Shown: piece by piece, positions 1-41,674 of the stretch
How positions within the stretch are numbered: the first letter of the stretch is position 1
How the letters are laid out: every line of letters begins with the position of its first letter
Source of the DNA: a virus
IMG/VR virus record: IMGVR_UViG_3300042544_002979
Span: 1-41,674 of that record
DNA: 41,674 nucleotides
Strand: one strand, 5' to 3'
Program-made: the position numbers and the translations under genes
Notes under the pieces: generated by a model
Seen by the model: only the letters and a program-made list of their open reading frames with translations
Databases searched by the model: none
What the model was told of the DNA's origin: nothing

Positions 1-3000
1 GTTCCAGAAGAACCTGAAGTTCCAGAAGAACCAGATGTTCCATTAGTTCCTGAAGTTCCGGAAGAACCACTGGTTCCGTTAGTTCCTGAAGTTCCAGAAG
101 AACCAGATGTTCCATTAGTTCCTGAAGTTCCGGAAGAACCACTGGTTCCGTTAGTTCCTGAAGAACCTGAAGTTCCAGAAGAACCTGAAGTTCCAGAAGA
201 ACCTGAAGAACCTGAAGTTCCAGAAGAACCTGAAGTTCCATTAGTTCCTGAAGTTCCAGAAGAACCAGATGTTCCATTAGTTCCTGAAGTTCCGGAAGAA
301 CCACTGGTTCCGTTAGTTCCTGAAGAACCTGAAGTTCCAGAAGAACCTGAAGTTCCAGAAGAACCAGATGTTCCATTAGTTCCTGAAGTTCCGGAAGAAC
401 CACTGGTTCCGTTAGTTCCTGAAGTTCCAGAAGAACCAGATGTTCCATTAGTTCCTGAAGAACCTGAAGTTCCAGAAGAACCTGAAGTTCCATTAGTTCC
501 TGAAGTTCCAGAAGAACCAGATGTTCCATTAGTTCCTGAAGTTCCGGAAGAACCACTGGTTCCGTTAGTTCCTGAAGTTCCAGAAGAACCACTTGTTCCA
601 GAAGAACCGGATTTACCCGAAGACCCAGAAGATCCTGAAGAACCAGAAGATCCAGATGAACCACTTGTTCCGTTAGTTCCTGAAGTTCCAGAAGAACCCG
701 ATGTTCCATTAGTTCCTGAAGTTCCAGAAGAACCCGATGTTCCATTAGTTCCTGAAGTTCCAGAAGAACCCGATGTTCCATTAGTTCCTGAAGTTCCAGA
801 TGAACCACTAGATCCGTTAGTTCCTGAAGTTCCAGAAGAACCCGATGTTCCATTAGTTCCTGAAGTTCCAGATGAACCACTAGATCCACTAGTTCCACTT
901 GTTCCAGAAGAACCACTTGATCCGTTAATTCCTGAAGTTCCAGAAGATCCACTTGTTCCAGAAGATCCATCCCCTCCAGAGGCACCTTCTAGATTGGTTT
1001 CCCAAGTACAAAAAGTTCCGGTTCCAGAGATTGCAGTTACTTGTAAAACAAGAAGACCTGTTGAAGGATTATAGCTAACAACCTTTCCAGTAAAATAATT
1101 TGTTATGCTATTAGCAACCAGAACATTTTGTCCTATTGTATAAGACAATCCCGTACTAACAGTTAAACTTACGTTGTTACCTACTATTAATGAACTTAAA
1201 TTTATACAATCTGTAGATAATCCAGAATAATCCGGGGAAGTTCCAGATGTTCCTGACGAACCGGATGTTCCCGATGAACCAGATGAACCAGATGTTCCAG
1301 ATGAACCAGATGTTCCTGAAGAACCAGAGGATCCTGAAGATCCTGAAGATCCGGAAGATCCGGATGTTCCAGAAGATCCACTAGATCCGGAAGATCCAGA
1401 AGAACCAGATGCTCCAGAAGATCCACTGGATCCTGAAGATCCACTTGTTCCAGAAGAACCACTTGTTCCAGAAGAACCTGATGTTCCAGAAGAACCCGAC
1501 GATCCAGAGGTTCCAGAAGAACCACTTGTTCCAGAGGATCCGCTTGTTCCGGACGAACCAGAAGAACCGCTTGTTCCAGAAGAACCTGAAGTTCCTGATG
1601 AACCTGATGTTCCGGAAGAACCCGAAGTTCCTGATGAACCTGATGTTCCGGATGAACCACTTGTTCCAGACGAACCGGATTTACCTGAAGATCCTGAAGA
1701 TCCACTAGATCCTGAAGAACCACTTGTTCCAGATGATCCACTTGATCCAGATGATCCACTTGATCCTGAAGATCCACTAGAACCACTTGTTCCAGAAGAA
1801 CCCGACGAGCCAGATGTTCCAGATGAACCACTTGTTCCAGATGAGCCTGATGTTCCAGAAGATCCACTAGAACCACTTGTTCCGGAAGAACCCGATGTTC
1901 CCGATGAACCGCTTGTTCCGGAAGAACCCGATGTTCCCGAGGATCCATTTTCTCCTGAAGTTCCAGAAGATCCGCTAGATCCATCTCCCCCGGAAGCTCC
2001 TTCTAGATTGGTTTCCCAAGTACAGAAAATCCCTGTTCCAGAGATTGCAGTTACTTGCAAGACAAGAAGACCTGTGGATGGATTGTAACTAACAACCTTT
2101 CCAGTAAAATAGTTTGTTATGCTATTAGCAACCAGAACATTTTGTCCTATTGTATAGGATAAGCCAAGACTAACATTGAAACTTACGTTATTACCTACTA
2201 TTAGTGAACTTAAATCTATACAATCTGTAGATAATCCCGAATAATCCGCGGAAGTTCCGGAAGTTCCACTAGATCCAGATGAACCTGAGGATCCACTAGT
2301 TCCTGAAGTTCCTGAAGAACCACTAGATCCTGAAGATCCAGATGTTCCTGAAGATCCAGATGTTCCTGATGAACCAGAAGATCCACTTGATCCTGACGAG
2401 CCACTTGTTCCCGATGAGCCACTTGATCCCGAAGAACCAGAGGATCCGCTTGTTCCAGATGACCCAGATGACCCGGATACTCCTGAGGATCCACTTGTTC
2501 CTGAAGATCCCGATGAACCACTAGATCCACTTGTTCCAGAGGATCCACTTGTTCCAGAGGATCCACTTGTTCCAGAAGATCCACTTGTTCCAGAAGATCC
2601 AGATTTACCTGATGATCCACTCGATCCTGATGATCCGCTAGATCCACTTGTTCCGTTAGTGCCCGAGGTACCATTAGTACCCGAAGTTCCTGATGACCCG
2701 GAAGATCCACCTGGACCACTTGTACCTGATGTTCCGGATGAACCAGATGAACCAGATGTTCCAGAAGAACCTGAGGTTCCTGCTGTTCCGGATCCACCTC
2801 CAGTAACCGTCACAGTAACAAATCCACCAGTAGCAACTACAGAAGTAATTCCACTTCCCAAGAACTGGATTGCAGTTGCTCCCTGGGTAACTGATCCTCC
2901 TGGACCTAATATTTCTAAAGCAGATCCACCTGATCCGCAAATTCCATAGATTTCATCAAAAGTAGTTGTAACTAAAGAATCTCTTGTGTAATCAAGAGTA

Positions 3001-3215
3001 ACTATATTAGTTGAATTTAACTGGGATAGGGTTTGAACTATTTCTCCATAAAATTGATATCCAAAATCTGCTTTGTAAAACTCAACTCTGGTTCCATAAT
3101 AATATGCAGTAGCTACATAGGGATTCTGATAAATTAGGGAGTTAAAAAATAAATAGACATAGTCTTTTTCTGCTTTAATCTCCGAAAAGGTGTCCAAAGA
3201 GAAAGAGGTGTACAT
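1..3215 (-). CDS. Giant collagen-like (Gly-X-Y) tail fibre protein, 3' end beyond window
   Basis: The frame starts at the ATG read at 3215-3213 and stays open to the left edge, giving at least 1,071 residues with no stop. The N-terminus (about 1-100, MYTSFSLDTFSEIK) is globular and non-repetitive. It is followed by a short module rich in Gly, Val and Thr (about 110-140), then long Gly-X-Y runs in which X and Y are almost only Ser, Thr and Asn, with very little Pro. Two near-identical non-collagen domains of about 85 residues, each ending in a GSGTFCTWETNLEG-type motif, interrupt the runs. Gly codons stay at coordinates with the same remainder modulo 3 from 2800 to position 3, so the frame is intact. 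Such Gly-X-Y rods are common stalks in phage fibres, so a fibre or needle role on the virion is inferred. The start has a strong Shine-Dalgarno sequence, unlike its neighbours. The distal, probably receptor-binding, end is outside the window. Confidence 0.85.
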   Translation of the reverse strand, partial: MYTSFSLDTFSEIKAEKDYVYLFFNSLIYQNPYVATAYYYGTRVEFYKADFGYQFYGEIVQTLSQLNSTNIVTLDYTRDSLVTTTFDEIYGICGSGGSALEILGPGGSVTQGATAIQFLGSGITSVVATGGFVTVTVTGGGSGTAGTSGSSGTSGSSGSSGTSGTSGPGGSSGSSGTSGTNGTSGTNGTSGSSGSSGSSGSSGKSGSSGTSGSSGTSGSSGTSGSSGTSGSSGSSGSSGTSGSSGVSGSSGSSGTSGSSGSSGSSGSSGTSGSSGSSGSSGSSGTSGSSGTSGSSGSSGSSGTSGTSGSSGSSGSSGTSGTSADYSGLSTDCIDLSSLIVGNNVSFNVSLGLSYTIGQNVLVANSITNYFTGKVVSYNPSTGLLVLQVTAISGTGIFCTWETNLEGASGGDGSSGSSGTSGENGSSGTSGSSGTSGSSGTSGSSGTSGSSGSSGTSGSSGTSGSSGTSGSSGSSGTSGSSGSSGSSGSSGSSGSSGTSGSSGSSGSSGSSGKSGSSGTSGSSGTSGSSGTSGSSGTSGSSGTSGSSGTSGSSGSSGTSGSSGTSGSSGTSGSSGSSGTSGSSGTSGSSGTSGSSGSSGSSGASGSSGSSGSSGSSGTSGSSGSSGSSGSSGSSGTSGSSGTSGSSGSSGTSGSSGTSGTSPDYSGLSTDCINLSSLIVGNNVSLTVSTGLSYTIGQNVLVANSITNYFTGKVVSYNPSTGLLVLQVTAISGTGTFCTWETNLEGASGGDGSSGTSGSSGTSGINGSSGSSGTSGTSGSSGSSGTSGTNGTSGSSGTSGTNGSSGSSGTSGTNGTSGSSGTSGTNGTSGSSGTSGTNGTSGSSGTSGTNGTSGSSGSSGSSGSSGSSGKSGSSGTSGSSGTSGTNGTSGSSGTSGTNGTSGSSGTSGTNGTSGSSGTSGSSGTNGTSGSSGTSGTNGTSGSSGTSGTNGTSGSSGTSGSSGTSGSSGTNGTSGSSGTSGTNGTSGSSGTSGTNGTSGSSGTSGSSGSSGTSGSSGTSGSSGTNGTSGSSGTSGTNGTSGSSGTSGTNGTSGSSGTSGTNGTSGSSGTSGSSG
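19..576. repeat. Five copies of an identical 72-bp tandem/dispersed unit inside the fibre gene
   Basis: The 72-bp unit is eight nonamers coding for 24 residues of Gly-X-Y. Copies that appear identical by eye lie at 19-90, 91-162, 253-324, 352-423 and 505-576; the first two are directly adjacent. The stretches between them are made of the same nonamers in other orders. The near absence of divergence suggests recent expansion by unequal recombination or slippage. Confidence 0.8.
676..783. repeat. Three tandem copies of a 36-bp Gly-X-Y unit
   Basis: The unit runs 676-711, 712-747 and 748-783 and encodes 12 residues (four Gly-X-Y triplets) of the fibre. The copies look identical. They differ from the 72-bp family by using aacccgat in place of aaccagat. 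Confidence 0.75.
975..1245 (-). repeat. Second copy of duplicated non-collagen fibre domain
   Basis: About 85-90 residues, from DYSGLSTDC to NLEGASGGDG, nearly identical to the domain at 1990-2258. Matching points are 1,014 bp (338 codons) apart. The pattern of G-x-V-x-x-Y-x-x-x-T-G, then GSGT, then W resembles a small beta-rich repeat I know from many phage tail proteins, where it sits between collagen-like segments. It may be a trimerisation or capping domain; this role is inferred. Confidence 0.75.
1990..2258 (-). repeat. First copy of duplicated non-collagen fibre domain
   Basis: Same domain as at 975-1245, with only scattered substitutions such as I/N after DC and F/T before CTWE. It separates two Gly-X-Y segments, so the visible fibre is organised as rod, domain, rod, domain, rod with a 338-residue period. 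Confidence 0.75.
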
Positions 3216-3220
3216 TTTTT

Positions 3221-3228
3221 CACCTCCC
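3221..3228 (-). promoter_or_regulatory. Strong Shine-Dalgarno sequence of the collagen-like fibre gene
   Basis: Read on the minus strand the sequence is GGGAGGTG, followed by AAAAA and then ATG. The five-base spacing is canonical. It fixes the start of the fibre gene at 3215. It stands out because nearly all other genes here have no purine-rich ribosome binding site. Confidence 0.7.
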
Positions 3229-3256
3229 GAGATATGTGCTATTCTTATTGCCTTCA

Positions 3257-3598
3257 TTAAGTGGATAAAATAGTTTGATAAAATAAGAATCCAGGACTTT
3301 GAAAGTCTATCGTGCTAATCAGATCTGATCCATAAACTGCGTTATTCCATAGTCCTTCCATGAAGTTACCTGCTGCGGTAGCTCCGATTGACCCTGTTGG
3401 CGCTAAAAATTCTAGCTTTGTCTGGAAGTTCCTACAAGAAGGAAGTGGGTTTGAACTATAGTCTATCCCGTTCAGAAAAATATAAAACCTATTTAATTCT
3501 GACCTATATGATCCAACGTTTTTGGGATTTACAGATAGTGTTAGAATATTACCATTAGAGTCAAGACCATATTTTATCTGAATCAGAAGACTTGACAT
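3257..3598 (-). CDS. Hypothetical protein, 113 aa, upstream of the fibre gene
   Basis: The protein starts MSSLLIQIKYGLDSNGN and ends just 41 bp before the fibre start. I do not recognise a family. It looks like a small soluble beta-rich protein, with alternating hydrophobic residues and a central stretch, LEFLAPTGSIGATA, like the linkers in the neighbouring virion proteins. There is no signal peptide or membrane segment. Its position between the tube-like gene block and the fibre gene suggests a small structural or attachment component, but this rests only on context. No Shine-Dalgarno sequence precedes the start. Confidence 0.6.
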   Translation of the reverse strand: MSSLLIQIKYGLDSNGNILTLSVNPKNVGSYRSELNRFYIFLNGIDYSSNPLPSCRNFQTKLEFLAPTGSIGATAAGNFMEGLWNNAVYGSDLISTIDFQSPGFLFYQTILST

Positions 3599-3606
3599 TG
3601 GTTATA

Positions 3607-3852
3607 TTACATATTAGGCTTTACTGCTTGTCCTACTTGTCCTGTAAATTGATAAACTTTAACTAGCTTGTCGTAACACTTTTCCATTTGATCGTCGGTT
3701 AAACAATCAACTATATCGTTTAAAACCCTTTGATCGTTACCTGAAGCAGCAACTAGCACATCTTTCATGTGCTGTTTGTGGTCATTTTTTCCGTACATTG
3801 GTTGACCATACTTCATCTCGTTTATTTTGGTAAGTTCTGAAAATTTTCTCAT
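3607..3852 (-). CDS. Hypothetical small helical protein, 81 aa
   Basis: Begins MRKFSELTKINEMKYGQPMYG and is rich in charged residues, with predicted helices around residues 26-70 (VLNDIVDCLTDDQMEKCYDKLVKVY). I do not recognise a family. It ends 8 bp before the next gene and has a GATATATA promoter-like motif 22 bp upstream of its start. That suggests it may head a short transcript running into the 113-aa and fibre genes. It could be a chaperone or assembly factor for the fibre, but there is no direct evidence. Confidence 0.6.
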   Translation of the reverse strand: MRKFSELTKINEMKYGQPMYGKNDHKQHMKDVLVAASGNDQRVLNDIVDCLTDDQMEKCYDKLVKVYQFTGQVGQAVKPNM

Positions 3853-3874
3853 TGTTTTCTATTATTTTATTCCT

Positions 3875-3882
3875 TATATATC
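3875..3882 (-). promoter_or_regulatory. GATATATA promoter-like motif upstream of the 81-aa gene
   Basis: The exact motif GATATATA on the minus strand lies 22 bp upstream of the start at 3852, in a 45-bp gap. The same octamer is upstream of the genes starting at 23800, 36884 and 40408. Promoter function is inferred from recurrence and position. Confidence 0.4.
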
Positions 3883-3897
3883 TAATCTTGATAAAAA

Positions 3898-4449
3898 TTA
3901 TCTAGCCATTTCTAGATCTATCGAAATATAATTATAGTTAAATCCAACACTAAATGAAGTGGCAGCTGGAGCATTTTGGGTATAGTTTAGACTTAGCTCA
4001 GAAAGAGATGCTATTGTTATCCCTTTAAAAAGAACGCTCGTGATAATATTTCCTTGATTGTCCAGAATTCTAAGAGGAAGATTATCTACAAAGAGAGCAG
4101 GATTTTTAAAATTTAAGTGAGCTAAGATTGTCTCCATCATTACGAAGTAATTGATAAATCCTTCTCCCATTCTAAAAGTAACCTGAACACCCGGTGAAAA
4201 TAGGTTTTGAACTGGAGTTGCACTTTGATAAGTAATGGTTTTACCTAAAGGTCTAGTTTGAGTAACACTAGTAGCTTGAATTGAAGGAAAAGAAATTGAT
4301 TGAATCGTGCTATTCATGAACTGAGTTAGAGTGTCATAAGGAAAAGACTGTCCCTTAATATAAGCAAAATATTTGCTCTCCACATCGGGTGGAAAAAATC
4401 CCTTCGGAAAAACAAAGTAAAAACTATTGGCTCTCGAATTTAGTATCAT
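3898..4449 (-). CDS. Tail-tube-fold protein (T4 gp19-like)
   Basis: 183 residues, close to the usual length of contractile-tail tube proteins (T4 gp19 is 163). The sequence has the pattern of that fold: an early FPSIQATSV segment (54-62), a central amphipathic helix (about 98-113, INYFVMMETILAHLNF), a LRILDNQGNII turn, then FKGITIASLSELSLNY (141-156) and a final strand, SFSVGFNYNYISID. In T4 gp19 the matching C-terminal part places a GLWP turn before the last long strands. It could be the main tube protein or a baseplate-proximal tube-fold paralogue (gp48/gp54 type). The sheath gene expected beside a main tube gene is not evident here. No Shine-Dalgarno sequence precedes the start. Confidence 0.5.
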   Translation of the reverse strand: MILNSRANSFYFVFPKGFFPPDVESKYFAYIKGQSFPYDTLTQFMNSTIQSISFPSIQATSVTQTRPLGKTITYQSATPVQNLFSPGVQVTFRMGEGFINYFVMMETILAHLNFKNPALFVDNLPLRILDNQGNIITSVLFKGITIASLSELSLNYTQNAPAATSFSVGFNYNYISIDLEMAR

Positions 4450-4463
4450 GTGTTGTTATCAAT

Positions 4464-6971
4464 TTATTGTGGTCTAGCGAACATCCCATTATCTGTTCCT
4501 GTTTGAGCAGTGGTACTTCCTTTGACAGCACCAGCACCTCCGTTAGTTAAACCATTTCCAGTATTACCATAATTGTTCAGAATAATCAAAGCAGAATCAT
4601 CGAAAATTCCAGTTACTGCTTGGGTGAAGGTTGACTTTGTCAGACCCACGTACAGTTTGTATCCAGGTTGAGTAGGATCTAGGAAGTAAGAAATTATATC
4701 ATAAGTCGCCCAATTTAAAGCTATCTTGCCTCTAACATCCGCAGATACTGCAGATTGAAGCTCTACCGGGGTTAATTTACCTGTCGAAACTAATTGGGTA
4801 GAACTATTTAAATTACTAACAAGAAGGTTAGGATTAGTTAAACCACCTAAAGTAATTACTTCATCTCCAGAAGATGCTATCACAGTAGGCCCAATGGTCT
4901 GCCAAGATGAAACAGTCGAAACTTCAGATATAAGATCTGGATTGAGTGCGAGGTCAGCCCCGGAAATAGCAGTGCCGACTAAACTTGGTAATACTGTAGC
5001 ATTAGTGTTAGCTGCAGTTGCACCAGTTGCTCCAGTTGCACCAACTGAAGGAATAGCTTCACCTTCCTTCAACCAATTACCATAGTATAGAACAGAAGAA
5101 GAATTAGCAGAAACAGTAAGCTTATTTGTAAGTAGACCCTCATTTATTTGCTTGGCTGCTAGAATTAGATCCTTTGAAGAATCATTCAAAGAGGTAGATT
5201 TTTTAGCCAAAGCATCTTTGGCAGCTGATCCCGTAGGAATTTGATCCTGAATAATATCTGGATCTGATGCTGCAGGAGGTCTATTAGTAATGTAGAAATT
5301 TCTATTTGTGTACTGTAAAATTTCAGTAGAAAGAGTTTCTGTAACTTTAAATGCAAGTTCTCCCTTGGACGGATTAGCTATGTTTTTATTATCTATAGTA
5401 GGAGCAGAAACTTTTTTATTACTATTGTTAATAAAAACCATGTAATAAGTACCAGAAGCTTCCAAGTCTATTAGCTGAGTATTTCCATCTGTCCCTTGTT
5501 TATAAAAAGTAAACTTGTAATAGTTATCAAAAGGGCTAATAAAAATATATGCTTTCCCCTGCCCATAGGCTATTTCATTCTGTGAAGATTGCCCAGCTGC
5601 GGTAGTTATTTCGTTTCCTTTCACCACTAGATTTGTCAAAGTGGTATTCACAAGACCTCTTTCAAAAAACACATTGCTGTATTTAACTACCACCTTCGGT
5701 GAGGTACTAGAGTTTGGAACTGCGATGTTAGTAGCAGTAGCAAGTTTATTGTAAATCTTCTGTACTTGAGGAAGGGTTTGTAATTGCAATGGGGCTATAA
5801 AAGACCCATATTTAGCTGCATTAGTTGACGTGTACGAAGCTATTCTTGTAACTCTTGATTGATCTGTGGAATTAACTAAAGTCATCGTATACCTTAGTGT
5901 AAATGAAGATGCCACACCGGCATTTCTGATGATCGGTCTGTAAAGATTAGGAATATCGTATGCAGTAGTTTGGATTGTAAAGAAATTAGCAGTTTGAATA
6001 AAAGATGTTCCAATTTGTTCTATTACTTCTATATTGTTTTGGATATAATAAGCATTACCTATAGAGTTTTGAAAAAGAATAAAATTTTCTATAAATCCAT
6101 CATTATCAGTTGCAAAGAATTCAAAGAAGTCCCCAGTATCAGCAGGAGCAATCTGAGCTCCGATGTTTGTAAATGGGTCTTCAGATTCTAGAGAAAGGGT
6201 TGCAATTAGATTAGCCCCATAAGTTTCATATCCAGAAGTTAGAGTTGTATTTAAAACCTCGTATGCTCTAATTCTCATCGGAGATCCAATTACGAATCCT
6301 CTTCCGCTTTTGCTAAATAGAGCAGCTGCAGTTAGAGATGGATTTGCAGAAGAAATATATTGATTATTTAAAAAAAGAAGACTTGGAATTTTAATTTCAA
6401 AATACTTGTCATAAGAATTTATTCCTATCATCAACGGACTTGGATTTAGAGTGTATTGATCTGAAAATCCGTTGTTCAAGAAAATCTGAGAGAAAGTAAC
6501 GTAAGATCCATCAACATCTAGAAAATCTATCCCAAGTATTAGCCCGTCTATATTTCCCAGATTATAACCAGCTAAAATATGATATCTAACAGAATCATAG
6601 GTTAGAAAAATATTACTGGAGAAAGTAACTGGTAGATCTGCGGTTGAAGTTAAATTGGGATTAAAATCGTTATAAGGAACGATATAGTTTGGGTCCAAAG
6701 TTATGTAACTGTTATCTGTAACTTTAACAACACTATTAAGAGATGTGTTAGCAGTTATAGAATAATCCTGACTTTGGTTAAAAATCTGAACATCATTAGA
6801 AGCAGTTGACCCAGCACCTTTTATAATACCATTGATTAATTTATCATAGGCAACAGTAGTTGATCCCGTATTAACCGGATAGGTTTCTGGATCTGGTTGA
6901 TCCGCATACAGGTACTCCATCACCAAGTATGGAGTTAACTGAACGTATTTAGAAGTGCTAGAATATGCCAT
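4464..6971 (-). CDS. Large virion structural protein of unknown function, 835 aa
   Basis: The 835-residue protein is rich in Ser, Thr, Asn and aromatic residues typical of beta-structured virion proteins. It begins MAYSSTSKYVQLTPYLVMEY. A short Gly-Ala-Thr collagen-like stretch (GATGATGATA) lies near residue 645, just after a YYGNWLKEGEAIPS segment. An extended low-complexity Gly/Thr tail ends in MFARPQ. There are no membrane segments or catalytic motifs. It lies 14 bp upstream of the tail-tube-fold gene in the same direction. I considered a tail sheath because of this position, but saw no sheath signature and the length and composition are wrong. Tail, baseplate or decoration protein is the best general description. 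Confidence 0.65.
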   Translation of the reverse strand: MAYSSTSKYVQLTPYLVMEYLYADQPDPETYPVNTGSTTVAYDKLINGIIKGAGSTASNDVQIFNQSQDYSITANTSLNSVVKVTDNSYITLDPNYIVPYNDFNPNLTSTADLPVTFSSNIFLTYDSVRYHILAGYNLGNIDGLILGIDFLDVDGSYVTFSQIFLNNGFSDQYTLNPSPLMIGINSYDKYFEIKIPSLLFLNNQYISSANPSLTAAALFSKSGRGFVIGSPMRIRAYEVLNTTLTSGYETYGANLIATLSLESEDPFTNIGAQIAPADTGDFFEFFATDNDGFIENFILFQNSIGNAYYIQNNIEVIEQIGTSFIQTANFFTIQTTAYDIPNLYRPIIRNAGVASSFTLRYTMTLVNSTDQSRVTRIASYTSTNAAKYGSFIAPLQLQTLPQVQKIYNKLATATNIAVPNSSTSPKVVVKYSNVFFERGLVNTTLTNLVVKGNEITTAAGQSSQNEIAYGQGKAYIFISPFDNYYKFTFYKQGTDGNTQLIDLEASGTYYMVFINNSNKKVSAPTIDNKNIANPSKGELAFKVTETLSTEILQYTNRNFYITNRPPAASDPDIIQDQIPTGSAAKDALAKKSTSLNDSSKDLILAAKQINEGLLTNKLTVSANSSSVLYYGNWLKEGEAIPSVGATGATGATAANTNATVLPSLVGTAISGADLALNPDLISEVSTVSSWQTIGPTVIASSGDEVITLGGLTNPNLLVSNLNSSTQLVSTGKLTPVELQSAVSADVRGKIALNWATYDIISYFLDPTQPGYKLYVGLTKSTFTQAVTGIFDDSALIILNNYGNTGNGLTNGGAGAVKGSTTAQTGTDNGMFARPQ

Positions 6972-6980
6972 TAAACTATT

Positions 6981-7580
6981 TTATTTTATTTTCCATCCAA
7001 TCGATCCTCTGAAATAAGGGGATGCATTTAGATTAAATCCAAGTCCAAATCCGAGAAGCATATCTTTTTTAGTTTTAAGATGAAGATCTCCTCCAAAAGA
7101 AGGGATTTTTCCTAGCTGAATAGCAGGTCCAAAAAATAATGTGTTCTCCAATTCTTTTAGGTAGATTGTTTCTCTAATAGTTGGAATATTTACATAAGAG
7201 GTAAAACCTCTAGCGAATATTCTATTGGTAGTGATTGTGTCGTTGATAACAATATAACCTAAAGAATCTTTTAGCTTGAAAGTGTCTTTATAAAATACTC
7301 TTGCATAATAATCCTTTAGAATATTTAGAGTATCTATATCGGCAGGAATTTCTTTCACTACCTCAACTATTTTAACTATGTCTTTGCCTTTTCTATAGAA
7401 TCTCTGTGTATCAATCTGATAGAAAGTATCAATCTCGTGTTTAAGAACTTCATAATCAGTTCCACCTATATTAACGGTAGATCCTGGGGTTTTTTTACCT
7501 GAACATCCTTTTTGATAAAATATTATTACAGCTAAAATTGCAATAATAATGTAAGGAAATATTTTTTTAGTTGTTTGCAT
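6981..7580 (-). CDS. Membrane-anchored protein, 199 aa, possibly envelope/lysis related
   Basis: The N-terminus has two lysines and then a hydrophobic segment (about residues 7-23, IFPYIIIAILAVIIFY), giving one signal-anchor helix with the rest outside the cytoplasm. A Cys at about 26 lacks a good lipobox (YQKGC), so lipoprotein processing is unlikely. The middle is a charged region that could form helices. The C-terminal third has a Gly-rich pattern of alternating hydrophobic residues (FFGPAIQLG... GLGFNLNASPYFRGSIGWKIK) resembling beta-hairpins of small outer-membrane-like domains. It overlaps the upstream 88-aa gene by 14 bp. An inner-membrane spanin-like or host-envelope role is a guess. 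Confidence 0.6.
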   Translation of the reverse strand: MQTTKKIFPYIIIAILAVIIFYQKGCSGKKTPGSTVNIGGTDYEVLKHEIDTFYQIDTQRFYRKGKDIVKIVEVVKEIPADIDTLNILKDYYARVFYKDTFKLKDSLGYIVINDTITTNRIFARGFTSYVNIPTIRETIYLKELENTLFFGPAIQLGKIPSFGGDLHLKTKKDMLLGFGLGFNLNASPYFRGSIGWKIK

Positions 7581-7833
7581 TTTCTTCTTCTTTTTGTTCG
7601 TATATTAATGTGAATGGGTTTAGTTTTCCTTCCCCATATTTTTCTTCTAGCGATTTAGCAAAGGTTGATTCTTCTGCTCTTAGATTTTCTAACTGATCTA
7701 TCAATTCTTTTGCTCTCTTCTGGAGAAATTCCATTTCAATTTGGATTCCTTGAATTTGAGAATGAACTGAGGTGAATTCAGTCTTTAAATTTCTAGCTTT
7801 TTTTTCTTCTTTGATTGTTAAATTCTTATTCAT
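7567..7833 (-). CDS. Small coiled-coil protein, 88 aa
   Basis: Residues about 5-65 form a highly charged, almost uninterrupted helix with heptad-like hydrophobics (QIQGIQIEMEFLQKRAKELIDQLENL), then a short C-terminal segment (KLNPFTLIYEQ) and an acidic end. There is no signal peptide. Its 3' end overlaps the membrane-protein gene by 14 bp, so the two are probably translated together and may act together. A TATAAATA sequence, the T4 late-promoter consensus, lies 15 bp before the start. Function unknown. Confidence 0.6.
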   Translation of the reverse strand: MNKNLTIKEEKKARNLKTEFTSVHSQIQGIQIEMEFLQKRAKELIDQLENLRAEESTFAKSLEEKYGEGKLNPFTLIYEQKEEENANN

Positions 7834-7848
7834 ATATTTATCTGACTC

Positions 7849-7856
7849 TATTTATA
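7849..7856 (-). promoter_or_regulatory. TATAAATA, T4-late-promoter-like sequence
   Basis: The minus strand reads TATAAATA, 15 bp upstream of the start at 7833, in the 47-bp gap between structural genes. This is the T4 late-promoter -10 consensus. The octamer also occurs by chance on the plus strand inside a gene at 10762-10769, so the call is tentative. Confidence 0.35.
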
Positions 7857-7880
7857 CCTTAAAATTCTTAAAATATTCTT

Positions 7881-9590
7881 TTACTGAACAGGGGAAATTC
7901 CTCCAAGCCTACTAGGGTCAACAGTTTGGTTAATTTGATCGGCAGTTCCTATACCAGTTCCTAGATTGTATTCATAATTCAATAAAGTTGATGTGTTATT
8001 TCCAGAAGAGAAAGCTTGCAGATAAACTAATTTATTAGATGTTGAATTGAAAGGAGATCCAAAGTAGGTTAATCTCACATGTCTACATCCTCCAGTAGCG
8101 GAAGGGAGAGTAGTTGTAGGTGAATTTCCCGCTGAATCTATTATTTTTATTTTATTGGCATTATTGAGAGAGGAAATATTAGTATTTATATAAACACCTC
8201 CTATAGAATAAGACGACGAATTCATGTAAATATCAACCACGGAAACGTTTCCAGCTTCAACATACGGATTTTTAAATCCGGTTACATTAAGCCAAATTCT
8301 ATTTGCTCTAAAATCAGATTCAATTGATCTAGAAGGATTTGGGGTTACTACAATAACATCTCCATCGGGAACAATCGTAATTGCTGGATTTAATAAGAGT
8401 GTGGTCACAGTAAATCCAGCAATCCTTCTTGTAGCTATAACGCTTACCGTTGAAGAAACTGTATCTGTAATATTCTGATAAGATTTAACTACGAAAGCTC
8501 CGGTTCCTCCGGTTATTCCGGTTGCCCCTGTAAATCCAATTCCAATATTTGAATAATTAGATCCACCAGTAACTCTAAATAGAGAATTCCCTCCCATGGA
8601 GAGATTAAGAGCTCCTGAATTAGATACTCCAGTATAGGAAAGCGCTGTTTGGGAATCTTTTAAATCTGAATTTACAGTTAAAGCGTTGGAAGAACTTGTA
8701 GTGCTTAAGCTAAATCCTCCACTATTTTCTCTAAATTCTGCTCTACTATTATTTAGGGAAATGTTTCTTCCAAGAAAACCTATCGAAGAGGAATTTATGT
8801 TGATTCCCCCCGTTCCAGTAATGGTAGCGGTATTAGAAGAAAATCCAACATTATTTCCTATCAAGGAAACAGTTCCACCTGTAGAACTATAAGTTCCAGT
8901 TGCTTGAGACTGAATAGCAATGGCATCATCGGAAGAGAATTGAATATTATAATCAGACCCTGTACTTCCCCATCTAAAAGAAGGTAGATTTGAAGATTGA
9001 TAAAAAGTCTTATCAAAAGAGAATATTGGAAGTGAAGCAGTTAAAGAAGCATCGGTTGAGACTAAAACCTTTGAATAAGTTGGATTTGCATTATTTACAT
9101 TGACAAGAGAATCACTAAATACAAAAGTTGTAATTGGCTGATTTACCAAAGCAGTCGGTCCAATAACTATTGCATTATTTTCATTTACTTCTCCTGGGCC
9201 ACTTATTCCAGACACAACAGTAAAAACTCCTTCGGATATGAAGTTATATGGGGTACTTACCCAAGATGATCCATTGTAGGTATATATTGGTTGGTTTCCT
9301 GAAGGCGATGAATCGATCCAAATATCTCCAAATATAAGAGGTCTTTCGTTAGCAGGTAGTGAGACATAAGGGGCATTTTCTTGAAAATACCAATTAGTAG
9401 CCCTCTGGCCTGTTGCTCCGGGTAGTCCATCTCTTCCCACTTGTCCTACGATACCGGTGGAACCAATGGGTCCAAATTCTCCAGGTAATCCAGTAGAATT
9501 AGAAAGGATCTGAGAAAAATTATAATTAGTCTTTGCTATTATTTGATTTTTATCGTCTCCCGGAAGTATGTAGTTGGTATTAAAGTTCAT
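7881..9590 (-). CDS. Collagen-stalk fibre protein, 569 aa (paralogue of next gene)
   Basis: The N-terminus carries an N-Y-N-F-S-Q-I motif (residues 22-28), then a short Gly-X-Y stalk (about 34-62, LPGEFGPIG... GRDGLPGATGQ). A module follows with GDIW (88-91), a GSSWVS strand, a SGISGP turn and NPTYSKVLVSTDAS. The rest is Ser/Gly/Asn-rich repetitive beta structure, like fibre shafts. The same order of motifs occurs in the 494-aa gene directly upstream, 2 bp away. The N-terminus probably anchors to the virion and the C-terminus faces out; this is inferred from fibre families. Receptor binding or capsid decoration are both possible. No Shine-Dalgarno sequence. Confidence 0.75.
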   Translation of the reverse strand: MNFNTNYILPGDDKNQIIAKTNYNFSQILSNSTGLPGEFGPIGSTGIVGQVGRDGLPGATGQRATNWYFQENAPYVSLPANERPLIFGDIWIDSSPSGNQPIYTYNGSSWVSTPYNFISEGVFTVVSGISGPGEVNENNAIVIGPTALVNQPITTFVFSDSLVNVNNANPTYSKVLVSTDASLTASLPIFSFDKTFYQSSNLPSFRWGSTGSDYNIQFSSDDAIAIQSQATGTYSSTGGTVSLIGNNVGFSSNTATITGTGGININSSSIGFLGRNISLNNSRAEFRENSGGFSLSTTSSSNALTVNSDLKDSQTALSYTGVSNSGALNLSMGGNSLFRVTGGSNYSNIGIGFTGATGITGGTGAFVVKSYQNITDTVSSTVSVIATRRIAGFTVTTLLLNPAITIVPDGDVIVVTPNPSRSIESDFRANRIWLNVTGFKNPYVEAGNVSVVDIYMNSSSYSIGGVYINTNISSLNNANKIKIIDSAGNSPTTTLPSATGGCRHVRLTYFGSPFNSTSNKLVYLQAFSSGNNTSTLLNYEYNLGTGIGTADQINQTVDPSRLGGISPVQ

Positions 9591-9592
9591 TT

Positions 9593-11077
9593 TTATGCGG
9601 TAAGAATTCCTGAAACTGAAGGTGTATCATAGTAAACTATCCAAGAACTGGCTAATCTAACAATGTTTATTGAAACCGATGAAGTTGCAGTAAAAGTTCC
9701 TGCGGTTAGAGAAGTTGTTCCGTTTGTAGTCAATGAAATTCCAGAGAGAGTATTAGCAGTAGAAGAACTAAAAACATTCATTTGATAAGATTCCCCAACT
9801 CCTATAAGATCTGAAAATCCGGTAGGACCAGGCATCAGGGGAATAGCAATTCCTGCCCCCGTAGCTCCATTTCCTAAAAAACTAACCATTGCAATATTAC
9901 CGTTTGTAATAACGCTGGGGCCAACTAAATTATAAAACTTATTGCTTACCTGATAATCTCCAGTCCCTCCCCTAGTATTTGTAGAATAAGCATAGAGGGT
10001 TTTATCGAATTTTATTTTTCCGTCTGATCTAACAGAAAATTTACTAGAAGAAGCCGTAGAAAAATTAGCCAAGAATCTACTGGTTGAAGCAGTTCCTGTT
10101 AAATTAACACTAATTCCTCCTCCTGTGCTTGTATTTACAAAAGAAGCCATGGATGAACCAGAAAAAGATCCATTAATGGTGATAGGGATATTAAATACAG
10201 CAGACGCTCCATTTAAAACCAATTGATTAGAATTTACCAAAAGATTTGAAGTTCCAGAATTTAGATTCATCAATCCAGAAGTCGTAAAACTCATGGACGT
10301 ATTAGCAGTTAAACTTGAAGAAATTCCGGAAACTGTAATGTCTCCGTTGGTACTTTGAAGATTTAAATTTTTACCAGCTATTATGTCTAGGGAATCTGAA
10401 GGTGACACAAATCTAATAGCGTAATCTGTAGAGGATGGATTTTTCCAATCAAAATAAGGATGTCTATTATAATCAGAAGGAAGAGCGGTATCTTGATCCA
10501 TTAAATTACTTTTTGCAAATTCTAATAAAGGAAATCCATTAGATGCATTAGTAGCAATTAAAAATTTAGAATATGTTGGATTTGCAGTAGCAGGAATAAC
10601 TCTATCGTCGCTCAAAACAAAAGTATTATTCCCAGGAGTAGAAGAAGACTGTACTATTGCATTTTTCAAAGATGCATTTGACGGGCCAGTTATTCCAGTT
10701 AAAGTTGTAAAAACGTCTTGAGCTTGTAAGCTCTGACCTGTAGATACCCACCCACTTGTTGTATAAATAGAAACTGCTTTATTAAATGACGGGTTTGTAT
10801 TTACCCAATAATCCCCAACTAAAAGTACTTCGTCGAATCCTGTTTGAGTTTCTGGAGCAATATTAGAAAGGAACCATCTAGTCCCTCTTTCTCCAGGAAC
10901 TCCTGTATCTCCAATTGGACCTTCTGGTCCTATTGGTCCTTGATCCCCTTGTTTTCCGTCTGCACCTTGAGGTCCTCCACCGTTTGCAACGATAGCATCA
11001 AAATTCTGATTTATTTTATTGATCAGATCTTCTTGGGTATCCCCAGGGTTAAGATTTATTATGGTTAAGTTTGGCAT
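9593..11077 (-). CDS. Collagen-stalk fibre protein, 494 aa (paralogue of previous gene)
   Basis: Starts with a globular anchor containing INKINQNFDAI (about 19-29) and a Gly-X-Y stalk of about 30 residues (35-65, GPQGADGKQG and onwards) with more charged and Pro residues than the giant fibre. It then has GDYW (88-91), SGWVS, TGITGP and NPTYSKFLIATNAS in the same order as the neighbour at 7881-9590. The C-terminus is a different Ser/Thr/Gly-rich beta region ending PSVSGILTA. The pair has conserved N-termini and diverged ends, as expected for fibres that attach alike but contact different ligands. An AATATATA element lies 16 bp upstream of the start. Confidence 0.75.
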   Translation of the reverse strand: MPNLTIINLNPGDTQEDLINKINQNFDAIVANGGGPQGADGKQGDQGPIGPEGPIGDTGVPGERGTRWFLSNIAPETQTGFDEVLLVGDYWVNTNPSFNKAVSIYTTSGWVSTGQSLQAQDVFTTLTGITGPSNASLKNAIVQSSSTPGNNTFVLSDDRVIPATANPTYSKFLIATNASNGFPLLEFAKSNLMDQDTALPSDYNRHPYFDWKNPSSTDYAIRFVSPSDSLDIIAGKNLNLQSTNGDITVSGISSSLTANTSMSFTTSGLMNLNSGTSNLLVNSNQLVLNGASAVFNIPITINGSFSGSSMASFVNTSTGGGISVNLTGTASTSRFLANFSTASSSKFSVRSDGKIKFDKTLYAYSTNTRGGTGDYQVSNKFYNLVGPSVITNGNIAMVSFLGNGATGAGIAIPLMPGPTGFSDLIGVGESYQMNVFSSSTANTLSGISLTTNGTTSLTAGTFTATSSVSINIVRLASSWIVYYDTPSVSGILTA

Positions 11078-11093
11078 TTTTCTCTTCTTTCTC

Positions 11094-11101
11094 TATATAT
11101 T
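11094..11101 (-). promoter_or_regulatory. AATATATA promoter-like motif upstream of the 494-aa fibre gene
   Basis: The minus strand reads AATATATA, 16 bp upstream of the start at 11077, in the 41-bp gap after the 1,976-aa gene. It is a one-base variant of the GATATATA element seen upstream of four other genes, and the same variant precedes phoH. Confidence 0.35.
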
Positions 11102-11118
11102 CCTAAGGAATTTATCCC

Positions 11119-14100
11119 TTATATTTTTCCAATCTCAAAATTAAAGGTCAGAGAGTAGTTCTGGTTTACATCTAAAGCGTATTCAAACTCATAGGTCAAA
11201 GATGTTCTTTGAGTTAGCTTAAAATTAGGCTGTGGAACATATCCATATTTAATTTTGTCCGGATTAATTAAATCCCCTCTTACTAAAATTTGGGTAGAAG
11301 TTAAAGGCTGTCCTCTTTTTAGAACAGAAAGATTTAGTTGTTTCCCTTCGTAGATCGGAACTATATTCTGGTCTATGTAAGTTTTGATGTCATCCTGGAT
11401 GTCATTAGGATTACCAACTCCATATTCGGTAATTATATTATTGATAAAAACAGAGCTTATTCCAGAATTCAGAATATATCTTCTTAGAATTCGATCTAAT
11501 CTAATCACACCATACACAAGATTAGCAACGGGGTCTTTTTGCCAGAATACCTCAATATCAGGATAAATGCTCTCGTCTAATTTAGAAAGATCCACCCCTG
11601 AGAGAGCAGGACCCAATTGACCTATCCCTGTGTTTGACTGGGAAGGGGTCATTGACTGGATAGTTGAGGTTGCAGATTGAGCTTCTAAATTTATAACTTG
11701 CGGATCTGAAGTCCCTTCTGTTTTGGAAATTTCCAAAGCTATAAAAGTGTAAGTGCTAATAGTTCCGGGAGTTTGCATCATTTTAGATCCCATGAAAGTC
11801 TTATATTCTAGCATGGCTCTAGTTCCCGCAACTGGAGTTTGATCCACGCTGCTGGTGTAAAGATTGTAATATCCAGGATCCCAAGTCGAAGAGAAAATAG
11901 GGAAATTCTTTTTCTCGATTGGGGTTTCTCCAATTAATGGATAAACAGATCCCTGTGCAAGATTTTGCGATGCGCTAAGAATATTTTTACCCAGGGAGAC
12001 CTTAGTGTAACTAAGATTGTCAATTAACCCAAATCCTATCTTCTCAGGTGCAAATGTGCAGTTTCTGTAGCTAAGATCGATTCCAGTAGCTCCTGTAATT
12101 GTATCTATCTTGTCATTTTTATACATGATAGATTTCTTAAATGCAGGTTCATATCCTCCGGAATATCTTAGAATATCAGCAGATAGAGAAATTCCACCGT
12201 TGATAATATCATATCCAGTAGGTTGATTTTGTCCTAAGGTCTGTGGACCCGAATAGCTCTTCACTGGAGTTGTTCCAGTAGGTTTTTTAATAGCAGTTGG
12301 CTGAACAAAAGAAAGATCAAAGTAATCCGAAATTGATACTGTTTCCTGTGTTGTTTTATTCCAGTCGTAAGTTGTATAAGTAATATAAGAACTTTCTGTA
12401 TTTACTTGATTAGCTATGTAAGACAGGGATAATCTTTTTAGAATAAAATCAAAATAATTTTCTCCTCCTTCAATCTGTACAACTGGTTTACCCTTATAAG
12501 CTCCTTGAGAAGCTAGAGGAATATTTAAAGTTGGTCCAGGATAAGTTGGAGAAAAAGGAATATCGAAATAATAATTGCTTGGATTAGTAGGTCCAAAATT
12601 AACCACATTCTGTGATCTTCCGGTAGGCCAAGGATAGTAAGAATAAGAAGAAGAACCTGCAAGAACTTTAAAAGTTCCAGTAGTTCCTAATGTTCCAAAT
12701 CCTGCGATTCCGGTAGATCCTGAGGGATAGTATAAATTTATTTCTTCTCTTAGATCTGTATCATACTCAGGATTTGGGATGATGTAAATTTGACCATCTA
12801 CAGATTGACCGCAATTACTATTAGAGGAAAAAGAAAGATCTAATGCTGCACTCAATTTTATATCATCGATAGCATACAAAGGTGATCCAGTTGGGCCTGG
12901 GTTTCCTGTAATTCCAACGTCCGTCTTTTTCTTTTTACCGCTTAGTGAATACATGAGAAGATAATCCAAATAAGGATCTCCTCCAGTACCTCCGGTATAT
13001 CCTATCGGAAGGGCTCTGTAATCTTTGATCACTGCATAAGTAACAAATAGAATAGATTTTTGAGTTACATTTTCAATAACCTCATATCTAACTGGAGATT
13101 GTATAATTGATGGATCTTCTGGAATAACCCTCAGAATAGAAGAAAATTTATAATCTTGGAAACCCCTAAAGTTAGGAACAAATTTTTCTAGATCATTTTT
13201 TGGATCAGGTAAAGTACTTCTTCTTTTCAGAGAAATTTTAATCCCTCTGAAAATCGTATCATAAAAACCAGTTACACTATTATACTTAAAGGGGGTAAAG
13301 AATTCTTTTACTTCATTAACATCGGTATTATATGGTGATGGATAATCGATAGGATCTACAGTGAAATATGAATTGAAGTAATCCGCATCTGAAGGATCTG
13401 CATTCTTTGCTCTTTCTAAATCTATCTTATATGGTAAATAATTATTTTGGGAAATGATACCATCAATAGGAAATTCTCTAGGAACACCTTCTAGAAGCAT
13501 CCACTCGTGGGTGAAATATTGAGGAGACGGAAAATCCTGCTGGAATCCTGGCGAGAAATTAGTTGGGGTAAAAGCTGGGCTAACATTTAGCCTATAAGCA
13601 TTTCCTCTAGCGTCGGTTCCGCCGTTATAAACCCATTTGTTTATATAAGGAACTATTCTAGATTTATTTGCTCTTGTTACTGTGTAATTCTCTTCTAGAT
13701 ATTGATATTCGGTAGATAATTTACCATATTCAAATAAGGTTTCTTTAACATTCTCGTCGAAATTACCAGACGGATTGAGACTTTGTATTCCGTAGAACCC
13801 ATTAAACGAATTTAGATCTTGCTCTGAAGCAACAGTTGTTCCGTAGTTATAAGGTGAAGTTGATCCGTAGGAAACAGAATTTACATATCCCATCCGGGTA
13901 AAAACAGCAGGAAGAACTATGGCAGGTTGATTATTTAAATTTAGATCCTGAAAAGATGTTGATCCTAAACAAATAAAAACACTTCCTTGATTAACTACCC
14001 TTTGATTGACTGTTCCTCTTTCAACCACAATAGATCCTCTTCTAACATAGTATTTAACACCAAACTTAAGCTGATCGTCTTGATTTGGTATCAATTGAAA

Positions 14101-17049
14101 GTATCTGTGAAATTCTGAAGTTGGAGTTATTCCATAAGTAGAAGACCAGAAATCAAAATCTATTTCCTTCATATCAAAGAAAGAAAATACCCCGGTGTAT
14201 AAATTAGTCATGCTATAAACATTAAAACTAGAATTTGATCCTAGATTAATAACTGCACGATCATCAGATAGGGTAGCAACTAAATATTCCTTATATCCAG
14301 AAAATCCGGTTACGGTTCCTGTCGTTGAGGTAATATCGTTATCATAAATTGGGGAATCTACATATCTGGTAACACTAGAAATCATAGATAATCCACCGGT
14401 AATTCCCTTTCCGCTTTCAACTTCTATCCAATTCCCAGGAATAACATTTCCGGATTCTAGATTAGAGAATACAACCCTATTTTTTGAATAATCGGTTCCC
14501 CCTTGAAATTTCTGGATATAAGATATTTGAGATGCATCTACCCCTGCTATGCTAACATACCCAGGATAAGAAAAAGGATAATAAAGTGTCCAATCCGAAC
14601 TTTGGTCTGGGGAAGGATTATAATTAAAGGAATTCTGAGGAACTGCAGATACAGACTTATAGTATGTGTTATTATAGATAACTATATTCCCTACTGAATA
14701 AGCAGAAATATTGTTCCAAACTCCTTGATAATTAGATTCAAATGTGGTATAATCGGAGAAAACAGTAATTTGGTATTCGAGATTCTGTTTAGATCCTGGG
14801 TTTTTAACTCTAATGATAGAATCTGCATCGGATGTTCCCGCATCCCAAACCACAGTAGAAATATCAGAAAAAGAACCAGAGAATGCCTTAGCTACTTCTG
14901 ATGTTGTTCCTTGATACCAATTGAAATAATAGTTATTCCCTGCAGCATAGTGAGATCCAGAAGACCAAGACAGAAGTGTTCCGGCATAATCCCCTGATGT
15001 TATTAAATCATATTTACTTCCCAATTCTCCTCTTGATCCGTTTGGCCAGAATATTTTGAATGTCACAGGAAGAGTAAGATCTAGATTTTTCTGGAAAGTC
15101 ACATTTGTGTAAGCCTTTCCTTTTTGTCCGTCTATTTTTCCAATATAAGAACCAATTTTTTCATCAGGTCCAGTAAAATCTAATAGATTTACACTGGTGT
15201 CACTAATAACCAAAGATCCGGTTTTTATAGAGCTTGATCCGGTGGTTCCAAAATAATATGACCCGGATAAAGTGTATCCAGTAGATCCACCTATAAAAAT
15301 ATAATTTGAAGTTTGACCAGGTATAAATCCTGTGCTTCCGGTAACTACACCTGGGCCTGAAGATAAAACTGTAGGGATCTGGAACGAATTTCCAGTAGCA
15401 CCTAAAGGAATAGTAATCCTCCAAGATCCTTCAATTTGTTGACTTGGCCCTGAAATAGTAACTAGATCATTGTCGGAAAGACCGTGATTAGATTCTGTTA
15501 CAATATTGACATATCCATATTGGCTTCCGCTAACTAATAAAGAATAAGCTTTAGTTATTTTTTGAACGTCTTGATAATAAGGTCCAAATTTTAAATAGTC
15601 TGGCGTGTTATTTAACCAATCTCCTAAAGAATATGTGTTAGTGTAAGGGTTATATGACAAGGGAGCCCCATTTTTTTCATAGTTCTCATATCTAGATAGG
15701 CTATAAAATCTGTCATATTTGTCAGTTACATAATAAAGTTTTTGAGGGTCGTAAATGTTCACATCTTCAGATCCCGGCATCCATCCAGAAGCTCCTTGAT
15801 AATAAAGTCTAACCCCTCCAGTGCTACTTTGGAAAGCCGGAGTTGAACTATAATAATATCCTATGTTATTTCTAGAAGGCTTTGGAAGATTTAAATTGTC
15901 AGAGGCATTCTTATTGTCAAAGAAATATTGACCATTTAATTTGAATTCACCCACGTCGTTTCTAGAAACATAGAATCCAAAATATCTATTGATAGAATAT
16001 AAATCAGCATCAGGATCATCGAACAGGAATTCCATGTTTAGAAGATTTGGACAAATTATTCCATTTCTAGAAAATCCATCTGTGATATATTCTTCAAAGT
16101 CAATCTGAGAACTCGAATTAGGAGAAGTTAAATAGGAATTTAAAAATTCTCCTTTTTGGGTGTAAACCCCATTCTTTATACTAATCCCGTTGTAGTAGCT
16201 ATAAGTGTTTGATTGTAAACTGAAATCAAAAGGATTTGGATTAAATCCAGGGTTAGCAACAATAGATCTGATATATCTTCCAATGTTAGTTTTAGATCTT
16301 AGATCAAATGTAGCAATTGCTTGAGCATTTGGAAGGATCTTAGAATTAAAAAATTGCTCGACGTTATTCACGTCTGCGTAGTTTTTTAATTCATCCATCA
16401 GAGTTACTGAACCTGATCCTTGAACGATCGTATACGTGCTGTAAATGCTATTACCGTTGAAGAATTCCCCATCTGCGTAATTTTGAAAAGAACTAGTTTC
16501 ATTGTTCCAATATTGAATAATGAAAGGTTCTGTTGAGTCTGGACTTGCTATTACTTTATATTGAGACCCGTTAGCTATAGTATCCACATTGGCTGGATAT
16601 GGATAACTTATAGGATTTGGAACTTTAAAAATAACAAAATAATCAGGAATAACGTCTCTTATCCAAAGAGGCTGAAAATACCTAAAATTTTCTGGATAAT
16701 TTTTATCAACTAGAGTTGAAGCCCCGGATGCATAGAAAAAATCATATTGTGAACTAAATGTATCCGCTGGTTGTCTAGCACCATTTGTGAAATTTCCAAC
16801 CTGAAAAACTATATCGTTTGGGGTATTTCCTTCATCGAAGAAATTGTGAACATCTTTAGCATACGTGTTCTGTCCAGTAACGCTAAACTTTTTATATTTC
16901 TGAAGACTTAGGGTTGGATTTACGTCCATAGAATTAAGCCAGATCCCACCTGTGGAATCTAGTGTTAATTTTAAATTTCCTGTTAGTTTTGGATTAGTCC
17001 TAAGTACCCCGAAGGAACTATTGTAATCAAATAGTTTTTCTGTTGTCAT
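11119..17049 (-). CDS. Very large virion structural protein, 1,976 aa
   Basis: The largest gene in the window. It begins MTTEKLFDYNSSFGVLRTNPK and is rich in Tyr, Ser, Asn and Gly throughout, with no membrane segment or recognisable enzyme motif. Around residues 500-580 there is a compact module (SGSQYGYVNI, then HGLSDNDLVTISG, then GSWRITIP, then NSFQIP). It recurs in the 1,414-aa baseplate-like protein and resembles the FCCH-type beta modules seen in many tail proteins. Another segment near residues 820-850 (GVWNNISAYSVGNIVIYNNTYYKSV) looks like a small carbohydrate-binding-type motif with paired aromatics. The far C-terminus (FKLTQRTSLTYEFEYALDVNQNYSLTFNFEIGKI) is a strand-rich cap. A baseplate or tail-tip assembly role is inferred from context; I do not recognise the family. 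Confidence 0.7.
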   Translation of the reverse strand: MTTEKLFDYNSSFGVLRTNPKLTGNLKLTLDSTGGIWLNSMDVNPTLSLQKYKKFSVTGQNTYAKDVHNFFDEGNTPNDIVFQVGNFTNGARQPADTFSSQYDFFYASGASTLVDKNYPENFRYFQPLWIRDVIPDYFVIFKVPNPISYPYPANVDTIANGSQYKVIASPDSTEPFIIQYWNNETSSFQNYADGEFFNGNSIYSTYTIVQGSGSVTLMDELKNYADVNNVEQFFNSKILPNAQAIATFDLRSKTNIGRYIRSIVANPGFNPNPFDFSLQSNTYSYYNGISIKNGVYTQKGEFLNSYLTSPNSSSQIDFEEYITDGFSRNGIICPNLLNMEFLFDDPDADLYSINRYFGFYVSRNDVGEFKLNGQYFFDNKNASDNLNLPKPSRNNIGYYYSSTPAFQSSTGGVRLYYQGASGWMPGSEDVNIYDPQKLYYVTDKYDRFYSLSRYENYEKNGAPLSYNPYTNTYSLGDWLNNTPDYLKFGPYYQDVQKITKAYSLLVSGSQYGYVNIVTESNHGLSDNDLVTISGPSQQIEGSWRITIPLGATGNSFQIPTVLSSGPGVVTGSTGFIPGQTSNYIFIGGSTGYTLSGSYYFGTTGSSSIKTGSLVISDTSVNLLDFTGPDEKIGSYIGKIDGQKGKAYTNVTFQKNLDLTLPVTFKIFWPNGSRGELGSKYDLITSGDYAGTLLSWSSGSHYAAGNNYYFNWYQGTTSEVAKAFSGSFSDISTVVWDAGTSDADSIIRVKNPGSKQNLEYQITVFSDYTTFESNYQGVWNNISAYSVGNIVIYNNTYYKSVSAVPQNSFNYNPSPDQSSDWTLYYPFSYPGYVSIAGVDASQISYIQKFQGGTDYSKNRVVFSNLESGNVIPGNWIEVESGKGITGGLSMISSVTRYVDSPIYDNDITSTTGTVTGFSGYKEYLVATLSDDRAVINLGSNSSFNVYSMTNLYTGVFSFFDMKEIDFDFWSSTYGITPTSEFHRYFQLIPNQDDQLKFGVKYYVRRGSIVVERGTVNQRVVNQGSVFICLGSTSFQDLNLNNQPAIVLPAVFTRMGYVNSVSYGSTSPYNYGTTVASEQDLNSFNGFYGIQSLNPSGNFDENVKETLFEYGKLSTEYQYLEENYTVTRANKSRIVPYINKWVYNGGTDARGNAYRLNVSPAFTPTNFSPGFQQDFPSPQYFTHEWMLLEGVPREFPIDGIISQNNYLPYKIDLERAKNADPSDADYFNSYFTVDPIDYPSPYNTDVNEVKEFFTPFKYNSVTGFYDTIFRGIKISLKRRSTLPDPKNDLEKFVPNFRGFQDYKFSSILRVIPEDPSIIQSPVRYEVIENVTQKSILFVTYAVIKDYRALPIGYTGGTGGDPYLDYLLMYSLSGKKKKTDVGITGNPGPTGSPLYAIDDIKLSAALDLSFSSNSNCGQSVDGQIYIIPNPEYDTDLREEINLYYPSGSTGIAGFGTLGTTGTFKVLAGSSSYSYYPWPTGRSQNVVNFGPTNPSNYYFDIPFSPTYPGPTLNIPLASQGAYKGKPVVQIEGGENYFDFILKRLSLSYIANQVNTESSYITYTTYDWNKTTQETVSISDYFDLSFVQPTAIKKPTGTTPVKSYSGPQTLGQNQPTGYDIINGGISLSADILRYSGGYEPAFKKSIMYKNDKIDTITGATGIDLSYRNCTFAPEKIGFGLIDNLSYTKVSLGKNILSASQNLAQGSVYPLIGETPIEKKNFPIFSSTWDPGYYNLYTSSVDQTPVAGTRAMLEYKTFMGSKMMQTPGTISTYTFIALEISKTEGTSDPQVINLEAQSATSTIQSMTPSQSNTGIGQLGPALSGVDLSKLDESIYPDIEVFWQKDPVANLVYGVIRLDRILRRYILNSGISSVFINNIITEYGVGNPNDIQDDIKTYIDQNIVPIYEGKQLNLSVLKRGQPLTSTQILVRGDLINPDKIKYGYVPQPNFKLTQRTSLTYEFEYALDVNQNYSLTFNFEIGKI

Positions 17050-17064
17050 TTTTTATAAATTCCT

Positions 17065-20000
17065 TTAAAATCCAGTTAAAGCGTTTCCTGAAGGTGAGCT
17101 AGCAGATCCTATTCCGAATCCAGCAAGGGTTTGTTTCTTATAAGATCCTGTAGCAAGAAGATCAAAAGAGAAAGGAGCCGAATTTCTAACTTGAATATCT
17201 ATACCGATTTTCTTTTGATATATGATATTGCTAGGATTTCCGGATAAACGATATCCACCAATAAAACCTAAATTATCGGTTGCTCTAAATTGAAAAATTA
17301 GAGGGACATTAATCGAATTGGCCGTCCCTTGTTTAACATATCTGCTGGCAAGTGCAGTTGATCCTTCTACCTGAATTAAAGATGTTGTTGGAGGTCCTAA
17401 GAAAAGATAAGCTCCGCAAGTGTATTTTCCTATCAAATATTGATCGTTGGGATCAAATCCAAGTTTATTTGGATACATTGAATCGGTTCTTGAAGCAGTT
17501 GGTCCAGTTGCAAAGGTGTTATCAACTTCAGACCATCCTAGTTGTGCATAAGGATTAGTAGTTGTAGTAGTAGCAGAATTAACATCCGTGTAGAAATAAT
17601 CAGAATGCCTAAAATAAGGATAAACGACAGATCCATCATTAGAAAAATCAGGGGTTACCAATTGGGTAAAAATTGTATTTGTAGTATTATCAGGATCTCC
17701 TAAAGCAATTGCTGGGTGGTCCTTACTGATGCAGAATTCAGAAATATATCCGTTTCCTGTTCCAACATAAGATCCGGTTGTTCCTGTTACCCCACCGTTC
17801 CAAACTGATCCGTTTATTCCTCCATTAGGGTAAACTGGTGTCGTAGAAGATGGAGAAAAGGGAAGGAGTGCACTTCCGTCAAGGGGTCCTTGACCTGCTA
17901 TTGTTCCATATGAATAAGATCCAATATAAGGAGCAGGGGTTACATAATAAGTAGAATCTAAACCGACACTTTTCCATCTCGGATAAATAAATTGTCCATT
18001 TTCATTAGCAGACATATAAGGTGAAGCCTGCTGTAGAAGCTGGAAGGAATTCACGGTAGCCACTTGAGATCCAGGAGGAACAATATTAGAGGGATTTAGA
18101 GATGTGATTGAAATTGGAATTTCTCCATATCTAAGATTCTGAGTGTATCCATCAGGAAGTGTGTATGTGTTGCTAGATCCCGCAAGAGTATTTAGCCCTC
18201 CTGGAAGTGCACTCGATAATTCAAGAAGTCCTGACGAAGAATTTAAGATTTGAATAGAATAAATCGAAGAAGATATTCTACCAGCATCTGCAGTAGTTGG
18301 GTTTGGGAATACCTGGTTATAAATAACAGGTGGCAATTCAAAAATAGAACCAGGAGACATCTTAGCAGAAGTTCCATCAGGTAAAACAACGTAAACTTCC
18401 AAAGTTCCAACTGCTTTTTCTACTACTGCTTGAAGTGAACTGATTTGATCTTGGAGTTCATTGATCTTCTGAAGAAGATCCATAGGTTGTCCTGAAGAAC
18501 TAACTGTTCCGCTATAAATTGAAGCGGCATCTAAATAATAGGTCTTCGCCCCATAAACAACTTGCTTGTTTAAAAGTCCGTCAATTCCTCTAGATTGTAA
18601 ATCTTGTTGAATCTCTAATACTGCTGCGTCTTTTAAATTGGTAGTGGTATTTGCGGATGCAGATTGAACTGAAAGATCCGCTGGAAAAGAAATTATAACA
18701 CTCTCAGAAAAATCGGAGGTTTGAGGATTATCAGGCCATCCAGCTTCAGAGATAGATTTAATTCTAATTTCAACTCTTTCTCCTCTCGTTATAGGAATAT
18801 CTAACTGATTTACATTATTAGCATCTGCATCTGCTGTAATTTCCGGTGCCCAAACATAAGTTCCCGTTGCGGCGTCATAAACCTTTTTTCTAATCTCAGT
18901 TTTGTATTCGTTCCAGTTACTAAATGCTCCCGTCTTAGTTTGTCCGTTGTTATCAATGTAATCAACTTGCTGTATTGGATTAGCAGATCCTGAATCACTT
19001 AAGTATCTGTACTGAACAGAGAATTGAATAACCTGTTGAGGACCAGTTTTCGGACTAACTACAGGTTCAGGAATAGCCCAGAATCCTCTAACTCTATATT
19101 TTGGAGCTTCGAATAAGCTAGGTGTACTCTGGCTTAGGGTAGTTATATCTTGAACGAGAGAGGAAAGTAATTGCTGTTTTTGAGTTCTTTGGACAGTTAA
19201 ATTATTAATCTGAGCTTGTACAGAACTAGAACTAGTAGCAGATTGAATTGGTGATACGACAGATTCTAAAACATTAGAAGAAACTATAGAACTAGTATTG
19301 GAATTTGCTACAGATCTTGCATTTGCAAGAGCACTGTCCAGTTGTACAATTTCTGATTGAAGTGCGGTTTTAGCAGAAACTTTAGAGTTTAAATCTTCAA
19401 TGGAAGTTCCAGCAGTTAATTGTGTGTTAATTTGAACTACCTTGAAGTTAGTATCTACCAGGGTAGGAACATTTGGAACTAATCCATCATAAGAAGGAAC
19501 TTTTTTCTCCTTAGCTGCGCTCAGAAGAAGTTGCCCTATATCTGCAACAGAATTTAGATAGAATGTTTCTAGAGTTTGAATCCCAGCAGTAGTATTAATT
19601 CGAAGCTCGTTACTAAAGAAGGTAATTCCAGTAGACCATGTGGTAGAAACTATGTTGTAGTTATCATCAATTTTCTTAAAGAAAACCCCCTGTCTCTCAT
19701 TATACCCAACATTAACTTGGATAGATCTTGGTCCTAGATCAGTGCTAGATAAACTTAAAGTATCTGCACCCTCTTGAACCGGCTGAAATCCAGAAACCCT
19801 TCTAAGCTGAACTGTAGTTTCGTTAATATTAACAGAAACTATTTGATACATAGACCCGTCAAGGGTTAAAAGATTATCATTTACAGCTAGAGTTTTTCCG
19901 TTTAATATATTGGAAGATGTGTCTGTGTAATTTAAACTATTTAATTTGTAGTTTCTTACGGTCTGCTGAACAGTTTGATTATTAGCGTCTGTAGTAGAAA

Positions 20001-20670
20001 CCACGCTATCAAATACCCCAAGAACACTGAAGTTTCCAGAATATCTTATTGATCTAAGAGGAAGTGGAATTATATCCTCATCAGTAAAATATCCAATTCC
20101 ACCCGCAGTTAAAGCGTTAATAAATCCAACTTCAGTTACATCGTTTCTCCCCTTTAAATTTTGATCAAAATAAGTTTTTTGAGCATCGGTAACGGTATTT
20201 GCTATAATTCTTTTTATCTTGATTCTGTCCGATTCGTCTGGAATTTGACCAGTAACATCTATGCTAATATAAAGAAGTGGGGAAAGAAAACTTTCAAAAA
20301 ACCAATTGTCCTTAATAGAAAATGTGCTAGGAACTGGAAGACCGACCAACGGTGATGGATCTCTCAGCGGACTTGCTTTATAAATTTGTGAATATGTTCC
20401 GTCTGGGTTTCTAACGGTAGAAAAATTGGCACCTAATCCTGCTAGAGCTTGTACATTACTATCAAGTCTTTGGATTTGGCTTCTTAAATAACCATAGGCT
20501 GGAATACTAGAAGTTGTAGGGAAACCTAACTCATCTAGTAATTGAATCTCTACAGTATCGTTTGTTGAGGTTGCTACTTGATTTAAACCGTTAATTATTT
20601 CTAAAGCATTCTTTTGAAGTCTCAGAAACTGAGCTACTAATGAACTTATAGAATTTTGTGTATATGCCAT
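17065..20670 (-). CDS. Large virion protein with coiled coils and a fibronectin-III-like domain, 1,201 aa
   Basis: Begins MAYTQNSISSLVAQFLRLQKNALEI with an N-terminal helical region. A long coiled-coil stretch, rich in Ser, Gln and Leu, covers about residues 410-520. It is followed by a fibronectin-type-III-like domain (about 530-670: FEAPKYRVRGFWAIPEP, then VQYRYLSDSG, then RVEIRIKSISEAGWP, then SDFSESVIISFP), with the classic alternating strands and W/Y/P positions. A second short coiled coil (about 728-760, LLQKINELQDQISSLQAVVEKA) precedes a beta-rich C-terminal half. Fibronectin-like domains on phage tails usually mediate weak adhesion or spacing. It sits 15 bp upstream of the 1,976-aa gene, so the two are likely co-expressed and may interact. 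Confidence 0.7.
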   Translation of the reverse strand: MAYTQNSISSLVAQFLRLQKNALEIINGLNQVATSTNDTVEIQLLDELGFPTTSSIPAYGYLRSQIQRLDSNVQALAGLGANFSTVRNPDGTYSQIYKASPLRDPSPLVGLPVPSTFSIKDNWFFESFLSPLLYISIDVTGQIPDESDRIKIKRIIANTVTDAQKTYFDQNLKGRNDVTEVGFINALTAGGIGYFTDEDIIPLPLRSIRYSGNFSVLGVFDSVVSTTDANNQTVQQTVRNYKLNSLNYTDTSSNILNGKTLAVNDNLLTLDGSMYQIVSVNINETTVQLRRVSGFQPVQEGADTLSLSSTDLGPRSIQVNVGYNERQGVFFKKIDDNYNIVSTTWSTGITFFSNELRINTTAGIQTLETFYLNSVADIGQLLLSAAKEKKVPSYDGLVPNVPTLVDTNFKVVQINTQLTAGTSIEDLNSKVSAKTALQSEIVQLDSALANARSVANSNTSSIVSSNVLESVVSPIQSATSSSSVQAQINNLTVQRTQKQQLLSSLVQDITTLSQSTPSLFEAPKYRVRGFWAIPEPVVSPKTGPQQVIQFSVQYRYLSDSGSANPIQQVDYIDNNGQTKTGAFSNWNEYKTEIRKKVYDAATGTYVWAPEITADADANNVNQLDIPITRGERVEIRIKSISEAGWPDNPQTSDFSESVIISFPADLSVQSASANTTTNLKDAAVLEIQQDLQSRGIDGLLNKQVVYGAKTYYLDAASIYSGTVSSSGQPMDLLQKINELQDQISSLQAVVEKAVGTLEVYVVLPDGTSAKMSPGSIFELPPVIYNQVFPNPTTADAGRISSSIYSIQILNSSSGLLELSSALPGGLNTLAGSSNTYTLPDGYTQNLRYGEIPISITSLNPSNIVPPGSQVATVNSFQLLQQASPYMSANENGQFIYPRWKSVGLDSTYYVTPAPYIGSYSYGTIAGQGPLDGSALLPFSPSSTTPVYPNGGINGSVWNGGVTGTTGSYVGTGNGYISEFCISKDHPAIALGDPDNTTNTIFTQLVTPDFSNDGSVVYPYFRHSDYFYTDVNSATTTTTNPYAQLGWSEVDNTFATGPTASRTDSMYPNKLGFDPNDQYLIGKYTCGAYLFLGPPTTSLIQVEGSTALASRYVKQGTANSINVPLIFQFRATDNLGFIGGYRLSGNPSNIIYQKKIGIDIQVRNSAPFSFDLLATGSYKKQTLAGFGIGSASSPSGNALTGF

Positions 20671-20686
20671 TTTTTATTTTACAATT

Positions 20687-22888
20687 TTAAGAGTTATTGG
20701 TTAGACTATTACCTATCATATCAACCTGGAAGGTTAAGTTTTCAGAATTTGTACAAATTATATCAATCACTGGAAGATAATCTTTAGCTTCAAATTCGGT
20801 CTTGTTTAAAGAAATAATTAAATTGCCATAAGGAACTCCAGAAGGTGAAGAAACAGGATAAGATCCTGTTGCATCGGTTAAGAATGTAACGTTATAATCT
20901 CCTGGGTAGATCTGATCTCCAAATGAGAATCTATAAACTTGACCTCTTCTCCATTTTTGATCTGTGTCATTTAATCTGATTGTTAGATCCGAGGTTAGAG
21001 TAATAGGTGTTCCGTTGTTAACGTGTTTAGTGTAATTTCCATATGGTCTTAATGAAATTACATTATTAGAAGTTGTTGATAAAGTAACCACTCCTCCATC
21101 TACTCCAATATTATAATCTTGATTATCATTAGAGATAATTAGTTGGTTTGGAATGCTTCTGTCTACAACAATACCAGGTCCTTGCTTAATAAGATTTAAA
21201 TTATAAGAAACCTCAATACTTGTCTCGTTGTTGATTAATGATCTAACTAATTCATAGTTTTGATTAATCAGCCCCATTATTGCTTGGGTGTTATTAAATA
21301 TTGCCTGGTTAGCTGCTAAAGAAGCTTCTAAATCAGCAATTCTTTTATCGATATTAAATACACTATCAGAAGTAAGAGACAAACTTTCCAAATTAGAAAC
21401 CCTTTGTTCTAGTCCAACGTAAGTAGATGCTGTGTTATTTATAGTTGAAGTTGCATCCTGAAGAACGTTCATGGAATCCATAAACATACTTAAAGAGAAA
21501 GGAGAATAATCATTAATTGCTTGTTCTACTCCGGTTTGATCTATATCAACATCAAACTTAAGATTTATTTTGAACCCATAAGAATTACCATTTAATTTAG
21601 TGACGATATTTGGTTTATATTTCTTAAGTGTCGGGATCGAATAAATATTTGCTCCTGAATCTTGAACATCATCCAAGAAAAGAACTCCGTATAGATTAGT
21701 AGCAGAATCTGCTGGGGTGGCAGGATCGTAAACATCATAGTAAATTAAAACACAGTTGAAGTTAAAATCCTCAGAAGCAGCTGTGGAATTAAATTCCTCT
21801 ATTGTAGAAATTGAGGAATCAGAAACTATCTGTTGATATGAATCCGGATCAAAATCAATCCCCACTGAATCCAATTTAGTTCTAACATAAGTCTGAGAAA
21901 CTGAATTGAATGTTTTAGTTAAAATCTGAGAAGTTGGATCATAGAAAATAGTGTCGGTGAAATACGTGTCAGCAGTATCTCTTGGTGTATACCAATTTCC
22001 TGATCCTGTAGCACCGTCGTCAGTGTCGGTAAAGGTAACTGTTGGTGCACCTAATACGTCATCGTCAAAGATAGCTAAATTAGTTAATCCACTTGGATTT
22101 AATTCATCATAAGCTCTTCCTTGTAGATATTCGTCATTAAGCGGATCTGTCGGATTATTTGTCCATTGATAATCTTGAAGGTAATTTACGTCTAAGGTGT
22201 TCTTAAATAAAACTGTCGGAGTGTTTCCGTCTTTAGTTGGAACATAAACATAAACTTCTGAGTAAGTGTTATTATTATTCTTAACAGAGTTTACAATATC
22301 CAAGTTCCCAATATACTGAACAACTCTATTATAGTTTGCACCAGTTAGACCGTAAGATCCAGTACCTCCAACAGGATCTCCCTCTACCCATCTTAATTGA
22401 TTAGAAGTTGGAAGACCGTTTACATTTACTGGAACTTGATTTTGATTTAATAAAGGAGTAACCTGGGTTGAATTAGCCGGCTGATATCTAATCCCACCGA
22501 TTTCTTTTAACCACTTAAAGAAAACTTTTTCTGCAACGGTTTGCTTAATATCTGAATTATAGTCAGTGGAACTTAAAATTGTAGATTCTAAATTTAAGCA
22601 ATAGCTTTGAAAACTTTGAGAAAAATCTATATTTGCATTTCCGGTAATTATTTGCTGAGCATTAGTAGCAAAATCTAAGAAAGCACTATCTGGAGCGTTT
22701 AATTTAAGGGAATTCCCAAGAGGGTCCCCGTTATTTAAAGGGGGAATATTTAGAAGGGCAAACTTAGAAAATTTAAATTTGTTAACCGAATTATTAAATG
22801 TGAATGATAAATCCTCAGCAGAAGAAGAGAAACTATAGAAGGTTCCTCCTTGTACTTGTAGTGGGCGAATGAAAGGGGTTGTAGCCAT
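20687..22888 (-). CDS. Virion structural protein with central coiled coil, 733 aa
   Basis: Begins MATTPFIRPLQVQGGTFYSFSSS. The first 450 residues are mixed beta with many Asp/Asn/Thr residues. A coiled-coil region follows (about 465-550, with AINDYSPFSLSMFMDSMNVLQD, then LEQRVSNLESL and IADLEASLAANQ), suggesting oligomerisation. A compact C-terminal beta domain ends QVDMIGNSLTNNS. The N-head, coiled-coil, C-head architecture resembles trimeric fibre or whisker proteins. It lies between the 298-aa fibre-like gene and the 1,201-aa gene with gaps of about 15 bp on each side. Exact role unknown. Confidence 0.7.
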   Translation of the reverse strand: MATTPFIRPLQVQGGTFYSFSSSAEDLSFTFNNSVNKFKFSKFALLNIPPLNNGDPLGNSLKLNAPDSAFLDFATNAQQIITGNANIDFSQSFQSYCLNLESTILSSTDYNSDIKQTVAEKVFFKWLKEIGGIRYQPANSTQVTPLLNQNQVPVNVNGLPTSNQLRWVEGDPVGGTGSYGLTGANYNRVVQYIGNLDIVNSVKNNNNTYSEVYVYVPTKDGNTPTVLFKNTLDVNYLQDYQWTNNPTDPLNDEYLQGRAYDELNPSGLTNLAIFDDDVLGAPTVTFTDTDDGATGSGNWYTPRDTADTYFTDTIFYDPTSQILTKTFNSVSQTYVRTKLDSVGIDFDPDSYQQIVSDSSISTIEEFNSTAASEDFNFNCVLIYYDVYDPATPADSATNLYGVLFLDDVQDSGANIYSIPTLKKYKPNIVTKLNGNSYGFKINLKFDVDIDQTGVEQAINDYSPFSLSMFMDSMNVLQDATSTINNTASTYVGLEQRVSNLESLSLTSDSVFNIDKRIADLEASLAANQAIFNNTQAIMGLINQNYELVRSLINNETSIEVSYNLNLIKQGPGIVVDRSIPNQLIISNDNQDYNIGVDGGVVTLSTTSNNVISLRPYGNYTKHVNNGTPITLTSDLTIRLNDTDQKWRRGQVYRFSFGDQIYPGDYNVTFLTDATGSYPVSSPSGVPYGNLIISLNKTEFEAKDYLPVIDIICTNSENLTFQVDMIGNSLTNNS

Positions 22889-22903
22889 CTAAGCTTTTTA
22901 ATT

Positions 22904-23800
22904 TTATATTGTTACGTTAGTTCCAGAAAGAACGATCCAAGATCCTTGTTGGCTTGCTTGCCCTTGTGCAATTCTGGGTTCCCATTGAAGGTGAACAGAA
23001 GCCTGATATTGGCTGTTCTGATTTACCACGATTCCTCCTGTTGGATAGTTTCCGTAAGATGAAGATGTGTTAAATCCGGTATAATAATCAGACCCACCCC
23101 CGGTTACCCCGGTATAAATGTATCCAGTAGCTCCACTTGTATTAACAATCCTGATTCTATATCCAGCAGGAATATTAGCAGCGGTTGCTCCATTTCCAGC
23201 TACTACAGACATGAAAAATCCAGTAGGACCACAATTTGCATAAATAACGTCTTCTTGTCCGGTGATAGCATAAGGTGCATTTACAGTAGTAAAAAGTCCA
23301 CCTCCTCCAAGAGTATCAGAAACTGGGAATGCTTGACCTGCAGTAGCTCCTGAAACGTAAGTTGTATTAGTACTTCTTAAATTTCCTAATGAACCTATAA
23401 TTAAAGATCCGTTTATATTTACTGGGCTATTAAAAGCCGCAGTTGCTCCAAAAGTAGATGCTCCGTTTTGAACTAAAGATCCGCTGATAGTGGTCAGTCC
23501 GCTAGAAGTAAATGTTGTTGTGCTAACCCCTGTAAAAGATGCTGCTCCGCTTGATAGAATTCTAGCAAGGAAAGATCCTACAGCAGGTACTTGAACCTGG
23601 TCGAAATAACCTGTTTTTGCATAAATAGATCCTGTTGAAGCCGAGGAAAGGTTTAAAATTCCGGTGTTTGTGTCGATCCCAAAGGTACTAACGAATCCGT
23701 TTACCCAATTATCCAAAATTAGAAAATTAGAGTTGATTGTTATTCTCGAAGCTGATATCGAATCTGATCCAAGAATGGAGGTTGTAGTTACTGTTGCCAT
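22904..23800 (-). CDS. Short fibre-like virion protein, 298 aa
   Basis: Has an N-terminal ASRITINSNFLILDNWVN segment (about 17-34) of the I-N-x-N-F-x-x-L type that also opens the two collagen-stalk fibres. A repetitive Ser/Thr/Gly shaft follows (residues 45-160), with short repeats such as SFTGVSTTTFTSSGLTTISG. The C-terminal domain (about 165-298) contains a GYRIRIVNTSGATGYIYTG strand and ends GSWIVLSGTNVTI, a layout common in phage fibre or decoration tips (strand, then SW-I-V-L-x-G-T). It is the first gene left of the divergent phoH promoter region. A capsid- or tail-associated fibre is likely; the attachment point cannot be told. Confidence 0.65.
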   Translation of the reverse strand: MATVTTTSILGSDSISASRITINSNFLILDNWVNGFVSTFGIDTNTGILNLSSASTGSIYAKTGYFDQVQVPAVGSFLARILSSGAASFTGVSTTTFTSSGLTTISGSLVQNGASTFGATAAFNSPVNINGSLIIGSLGNLRSTNTTYVSGATAGQAFPVSDTLGGGGLFTTVNAPYAITGQEDVIYANCGPTGFFMSVVAGNGATAANIPAGYRIRIVNTSGATGYIYTGVTGGGSDYYTGFNTSSSYGNYPTGGIVVNQNSQYQASVHLQWEPRIAQGQASQQGSWIVLSGTNVTI

Positions 23801-23841
23801 TTTAATTTATTTGTTTTCTGCTGATATATTTTTATTCTTTC

Positions 23842-23849
23842 TATATATC
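23842..23849 (-). promoter_or_regulatory. GATATATA promoter-like motif upstream of the 298-aa gene
   Basis: Exact octamer on the minus strand, 41 bp upstream of the start at 23800. The longer spacing than at other copies would imply a longer leader. Confidence 0.35.
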
Positions 23850-23894
23850 AATGCACTAAAACAAGTCTAAAATTAAAATTTCAAAATTTAAGTT

Positions 23895-23902
23895 AATATA
23901 TA
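23895..23902 (+). promoter_or_regulatory. AATATATA promoter-like motif upstream of phoH
   Basis: Plus-strand AATATATA, 18 bp upstream of the phoH start codon. It matches the variant upstream of the gene starting at 11077. It is the only copy facing right, agreeing with the strand of phoH. Confidence 0.35.
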
Positions 23903-23920
23903 CCATAAGATTTATTACTC

Positions 23921-24607
23921 ATGGATCAAAAACAAACCGCCAACAAAAACGCTGTAAAGAGAAAACCTAAAGGTGAAATCAAATTTGCACTCGCTCTAAA
24001 CGAAGAACAAAAAGCAGCAAAATCAGAAATCCTAAAAAATGTAGTTACCTTAGTAAAGGGACAGGCAGGATCGGGAAAAACTCTATTAGCTTGTCAAATA
24101 GCTCTAGATCTATTCTTTAATCGAGAAATCGAAAAGATTATCATCACCAGACCAGTAGTTGATGCAGCAGATCCAATGGGATTTCTTCCTGGGGATATTA
24201 AAGCAAAGATGGACCCTTGGTTAGCTCCTATTTACGCAAACCTTTACATGCTATACAACAAGGAAACTATCGACAAAATGATAGAAAGTCAGACTATAGA
24301 AATTCTGCCTTTTACATTCGTTAGGGGTAGAACTTTCGTAGATGCTATGGTTATCGTGGACGAATGTCAAAACGTTAACGGAAAGCAAACTGAAATGATA
24401 GTAGGAAGACTTGGTACAAATTCCAGAATGGTATTCTGCGGGGACACTTCTCAGATAGATTTAAGATCTAAGAAAGACTCAGGAATAGACTTCTTCAAAA
24501 TTCTAGAAGCTAGAGTTGAGGGGGTTAAAGTAATTACTCTTCTAAAGAACCATAGAAATCCTATCGTTCCTAAAATTCTCGATATCTACAGAGAATACGA
24601 ATCTTAA
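23921..24607 (+). CDS. phoH: PhoH-like P-loop ATPase
   Basis: 228 residues, the usual length for phage PhoH (short form with only the ATPase domain). Walker A is GQAGSGKT (47-54), Walker B is MVIVDE (143-148) followed by CQN, the sensor-like motif is CGDTSQIDL (173-181), and the terminal KNHRNP (209-214) includes the arginine-finger position. The N-terminal 22 residues are a lysine-rich extension. PhoH proteins are RNA-binding ATPases related to helicase superfamily 1; the phage role is unproven. It is the only plus-strand gene, divergent from the 298-aa gene. It converges on the propeller gene with a shared TTAA that supplies both stop codons. No Shine-Dalgarno sequence. Confidence 0.95.
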   Translation: MDQKQTANKNAVKRKPKGEIKFALALNEEQKAAKSEILKNVVTLVKGQAGSGKTLLACQIALDLFFNREIEKIIITRPVVDAADPMGFLPGDIKAKMDPWLAPIYANLYMLYNKETIDKMIESQTIEILPFTFVRGRTFVDAMVIVDECQNVNGKQTEMIVGRLGTNSRMVFCGDTSQIDLRSKKDSGIDFFKILEARVEGVKVITLLKNHRNPIVPKILDIYREYES

Positions 24608-27600
24608 TTTCCACTAAAAGTAGCGTCTGGATCGTTCTTTAGAATTAATCCAGAACCAAATGGCTGTCTCATTTCTTCAAGAATAACCGCCTGCTGTTCC
24701 AAAAGATCCTTGCTCAATTGGGCTGAGTTATTTCTATCTCCTGGCATAACCTGAGGATATCCATAATCTACAGAATTCACATATTCCGGGTTTGGATCTG
24801 ATTCAGAAGGAACAGATTGATTGAATACCTTGATAAAGGCTGGCTTTGATATTTGGTAGACATTACCTAAAGAATCCTCAACTTTATTCTCTATTGAATA
24901 GTATCCCACCTCAGTAAAGGTGTAAATAAAATAAGGGATTGATTTAACATCTAAAATAACAGTTCCGCTAACTTCATCTTTTAGAATCCATTGATTATTT
25001 TGTTTTCCAAAAATATTAGATCCGTAATTAGTAAAGAAAACTGTGGATAAAAGAGGAACTGGAAGATCCCCGTATGAATCGTGAACGTCTGCCCAAGTCC
25101 AAGCTCCAGATCCAGCTCTAGAAATTATATTTCCTAAATCAATACCGACTCCTGGAATATACTGGGGAATTAAGGAAGCAAAAGAACTATCTGTTGTTGA
25201 AGAAACGACAGGTAAACTATCAGGACCAGTTGATCCAATTCTATATCCACCAATCAATAAATTATCTTTTTCGTCTAATGCAAGTCTCAGGTGTCCAGTT
25301 CCACCGACTAAAATAGAACCATTTAATCCACCATACTGGTTGATCTTATAGATATTATTAGTAGCGGTTCCTCCTTGACTAAAGACAGAATAGAAAATTT
25401 GTCCTTCTTTTCCCATTTCAATATCATCAATTCCAATAGCAGTAGAATTTAAATCTACCGGAAGTATTTTATTACTAGATAGTGTTGTAAAAGACTGAGA
25501 AGGTGTAATCTCAACAGTCAATAAACTATATCCATTGTAATTTTCCTCCTGTGAAGCTGTATAAGATCCAAAAGAAGCAGTTCCTGAATAGGTTGTTCCG
25601 AAGAAATATTTTCCATCTCTGTATCCAGAATCTATTCCTTGGTCTGTATCAATTGGAGCAGAGTTTGTTTGGATAAAATTGTAAGACGAAACTGAAGGGG
25701 TATAATTAGAGATAAGGTAGAAAGGTAAAACTCCAGAAGTTCCACCGGTAACAGATGTTCCTAAGAAACTAAAACTAGGGCAATCAGAAGTTCCCGTAAT
25801 TAAATACGTTAAAGTTCCTTGATCTTTCTGAATCGAATTAAAAACTTTATTTCCGCCCGTTCCATAGGTTGCATTAGTTTTTAGAAGTTCTAATTCTGTC
25901 CCTAGAGAAATCCAAAATCCATCTTTTAAATAAGATGAAGAATTCCAGGAAGAAAATAAAAATTCGGAAGTTTCTATGCTATCCAAAGTTCTTCCGTACC
26001 CATTTTTATAAGTTGAAATTCCACCTTCTAAAGTTCCAACTATATCAACATCATAATCAGAAACTGATAGAGATAAAGTTTTTTCATAGAAAGCTGTGTC
26101 TATAGTTGAAGATGAAGAAAGAGGATCATAAATTGAACTTGCTCCAGGGAAAGATCTGAAATTCTTAAGTCTATAAGAAGTTTCTAAAGAACCAGTAGAT
26201 CCGAAATTTATTCCTCCATAAGAAGTTTGATTCCCCAGATTTTTTTCTATTTCCATCACAAAAATTCCAGGTACTGAAACATTGACAACTGATATTGTGG
26301 TAACAGGAAGAAATGGACCTGTAGCAGGAAGAGTTTGTGTTCCGTTGTAGATCCAAGGGTAAAGATAAGGGCTTCCTGTAATTCCAGGAGTTTGTACATT
26401 AGAAAAACCGATTGGTCCTCCAATAGGACCTGTCATTCCGGCTGCTCCTGGATAAACAGAAGACCAGATGAGATCTCCAGCTTCAATGTATCCTTTATAT
26501 GATCCTAAAACGTAAAGGGACTTTTGATCTGGGGACGATTGTACATCCCACACCTCAGTTTCTTCACCTCTGATTGTAATAACGTCTTGAATTTGACCAT
26601 TCTCGTTATAATAAGAAATGTATCCAACTTTTTGTCCGGATCTTGGAATACTTGATAAAGTCGGATTTGGATTGTTAAGAACCAGAGGTTCTAAATTATT
26701 TTTTAATCCAAAATATGCGGTGTCTAAAGTGGTATATCCTCCAACTATATATTTTCCATCCAGATATGTGGAAGAAGTATTTTTAGTTACTCCACCAGTT
26801 ACCCCATTAACCCAAGAAGAATTTTGTAACGATTGTGCTAATTGAACAGAATCAAAATTAGGAATTTGTCCGAGATTCCAGTAGTCCTGGGTTCCAGCTG
26901 TACCGTCGGCAATTGCTTTTAGGTTTGCTTCTAAAAATAAATTTCTAGGATCTAATCCTGGATGTTTATACTGAAGATCATAGTTTTGATAGTTTCTCCA
27001 AGAAGGATAATTCCAGGTATACTTGTCAGCTTTAGGTAAAGCCGCTTCGTCAGTAGTTAAAGCTTCTGTTGTTGGAGTATAATCTACAAAATTCCATCCG
27101 GTAGTTCCTGCATATTTTGATGAAGCATAAACGTGAGGAATAACATAATCAAATAGTCCAATAGAAGTTTCATCAGCTACAAATATGTCATTTGGAAATA
27201 TTTTAAGCCCGATATTAACCGATTTATTCTCAACCAGCATAATAGAAACTATATTATCAGTAGGAAGAGAAGAATTAGAAGAATTATAAACAGTAAGAGT
27301 ATCCCCGTTGAAGTAATACAATCCAGTTCCTTGTGAGTTTAAAGGATTTCCAGCGCTAAAGAAAACGTGTCCATTTGGTCTACTTTGGACAAATCTAATT
27401 TCATTGCTTCCTAAATTTGGTAGAGTTGTATCGTCCCAAACGTAGAATTTATTTTGGTCCCAATAAACTAGACCTGCAGAAGTTCCAATCCAAAGATTAC
27501 CATTTTCATCAAAATCTAAAGAATAAACTATATCAGAAGGGAGAGAGGTATTTTTACTGTTCCAGACTGTAGAATTTTCTATATAAGGCTCTCCTCCTTC

Positions 27601-28215
27601 TAAAGAAGAAACGCTAAGATCCCCGTCCGGAATTATATAAATTCCGTATTGTGTTGCTAGGTAATAGCTAAATCTATATCCGTCTATTCCCTTTGCTTTA
27701 ATATCATAAATGTGTGGCCAAACAAAATCAGGTGCATTTTCAAACCAAGTTTTTAAGACAGTGCTATAAGTATAAAGACTTCCTCCGGTAACTCCAAAAA
27801 CTCCAGCAGGTCCAGTTCCAGCTCCTCCATTTAAAGGAGAAATAAAAGCAAGAATTTCGTCGCCAAAGGGAGATGCATAAATAGTAGGAACATCTAAAGC
27901 CTGAGATCCAGACCCAGTAATCTCGGAAGCAGTCCAGCTAGATCCAGTAGCAGCATAAGGTCCTGCTGCGCTAAAAACTAAAGGGGTTGGCAAAGAAGGT
28001 GAATAAGCACATCCCACCCATTTAGTTGAATTTGGAGATATAGAAATACTTCTAGTATCTAAATAATATGGGATATTTCCCGGAACTACGGAATTGGTAG
28101 AATCATAATAGGTCCAAGAAGACCCATCAAATTTAGTTAGATCCCTCCCAACTGCCCATACGTTATTAAATTCGTCTAGAGCTGTTCCGTTAATATATGC
28201 TGATGTACTTGCCAT
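24604..28215 (-). CDS. Beta-propeller virion protein with two-component-regulator-type repeats, 1,203 aa
   Basis: The N-terminal ~330 residues contain repeats of the regulator-propeller type: ALDEFNNVWAVGRDLTKFDG (12-31), ISISPNSTKWVG (56-67), SLDFDENGNLWIGTSAGLVYWD (about 230-251) and a GTGLYYFNGDTLTVYNSSNSSLP segment (about 298-320). Each has the D-x-x-G/N-N-x-W-x-G turn and a 'y-t-x-x-n-S-x-L-P' ending. A long middle region holds further beta repeats of the 'G-x-Y-x-x-G' kind. Around 1040-1130 there is an Ig/PKD-like domain (FIYTFTEVGYYSIENKVEDSLGN). Such propellers are typical sensor domains of Bacteroidetes hybrid two-component systems that bind oligosaccharides. Its place after the PKD gene suggests a surface-binding virion component, inferred. 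There is no signal peptide, consistent with cytoplasmic virion assembly. Confidence 0.7.
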   Translation of the reverse strand: MASTSAYINGTALDEFNNVWAVGRDLTKFDGSSWTYYDSTNSVVPGNIPYYLDTRSISISPNSTKWVGCAYSPSLPTPLVFSAAGPYAATGSSWTASEITGSGSQALDVPTIYASPFGDEILAFISPLNGGAGTGPAGVFGVTGGSLYTYSTVLKTWFENAPDFVWPHIYDIKAKGIDGYRFSYYLATQYGIYIIPDGDLSVSSLEGGEPYIENSTVWNSKNTSLPSDIVYSLDFDENGNLWIGTSAGLVYWDQNKFYVWDDTTLPNLGSNEIRFVQSRPNGHVFFSAGNPLNSQGTGLYYFNGDTLTVYNSSNSSLPTDNIVSIMLVENKSVNIGLKIFPNDIFVADETSIGLFDYVIPHVYASSKYAGTTGWNFVDYTPTTEALTTDEAALPKADKYTWNYPSWRNYQNYDLQYKHPGLDPRNLFLEANLKAIADGTAGTQDYWNLGQIPNFDSVQLAQSLQNSSWVNGVTGGVTKNTSSTYLDGKYIVGGYTTLDTAYFGLKNNLEPLVLNNPNPTLSSIPRSGQKVGYISYYNENGQIQDVITIRGEETEVWDVQSSPDQKSLYVLGSYKGYIEAGDLIWSSVYPGAAGMTGPIGGPIGFSNVQTPGITGSPYLYPWIYNGTQTLPATGPFLPVTTISVVNVSVPGIFVMEIEKNLGNQTSYGGINFGSTGSLETSYRLKNFRSFPGASSIYDPLSSSSTIDTAFYEKTLSLSVSDYDVDIVGTLEGGISTYKNGYGRTLDSIETSEFLFSSWNSSSYLKDGFWISLGTELELLKTNATYGTGGNKVFNSIQKDQGTLTYLITGTSDCPSFSFLGTSVTGGTSGVLPFYLISNYTPSVSSYNFIQTNSAPIDTDQGIDSGYRDGKYFFGTTYSGTASFGSYTASQEENYNGYSLLTVEITPSQSFTTLSSNKILPVDLNSTAIGIDDIEMGKEGQIFYSVFSQGGTATNNIYKINQYGGLNGSILVGGTGHLRLALDEKDNLLIGGYRIGSTGPDSLPVVSSTTDSSFASLIPQYIPGVGIDLGNIISRAGSGAWTWADVHDSYGDLPVPLLSTVFFTNYGSNIFGKQNNQWILKDEVSGTVILDVKSIPYFIYTFTEVGYYSIENKVEDSLGNVYQISKPAFIKVFNQSVPSESDPNPEYVNSVDYGYPQVMPGDRNNSAQLSKDLLEQQAVILEEMRQPFGSGLILKNDPDATFSGN

Positions 28216-28229
28216 TTATGTATTTATCT

Positions 28230-29942
28230 TTAATAGATTGATCCTCCAAAAATTAGATCATTATAATAGGGAGCATTGTTAGGAAAGTTCCCCGGGTTCC
28301 CGGAAGGTCCTACAGAGAACATTCCGGTGCAGGTCTCGGTTGATCCTTGTGTATTAAAATAATTTCCCATAAAAGGAGCTACCGTTACTAGGGGAGTGCT
28401 CAAAGTCGCAGAATTATCAGTTATAGTAACCAAAGAGATTGCAGGGGTTTTTATTTCAAGAGAAACCCCATTGAATCCAGCAGAATCATATCCAGTTCCG
28501 TTAAGAATTGAAAATATAGGATTAGCCTTAAATTCTAAAGAAGATAATCCTCCAAAGGGAATACCGGATAAGTTTATAGCGCTATTTAGGATGCTGACAA
28601 ATCCCTGTCCATTACTATTATCTTGAGCGACATAGTATTCACCAGTTACCAGATCATTCCCGGTTGGTCCATTAAAATTAACAACTATTGGGGTTTGCGG
28701 TAAATTATTAAATGTGACTGAAATGGTAACGGTATAAACAGGAGTAGGAAGAGGAGGTAGACCCTTAGATATCAAAGCTTGAGGGGAATACACAACAGGA
28801 TTAGAATTACTTCCTCCCCCTGTGTCTACAAATGTCATAGGGGTTCCAGGAGCTCCACTCTGATTAATATACTGAATATTTCCACTAAAAATTATCTTGT
28901 AAGGATTTACTATTAGATAGCTAAGAAGGTCAGGATTGTAATTGTAATTGTTATAGAGATTTGAAAGAAGACCACTTTCGTCAATTAGAAAAATATCTGG
29001 ACTTTGACCCGATACAATATAATTACCTAAGCTAATAGCAGAATCAACAGGAACTGCCGAAAATTGGCTGTAGATAGGAGCCTGTATTATTAAAAATCCA
29101 TTTATAATATCATTATAATTTGGTGACCATAAACCAGTAAGCATAGTAACATTTCCGATCTCGTTGGTCGAATGAAAATAAAGATTTGAATTATTACCAA
29201 ATCCTCTAAGTCTATAATCTAATTTAATAACAAGATTAGTATTTGCAGGATATCCAAAATCCGATCCTATTGCAGGAATATTTCCGGGAAAAACCACAAG
29301 TCCTCCGGAAAGTCCCGTCACGTATTGACTAGGATTAGATCCTGTTGCATTTAAATATAAATTTTCTAGAGGTCCTAGCTTAGAAACATCAACTGTAGTG
29401 GAAGAAGTACTGTTAAGAGTAGTTCCTGAAATGTTAGCAGAAGAGGTCAAAGAAATATTTCCCGTATATGTAGAACCTGGTGCTCCAGAATAAGTTCCAG
29501 TTAAGGTGTTCCAATCCCCATATCCGGTAACCCCAACATTTTGTGTGGTTGCAGATCTTCCATAAGGAAGAGTCCAAGCCCAAGAGGTTGGTGCAAAGGG
29601 GGTTCCTGTACTTGCATCGTCTAATTGATATCCCTCGTCCATCTTAACCGACGCAGGGGAAGGGCCAGAAATTCCAGCAGTTAAACTTGAAGGAGAAACC
29701 TGAATGATATTAACCTCAGTTAAGGATTTAGTTGTTCCGAAGTTGTCAGTTTCCGTCAAGGTAACACTATATGTTCCAGGAACTAGATACTTTATATTTG
29801 TTGGACTAGAGGTTAAAGGATTTGGAGTAGTTATAGGGGTCCCTCCAGGAAAACTCCAAAGTCTTGTCAAAGGAAGAGCTCCTGTACTAGTGTCAGTAAA
29901 ATTTACTGTCTGATATTGGTATATTTGTAAAATGTCTGCCAT
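28230..29942 (-). CDS. PKD-domain virion protein, 570 aa
   Basis: Residues about 8-85 form a clear PKD domain: VNFTDTSTGALPLTRLWSFPGGTP, then PTNIKYLVPGTYSVTLTETDNFG with the expected W-x-F-x-G-G-T-P and Y-x-x-P-G-T-Y-x-V-x-L motifs. Residues about 88-185 are a second, divergent PKD-like unit (SPASVKMDEGYQLDDASTG, then PTSWAWTLP). The remaining 380 residues are beta-rich and unrecognised. PKD domains are Ig-like folds common in Bacteroidetes secreted and surface proteins, where they assist polysaccharide or protein contact. Here there is no signal peptide, so it is likely a virion component. It sits 13 bp downstream of the 1,414-aa gene and 14 bp upstream of the propeller gene. Confidence 0.75.
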   Translation of the reverse strand: MADILQIYQYQTVNFTDTSTGALPLTRLWSFPGGTPITTPNPLTSSPTNIKYLVPGTYSVTLTETDNFGTTKSLTEVNIIQVSPSSLTAGISGPSPASVKMDEGYQLDDASTGTPFAPTSWAWTLPYGRSATTQNVGVTGYGDWNTLTGTYSGAPGSTYTGNISLTSSANISGTTLNSTSSTTVDVSKLGPLENLYLNATGSNPSQYVTGLSGGLVVFPGNIPAIGSDFGYPANTNLVIKLDYRLRGFGNNSNLYFHSTNEIGNVTMLTGLWSPNYNDIINGFLIIQAPIYSQFSAVPVDSAISLGNYIVSGQSPDIFLIDESGLLSNLYNNYNYNPDLLSYLIVNPYKIIFSGNIQYINQSGAPGTPMTFVDTGGGSNSNPVVYSPQALISKGLPPLPTPVYTVTISVTFNNLPQTPIVVNFNGPTGNDLVTGEYYVAQDNSNGQGFVSILNSAINLSGIPFGGLSSLEFKANPIFSILNGTGYDSAGFNGVSLEIKTPAISLVTITDNSATLSTPLVTVAPFMGNYFNTQGSTETCTGMFSVGPSGNPGNFPNNAPYYNDLIFGGSIY

Positions 29943-29955
29943 TAGATTAAATTAA

Positions 29956-32900
29956 TTATGGTCCTGTTGCGTATGTGAAAGATACTATCAGTTCAGGAGG
30001 TGCTCCAGGAACTGTTGGTGGTGCTGAATATCCTCCTGCTGTTGCTCCAAAAATGCTAAAAGATGTTTGTACTGGACCGTTTGTTGTCAGAAGATCATCA
30101 GACCCATAAGGAGTAACCCTATAATAAAAGTTAGCGATATGGGGATCTGTAGAGCTGTTTAATTCACTTACTGCTCCACCTAAGGTGATATATCCTGTAG
30201 GACCCGTAACTCCTCCAGTCGCGCTAAAAGTAACCCCTACGGGGAAAGGAAACGTCTCATTCCCAGTACTAACTTTGATATTGTCGCCAACTTTAATACT
30301 ATGAATTTCAAATCCACCAAGCCATCCGTTTTCATACTCAAAATCATACCATCCGTGAGCATAAGCTTCATCCCAAGTTGAGGTTGGAATAGAATCCCAA
30401 TTTAAATTTTGTGTTCCCCAATATCTCAGATTTTCGTCAGGAAAACTTCCATAATTTTCGTTCCAGGTAATATATTGAGTTCCAGAAGTTCCACCTCCAG
30501 AAAAGGTAGAATCTATGGAAACTACCGAAAGGGACCCGGTAACAACTGCAGTTAAAACGTCTCCATTTCCAACGTTTCCAGAATCTGTGTTTGCTAGAAT
30601 ATTTAAAGTAGCAGGAATAGAATTAGGAGCGGTGGATCCTGCAAAATAATCTGGCTGGGTATAAACTGAATTTACAACTTCAACTATAGAATTAACTGTA
30701 GATTGTAGACTTGCCCCTGCTGAGGTAGCTCCAATCACTCTTCCGTTTACTGAAATAGAAATATTCCCTCCTCCCGTAACAGTCTGGTCAGGATAATATC
30801 CAGGATCAATATAGGTTGAGGTAGCTCCTGGAGTTGTCGGAGCTATCACACCAGGTCCTCCTACTAGAGCTACAGGTATTTCAAAAGAATTCCCAGTTGA
30901 TCCAGTTGGTATAGTAATATTCCAAGCTCCATTAATCTGAGGGGAAGATCCGGTAATAAAAACTAAAGAACCCTCTTCAAAATTATGGGGCTGATTGGTA
31001 AATATCTGTACAAACCCATACTGGCTTCCTGAGATAAATGCAGAGTAAGCAGAATCAATAGAATATACGGCCTGTTGAAGAACAATATTACCGGATGCCC
31101 CAATTGGATTAATTGGAACTTTAACCAGCATATCTTGGGTTCCTTGAACATTGTTTCCATAAGTTGAAAACTCAAGAACCTCCGGAGGAATTCTATTAGT
31201 TAGTTCTTGAATAGTTTTTCCTTCTGCAGGATACTCCCAGATTGATTCATAAGAATCCCAATTTCTAACTGTTTGATCCCACAGATAATTCTCATTTTCT
31301 CTGTATCTAGTCCAAGCATTTATATCAATTTGAATCGGATCAACTTTAATTAATGAATTTTTTATGACTTTACTCTGATAGTTAAAAGAGTCATAAACTG
31401 TACATGTAATATTGTACTCACCAACATAAGGAAGGAAATGAGCCATTTTGTAATAGTCCATAATCAGTCCTCTCTTCTTGAAATAATATGGACTTCCCGG
31501 TTGAGAGGTTGGCTTCTCAATTATCCATTCTATTTCAGTGTAAGTTGAAAAATCTATATTTGCCCAGGTTAGTAACTGGGTATCTTGAATTGAAGATGTC
31601 AATAAATTTGCAGATAGAGTTACTATAGAAAAATCAGAGGAGAGTCTAACGCTATAGGTTTGTAGATCATAGGAAGCAGAAAGAATCTGCCCTCCAACAC
31701 CCCCGGTTGTTCCGGTTGGTCCAGTTGGTCCATAAAAAGGACCATTTGGATCTTGATATGTTTTAACGTCTATCAAATCACCAACTTTAAATTCAGGCAA
31801 TTTAAGGGAATTCCAGCTGATACCCATTTCGTCCCAGATCCATTGATCAAGAATAGATTCCAGAATCACTGGCATTCCTATCGGATTTTGATAAGGCAAT
31901 CCTGTAGCGGGATCAGTAAATAGTATAGGATCTGATGTACCGTCGCCTAAAAATTTTATTCCATTGTTTTCCTTCAGAGTGTAGAAATTAGCAATAGCAG
32001 TTTGCATTGCAGAATTCTGGGTAGAATTATAGATCTGATTATCAGCTAAAGGAAAGGATACGTTTCCAAAATCAGAAATGCTAGAGTCTACAATATTAAT
32101 ACTTCCAAACATTTTGCTAGGATTTACGCTTGAATAATAATAAATCGTAGTTTGCTCTTGTGGATTAACATTTATAGAAACAACAGATCCGGTAGAACCT
32201 CCATAAGACCCATTATTAATTACTCCAAGTGGATCAGATTGAGCCAAAGAAGGATTTGTAGTTAAATAGAAATCGTAGTTTGAACTTGAAACCGTGAAAT
32301 TATAAGTCTTTCCTTTTTCAAAAGTTAGAGTTGGATTATAACCAGCAACACCAGAAAAAGTAAGAGCATCACCAGAAGGACCTGCAACAGAAACGGTATA
32401 ATCTACAACGTTGAAGTAGTTCATAGGAGTCTGGATAGAATTTGGATATGTTCTCAGACTGAATGCTCTAAGATCTTCTATGAATCCCTTAGGAGGATTT
32501 GATTTTACATCTAGATAAAACCCAGACTCAATATCATTTCTTTCCATTGAGTCCGTCCACGATTTGGTATTATAGACTTCAAAATAAACACCTTCACCAG
32601 TTATATCAACGATTCTAGCATTTAGTGGAAGATATGTTTGTTTAAGTCTTTGCTTTAAAGCAAATAGTTTTACTAGAATTTCTTCCTGGCTAAAAATGAA
32701 TGCTTCTTGTGTAATAGGGTATCCATAAGGATCCTCCAGATCTGTAGATTTATTCAAATCATAGTAAAGACCAAATAAAGATGTTTTCTTGTAAGTTTTG
32801 CTTGGAAGAAGTGTGTCCTCTCCAGAAACATTTAAAACGTAATTCCCATCAGCATCTGGACCATAAGTTTCCTGAAGCCTATATTTTCCACTATTTTCGT

Positions 32901-34200
32901 TATCTAGAAGGTCTGCAATCTGAATTGACTGATTGACCATGAAACTTTGATCATACTTATTCAGAAAATTCTGATTTTCTAAAAGTGGACTAAGTTTAAC
33001 TTTTTGGTATGCAAGATTTAACCAATACTCTTTTATTCTCAAATCTTGATAGCCAAAGAATTGGAGTGCTCCTATTAAACCTTTATAAGCTCCGATATAT
33101 GGGAAGATTTCTTCCCCTGCAACCATCAGCTCTTTTCTCTTTTCGTTAATCTCTATCCAGTTTGGAAGCGGCTCATAAGGATCATGTCCCCTTAGAATAT
33201 TAGAATCGATTTGGTAGAAAGCTCTTCCTAAATTTGCTGTTAGTACATCAAGTCTCGAATCTTCCCCTATGATTTGACCATAAAATAAAATTTCCAAAAC
33301 TTTCTCCGGAGTCCCAGAAGTTAAGTCCTCAACTATTAATCTTCTTTCATATACCTCTGCTGCAACATCCGGAGCATTTAAAGCAACGTTAATTGTCAAT
33401 GCAGAAGAATCTACAGAAGTGGTTTGTAGATAACCTGGATAAGCTATGGAATAAAAATCACCTGATTCTTGGGTAACTGGAATAGCAATATTTTGATAGT
33501 TTACTATTGCAGGAAACCCATCAATATCAGAGTCGTGAGGAGTTATTTTATACGTGAATATAATTTCAGTAACATCGGTATTTCCGTAAGTGTCATTTGC
33601 CCATCTCGTTCTCCATATATTAGCTCCAGTTCCTCCGGTTGCATTTGTATGCGGATAACCCAATTCTAGAGATCCTGAATTTACTAGCTCTTGAACAACA
33701 AAGATCTGCTGATTTTCATAAAGTCCAGCAGATACAGGATCAAAATACACTTCCCCGTAGAAGTACCCTCCTGGGAGATTTGTGTATTCGGTGGTTAAAA
33801 TGATGCTATTGTTATTTGAAATTATCGTAGACCCTACGATTTTACTAATATCAAGAACAACAACGCTGCCAGCAAAAGAAACATTAGTAACTCTAAAGTT
33901 TAAACTATTGGCAGGATAAACTGCAAAATTTACTCTAATCGTTGCTCCGTTGATAATTGAGCTTAAAACTTCATTTGCCCATGGAAGAATAGAAGATCTA
34001 TTTTGATCTGTTGAGTTAAGATATAAAACTCCAGAGTCTACGTCTGAAAAGGAAACATATCCCTGTGATGGGGTAGATCCAGTATTTGTAGAAAGATACG
34101 AAAAGCTAAAATCCAGATCCACAGAACCGGTTGGTCCTACGTATTGGTAGTTTAAAGGATCTCCTTGTTTGTCAAAAAATCTTAAGTGTAGATTAGCCAT
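29956..34200 (-). CDS. Giant baseplate wedge-like protein (tail protein I / gp7-like N-terminal part), 1,414 aa
   Basis: It lies in the place of T4 gp7, downstream of the gp25- and gp6-like genes. About residues 320-395 carry a segment typical of tail protein I-like wedge partners (YQIDSNILRGHDPYEPLP, then NWIEINEKRKELM, then YIGAYKGLIGALQFFGYQDL, then KEYW). The region to about 560 continues with helices (FALKQRLKQTYLPLNARIVDI). The C-terminal half is a chain of beta modules, including an SGSQYGFVQI...NSFEIP module (about 1050-1130) shared with the 1,976-aa protein. Its ATG overlaps the previous stop as TAATG, so coupling is expected. The wedge role is inferred; gp7 itself is about 1,030 aa in T4. 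Confidence 0.55.
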   Translation of the reverse strand: MANLHLRFFDKQGDPLNYQYVGPTGSVDLDFSFSYLSTNTGSTPSQGYVSFSDVDSGVLYLNSTDQNRSSILPWANEVLSSIINGATIRVNFAVYPANSLNFRVTNVSFAGSVVVLDISKIVGSTIISNNNSIILTTEYTNLPGGYFYGEVYFDPVSAGLYENQQIFVVQELVNSGSLELGYPHTNATGGTGANIWRTRWANDTYGNTDVTEIIFTYKITPHDSDIDGFPAIVNYQNIAIPVTQESGDFYSIAYPGYLQTTSVDSSALTINVALNAPDVAAEVYERRLIVEDLTSGTPEKVLEILFYGQIIGEDSRLDVLTANLGRAFYQIDSNILRGHDPYEPLPNWIEINEKRKELMVAGEEIFPYIGAYKGLIGALQFFGYQDLRIKEYWLNLAYQKVKLSPLLENQNFLNKYDQSFMVNQSIQIADLLDNENSGKYRLQETYGPDADGNYVLNVSGEDTLLPSKTYKKTSLFGLYYDLNKSTDLEDPYGYPITQEAFIFSQEEILVKLFALKQRLKQTYLPLNARIVDITGEGVYFEVYNTKSWTDSMERNDIESGFYLDVKSNPPKGFIEDLRAFSLRTYPNSIQTPMNYFNVVDYTVSVAGPSGDALTFSGVAGYNPTLTFEKGKTYNFTVSSSNYDFYLTTNPSLAQSDPLGVINNGSYGGSTGSVVSINVNPQEQTTIYYYSSVNPSKMFGSINIVDSSISDFGNVSFPLADNQIYNSTQNSAMQTAIANFYTLKENNGIKFLGDGTSDPILFTDPATGLPYQNPIGMPVILESILDQWIWDEMGISWNSLKLPEFKVGDLIDVKTYQDPNGPFYGPTGPTGTTGGVGGQILSASYDLQTYSVRLSSDFSIVTLSANLLTSSIQDTQLLTWANIDFSTYTEIEWIIEKPTSQPGSPYYFKKRGLIMDYYKMAHFLPYVGEYNITCTVYDSFNYQSKVIKNSLIKVDPIQIDINAWTRYRENENYLWDQTVRNWDSYESIWEYPAEGKTIQELTNRIPPEVLEFSTYGNNVQGTQDMLVKVPINPIGASGNIVLQQAVYSIDSAYSAFISGSQYGFVQIFTNQPHNFEEGSLVFITGSSPQINGAWNITIPTGSTGNSFEIPVALVGGPGVIAPTTPGATSTYIDPGYYPDQTVTGGGNISISVNGRVIGATSAGASLQSTVNSIVEVVNSVYTQPDYFAGSTAPNSIPATLNILANTDSGNVGNGDVLTAVVTGSLSVVSIDSTFSGGGTSGTQYITWNENYGSFPDENLRYWGTQNLNWDSIPTSTWDEAYAHGWYDFEYENGWLGGFEIHSIKVGDNIKVSTGNETFPFPVGVTFSATGGVTGPTGYITLGGAVSELNSSTDPHIANFYYRVTPYGSDDLLTTNGPVQTSFSIFGATAGGYSAPPTVPGAPPELIVSFTYATGP

Positions 34201-34772
34201 TAGAATACTCTTCTGTTGTTGAAAGGAACTGTGTAATTAAAATAGTTTTTTATCTGCTTAACAGATTCAATCAAAGCAAAAACTACCCTCTGATATTTGT
34301 CCAAAATTAAAATTTTACTAGGGTCTCTATAGATTAGATTAGAAAGTGTTCTTGGGAAGATCTGTTCCTTATAATTAAATCCAGTAGTAGCTGTGTCGTT
34401 TATAGATTCAGTTACATCAAAAACATTCTCAGTTTGATCAAATAAATAATATCTTCTTTCCATATCTCCCTTTGGTATACCTCCCATAATAGAAATGTAT
34501 TCAACAGAGGTTTGACAAGGAGCATACTGATAATTTCCAGCAGAGCTAATTAAACGTTTTCTATACCCAGAGCATCCAAGATTATAAGCTCTTTCAGAAG
34601 CTTGTGTAGAGGTAGGATAAAGATCATCTAAGGTATCAAAATTAGTCGTATAGTTTTTATACGTGTAGCCTCCTTCATTCTTCCCTGAAGAATTGCTCGA
34701 AGGAACAACTTTATAGTTATTGTATGCGTTTTTACCTTCCTGATTGAATTGTGGTGAATAATCTAGTGCCAT
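34200..34772 (-). CDS. Baseplate-associated hypothetical protein, 190 aa
   Basis: Begins MALDYSPQFNQEGKNAYNNYKVVP. The first 60 residues are low in hydrophobics and rich in Asn, Tyr and Gly, probably extended. The middle has RRYYLFDQTENVFDVTESIND (about 105-125), which distantly recalls the gp53-type wedge protein (also just under 200 aa in T4). I cannot confirm this. Three Cys residues occur before residue 90. The gene lies 3 bp after the gp6-like gene and its stop overlaps the start of the 1,414-aa gene by one base, so it is almost certainly a wedge component or its assembly factor. Confidence 0.5.
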   Translation of the reverse strand: MALDYSPQFNQEGKNAYNNYKVVPSSNSSGKNEGGYTYKNYTTNFDTLDDLYPTSTQASERAYNLGCSGYRKRLISSAGNYQYAPCQTSVEYISIMGGIPKGDMERRYYLFDQTENVFDVTESINDTATTGFNYKEQIFPRTLSNLIYRDPSKILILDKYQRVVFALIESVKQIKNYFNYTVPFNNRRVF

Positions 34773-34775
34773 GAT

Positions 34776-36503
34776 TTATCTATTTGCAGCTATTAATTGT
34801 GCTTTAGTTTCAGCATTAAGTTCAGAAAGATAATTAACAGGGACAAATCCACTAATTGAAATATTCAAAGCAGAAGGTTTACCTGGTACTACCCCAAGTT
34901 CATAGTACATCCCATTTCTATCGTTCCATCCCCCTCTCAAAACTACTAGTTCTCCCCTCCCAATAATAATGTCTCCGAATTGATCAAATCCTATATTAGT
35001 TGTAAGCTGACTTGTGCTAACGTTAGGGAGGAAATCTACAGTTGCATGGTAAGCTTCATTGGCTTGTCCTACAAAATAGAAGCTAACCGAGTCAACCCCA
35101 GGAATAGATTCTATAAGAGCAATCATATCAGACTTTGGAATTTTATCTCTTCTCTTTAGATTTATCATGTAAGAAGAAATAGAAGCTTGAATCTTATCTT
35201 TAATAATCTCAGGATCATATCCCTCGAAAACAGTTAGAACTGCGTTTCCTACAAACCTTTGAATAGTAGGCTCTATTATTTTAACAACAGTAGTTGCTAT
35301 CATAGACCCTGAATCTTCAATAAGATTTAAAATTGCCAATTTTTGTGCATTCGTCAAAAGAAAACTTGAAAGAGGAATACTAAAATAGTCCTCATTAGAA
35401 GATAAACCTATCGTTATATCAGGAATTAAATACAAGTAAACAACATTATCGTCATCTAAGTATTCATCATCAAAGGTAGAAAATGCTTGTATCTGAGAAA
35501 ATATATTAAATCTCTGTAAGTAAATTTCATAGTTTCCAGCATTAGCAAAAACAAAAGCTCTGCTTGTCTTCGGAGCTGCAAGTCTTGTAATAGAAATTGG
35601 TTCTTCATTAGCTCCAAAAGAAGGATCTACCGTATTGACAATTTGAAGGTAGTCATTAAGATTTACTTCTGCCCCAAATAAATCAGTACCTGTATCTAAA
35701 AATCTGTAAGTAATTTTACTGGTAGAGGTAGATCTAAGATTTCCAGCAAATCCTAGAGTTTGTAAATATTGAACTTTAATCAAAGATCCTCTTGGTGGAA
35801 CTTTTCCAAAATTAGAATTTCCAAAATAAATGTCTATTCCCTCGCTAATTCCGGTCTTTACTAAATACCCTTCTCCCTGAAGAGGAATATCATAGAGAGA
35901 ATCATATTTTTTCCATTTGTTATCGTTGACTGTAGTGTTGATATAAAATTGATCAACAAGAGATCCTCCTTTGATTGGGATGTTAAAACTTTGGAGTGCA
36001 GCCCCGTTTCCAGTAAATATAGTCTCATTAAAAGTTCCTTGCACAATTTTAAACCTAAAAGAATTTCCTCTGGTTAAAGGAATCTTTACTCTAGGTCCAT
36101 TTAGAATAATAGTATAAACGAGTCCATTTTGATCACATTGGATTCTGGTATTTTCCTGTAGTAAAACTGCTCCGCCTCCAGTGGTAGTTGCTTTAGTGTT
36201 CCAGGAGACTTCAATTTCACCTTGGGCTCCCATGGCTCTTGCAGGATCATATCCTGCTATTCTAGCCAAACTTCTAACCGAGTAGTCTCTAGTAGCTTCA
36301 TAGATATTTAATTCTGTAATCGAATCTTCGATGAAGTAAAGAATTAGCTGGGATAGGTTTTCAAGAACAAATAATATTTGTCCCCAAGCAGAAGCAGTCG
36401 TAAAGACATTTCTTGTTTGATTGAAAGTTTGCTGCAAGAAATTATAGGTCGTGTTTAAAAGACCTCTAATTAAAATATTATTTTTCTGAAAAATATTATT
36501 CAT
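34776..36503 (-). CDS. Baseplate wedge protein, gp6-like (baseplate J family)
   Basis: 575 residues, a little shorter than T4 gp6 (660). The N-terminus is helical (40-75, GQILFVLENLSQLILYFIEDSI), then YSVRSLARIAGYDPARA (74-90) and GEIEVSW, as in gp6-type proteins. The hallmark of the baseplate-J fold is at 227-239 (FGNSNFGKVPPRG), followed by IKVQYLQTLGFAGN (242-255). The C-terminus has the conserved helix and strand pair around SMIATTVVKIIEPTIQRFVGNAVLTV. It forms the inner ring of the contractile baseplate with the gp25-like protein encoded 9 bp upstream. Confidence in the family is high; the exact T4 equivalence is inferred. Confidence 0.85.
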   Translation of the reverse strand: MNNIFQKNNILIRGLLNTTYNFLQQTFNQTRNVFTTASAWGQILFVLENLSQLILYFIEDSITELNIYEATRDYSVRSLARIAGYDPARAMGAQGEIEVSWNTKATTTGGGAVLLQENTRIQCDQNGLVYTIILNGPRVKIPLTRGNSFRFKIVQGTFNETIFTGNGAALQSFNIPIKGGSLVDQFYINTTVNDNKWKKYDSLYDIPLQGEGYLVKTGISEGIDIYFGNSNFGKVPPRGSLIKVQYLQTLGFAGNLRSTSTSKITYRFLDTGTDLFGAEVNLNDYLQIVNTVDPSFGANEEPISITRLAAPKTSRAFVFANAGNYEIYLQRFNIFSQIQAFSTFDDEYLDDDNVVYLYLIPDITIGLSSNEDYFSIPLSSFLLTNAQKLAILNLIEDSGSMIATTVVKIIEPTIQRFVGNAVLTVFEGYDPEIIKDKIQASISSYMINLKRRDKIPKSDMIALIESIPGVDSVSFYFVGQANEAYHATVDFLPNVSTSQLTTNIGFDQFGDIIIGRGELVVLRGGWNDRNGMYYELGVVPGKPSALNISISGFVPVNYLSELNAETKAQLIAANR

Positions 36504-36512
36504 CTATGTTAA

Positions 36513-36884
36513 TTATGTTACCTGTAATGTTATGATTGGACTCTTTGTTGATTGAGAGGAAATATAAAAATCTATTGTGGCTATATCCCTCATAGTTCCC
36601 TGATAAAATTTCAAATCAAAGTATCCACCAAGTTCATAGAACAAAGTGCAATAAGTGTTGATTTGAAAATCTATTTCTTTTTTGATAGAAGTTTCGGAAA
36701 GCTCCAAATTAAAAACTAATTCATCTAAGCTAATTCCAAATTCAGGGTCACCTAAAACTTCTCCTTTGTTGGTTAAAAGAAGCATCTTCAATTGACCTAT
36801 GCAGATCTCGATGGGATCTGTAGTTTCAAGTATTCCTTCTTTATATCCGAAGTCTCCTGGATCTCTATTGTAAATCTCTATCAT
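36513..36884 (-). CDS. Baseplate wedge protein, gp25-like
   Basis: 123 residues against 132 in T4 gp25. The core is ICIGQLKMLLLTNKGEVLGDPEFGISLDELVF (27-58), the signature of the gpW/gp25 family (iL-T-x-x-G-E ... PeFG-x-x-L-x-x-l-F). A two-helix region and a strand-rich C-terminus (ATIDFYISSQSTKSPIITLQV) complete the fold. It starts the baseplate block after the 167-bp spacer, with a GATATATA element 20 bp upstream and no Shine-Dalgarno sequence, and is followed directly by the gp6-like gene. The gp25/gp6 pairing is a near-universal baseplate arrangement, which supports both calls. Confidence 0.9.
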   Translation of the reverse strand: MIEIYNRDPGDFGYKEGILETTDPIEICIGQLKMLLLTNKGEVLGDPEFGISLDELVFNLELSETSIKKEIDFQINTYCTLFYELGGYFDLKFYQGTMRDIATIDFYISSQSTKSPIITLQVT

Positions 36885-37051
36885 TGGGATTTTTTATTTC
36901 CCATTATATATCTACGTTTAGAAACTGGGGTAAACTAATGAATTTTAGTTAAGATTGGGGTTAGGGAACCCTGTATATTAGATTCTTCCCCTGGGAATAT
37001 AAGTAATTCTTTTAGATGGTTTCTAGCAAAAAGGTTTCCTAAATAAAAAAA
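36885..37051. promoter_or_regulatory. 167-bp intergenic spacer with candidate promoter before the baseplate block
   Basis: The longest non-coding stretch in the window. It contains GATATATA on the minus strand (36905-36912) and a small inverted repeat GGGTT-AGGG-AACCC near 36957-36973. It also has a TTCCC-CT-GGGAA dyad near 36986-36997 and AT-rich runs at both ends. Neither dyad has a T-run after it on the minus strand, so a simple intrinsic terminator is not shown. No ORF or RNA gene is evident. Confidence 0.4.
36905..36912 (-). promoter_or_regulatory. GATATATA promoter-like motif upstream of the gp25-like gene
   Basis: Exact octamer on the minus strand, 20 bp upstream of the start at 36884. 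It sits in the only long spacer of the right half, where a promoter for the wedge genes is expected. Confidence 0.4.
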
Positions 37052-37825
37052 TTAATTCCACTGAAGGAAATATGAAGGAGTATTCTCACCATTTATCATT
37101 TCCATTACCTCCTGCATCTCTGCATCTCCCATTGCTTTTATCTCTGAAAAGTTAACTTGAACTCCACCTGGAAGATTATAATTGAAAGCACCAATAACTC
37201 TTGCTAAACTTTGCTTTGCTTTTGCTCTGCAGTATCTGGAGAAAAGTTCATCGTCAAATAACTCATGATCTTCAATTGCAACAAAGCAGCTAACTGCCAC
37301 GGACTTAACATAGTTGTTCGGCCCAGTTCCCACGTTGTTAGGTGATCCTGCAGGATTTCTTCCTAGTATCGTAAGTTTCTTAGTGTTCTTGTTCCATCTG
37401 AATGCAAAAGTTTCTAATAAATAAGCTTTAGCTAAATCGAAATAAGAATACATTACTGTTCTATAAACCAAGTTGTCTCCCATAAAAGGAGATAGAAGAA
37501 GTTCAGAACCAAGAAGTTTTGAACTCCCAAAGTCTCTGTCGGGGTTTCCAGAAACACCAGGATTATTTGCTTCCCTGACATCGAAAACTGTTACAATCTT
37601 ATCCGGAAGTTGAATTTGTCTCGTCTTTAGAAATTCTTGTGTAGAAAAAAGAGTAGAACCTAGAACAAAGAATCTTTGCTCTACCGCATATTGATAGTTA
37701 TCATACATCCAAGCTTTCGCTCTATTGATAATTCTAATTATTTCTTGATCGTTTAAATTGTATGGAAGGGAACAAGATGCGGAAAGATCGTCTTTAATGT
37801 CTTGTATTAATTCTGCTTCAGTCAT
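37052..37825 (-). CDS. Neck/connector-like protein, 257 aa
   Basis: Opens with MTEAELIQDIKDDLSASCSLP and a helix with IIRIINRAKAWMYDNYQYAVEQRFFVL (29-55). It has a beta strand pair IQLPDKIVTVFDVRE (71-85), then LVYRTVMYSYFDLAKAYLLETFAFRWNKNTKKLTILGRNP. The C-terminal part has helices rich in Ala and Arg (FSRYCRAKAKQSLARVIG). This plan (helix, strand pair, helix, long strand, Arg-rich helix) recalls head-tail connector or tail-completion proteins, such as those of the T4 gp13/gp14/gp15 region, but I cannot match a family. It ends at the 167-bp spacer and starts 5 bp after the amidoligase-like gene, so it belongs to that transcript. Other small virion assembly proteins are possible. Confidence 0.45.
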   Translation of the reverse strand: MTEAELIQDIKDDLSASCSLPYNLNDQEIIRIINRAKAWMYDNYQYAVEQRFFVLGSTLFSTQEFLKTRQIQLPDKIVTVFDVREANNPGVSGNPDRDFGSSKLLGSELLLSPFMGDNLVYRTVMYSYFDLAKAYLLETFAFRWNKNTKKLTILGRNPAGSPNNVGTGPNNYVKSVAVSCFVAIEDHELFDDELFSRYCRAKAKQSLARVIGAFNYNLPGGVQVNFSEIKAMGDAEMQEVMEMINGENTPSYFLQWN

Positions 37826-37830
37826 TTTAG

Positions 37831-39249
37831 TTATAGTTTTTTATACTTCCAGTTTTGATCTTTGAAAGATTGAGGTTTATAAAGAGTATTTGAGTCCTTT
37901 AATCTAGAATCGGAAACGAATCTAGCTTTTCTAACGTCATCAAAATCTTTCACCTCTTCAGTTTCTTTAGAAACTTTTGCATTTCTTCCAAGATCTGCCT
38001 TTCTAATTACTCCACCTTTTATATTACAGTCTATGGATTTTCCTGCGCAGTCTATATAACACTCTTCTAAACTATTAGAATATTCAGCAGATGTGTTTTT
38101 AACTTTGCTATTTTCGATTGTATTTCCTGTTAGTAATTGAGAATCTTCTACTTGGCAATTTTTAACTTTACAAGAATAAAGATTGCAATTGATAACTCTA
38201 GATCCTTTGATGTCACAATTAAGAAGGTCAAAATCTGTAATATAAGAAGCATCCCTGCATCTTGCATCTTTTAACTGAAATCTTCCTGTTGAAGTATCAT
38301 AATTAAAGAACCCGTGACGAACTCCCCCTTCTACGATAAGATCAAAAACTTTGTCTCTGATCATAGGGAAATAAGTCTTGATGTTCTCTTCAAATCCTTT
38401 TAGATCCACCAACAAGTGGAAATCTGGATAATTCATGAAGAAAGCTCTAGGATCCGAAAAACTTTTTACTACCTTTGAGTATTCTTTCATCATTTTCTTT
38501 AACGTATCAAGATCTTTCTGTGAATATGTAGATCTTCCGCTGAGAATATTATAAAGATGAATTATGACATAGTCAAGAATTTCTCTAATTTCAGATATTT
38601 TCTTTTGATAATCTCTACCTCCTAAATATCTGATTTCGATATAGCCGTCTTTTAATTTTGTAAAATTAGCTCCGTAATATTTGTCGTCCGGAAGTTTGAA
38701 TAACTTAGGATCAATTGTTGTTAGATCGTCAATAGAAGAGAATCTATTTCTAGGAACTATCTTCTTGATTGACTTTGCATAAACGTTATTCATTCTATTT
38801 CCAAACTTAGAATAGATCATTCCCTCGTCAATTCCTAAAATGAATTGAAGTCTGTCAAGATTTTCCATTCTCATTCCTACATCTTTTCTCATTTTATCAA
38901 AACTGATATTAAACTGAAAAGCACATTTATCATTTGTCCACCCGTTTTCATCTATCCATTTAAGAACTTTGATGAGAACCGGAATTGCTTCGGCATATGG
39001 AAGTGGACCAGTGATAAGCTCGTTCATTTTACTCCCCCCTGAATAATCAGGCTCAAGTTTAAAAACGGATTGGGTAACTGGAATTTTTGAGTGGTATCTA
39101 GACGAAAGTATTACTTTTTTTCCTAATAACTTAGATAGGGATTCCACAATTCTTCCTCTAACCATATTGGAAAAGAATTCGAATTCAAATCCAATTATGG
39201 AAGCATTTAGAGCTTGTAGTCTATCAAAGTGATTTTGGAAATTAGCCAT
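37831..39249 (-). CDS. Amidoligase-like protein with C-terminal Cys-rich beta-helix, 472 aa
   Basis: Residues 1-300 resemble glutamine-synthetase-fold amidoligases (COOH-NH2 ligases): GFEFEF (20-25) as the first strand with acidic metal ligands, ELITGPLP (77-84), CAFQFNIS (109-116) at the place of the usual C-G-x-H-V-H-x motif, YYGANF (191-196) and YIEIRYLGG (203-211) for the typical T-I-E-F-R strand. The normal His of the third motif is replaced, so activity is uncertain. Residues about 328-415 are short repeats (CDIKGSRVINCNLYSCKVKNCQVEDS) of a pentapeptide or beta-helix type, rich in Cys. The family typically makes amide or isopeptide bonds with ATP. The start overlaps the S1-like gene by 8 bp. 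A role in modifying virion or host proteins is inferred. Confidence 0.6.
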   Translation of the reverse strand: MANFQNHFDRLQALNASIIGFEFEFFSNMVRGRIVESLSKLLGKKVILSSRYHSKIPVTQSVFKLEPDYSGGSKMNELITGPLPYAEAIPVLIKVLKWIDENGWTNDKCAFQFNISFDKMRKDVGMRMENLDRLQFILGIDEGMIYSKFGNRMNNVYAKSIKKIVPRNRFSSIDDLTTIDPKLFKLPDDKYYGANFTKLKDGYIEIRYLGGRDYQKKISEIREILDYVIIHLYNILSGRSTYSQKDLDTLKKMMKEYSKVVKSFSDPRAFFMNYPDFHLLVDLKGFEENIKTYFPMIRDKVFDLIVEGGVRHGFFNYDTSTGRFQLKDARCRDASYITDFDLLNCDIKGSRVINCNLYSCKVKNCQVEDSQLLTGNTIENSKVKNTSAEYSNSLEECYIDCAGKSIDCNIKGGVIRKADLGRNAKVSKETEEVKDFDDVRKARFVSDSRLKDSNTLYKPQSFKDQNWKYKKL

Positions 39250-40408
39250 TTACGATGTCTGCAAATATTTTACCCATTACTGGGTCAATCTCATATACTA
39301 AAATACCAACTCTGTCTCCAGGTCTGATATCAGCATCTGAGTCTATTCTTTCTTGTGGTATCATAGCCATCAAACCGGATTCTGGTAATTCAACTAAGCA
39401 ACCATTTTTTCTTCTGTATTTAACAATTGCCGCCATTTCTGAAATTGTTCCTTTTTCAACAGCCTCTTTAATTTCATAAAGCTTAACAATTTTTTCTACA
39501 GGTGCTTCAAAGCTAAGAGTTAGTTTATTGTCTTCTTTAACTTCTCTTACATAGAATTCAATTTCGTCTCCAGGATTGAATCCTTGAACGGTTTGATTTG
39601 GAAATTCCGTTTTATGAATTAGACCAGTGTAAAACTCTTCCCATTCAACAAACAAGCCAAATGAAGAAGATCCGGTAACAGTACCTTGGTACTTCTTAGT
39701 TAAATCTAATTCTTGAATTTTTTGACCTATGATTTTGCTTAGATATTTCTTGTAAGAAACTACGAAAATATCTTTTGGTGCAACATAACCGTCTATCATT
39801 ACATAGATTGTTTTACCTACTAGAGATTCAAAATCTGTAATTTTATTTGCTGCTGCAAGTGATCCAGGAAGGAAACACTTAACACCCGAAATGTCAACTA
39901 AATATCCTCCTTTATTAATTGCTTCAACTTTTGCTGGATAAGCTGTAGAAGCAGATTTAATTTGATCGAAGAATTCATCTTTTAAATTTTGTACATAACA
40001 ATCAACAATTGATCCATAATAAGATCCGTCTATTTCCTTAATTAAAGTTTTAATGGATGTTCCTATCGTAAAATCAAGACCTTGTATTCCTAATTTCTGA
40101 GCATCTTTTCTTTCTTTCTTTAGGTCTAAATAGATTGTTTGACCTGAGTCGGTGTGGGCAAATCCACTATCTTTATCTGTGCTAGTAATTCTGCACGTGT
40201 ATACTTTTCCTTCTTCTAAATCCTTTCCTGATTCTAGATTTCCGGGATTGATTCCTCTATATGAAGCATATAATTCTGCAGCATATTTTTCGTGGGAATA
40301 AATTTTGATGTAGCTTGGGGTTTGGATTTTTTTATTTACGATGAATCCGCTGGGTAGATCCCAGTTAAATGTTTCTGTTTCTTTTTCTAATAGAGAAATT
40401 ACTTGCAT
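39242..40408 (-). CDS. S1-domain (ribosomal protein S1-like) RNA-binding protein, 388 aa
   Basis: Contains three to four OB-fold S1 repeats. A degenerate one lies at about 65-140 (GKVYTCRITSTDKDSGFAHTDSG), a second at about 154-222 (AYPAKVEAINKGGYLVDISGV and FLPGSL), and the clearest at 238-300 (KKYQGTVTGSSSFGLFVEWEE, TGLIHKTEF and the closing PGDEIEFYVREVKEDNKLTLSF). The fourth is at 322-386 (AAIVKYRRKNGCLVELPE, PGDRVGILVYEID). The G-x-V-x-x-x-x-x-F-G-x-F-V and P-G-D motifs are diagnostic of S1. The order resembles a shortened bacterial S1 (which has up to six repeats). It probably binds mRNA or ribosomes. It heads a block with the overlapping amidoligase-like gene and has a GATATATA element 30 bp upstream. 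Confidence 0.85.
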   Translation of the reverse strand: MQVISLLEKETETFNWDLPSGFIVNKKIQTPSYIKIYSHEKYAAELYASYRGINPGNLESGKDLEEGKVYTCRITSTDKDSGFAHTDSGQTIYLDLKKERKDAQKLGIQGLDFTIGTSIKTLIKEIDGSYYGSIVDCYVQNLKDEFFDQIKSASTAYPAKVEAINKGGYLVDISGVKCFLPGSLAAANKITDFESLVGKTIYVMIDGYVAPKDIFVVSYKKYLSKIIGQKIQELDLTKKYQGTVTGSSSFGLFVEWEEFYTGLIHKTEFPNQTVQGFNPGDEIEFYVREVKEDNKLTLSFEAPVEKIVKLYEIKEAVEKGTISEMAAIVKYRRKNGCLVELPESGLMAMIPQERIDSDADIRPGDRVGILVYEIDPVMGKIFADIVNG

Positions 40409-40438
40409 TATTTTTATTGTTTAAAGGGTGATTGAATG

Positions 40439-40446
40439 TATATATC
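40439..40446 (-). promoter_or_regulatory. GATATATA promoter-like motif upstream of the S1-like gene
   Basis: Exact octamer on the minus strand, 30 bp upstream of the start at 40408 and inside the 58-bp gap following the 198-aa gene. Confidence 0.4.
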
Positions 40447-40466
40447 TTCGTAAAATTCTAATTAAA

Positions 40467-41063
40467 TTAGATTAATTTATCTTTTAGATATTTTATTATA
40501 TCTGGTAGTGTTGTTGCCCCTCCTGTCAAAATACCCAACTGAATTTGCAATAATCTGACATCTCTCCTCAGATCCTTTACTTCCGTTTGCAGAGTTACTA
40601 TTTCCTTACGTAAGAAACTTACTTCATCGAGAAGAAAATTCACTTCTAAATACTTAAATAGAATTGGAGAGGTATATCCAGAAACAATTTTTCCATAAAT
40701 TACAGACAATTTTTCGGACGACAATCCTTTATCACTTGGATGATCCACCGGATCAATATCAAAAGGTCCAAAATCTGGATACCCTTCGATTCCACTTGGT
40801 ATAGTTAAAGTTAGAGGATCTTCTTTAAAGAAATATATTTCTGATTTTTGTGTATTCCCGTTCGGCAGAATTTTATCTTTTAGAACGAATTCAACATCTG
40901 GAGAAATTGCTTTCCCGACTTCTTTACCTACAGGATTAACTATTTTTTGATATGAATTTACAGAAGCTATTACCTCTTGATATTCTAAATCTGCTTTTTT
41001 TAACGCATTTGAATACTCAGATTCAAATCTTTCGTATATAATTATAAATTGATCTCTGGTCAT
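40467..41063 (-). CDS. Hypothetical protein with C-terminal coiled coil, 198 aa
   Basis: The first 35 residues are a charged helix (FIIIYERFESEYSNALKKADLEYQEV). A Pro/Asp-rich middle follows (about 85-110, LTIPSGIEGYPDFGPFDIDPVDHP) that may be an extended linker. The C-terminus is a clear coiled coil (about 145-178, LDEVSFLRKEIVTLQTEVKDLRRDVRLLQIQL) with regular Leu/Val heptads. No family is recognised. It is 6 bp downstream of the partial hub-like gene. A tail-hub chaperone or a hub-associated oligomeric component is plausible from the position only. Confidence 0.6.
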   Translation of the reverse strand: MTRDQFIIIYERFESEYSNALKKADLEYQEVIASVNSYQKIVNPVGKEVGKAISPDVEFVLKDKILPNGNTQKSEIYFFKEDPLTLTIPSGIEGYPDFGPFDIDPVDHPSDKGLSSEKLSVIYGKIVSGYTSPILFKYLEVNFLLDEVSFLRKEIVTLQTEVKDLRRDVRLLQIQLGILTGGATTLPDIIKYLKDKLI

Positions 41064-41069
41064 GTTCTA

Positions 41070-41674
41070 TTATAGTTTTGTGATTGGATTAATCCCATCC
41101 CCCTCACCTCCGATGGAAACGGTCTTGGATTTTGTTGTCTCTATCATTGGTGCAGTAATGCTTGTCAGTTGGCTTTGAGCTGCTGCTATCTGTGTATTCA
41201 AAACCGTTAAAGCAGGAATAAGTGGTGAAAATATAGGTATTGCAGAGGTAACTGCAGTTTGAGCAATAGAATAAGTCTGCAAAGCAATCATTACTTCGTT
41301 AAGTCTACTCAATAAGGAATTTAGAGCACTTTCGTTATGATCCCCTAAAACTGCTGGTTGTTTACTTTCGTTTTCTAAACCTAAACTAATCTTTCCATCC
41401 TTGATGTGAATGACATTAGCACCCGGTACTTTAGAATTTGAGTTCAGATAGACCGAACTATCCATTCTGATGTTTAGCATGCTACCACCAAAATCCGAAA
41501 CGAATCCTTTACCGTTTTCTCCCCTGGTGAAAAATAATTTCAATCCAGTATCTCCATTTGAATTAACAGCATCCGTGTCATAAATTAGAGATTGAGCTCC
41601 CTCATAAGAATTAGATATTTCATCTAGCAGAGCTGGGGCAGTTTCTTTCTCAAATTCATAGAATATTTTATAGT
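41070..41674 (-). CDS. Hub/spike-like protein, C-terminal part only (5' end beyond window)
   Basis: The frame is open from the right edge to the stop at 41070, about 201 residues. The first in-window residues are YKIFYEFEKE. No Met codon lies upstream of the TTG at 41543, so this is the tail end of a longer gene and not a 157-aa protein starting there. The middle has a Val/Ile/Lys strand region (NIRMDSSVYLN, VIHIKDGKISLGLENE). Next is QPAVLGDHNESALNSLLSRLNEV, a 'P-x-V-L-G-D' helix entry seen at the C-termini of phage baseplate hub or spike proteins. After it comes a long Ala/Ile/Leu helix and a lysine-rich end. I infer a hub/spike or tail-tip protein; another baseplate protein is possible. 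Confidence 0.5.
   Translation of the reverse strand, partial: YKIFYEFEKETAPALLDEISNSYEGAQSLIYDTDAVNSNGDTGLKLFFTRGENGKGFVSDFGGSMLNIRMDSSVYLNSNSKVPGANVIHIKDGKISLGLENESKQPAVLGDHNESALNSLLSRLNEVMIALQTYSIAQTAVTSAIPIFSPLIPALTVLNTQIAAAQSQLTSITAPMIETTKSKTVSIGGEGDGINPITKL

Follow-up and report, generated by a model that had tools for sequence, protein, structure and literature searches.

The S1-like gene and its structural-gene neighborhood

The stretch of DNA analyzed in this study (the window) is a 41,674-base IMG/VR virus record, a fragment of approximately 41.7 kb. An S1-like gene is located on its minus strand among genes for tail and baseplate components, as follows:

34776..36503 (-): gp6/J-like baseplate wedge (phrog_219, E=9e-27)
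36513..36884 (-): gp25-like baseplate wedge (phrog_261, E=2e-4)
37052..37825 (-): head-tail adaptor-like protein (phrog_211, E=6e-11)
37831..39249 (-): amidoligase-like protein with C-terminal pentapeptide-type repeats (Pfam Amidoligase_2, E=2e-4, just under the cut-off)
39242..40408 (-): S1-like gene, an uninterrupted open reading frame of 388 aa with an ATG start, encoding an N-terminal tail and four S1/OB domains co-linear with D1-D4 of bS1
41070..41672 (-): baseplate (hub-like) protein, truncated at the window end (phrog_37871, E=3e-11)

Both the S1-like nature of the frame at 39242-40408 and its position between hub-like and baseplate genes had been predicted from the sequence, and both held: the Pfam, NCBIfam, PDB and hhalign signals were far above chance, and the gene is flanked upstream by the phrog_37871 protein and downstream by the amidoligase-like, phrog_211, gp25-like and phrog_219 proteins. 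The order in the window is baseplate protein (41070), the gene at 40467, S1, amidoligase-like protein, head-tail adaptor, gp25-like and gp6-like wedge, and the S1 stop and the amidoligase-like start overlap by 8 nt. An overlap of 8-14 nt between S1 and the next gene was present at 57 of the 81 loci in which the next gene was found, and at 56 of the 81 its length was either 8 or 11 nt. The amidoligase-like protein is itself strongly conserved, with many invariant residues across 81 relatives, and its combination with pentapeptide-type repeats was seen, among phage records, in huge phages only.

Two other features of the structural region were apparent. A PhoH-like ATPase (Pfam 1.6e-60) at 23921-24607 (+) is the only sizeable annotated plus-strand gene within the minus-strand structural cluster, and a PhoH relative is situated about 7 kb from the S1 gene in the 735 kb phage LR756501. 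In addition, two very large tail-region proteins, encoded at 29956-34200 (-) and 11119-17049 (-), have in common a homologous segment of 40-50% identity over 70-95 aa, corresponding to approximately residues 493-585 of the 11119-17049 protein.

The expectation that nearly all starts in the window lack a Shine-Dalgarno (SD) sequence was confirmed, with no excess over chance: an SD core of at least 5 nt was found at one of the 21 starts (1.2 expected) and a core of at least 4 nt at two (4.8 expected). The starts are A-rich. Bacteroidota ribosomes ignore SD sequences. It is likely that the host of this phage belongs to the Bacteroidota, because relatives of the wedge gene at 34776..36503 occur in Tenacibaculum, Flavobacterium, Chryseobacterium and PAU jumbo phages and because the starts are A-rich and without SD sequences. 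The relatives of its genes also suggest that the window derives from a huge phage.

Relationship of the S1-like protein to bS1

Pfam S1 (PF00575) matched the window protein at E=5e-17 and 62.4 bits, well above the cut-off of 22, in two significant stretches of which the best was residues 239-299, and the NCBIfam rpsA models matched at E~5e-18. Residues 154-300 had been set beforehand as the stretch on which the S1 assignment was to stand or fall, and both Pfam and NCBIfam models matched across it. The rpsA equivalog model TIGR00717 scored 64.8 bits against a cut-off of 577 bits, a threshold that many true Bacteroidota bS1 also miss, but by little. Among PDB entries, bS1 chains matched by sequence at E=1e-12, and hhalign, run with a profile built from 52 relatives, aligned phage residues 64-385 with residues 18-345 of E. 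coli bS1 (99.4% probability, E=3e-21) in the D1-D2-D3-D4 order of bS1. The AlphaFold model (46 sequences; mean pLDDT 80, pTM 0.50) contains four OB barrels at about residues 69-133, 157-218, 239-299 and 325-387, preceded by a low-confidence N-terminal tail. The features of the protein are as follows, all on the minus strand:

40361..40369 (-): F-N-W at codons 14-16, the invariant N-terminal F-x-W, common to Flavobacteriia/Bacteroidia bS1
40010..40204 (-): D1 OB domain, a degenerate S1 (about residues 69-133; AlphaFold strands, hhalign to bS1 D1)
39755..39940 (-): D2 OB domain with the bS1-D2 signature NKGGYLVDISGVKCFLPGS (about residues 157-218; Pfam, PDB match, AlphaFold)
39512..39694 (-): D3, a canonical S1 domain (residues 239-299; Pfam; F250, F253, H265 and K266 invariant in the window clade)
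39248..39436 (-): D4 OB domain, divergent in the window protein (about residues 325-387; AlphaFold, hhalign)

The original prediction of three clear S1 repeats and one degenerate repeat therefore stands as to the number of barrels but not as to their clarity: only D2 and D3 are clear by sequence, D1 is degenerate and D4 is weak, although Pfam recognizes D4 in some relatives. The protein ends after D4, such that the six S1 domains of Gram-negative bS1 were not found and D5-D6 are absent, and no Pfam match to a KH, RNB, PNPase or other catalytic domain was identified within its 388 aa.

Structural comparison agreed with the sequence matches. The top Foldseek matches in the PDB were bS1 in 30S mRNA-delivery complexes (9gut_B, E=1.8e-21, 370 columns), with TM-scores that were low (0.35) because the orientation of the domains is flexible, and no virion protein was among the matches listed. 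Placement in a virion-only family, the other outcome named beforehand as refuting, therefore did not arise. In the viral library the top matches were "30S ribosomal protein S1" and S1-motif proteins from uncultured phages; the BFVD entries A0A6J5NIG6 and A0A8D9CG03 (uncultured phages) and A0A7S9STL2 (Virus NIOZ-UU157) are likewise four-OB proteins, of 373-385 aa, at 24-30% identity (E=2e-27 to 3e-30). As judged by sequence, the window protein is D1-D4 of bS1 specifically, and more than a set of generic S1 domains. A generic S1-repeat protein or an offshoot of PNPase or NusA was ruled out by the rpsA scores, the bS1-specific D2 signature and the bS1 D1-D4 alignment. Like bacterial bS1 (rpsA), the phage protein has a flexible N-terminal tail followed by D1, D2, D3 and D4 in order, and D1 is degenerate in both; it differs in having no D5-D6, in its degenerate D4, in an identity of only ~20% and in its placement in a separate clade.

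In D3, F250, F253, H265 and K266 are invariant in 35/35 window-clade members, at positions equivalent to the RNA-contact residues of canonical S1 domains. One sister clade of the phage proteins (L079-L092), which also has no F-x-W, lacks two of these RNA-face residues, F250 and H265, and its function may thus differ. In E. coli, D1-D3 is the minimal form of bS1 for 30S binding, mRNA docking and mRNA melting, removal of D5-D6 has little effect (the Delta5-6 protein is nearly normal), and Delta3-6 proteins still bind 30S but are lethal (PMC3858243). Since D1-D3 suffice in E. coli and loss of D5-D6 matters little there, the phage protein would, by analogy, represent an almost complete functional core of bS1.

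The N-terminal tail carries a second point of likeness to the host protein. F14 and W16 are invariant in 35/35 non-redundant window-clade proteins and both are flanked by acidic residues, with the remaining positions of the first 25 residues freely variable; the AlphaFold model places both in the disordered, low-confidence tail. To retrieve host proteins, genome contigs were searched with a profile of Flavobacterium-type bS1, and F[NDES]W was present at a comparable N-terminal position in all 80 Flavobacteriia/Bacteroidia-type bS1 so retrieved (for example, NFNWHNFQEGID and DFDWDAYEKG; gut Bacteroidales-type bS1 has ENFDWDAFEKG) and absent from 30 bS1 of other genomes drawn from the phylum. 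FNWTPYEDG in the Lak-A2 S1 protein conforms to an extended form of the host motif, F[ND]Wxx[FY][EQ]xG. Among random N-termini of 60 residues, F[NDES]W is expected with a probability of 0.003, and it was not found in the first 60 residues of any other window protein.

The host F-x-W occupies the position of the phenylalanines by which E. coli bS1 anchors on uS2. In E. coli, the N-terminal tail of bS1 is disordered, Phe5 and Phe9 stack on uS2, and either F5A or F9A abolishes ribosome binding (PMC4288201). By analogy, the Bacteroidota F-x-W may contact uS2 in the same way; a search for a Bacteroidota bS1-uS2 structure found none. Part of the phage S1 family is without F-x-W. The N-terminus of the sister clade L079-L092 (type-2), EYSPEERAxMDxLYEG, resembles the helix before D1 in Bacteroidota bS1 that have no F-x-W (EYSExEYxELKKLYEG), a likeness that is suggestive only.

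Distribution, origin and gene order in huge phages

At least 597 IMG/VR stretches matched the window S1 protein, and an S1-domain protein above the Pfam cut-off was present in each of the 18 long huge-phage records checked (230-735 kb, Lak included). Its phage relatives in GenBank were all in giant genomes, namely the Lak phages of Prevotella (540-550 kb) and uncultured phages of 462-735 kb; the remaining GenBank matches were weak and include a record annotated rpsA with cmk and IHF as flanks, like a chromosomal gene. No S1 relative was detected at E<=1e-3 in the isolated Bacteroidetes jumbo phages (Tenacibaculum, Flavobacterium, PAU) that share the wedge gene.

In a D1-D4 tree of 65 sequences, the phage S1 proteins grouped in a single clade (100/100) whose stem measures 2.6 changes per site, outside Bacteroidota bS1 (99/96) and not within bS1 near the host. 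The tree topology suggests that the phage clade is old and separate, its age itself lying beyond dating by homologue search, and its exact attachment is unsure because of the long branches. The separate clade on its long stem rules out a recent host capture of the sequences in the tree. This differs from the jumbo cyanophage PhiMa05, which also encodes a bS1 and whose bS1 genes group with Vampirovibrio host genes, indicating host acquisition (PMC13157829). On a tree built without the motif columns, F-x-W required three changes, one in hosts and two in phages, which fits convergence.

Other initiation genes occur in some of the 18 S1-carrying huge-phage records: bS21 in four (LR756504, LR756501, LR745206 and LR756502), IF1 in two and IF3 in five. 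bS21 as a regular partner of S1 was rejected on this count and on its absence from the window-clade records, which may be fragments. Complete RNase R-type enzymes, encoded by genes separate from the S1-like gene, were found in LR745206 and LR756504; the RNase R-type genes, each with RNB, cold-shock and S1 domains, are the following:

L235, 1883-3787 (-): RNase R-type gene
L236, 201-2006 (+): RNase R-type gene

The window clade and its sisters at 35-40% identity retain the order S1, amidoligase, adaptor, gp25, gp6 wherever the contig extends, a few of them with insertions, and S1, amidoligase, adaptor and wedge are retained, with insertions, in LR756500 (462 kb). S1 directly follows the tail-tube gene in LR756504 and LR756501, and in LR745206/LR756502 two other structural-region genes have homologues 5-8 kb away from it. 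It is unlinked from the amidoligase and wedge genes in the 634-735 kb phages. In Lak it is among genes for a tRNA-His guanylyltransferase, an RNA ligase and a DnaB helicase, with none of the window tail genes within 15 kb. Because the Lak gene stands apart from tail genes, linkage to the tail genes is common but not obligatory, with shared late expression probably its reason. An obligate tail protein is weakened as a candidate by the unlinked genes of Lak and the 634-735 kb phages, and the setting of the Lak gene amid tRNA/RNA and replication genes fits a role in RNA or translation better than an obligate virion role. The amidoligase as a constant partner of S1 (e.g., in a RimK-like ribosome modification) was dropped, because LR756501-4 and LR745206 have the two genes at distant positions and Lak yielded no amidoligase relative at E<=1e-5.

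A possible role in translation initiation

We consider it reasonably probable that the window protein is a shortened, late-expressed mimic of bS1 that docks on the host 30S subunit and aids the start of phage mRNAs without SD sequences. The flexible F-x-W tail and D1-D2 would dock at the usual bS1 site, by analogy with E. coli, and D3, aided by D4, would hold A/U-rich, SD-less phage leaders and feed them into the mRNA channel. Owing to the placement of its gene in the tail/baseplate operon, the protein is probably made together with the late structural proteins, at the peak demand for initiation on phage mRNA, and it would supplement or displace host bS1 and not build a new ribosome. This mechanism draws on the homology and co-linearity with bS1 D1-D4, the four OB folds, the invariant F-x-W and D3 residues, the linkage to the tail operon and the SD-poor starts; the companion genes for bS21, IF1 and IF3 in relatives were also counted in its favor, and the degenerate D4 of the window protein against it. 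As F-x-W is missing in part of the family, and F250 and H265 in one sub-clade, the mechanism cannot be identical in all. bS1 raises initiation on SD-less mRNA in F. johnsoniae (PMC9976891). The late mRNAs of the phage have the same SD-less leaders as those of the host, which counts against a preference for phage mRNA. Of the roles first proposed, an S1-like factor acting on host ribosomes is favored by the bS1 D1-D4 match and the host-like F-x-W, and an RNA-decay partner was set aside given the lack of a nuclease domain and the separate RNase R gene.

It is also possible, albeit unlikely, that the protein is a virion component, either an OB-repeat part of the baseplate or neck or one that is packaged, injected and active on ribosomes immediately upon entry. 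OB folds are common in baseplates, and a virion role would suit a gene that stays with baseplate and neck genes throughout the window clade and its sisters and that adjoins the tail-tube gene in LR756504 and LR756501. A cultured relative with proteomics was looked for, and none came to light. Its sequence and fold are nevertheless those of bS1 with RNA-face residues kept, the matches listed include no virion protein, the Lak gene is away from tail genes, and the jumbo phages that have the same wedge gene showed no S1 relative at E<=1e-3. Host bS1 autoregulates rpsA, and by that model the phage protein would bind its own polycistronic tail mRNA and tune translation of the baseplate genes; the overlap with the next gene and the fixed order are consistent with this regulation, but Lak and the 634-735 kb phages have a different gene order, and we view such regulation as improbable.

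A part in RNA decay or antitermination, in the manner of PNPase or NusA, seems very improbable indeed: the weak NCBIfam matches to the PNPase and NusA S1 domains that suggest it are much weaker than those to rpsA, there is no KH, RNB or PNPase domain, D2 bears the bS1-specific signature, and the RNase R of relatives, which has an S1 domain of its own, is encoded separately. Lastly, the protein could act in host shut-off, as a dominant-negative bS1 that sits at the uS2 site and, with its RNA-binding half reduced, depresses initiation on host mRNA, in line with its retained docking half, absent D5-D6 and degenerate D4 and with the lethal, 30S-binding Delta3-6 proteins of E. coli (PMC3858243). 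We regard this as rather unlikely, since the window clade has a canonical, invariant D3, bS1 without D5-D6 (Delta5-6) behaves almost normally (PMC3858243), and the tail-operon position suggests expression that is late for a shut-off factor.

If the protein is a bS1 mimic, its tail may also be matched to the class of host. We tentatively propose, while leaning somewhat against it on balance, that huge phages of Bacteroidota, at least Lak and the window clade, convergently gained a host-like F-x-W docking peptide on an ancient phage D1-D4 S1, giving a phage bS1 matched to the host class, and that a phage missing the motif would dock on a host with a bS1 that is missing it too.

The general idea that huge phages hijack initiation with an S1-like protein is already published: Al-Shayeb et al. 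(2020) described a possible rpS1 in huge phages, tied it to missing SD sequences in a hypothesis on initiation, and warned that a true rpS1 is hard to confirm (PMC7162821). The window protein belongs to the same gene class, with the same proposed role and link to missing SD sequences; it is a multi-S1 protein in an SD-poor gene set, the huge size being judged from relatives of a 41.7 kb fragment. In the parts of that article consulted here there is no mention of co-linearity with bS1 D1-D4, of an F-x-W like that of the host or of the fixed, amidoligase-overlapping place in a tail operon (PMC7162821), nor were these found in the literature searched, whose coverage was incomplete. These three, the specific host-like candidate docking motif included, appear to be new here.

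The presence of an S1 gene would not surprise a specialist, but a docking motif, if it works, would. F-x-W turns the general proposal of S1 hijack by huge phages into a point-mutant test (F14A/W16A). A widespread phage protein with the docking half of bS1 and one clear RNA-binding domain would be a natural minimal tool for the role of bS1 in Bacteroidota, and it could help to address the question of how Bacteroidota ribosomes choose their mRNAs.

Follow-up and report, generated by a model that had tools for sequence, protein, structure and literature searches.

Organization of the locus

The stretch of DNA analysed here, referred to as the window, comprises positions 1 to 41,674 (41,674 nucleotides) of IMG/VR virus record IMGVR_UViG_3300042544_002979. 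Its minus strand carries a real gene at positions 37,831–39,249, an ATG-initiated open reading frame of 472 residues whose product combines a glutamine synthetase (GS)-like domain with a C-terminal repeat solenoid. Baseplate-type, small and S1 genes lie upstream of this fusion gene, and neck, gp25-like and gp6-like genes lie downstream. A reading made from the sequence alone had placed the gene in a virion-type operon, and the tail and neck genes that surround it in the window bear this out.

41070–41672, minus strand: baseplate (hub-like) protein, truncated where the window ends (phrog_37871 'baseplate protein', E-value 3.4e-11)
39242–40408, minus strand: S1-domain protein (Pfam S1, 5.2e-17), sharing 8 nt with the 5′ end of the fusion gene
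37831–39249, minus strand: whole fusion gene (472 aa), GS-fold amidoligase-like domain, helical linker, pentapeptide-type solenoid and conserved flexible tail
37052–37825, minus strand: neck or head–tail adaptor protein (phrog_211, 5.8e-11), beginning 5 nt after the fusion gene
36513–36884, minus strand: gp25-like baseplate wedge protein, weak matches (phrog_261, 2.1e-4; Pfam GPW_gp25, 0.0049, below cut-off)
34776–36503, minus strand: gp6-like baseplate wedge protein (phrog_219, 8.5e-27)

The S1 protein (39242–40408, minus strand) resembles ribosomal protein S1 and is of an RNA-binding type that is odd amid tail genes; Pfam S1 matches it over two stretches in the window and over three in a related locus (L049). 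Elsewhere in the window, the minus strand encodes a long, collagen-like tail fibre that is truncated where the window ends (6–3257; nine stretches matching Pfam Collagen, 8.8e-102), a large protein matching a propeller repeat (24604–28215; Reg_prop, 3.6e-4) and a PKD-domain protein (28230–29942; 1.9e-5), while 7881–9590 and 9593–11077 give weak collagen-like matches below cut-off. A PhoH-like ATPase gene (23921–24607, plus strand; 1.6e-60) interrupts the minus-strand run on the opposite strand. An Rfam scan of the window gave no match at gathering score.

The fusion protein was compared with relatives from 211 sources, namely 210 loci and the window; the family was matched in 210 of these, the exception being a locus of Salicola phage SCTP-2 (L048). 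Some loci represent the same contig twice, and residue counts are therefore given over 136 distinct proteins of at least 380 residues, of which 77 form a Q clade that includes the window protein, and 17 and 42 form two H groups (HA and HB). Two of the family alignments hold 65 rows (A3) and 60 rows (A4). Within the fusion gene, the following parts are distinguished.

38530–39231, minus strand: GS-like ligase domain, aa 7–240 (VIA Z 11.9; Pfam Amidoligase_2 at aa 19–115)
39175–39192, minus strand: G-x-E-x-E motif GFEFEF, aa 20–25 (E22 and E24 in 135/136 rows, the other row being a gap)
39004–39048, minus strand: D-x-S-G-G...E-L-x-T-G-P motif, aa 68–82, with EPDYS..ELITGP in the window protein (D68, E77 and T80 in 136/136)
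38902–38925, minus strand: CAFQFNIS, aa 109–116, with Gln112 (38914–38916) for the canonical His and Asn114 at 38908–38910
38665–38682, minus strand: K-Y-Y-G-x-N, aa 190–195, equivalent of [RK]Y...N in reference amidoligases (K190, G193 and N195 in 136/136)
38629–38643, minus strand: YIEIR (E-x-R), aa 203–207 (E205 and R207 in 136/136)
38260–38529, minus strand: linker, mostly helical, aa 241–330 (DSSP on the AF2 model)
37978–38259, minus strand: pentapeptide-type β-helix, aa 331–424 (model and profile matches)
37834–37977, minus strand: C-terminal tail, aa 425–472 (mostly modelled with low confidence beyond about residue 431)

The N-terminal domain has a glutamine synthetase-like fold

The AF2 model of the fusion protein, computed from a 60-row alignment, has a pLDDT of 89.1 and a pTM of 0.82. 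VIA-align, which re-aligns Foldseek's own matches and is not an independent search, superposes model residues 7–234 on residues 124–367 of Drosophila glutamine synthetase (Z 11.9; 3.4 Å over 177 residues), and all 50 VIA rows shown are GS or GS-type enzymes (Z 10.8–11.9). In the Foldseek search of the PDB, rows 1–13 are GS chains, followed by GS and pentapeptide proteins intermixed. The best BFVD row (E-value 5e-43) is an uncharacterised full-length relative; among the 50 rows, 22 are named amidoligase and 17 are nameless, and the amidoligase of phage Atu_ph07 is included in the fold match. Because matches to the GS part and, for Foldseek, pentapeptide chains take up these lists, the absence of other families is uninformative. 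The model is thus GS-like, as the sequence-only reading required.

Profile comparisons place the domain close to the amidoligases. Pfam Amidoligase_2 (PF12224) matches the window protein at residues 19–115 with an E-value of 2e-4 and 21.8 bits against a gathering cut-off of 22, and two fused relatives exceed this cut-off (G002 at 24.8 bits; G001 at 22.8 bits with its neighbours in frame). The same model matches 18 of the 65 members of alignment A3 at E≤0.01. The Atu_ph07 amidoligase itself lies above the Pfam cut-off, and hhalign aligns the family profile with it at an E-value of 1.5e-12, Q112 falling on its His. In PHROGs, the best match of the fusion protein (E-value 0.023) is to a family without function. 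The five motifs proposed from the sequence alone, GFEFEF (20–25), ELITGPLP (77–84), CAFQFNIS (109–116), YYGANF (191–196) and YIEIRYLGG (203–211), are present in the order claimed, and the Pfam E-value of 2e-4, the GS fold and the invariance across 136 relatives together put the amidoligase-like motifs and fold beyond chance.

The window protein has GxExE, D-x-S...E-[LIV], [RK]Y...N and E-x-R in common with Amidoligase_2 phage proteins such as that of Atu_ph07 (AUZ94978). It differs from the latter, which has no pentapeptide repeats by Pfam, in its fused solenoid and tail and in the change of His to Gln at position 112 that marks its clade. Salicola phage SCTP-2 gp124 and gp125 are more distant relatives encoded in tandem; they carry GxExE-type, H-x-S and E-x-R motifs and, unlike the window protein, have no Pfam match at all, pentapeptide included, and a ClpP-like gene nearby (L048, 6594–10354: gp125 and gp124 near the ClpP-like protease gene gp122). 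The first His of H-x-[HNS], shared by the six reference proteins compared, was treated as diagnostic; since the window protein has Gln112 at this position, it is not classed as a proven amidoligase, whereas its H-clade relatives carry this His.

The likeness to glutamine synthetase is confined to the fold of the catalytic domain. Identity is 8–14% in the rows shown, the His is replaced, and the aligned part starts at GS residue 103–144 in the VIA rows shown, which indicates that the N-terminal GS domain is absent, as it generally is from amidoligases. A metabolic glutamine synthetase, carried as an auxiliary metabolic gene, would account for the GS fold; it is scarcely credible for a protein that lacks the N-terminal GS domain, bears the motifs of Amidoligase_2 and is encoded in a structural operon.

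A pentapeptide-type solenoid and a conserved tail

The model of the C-terminal region shows a solenoid of about 11 short strands, which between residues 346 and 384 start at 346, 351, 356, 361, 366, 371, 377 and 382, that is, mostly in five-residue steps and once in a step of six. The family profile matches AlbG (chain 2xt4, 5.7e-6) as well as MfpA and Qnr chains. Pfam Pentapeptide_4 scores the window protein at 17.4 bits against a cut-off of 38, and matches 37 of the 65 A3 members at E≤0.01 (best 8.7e-7); as the cut-off is missed, the region is named 'pentapeptide-type' from its fold and profile only. The sequence-only reading had described a Cys-containing β-helix of no type known to it; the five-residue steps and the match to 2xt4 identify it instead as pentapeptide repeats. 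Its other claim, a ligase-like domain fused to a repeat solenoid, holds throughout the family, the C-terminal region being present in all 136 relatives counted. By its predicted structure, then, the protein is a GS-fold amidoligase-type domain followed by a pentapeptide-type solenoid and a conserved tail.

Eight Cys residues occur from residue 331 on, five of them directly preceding a [DNKQ]-[ILV] pair and thus lying two positions ahead of the central hydrophobic residue. In pentapeptide repeats, this position is occupied by small inward-facing residues, and neither disulfides nor metal sites are therefore required to explain the Cys residues. The tail is conserved despite the low model confidence: N454, F462 and N466, as well as S427 and T430, are kept in all 77 Q-clade rows.

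The solved relatives of the solenoid, AlbG, MfpA and Qnr, share its β-helix with mostly five-residue steps, and they raise the possibility that the protein acts through this part as a DNA mimic or topoisomerase-binding protein of the Qnr/MfpA type. This is very improbable. The solenoid is short and weakly acidic, with a mean net charge over residues 331–430 of only about −3.5 (range −7 to 1 in Q and −9 to 1 in H), and the GS-like domain is fused to it in 136 of 136 rows. The matches in NCBIfam follow the same pattern of repeat similarity: for the window protein only QnrA is found (E-value 0.01, 15.7 bits against 450), and over the 65 A3 members the most frequent match is HalA, weak, in 17 (best 9.4e-5). 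HalA is the effector of the anti-phage Hailong system, and its matches probably reflect shared pentapeptide repeats.

The fused family is carried by giant phages

With the single window protein as query, 47 relatives were found in IMG/VR; an alignment query returned at least 512 relatives among 598 candidate stretches, of which the best 80 were kept, and an H-type alignment query at least 492 among 599. Six uncultured huge-phage records of 462–735 kb contain relatives at 29–34% identity over 89–93% of the query, two of these records, which agree in length and place, looking like duplicates of a single genome. The family profile matches 10 of 10 large records, eight of which hold the fused form (211 to 735 kb) with one long match each; in the 735-kb record a further match covers only the pentapeptide part. 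PF12224 matches 3 of the 10, two of them fused, and none of 14 control genomes; the Pfam model thus detects the fused form in two of the eight large records that hold it. Since Pfam finds 3 of 10 where the family profile finds all 10, standard annotation overlooks much of the family. The 735-kb phage record also shows four adjacent paralogous repeat proteins (cluster 44; L050, 919–4542) upstream of its amidoligase gene.

A scan of genome contigs yielded two relatives among 156 candidate stretches, one in a Deltaproteobacteria MAG contig and one in a Bacteroidetes MAG contig, and these different phyla indicate no firm host. The search of the phage collection found no isolate carrying the fused family. 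Among the matches listed from the open-licence literature, none describes the GS-like/pentapeptide fusion or its place in a tail operon. A survey of huge phages (PMC7824862) has the word 'amidoligase' once, in a reference title, and PMC12619734 reports glutamine synthetases in nine moraphages. Among the matches listed, PMC12419801 is the one in which phage, amidoligase and pentapeptide repeat all occur, and one paper, on a podovirus, combines amidoligase with virion and mass spectrometry.

A single His-to-Gln switch in a conserved pocket

The putative pocket is strongly conserved. E22 and E24 are kept in 135 of the 136 relatives, with one gap, and D68, S70, E77, N195, E205 and R207 in all of them. 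Rather than a conserved loss of metal ligands in proteins without a β-helix, which would have spoken against the sequence-only reading, the family thus keeps both its acidic ligands and E-x-R across the 136 relatives. Across the 77 rows of the Q clade, 52 of 240 positions are strictly invariant, and the seven pocket residues tested all belong to these (hypergeometric 1.6e-5, gaps being ignored and positions and rows taken as independent), although identity within the clade falls to 33% between pairs and to 43% with the window protein. The ratio dN/dS for the GS-like part, calculated for the window against two related loci (L007 and L012), is 0.036 and 0.041, which indicates strong purifying selection, and 0.10–0.19 for the laxer solenoid and tail; dS is near saturation, and these ratios are meaningful only as orders of size.

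The exception is residue 112, where 59 of the 136 relatives have His and 77 have Gln. We take the equivalent His of glutamine synthetase to be a metal ligand. Positions 112 and 114 together read His-Asn in 59 proteins, Gln-Ser in 58, Gln-Gly in 18 and Gln-Asn in one, the window protein. In the alignment with six reference phage proteins, the first position of the motif is His in all six and the second is His in two, Asn in two and Ser in two, as follows.

Porphyromonas phage: CGMHVHIN
Christensenellales phage: CGIHIHVG
Vibrio phage: SSHIHINVS
Atu_ph07: TGFHINIG
SCTP-2 gp124 and gp125: SGLHISIS

Since the second position varies among the references, only the first change, His to Gln112, is unusual. 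The sequence-only reading had the His of this motif replaced by Phe/Asn; aligned with TGFHINIG and CGMHVHIN, CAFQFNIS places Gln112 at the first position and Asn114 at the next. An alignment slip in this Q/N register is ruled out by the agreement of MAFFT and hhalign. In a quick, unrooted tree of 65 rows, built without the motif columns, one change suffices to separate Q from H (SH-aLRT 99).

The extent of change beyond residue 112 was assessed on 24 Q, 9 HA and 34 HB representatives, near copies having been merged at 80% identity. Among 37 residues invariant (≥97%) in both H groups, eight drop below 90% in the Q clade: H112 and N114 are changed outright, and K94, F117, P150, Y191, Y192 and G211 partly. 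The acidic ligands and R207 are not among the eight. In a rough control over residues 1–240, HA-invariant residues are kept equally in Q and HB (0.81 and 0.81), whereas HB-invariant residues, H112 and N114 included, are kept less in Q (0.77) than in HA (0.84). Y191 and Y192 are lost together in a 19-row subclade, being NM in 18 rows and NL in one.

Plain relaxed decay as the sole reading is rejected on the invariance comparison, the pocket conservation and the low dN/dS. On these comparisons, the replacement of His by Gln looks like a specific swap rather than general decay; that only one residue is exchanged in an otherwise intact pocket speaks for a site that works or at least binds a ligand. 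As one catalytic His has become Gln and the active site is otherwise preserved, the protein may be a retuned enzyme that modifies phage particles.

The main rival explanation is that the domain has been exapted as a scaffold: the Q clade, at least, would no longer ligate, and would serve the structure or assembly of the tail or neck by binding a nucleotide, a metal or a peptide, with the solenoid and tail as docking surfaces. We consider this a real possibility that nonetheless falls well short of probable. The loss of a His common to all six reference proteins, the further loss of Y191 and Y192 in the 19-row subclade, the structural-gene operon and the conserved tail all agree with it. It is at odds with the retention of all acidic ligands and E-x-R across a clade that has diverged down to 33% pairwise identity, and with the H groups, which have the same architecture and keep the whole site. 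Pocket invariance, as read from the alignments, fits a ligand-binding structural role as well as catalysis, and by itself separates neither.

Genomic neighbourhood of the three groups

Neighbours were counted at one locus per distinct protein (Q group 77, HA 17, HB 42). A neck gene lies within 60 nt downstream in 74 of the 74 Q loci with room for it and in 16 of 17 HA loci. The 150 nt upstream include an S1 gene in 59 of 64 Q loci and in 16 of 17 HA loci. In HB, 0 of 38 loci have an S1 gene upstream and 1 of 42 has a neck gene in the 1.5 kb that follow; over the 31 HB loci with 5 kb on both sides, neck genes occur in 8, hub-like genes in 9, gp25-like genes in 2 and a gp6-like gene in 1. By these counts, the link to tail genes is very strong in Q and HA and weak to moderate in HB. 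The recurrent HB neighbours, clusters 2, 3 and 4 (in 28, 28 and 26 of 46 loci), have no function assigned beyond one weak tail-sheath match (E-value 0.044). A baseplate-hub/tail-lysozyme-like gene is found in 13 of the 46 HB loci and a neck-like gene in 10; a further neighbour, in 13, is presumably FKBP-like. A weak DHH-phosphoesterase match also lies near the amidoligase gene in 29 of the 46 (for example, L140, 10263–11891).

The distant relative in the isolated jumbo phage Atu_ph07, AUZ94978, is encoded two genes from the portal gene on the opposite strand. Counting from the major capsid protein (gp215 in PMC6102473, AUZ94997 in the record), it is gp196, and falls inside the CDS 170–215 cluster that PMC6102473 describes as rich in structural proteins.

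These neighbourhoods also bear on where the protein would act. The usual prediction for phage amidoligases is that their substrates lie at the cell surface, and an active enzyme, expressed late or injected, could modify a component of the cell envelope or a host protein. Such a host-directed role would suit the HB group, which mostly lacks the neck and S1 neighbours, and recalls Vibrio phage vB_ValP_IME271, in which an amidoligase-like gene adjoins a gene annotated as ATP-grasp. We regard it as unlikely, given that the gene keeps to its position next to the neck and S1 genes in the Q and HA groups and that the Pfam scan of the fusion protein found no wall-binding domain. No GATase or ATP-grasp partner was found among the 21 window proteins scanned with Pfam.

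A possible tail-associated ligase

The explanation we favour, tentatively, is that the fusion protein is a giant-phage carboxylate–amine ligase of GS fold, equipped with a solenoid and a tail, that is made together with tail and neck proteins and probably acts on them. The fold, the kept pocket residues, the one switch from His to Gln and the operon in two of the three groups are observed. ATP and a divalent metal would be bound in the GS-like pocket through E22, E24, E77, E205 and R207; a carboxylate would be activated by phosphorylation and then joined to an amine of a virion protein or assembly partner, which the solenoid and tail may dock. The change of His112 to Gln, once in the branch of the window protein, would retune the handling of metal or substrate with the rest of the site kept. 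The catalytic steps, the partner and a place in the virion are what we infer from these observations.

Several features of the sequences are against a ligase: the Q clade is without the first His, and its 19-row subclade without Y191 and Y192; the tail-gene link is weak in HB; HB-invariant residues are less kept in Q; and GATase and ATP-grasp are missing among the 21 proteins. A bolder form of the ligase reading, which we hold to be rather doubtful, is a dedicated, ATP-dependent protein ligase, produced along with the tail, that would amide-link or cross-link a tail or neck protein as the particle assembles, with the solenoid as ruler or dock and with Gln used by the Q clade in place of the catalytic His. 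To our knowledge, a GS-fold active site with Gln for its catalytic His is of a kind known nowhere else.

Many giant phages carry the fused protein, often among tail-building genes, yet most members of the family escape standard annotation. The H and Q clades, as they occur in nature, offer a ready comparison of a GS-fold site with and without its His. Amide modification of virions is otherwise mainly known as self-catalysed cross-linking, as in HK97. If active, the fusion protein would provide an enzymatic amide modification of a virion; if inactive, it would clearly exemplify the conversion of an enzyme into a virion component.
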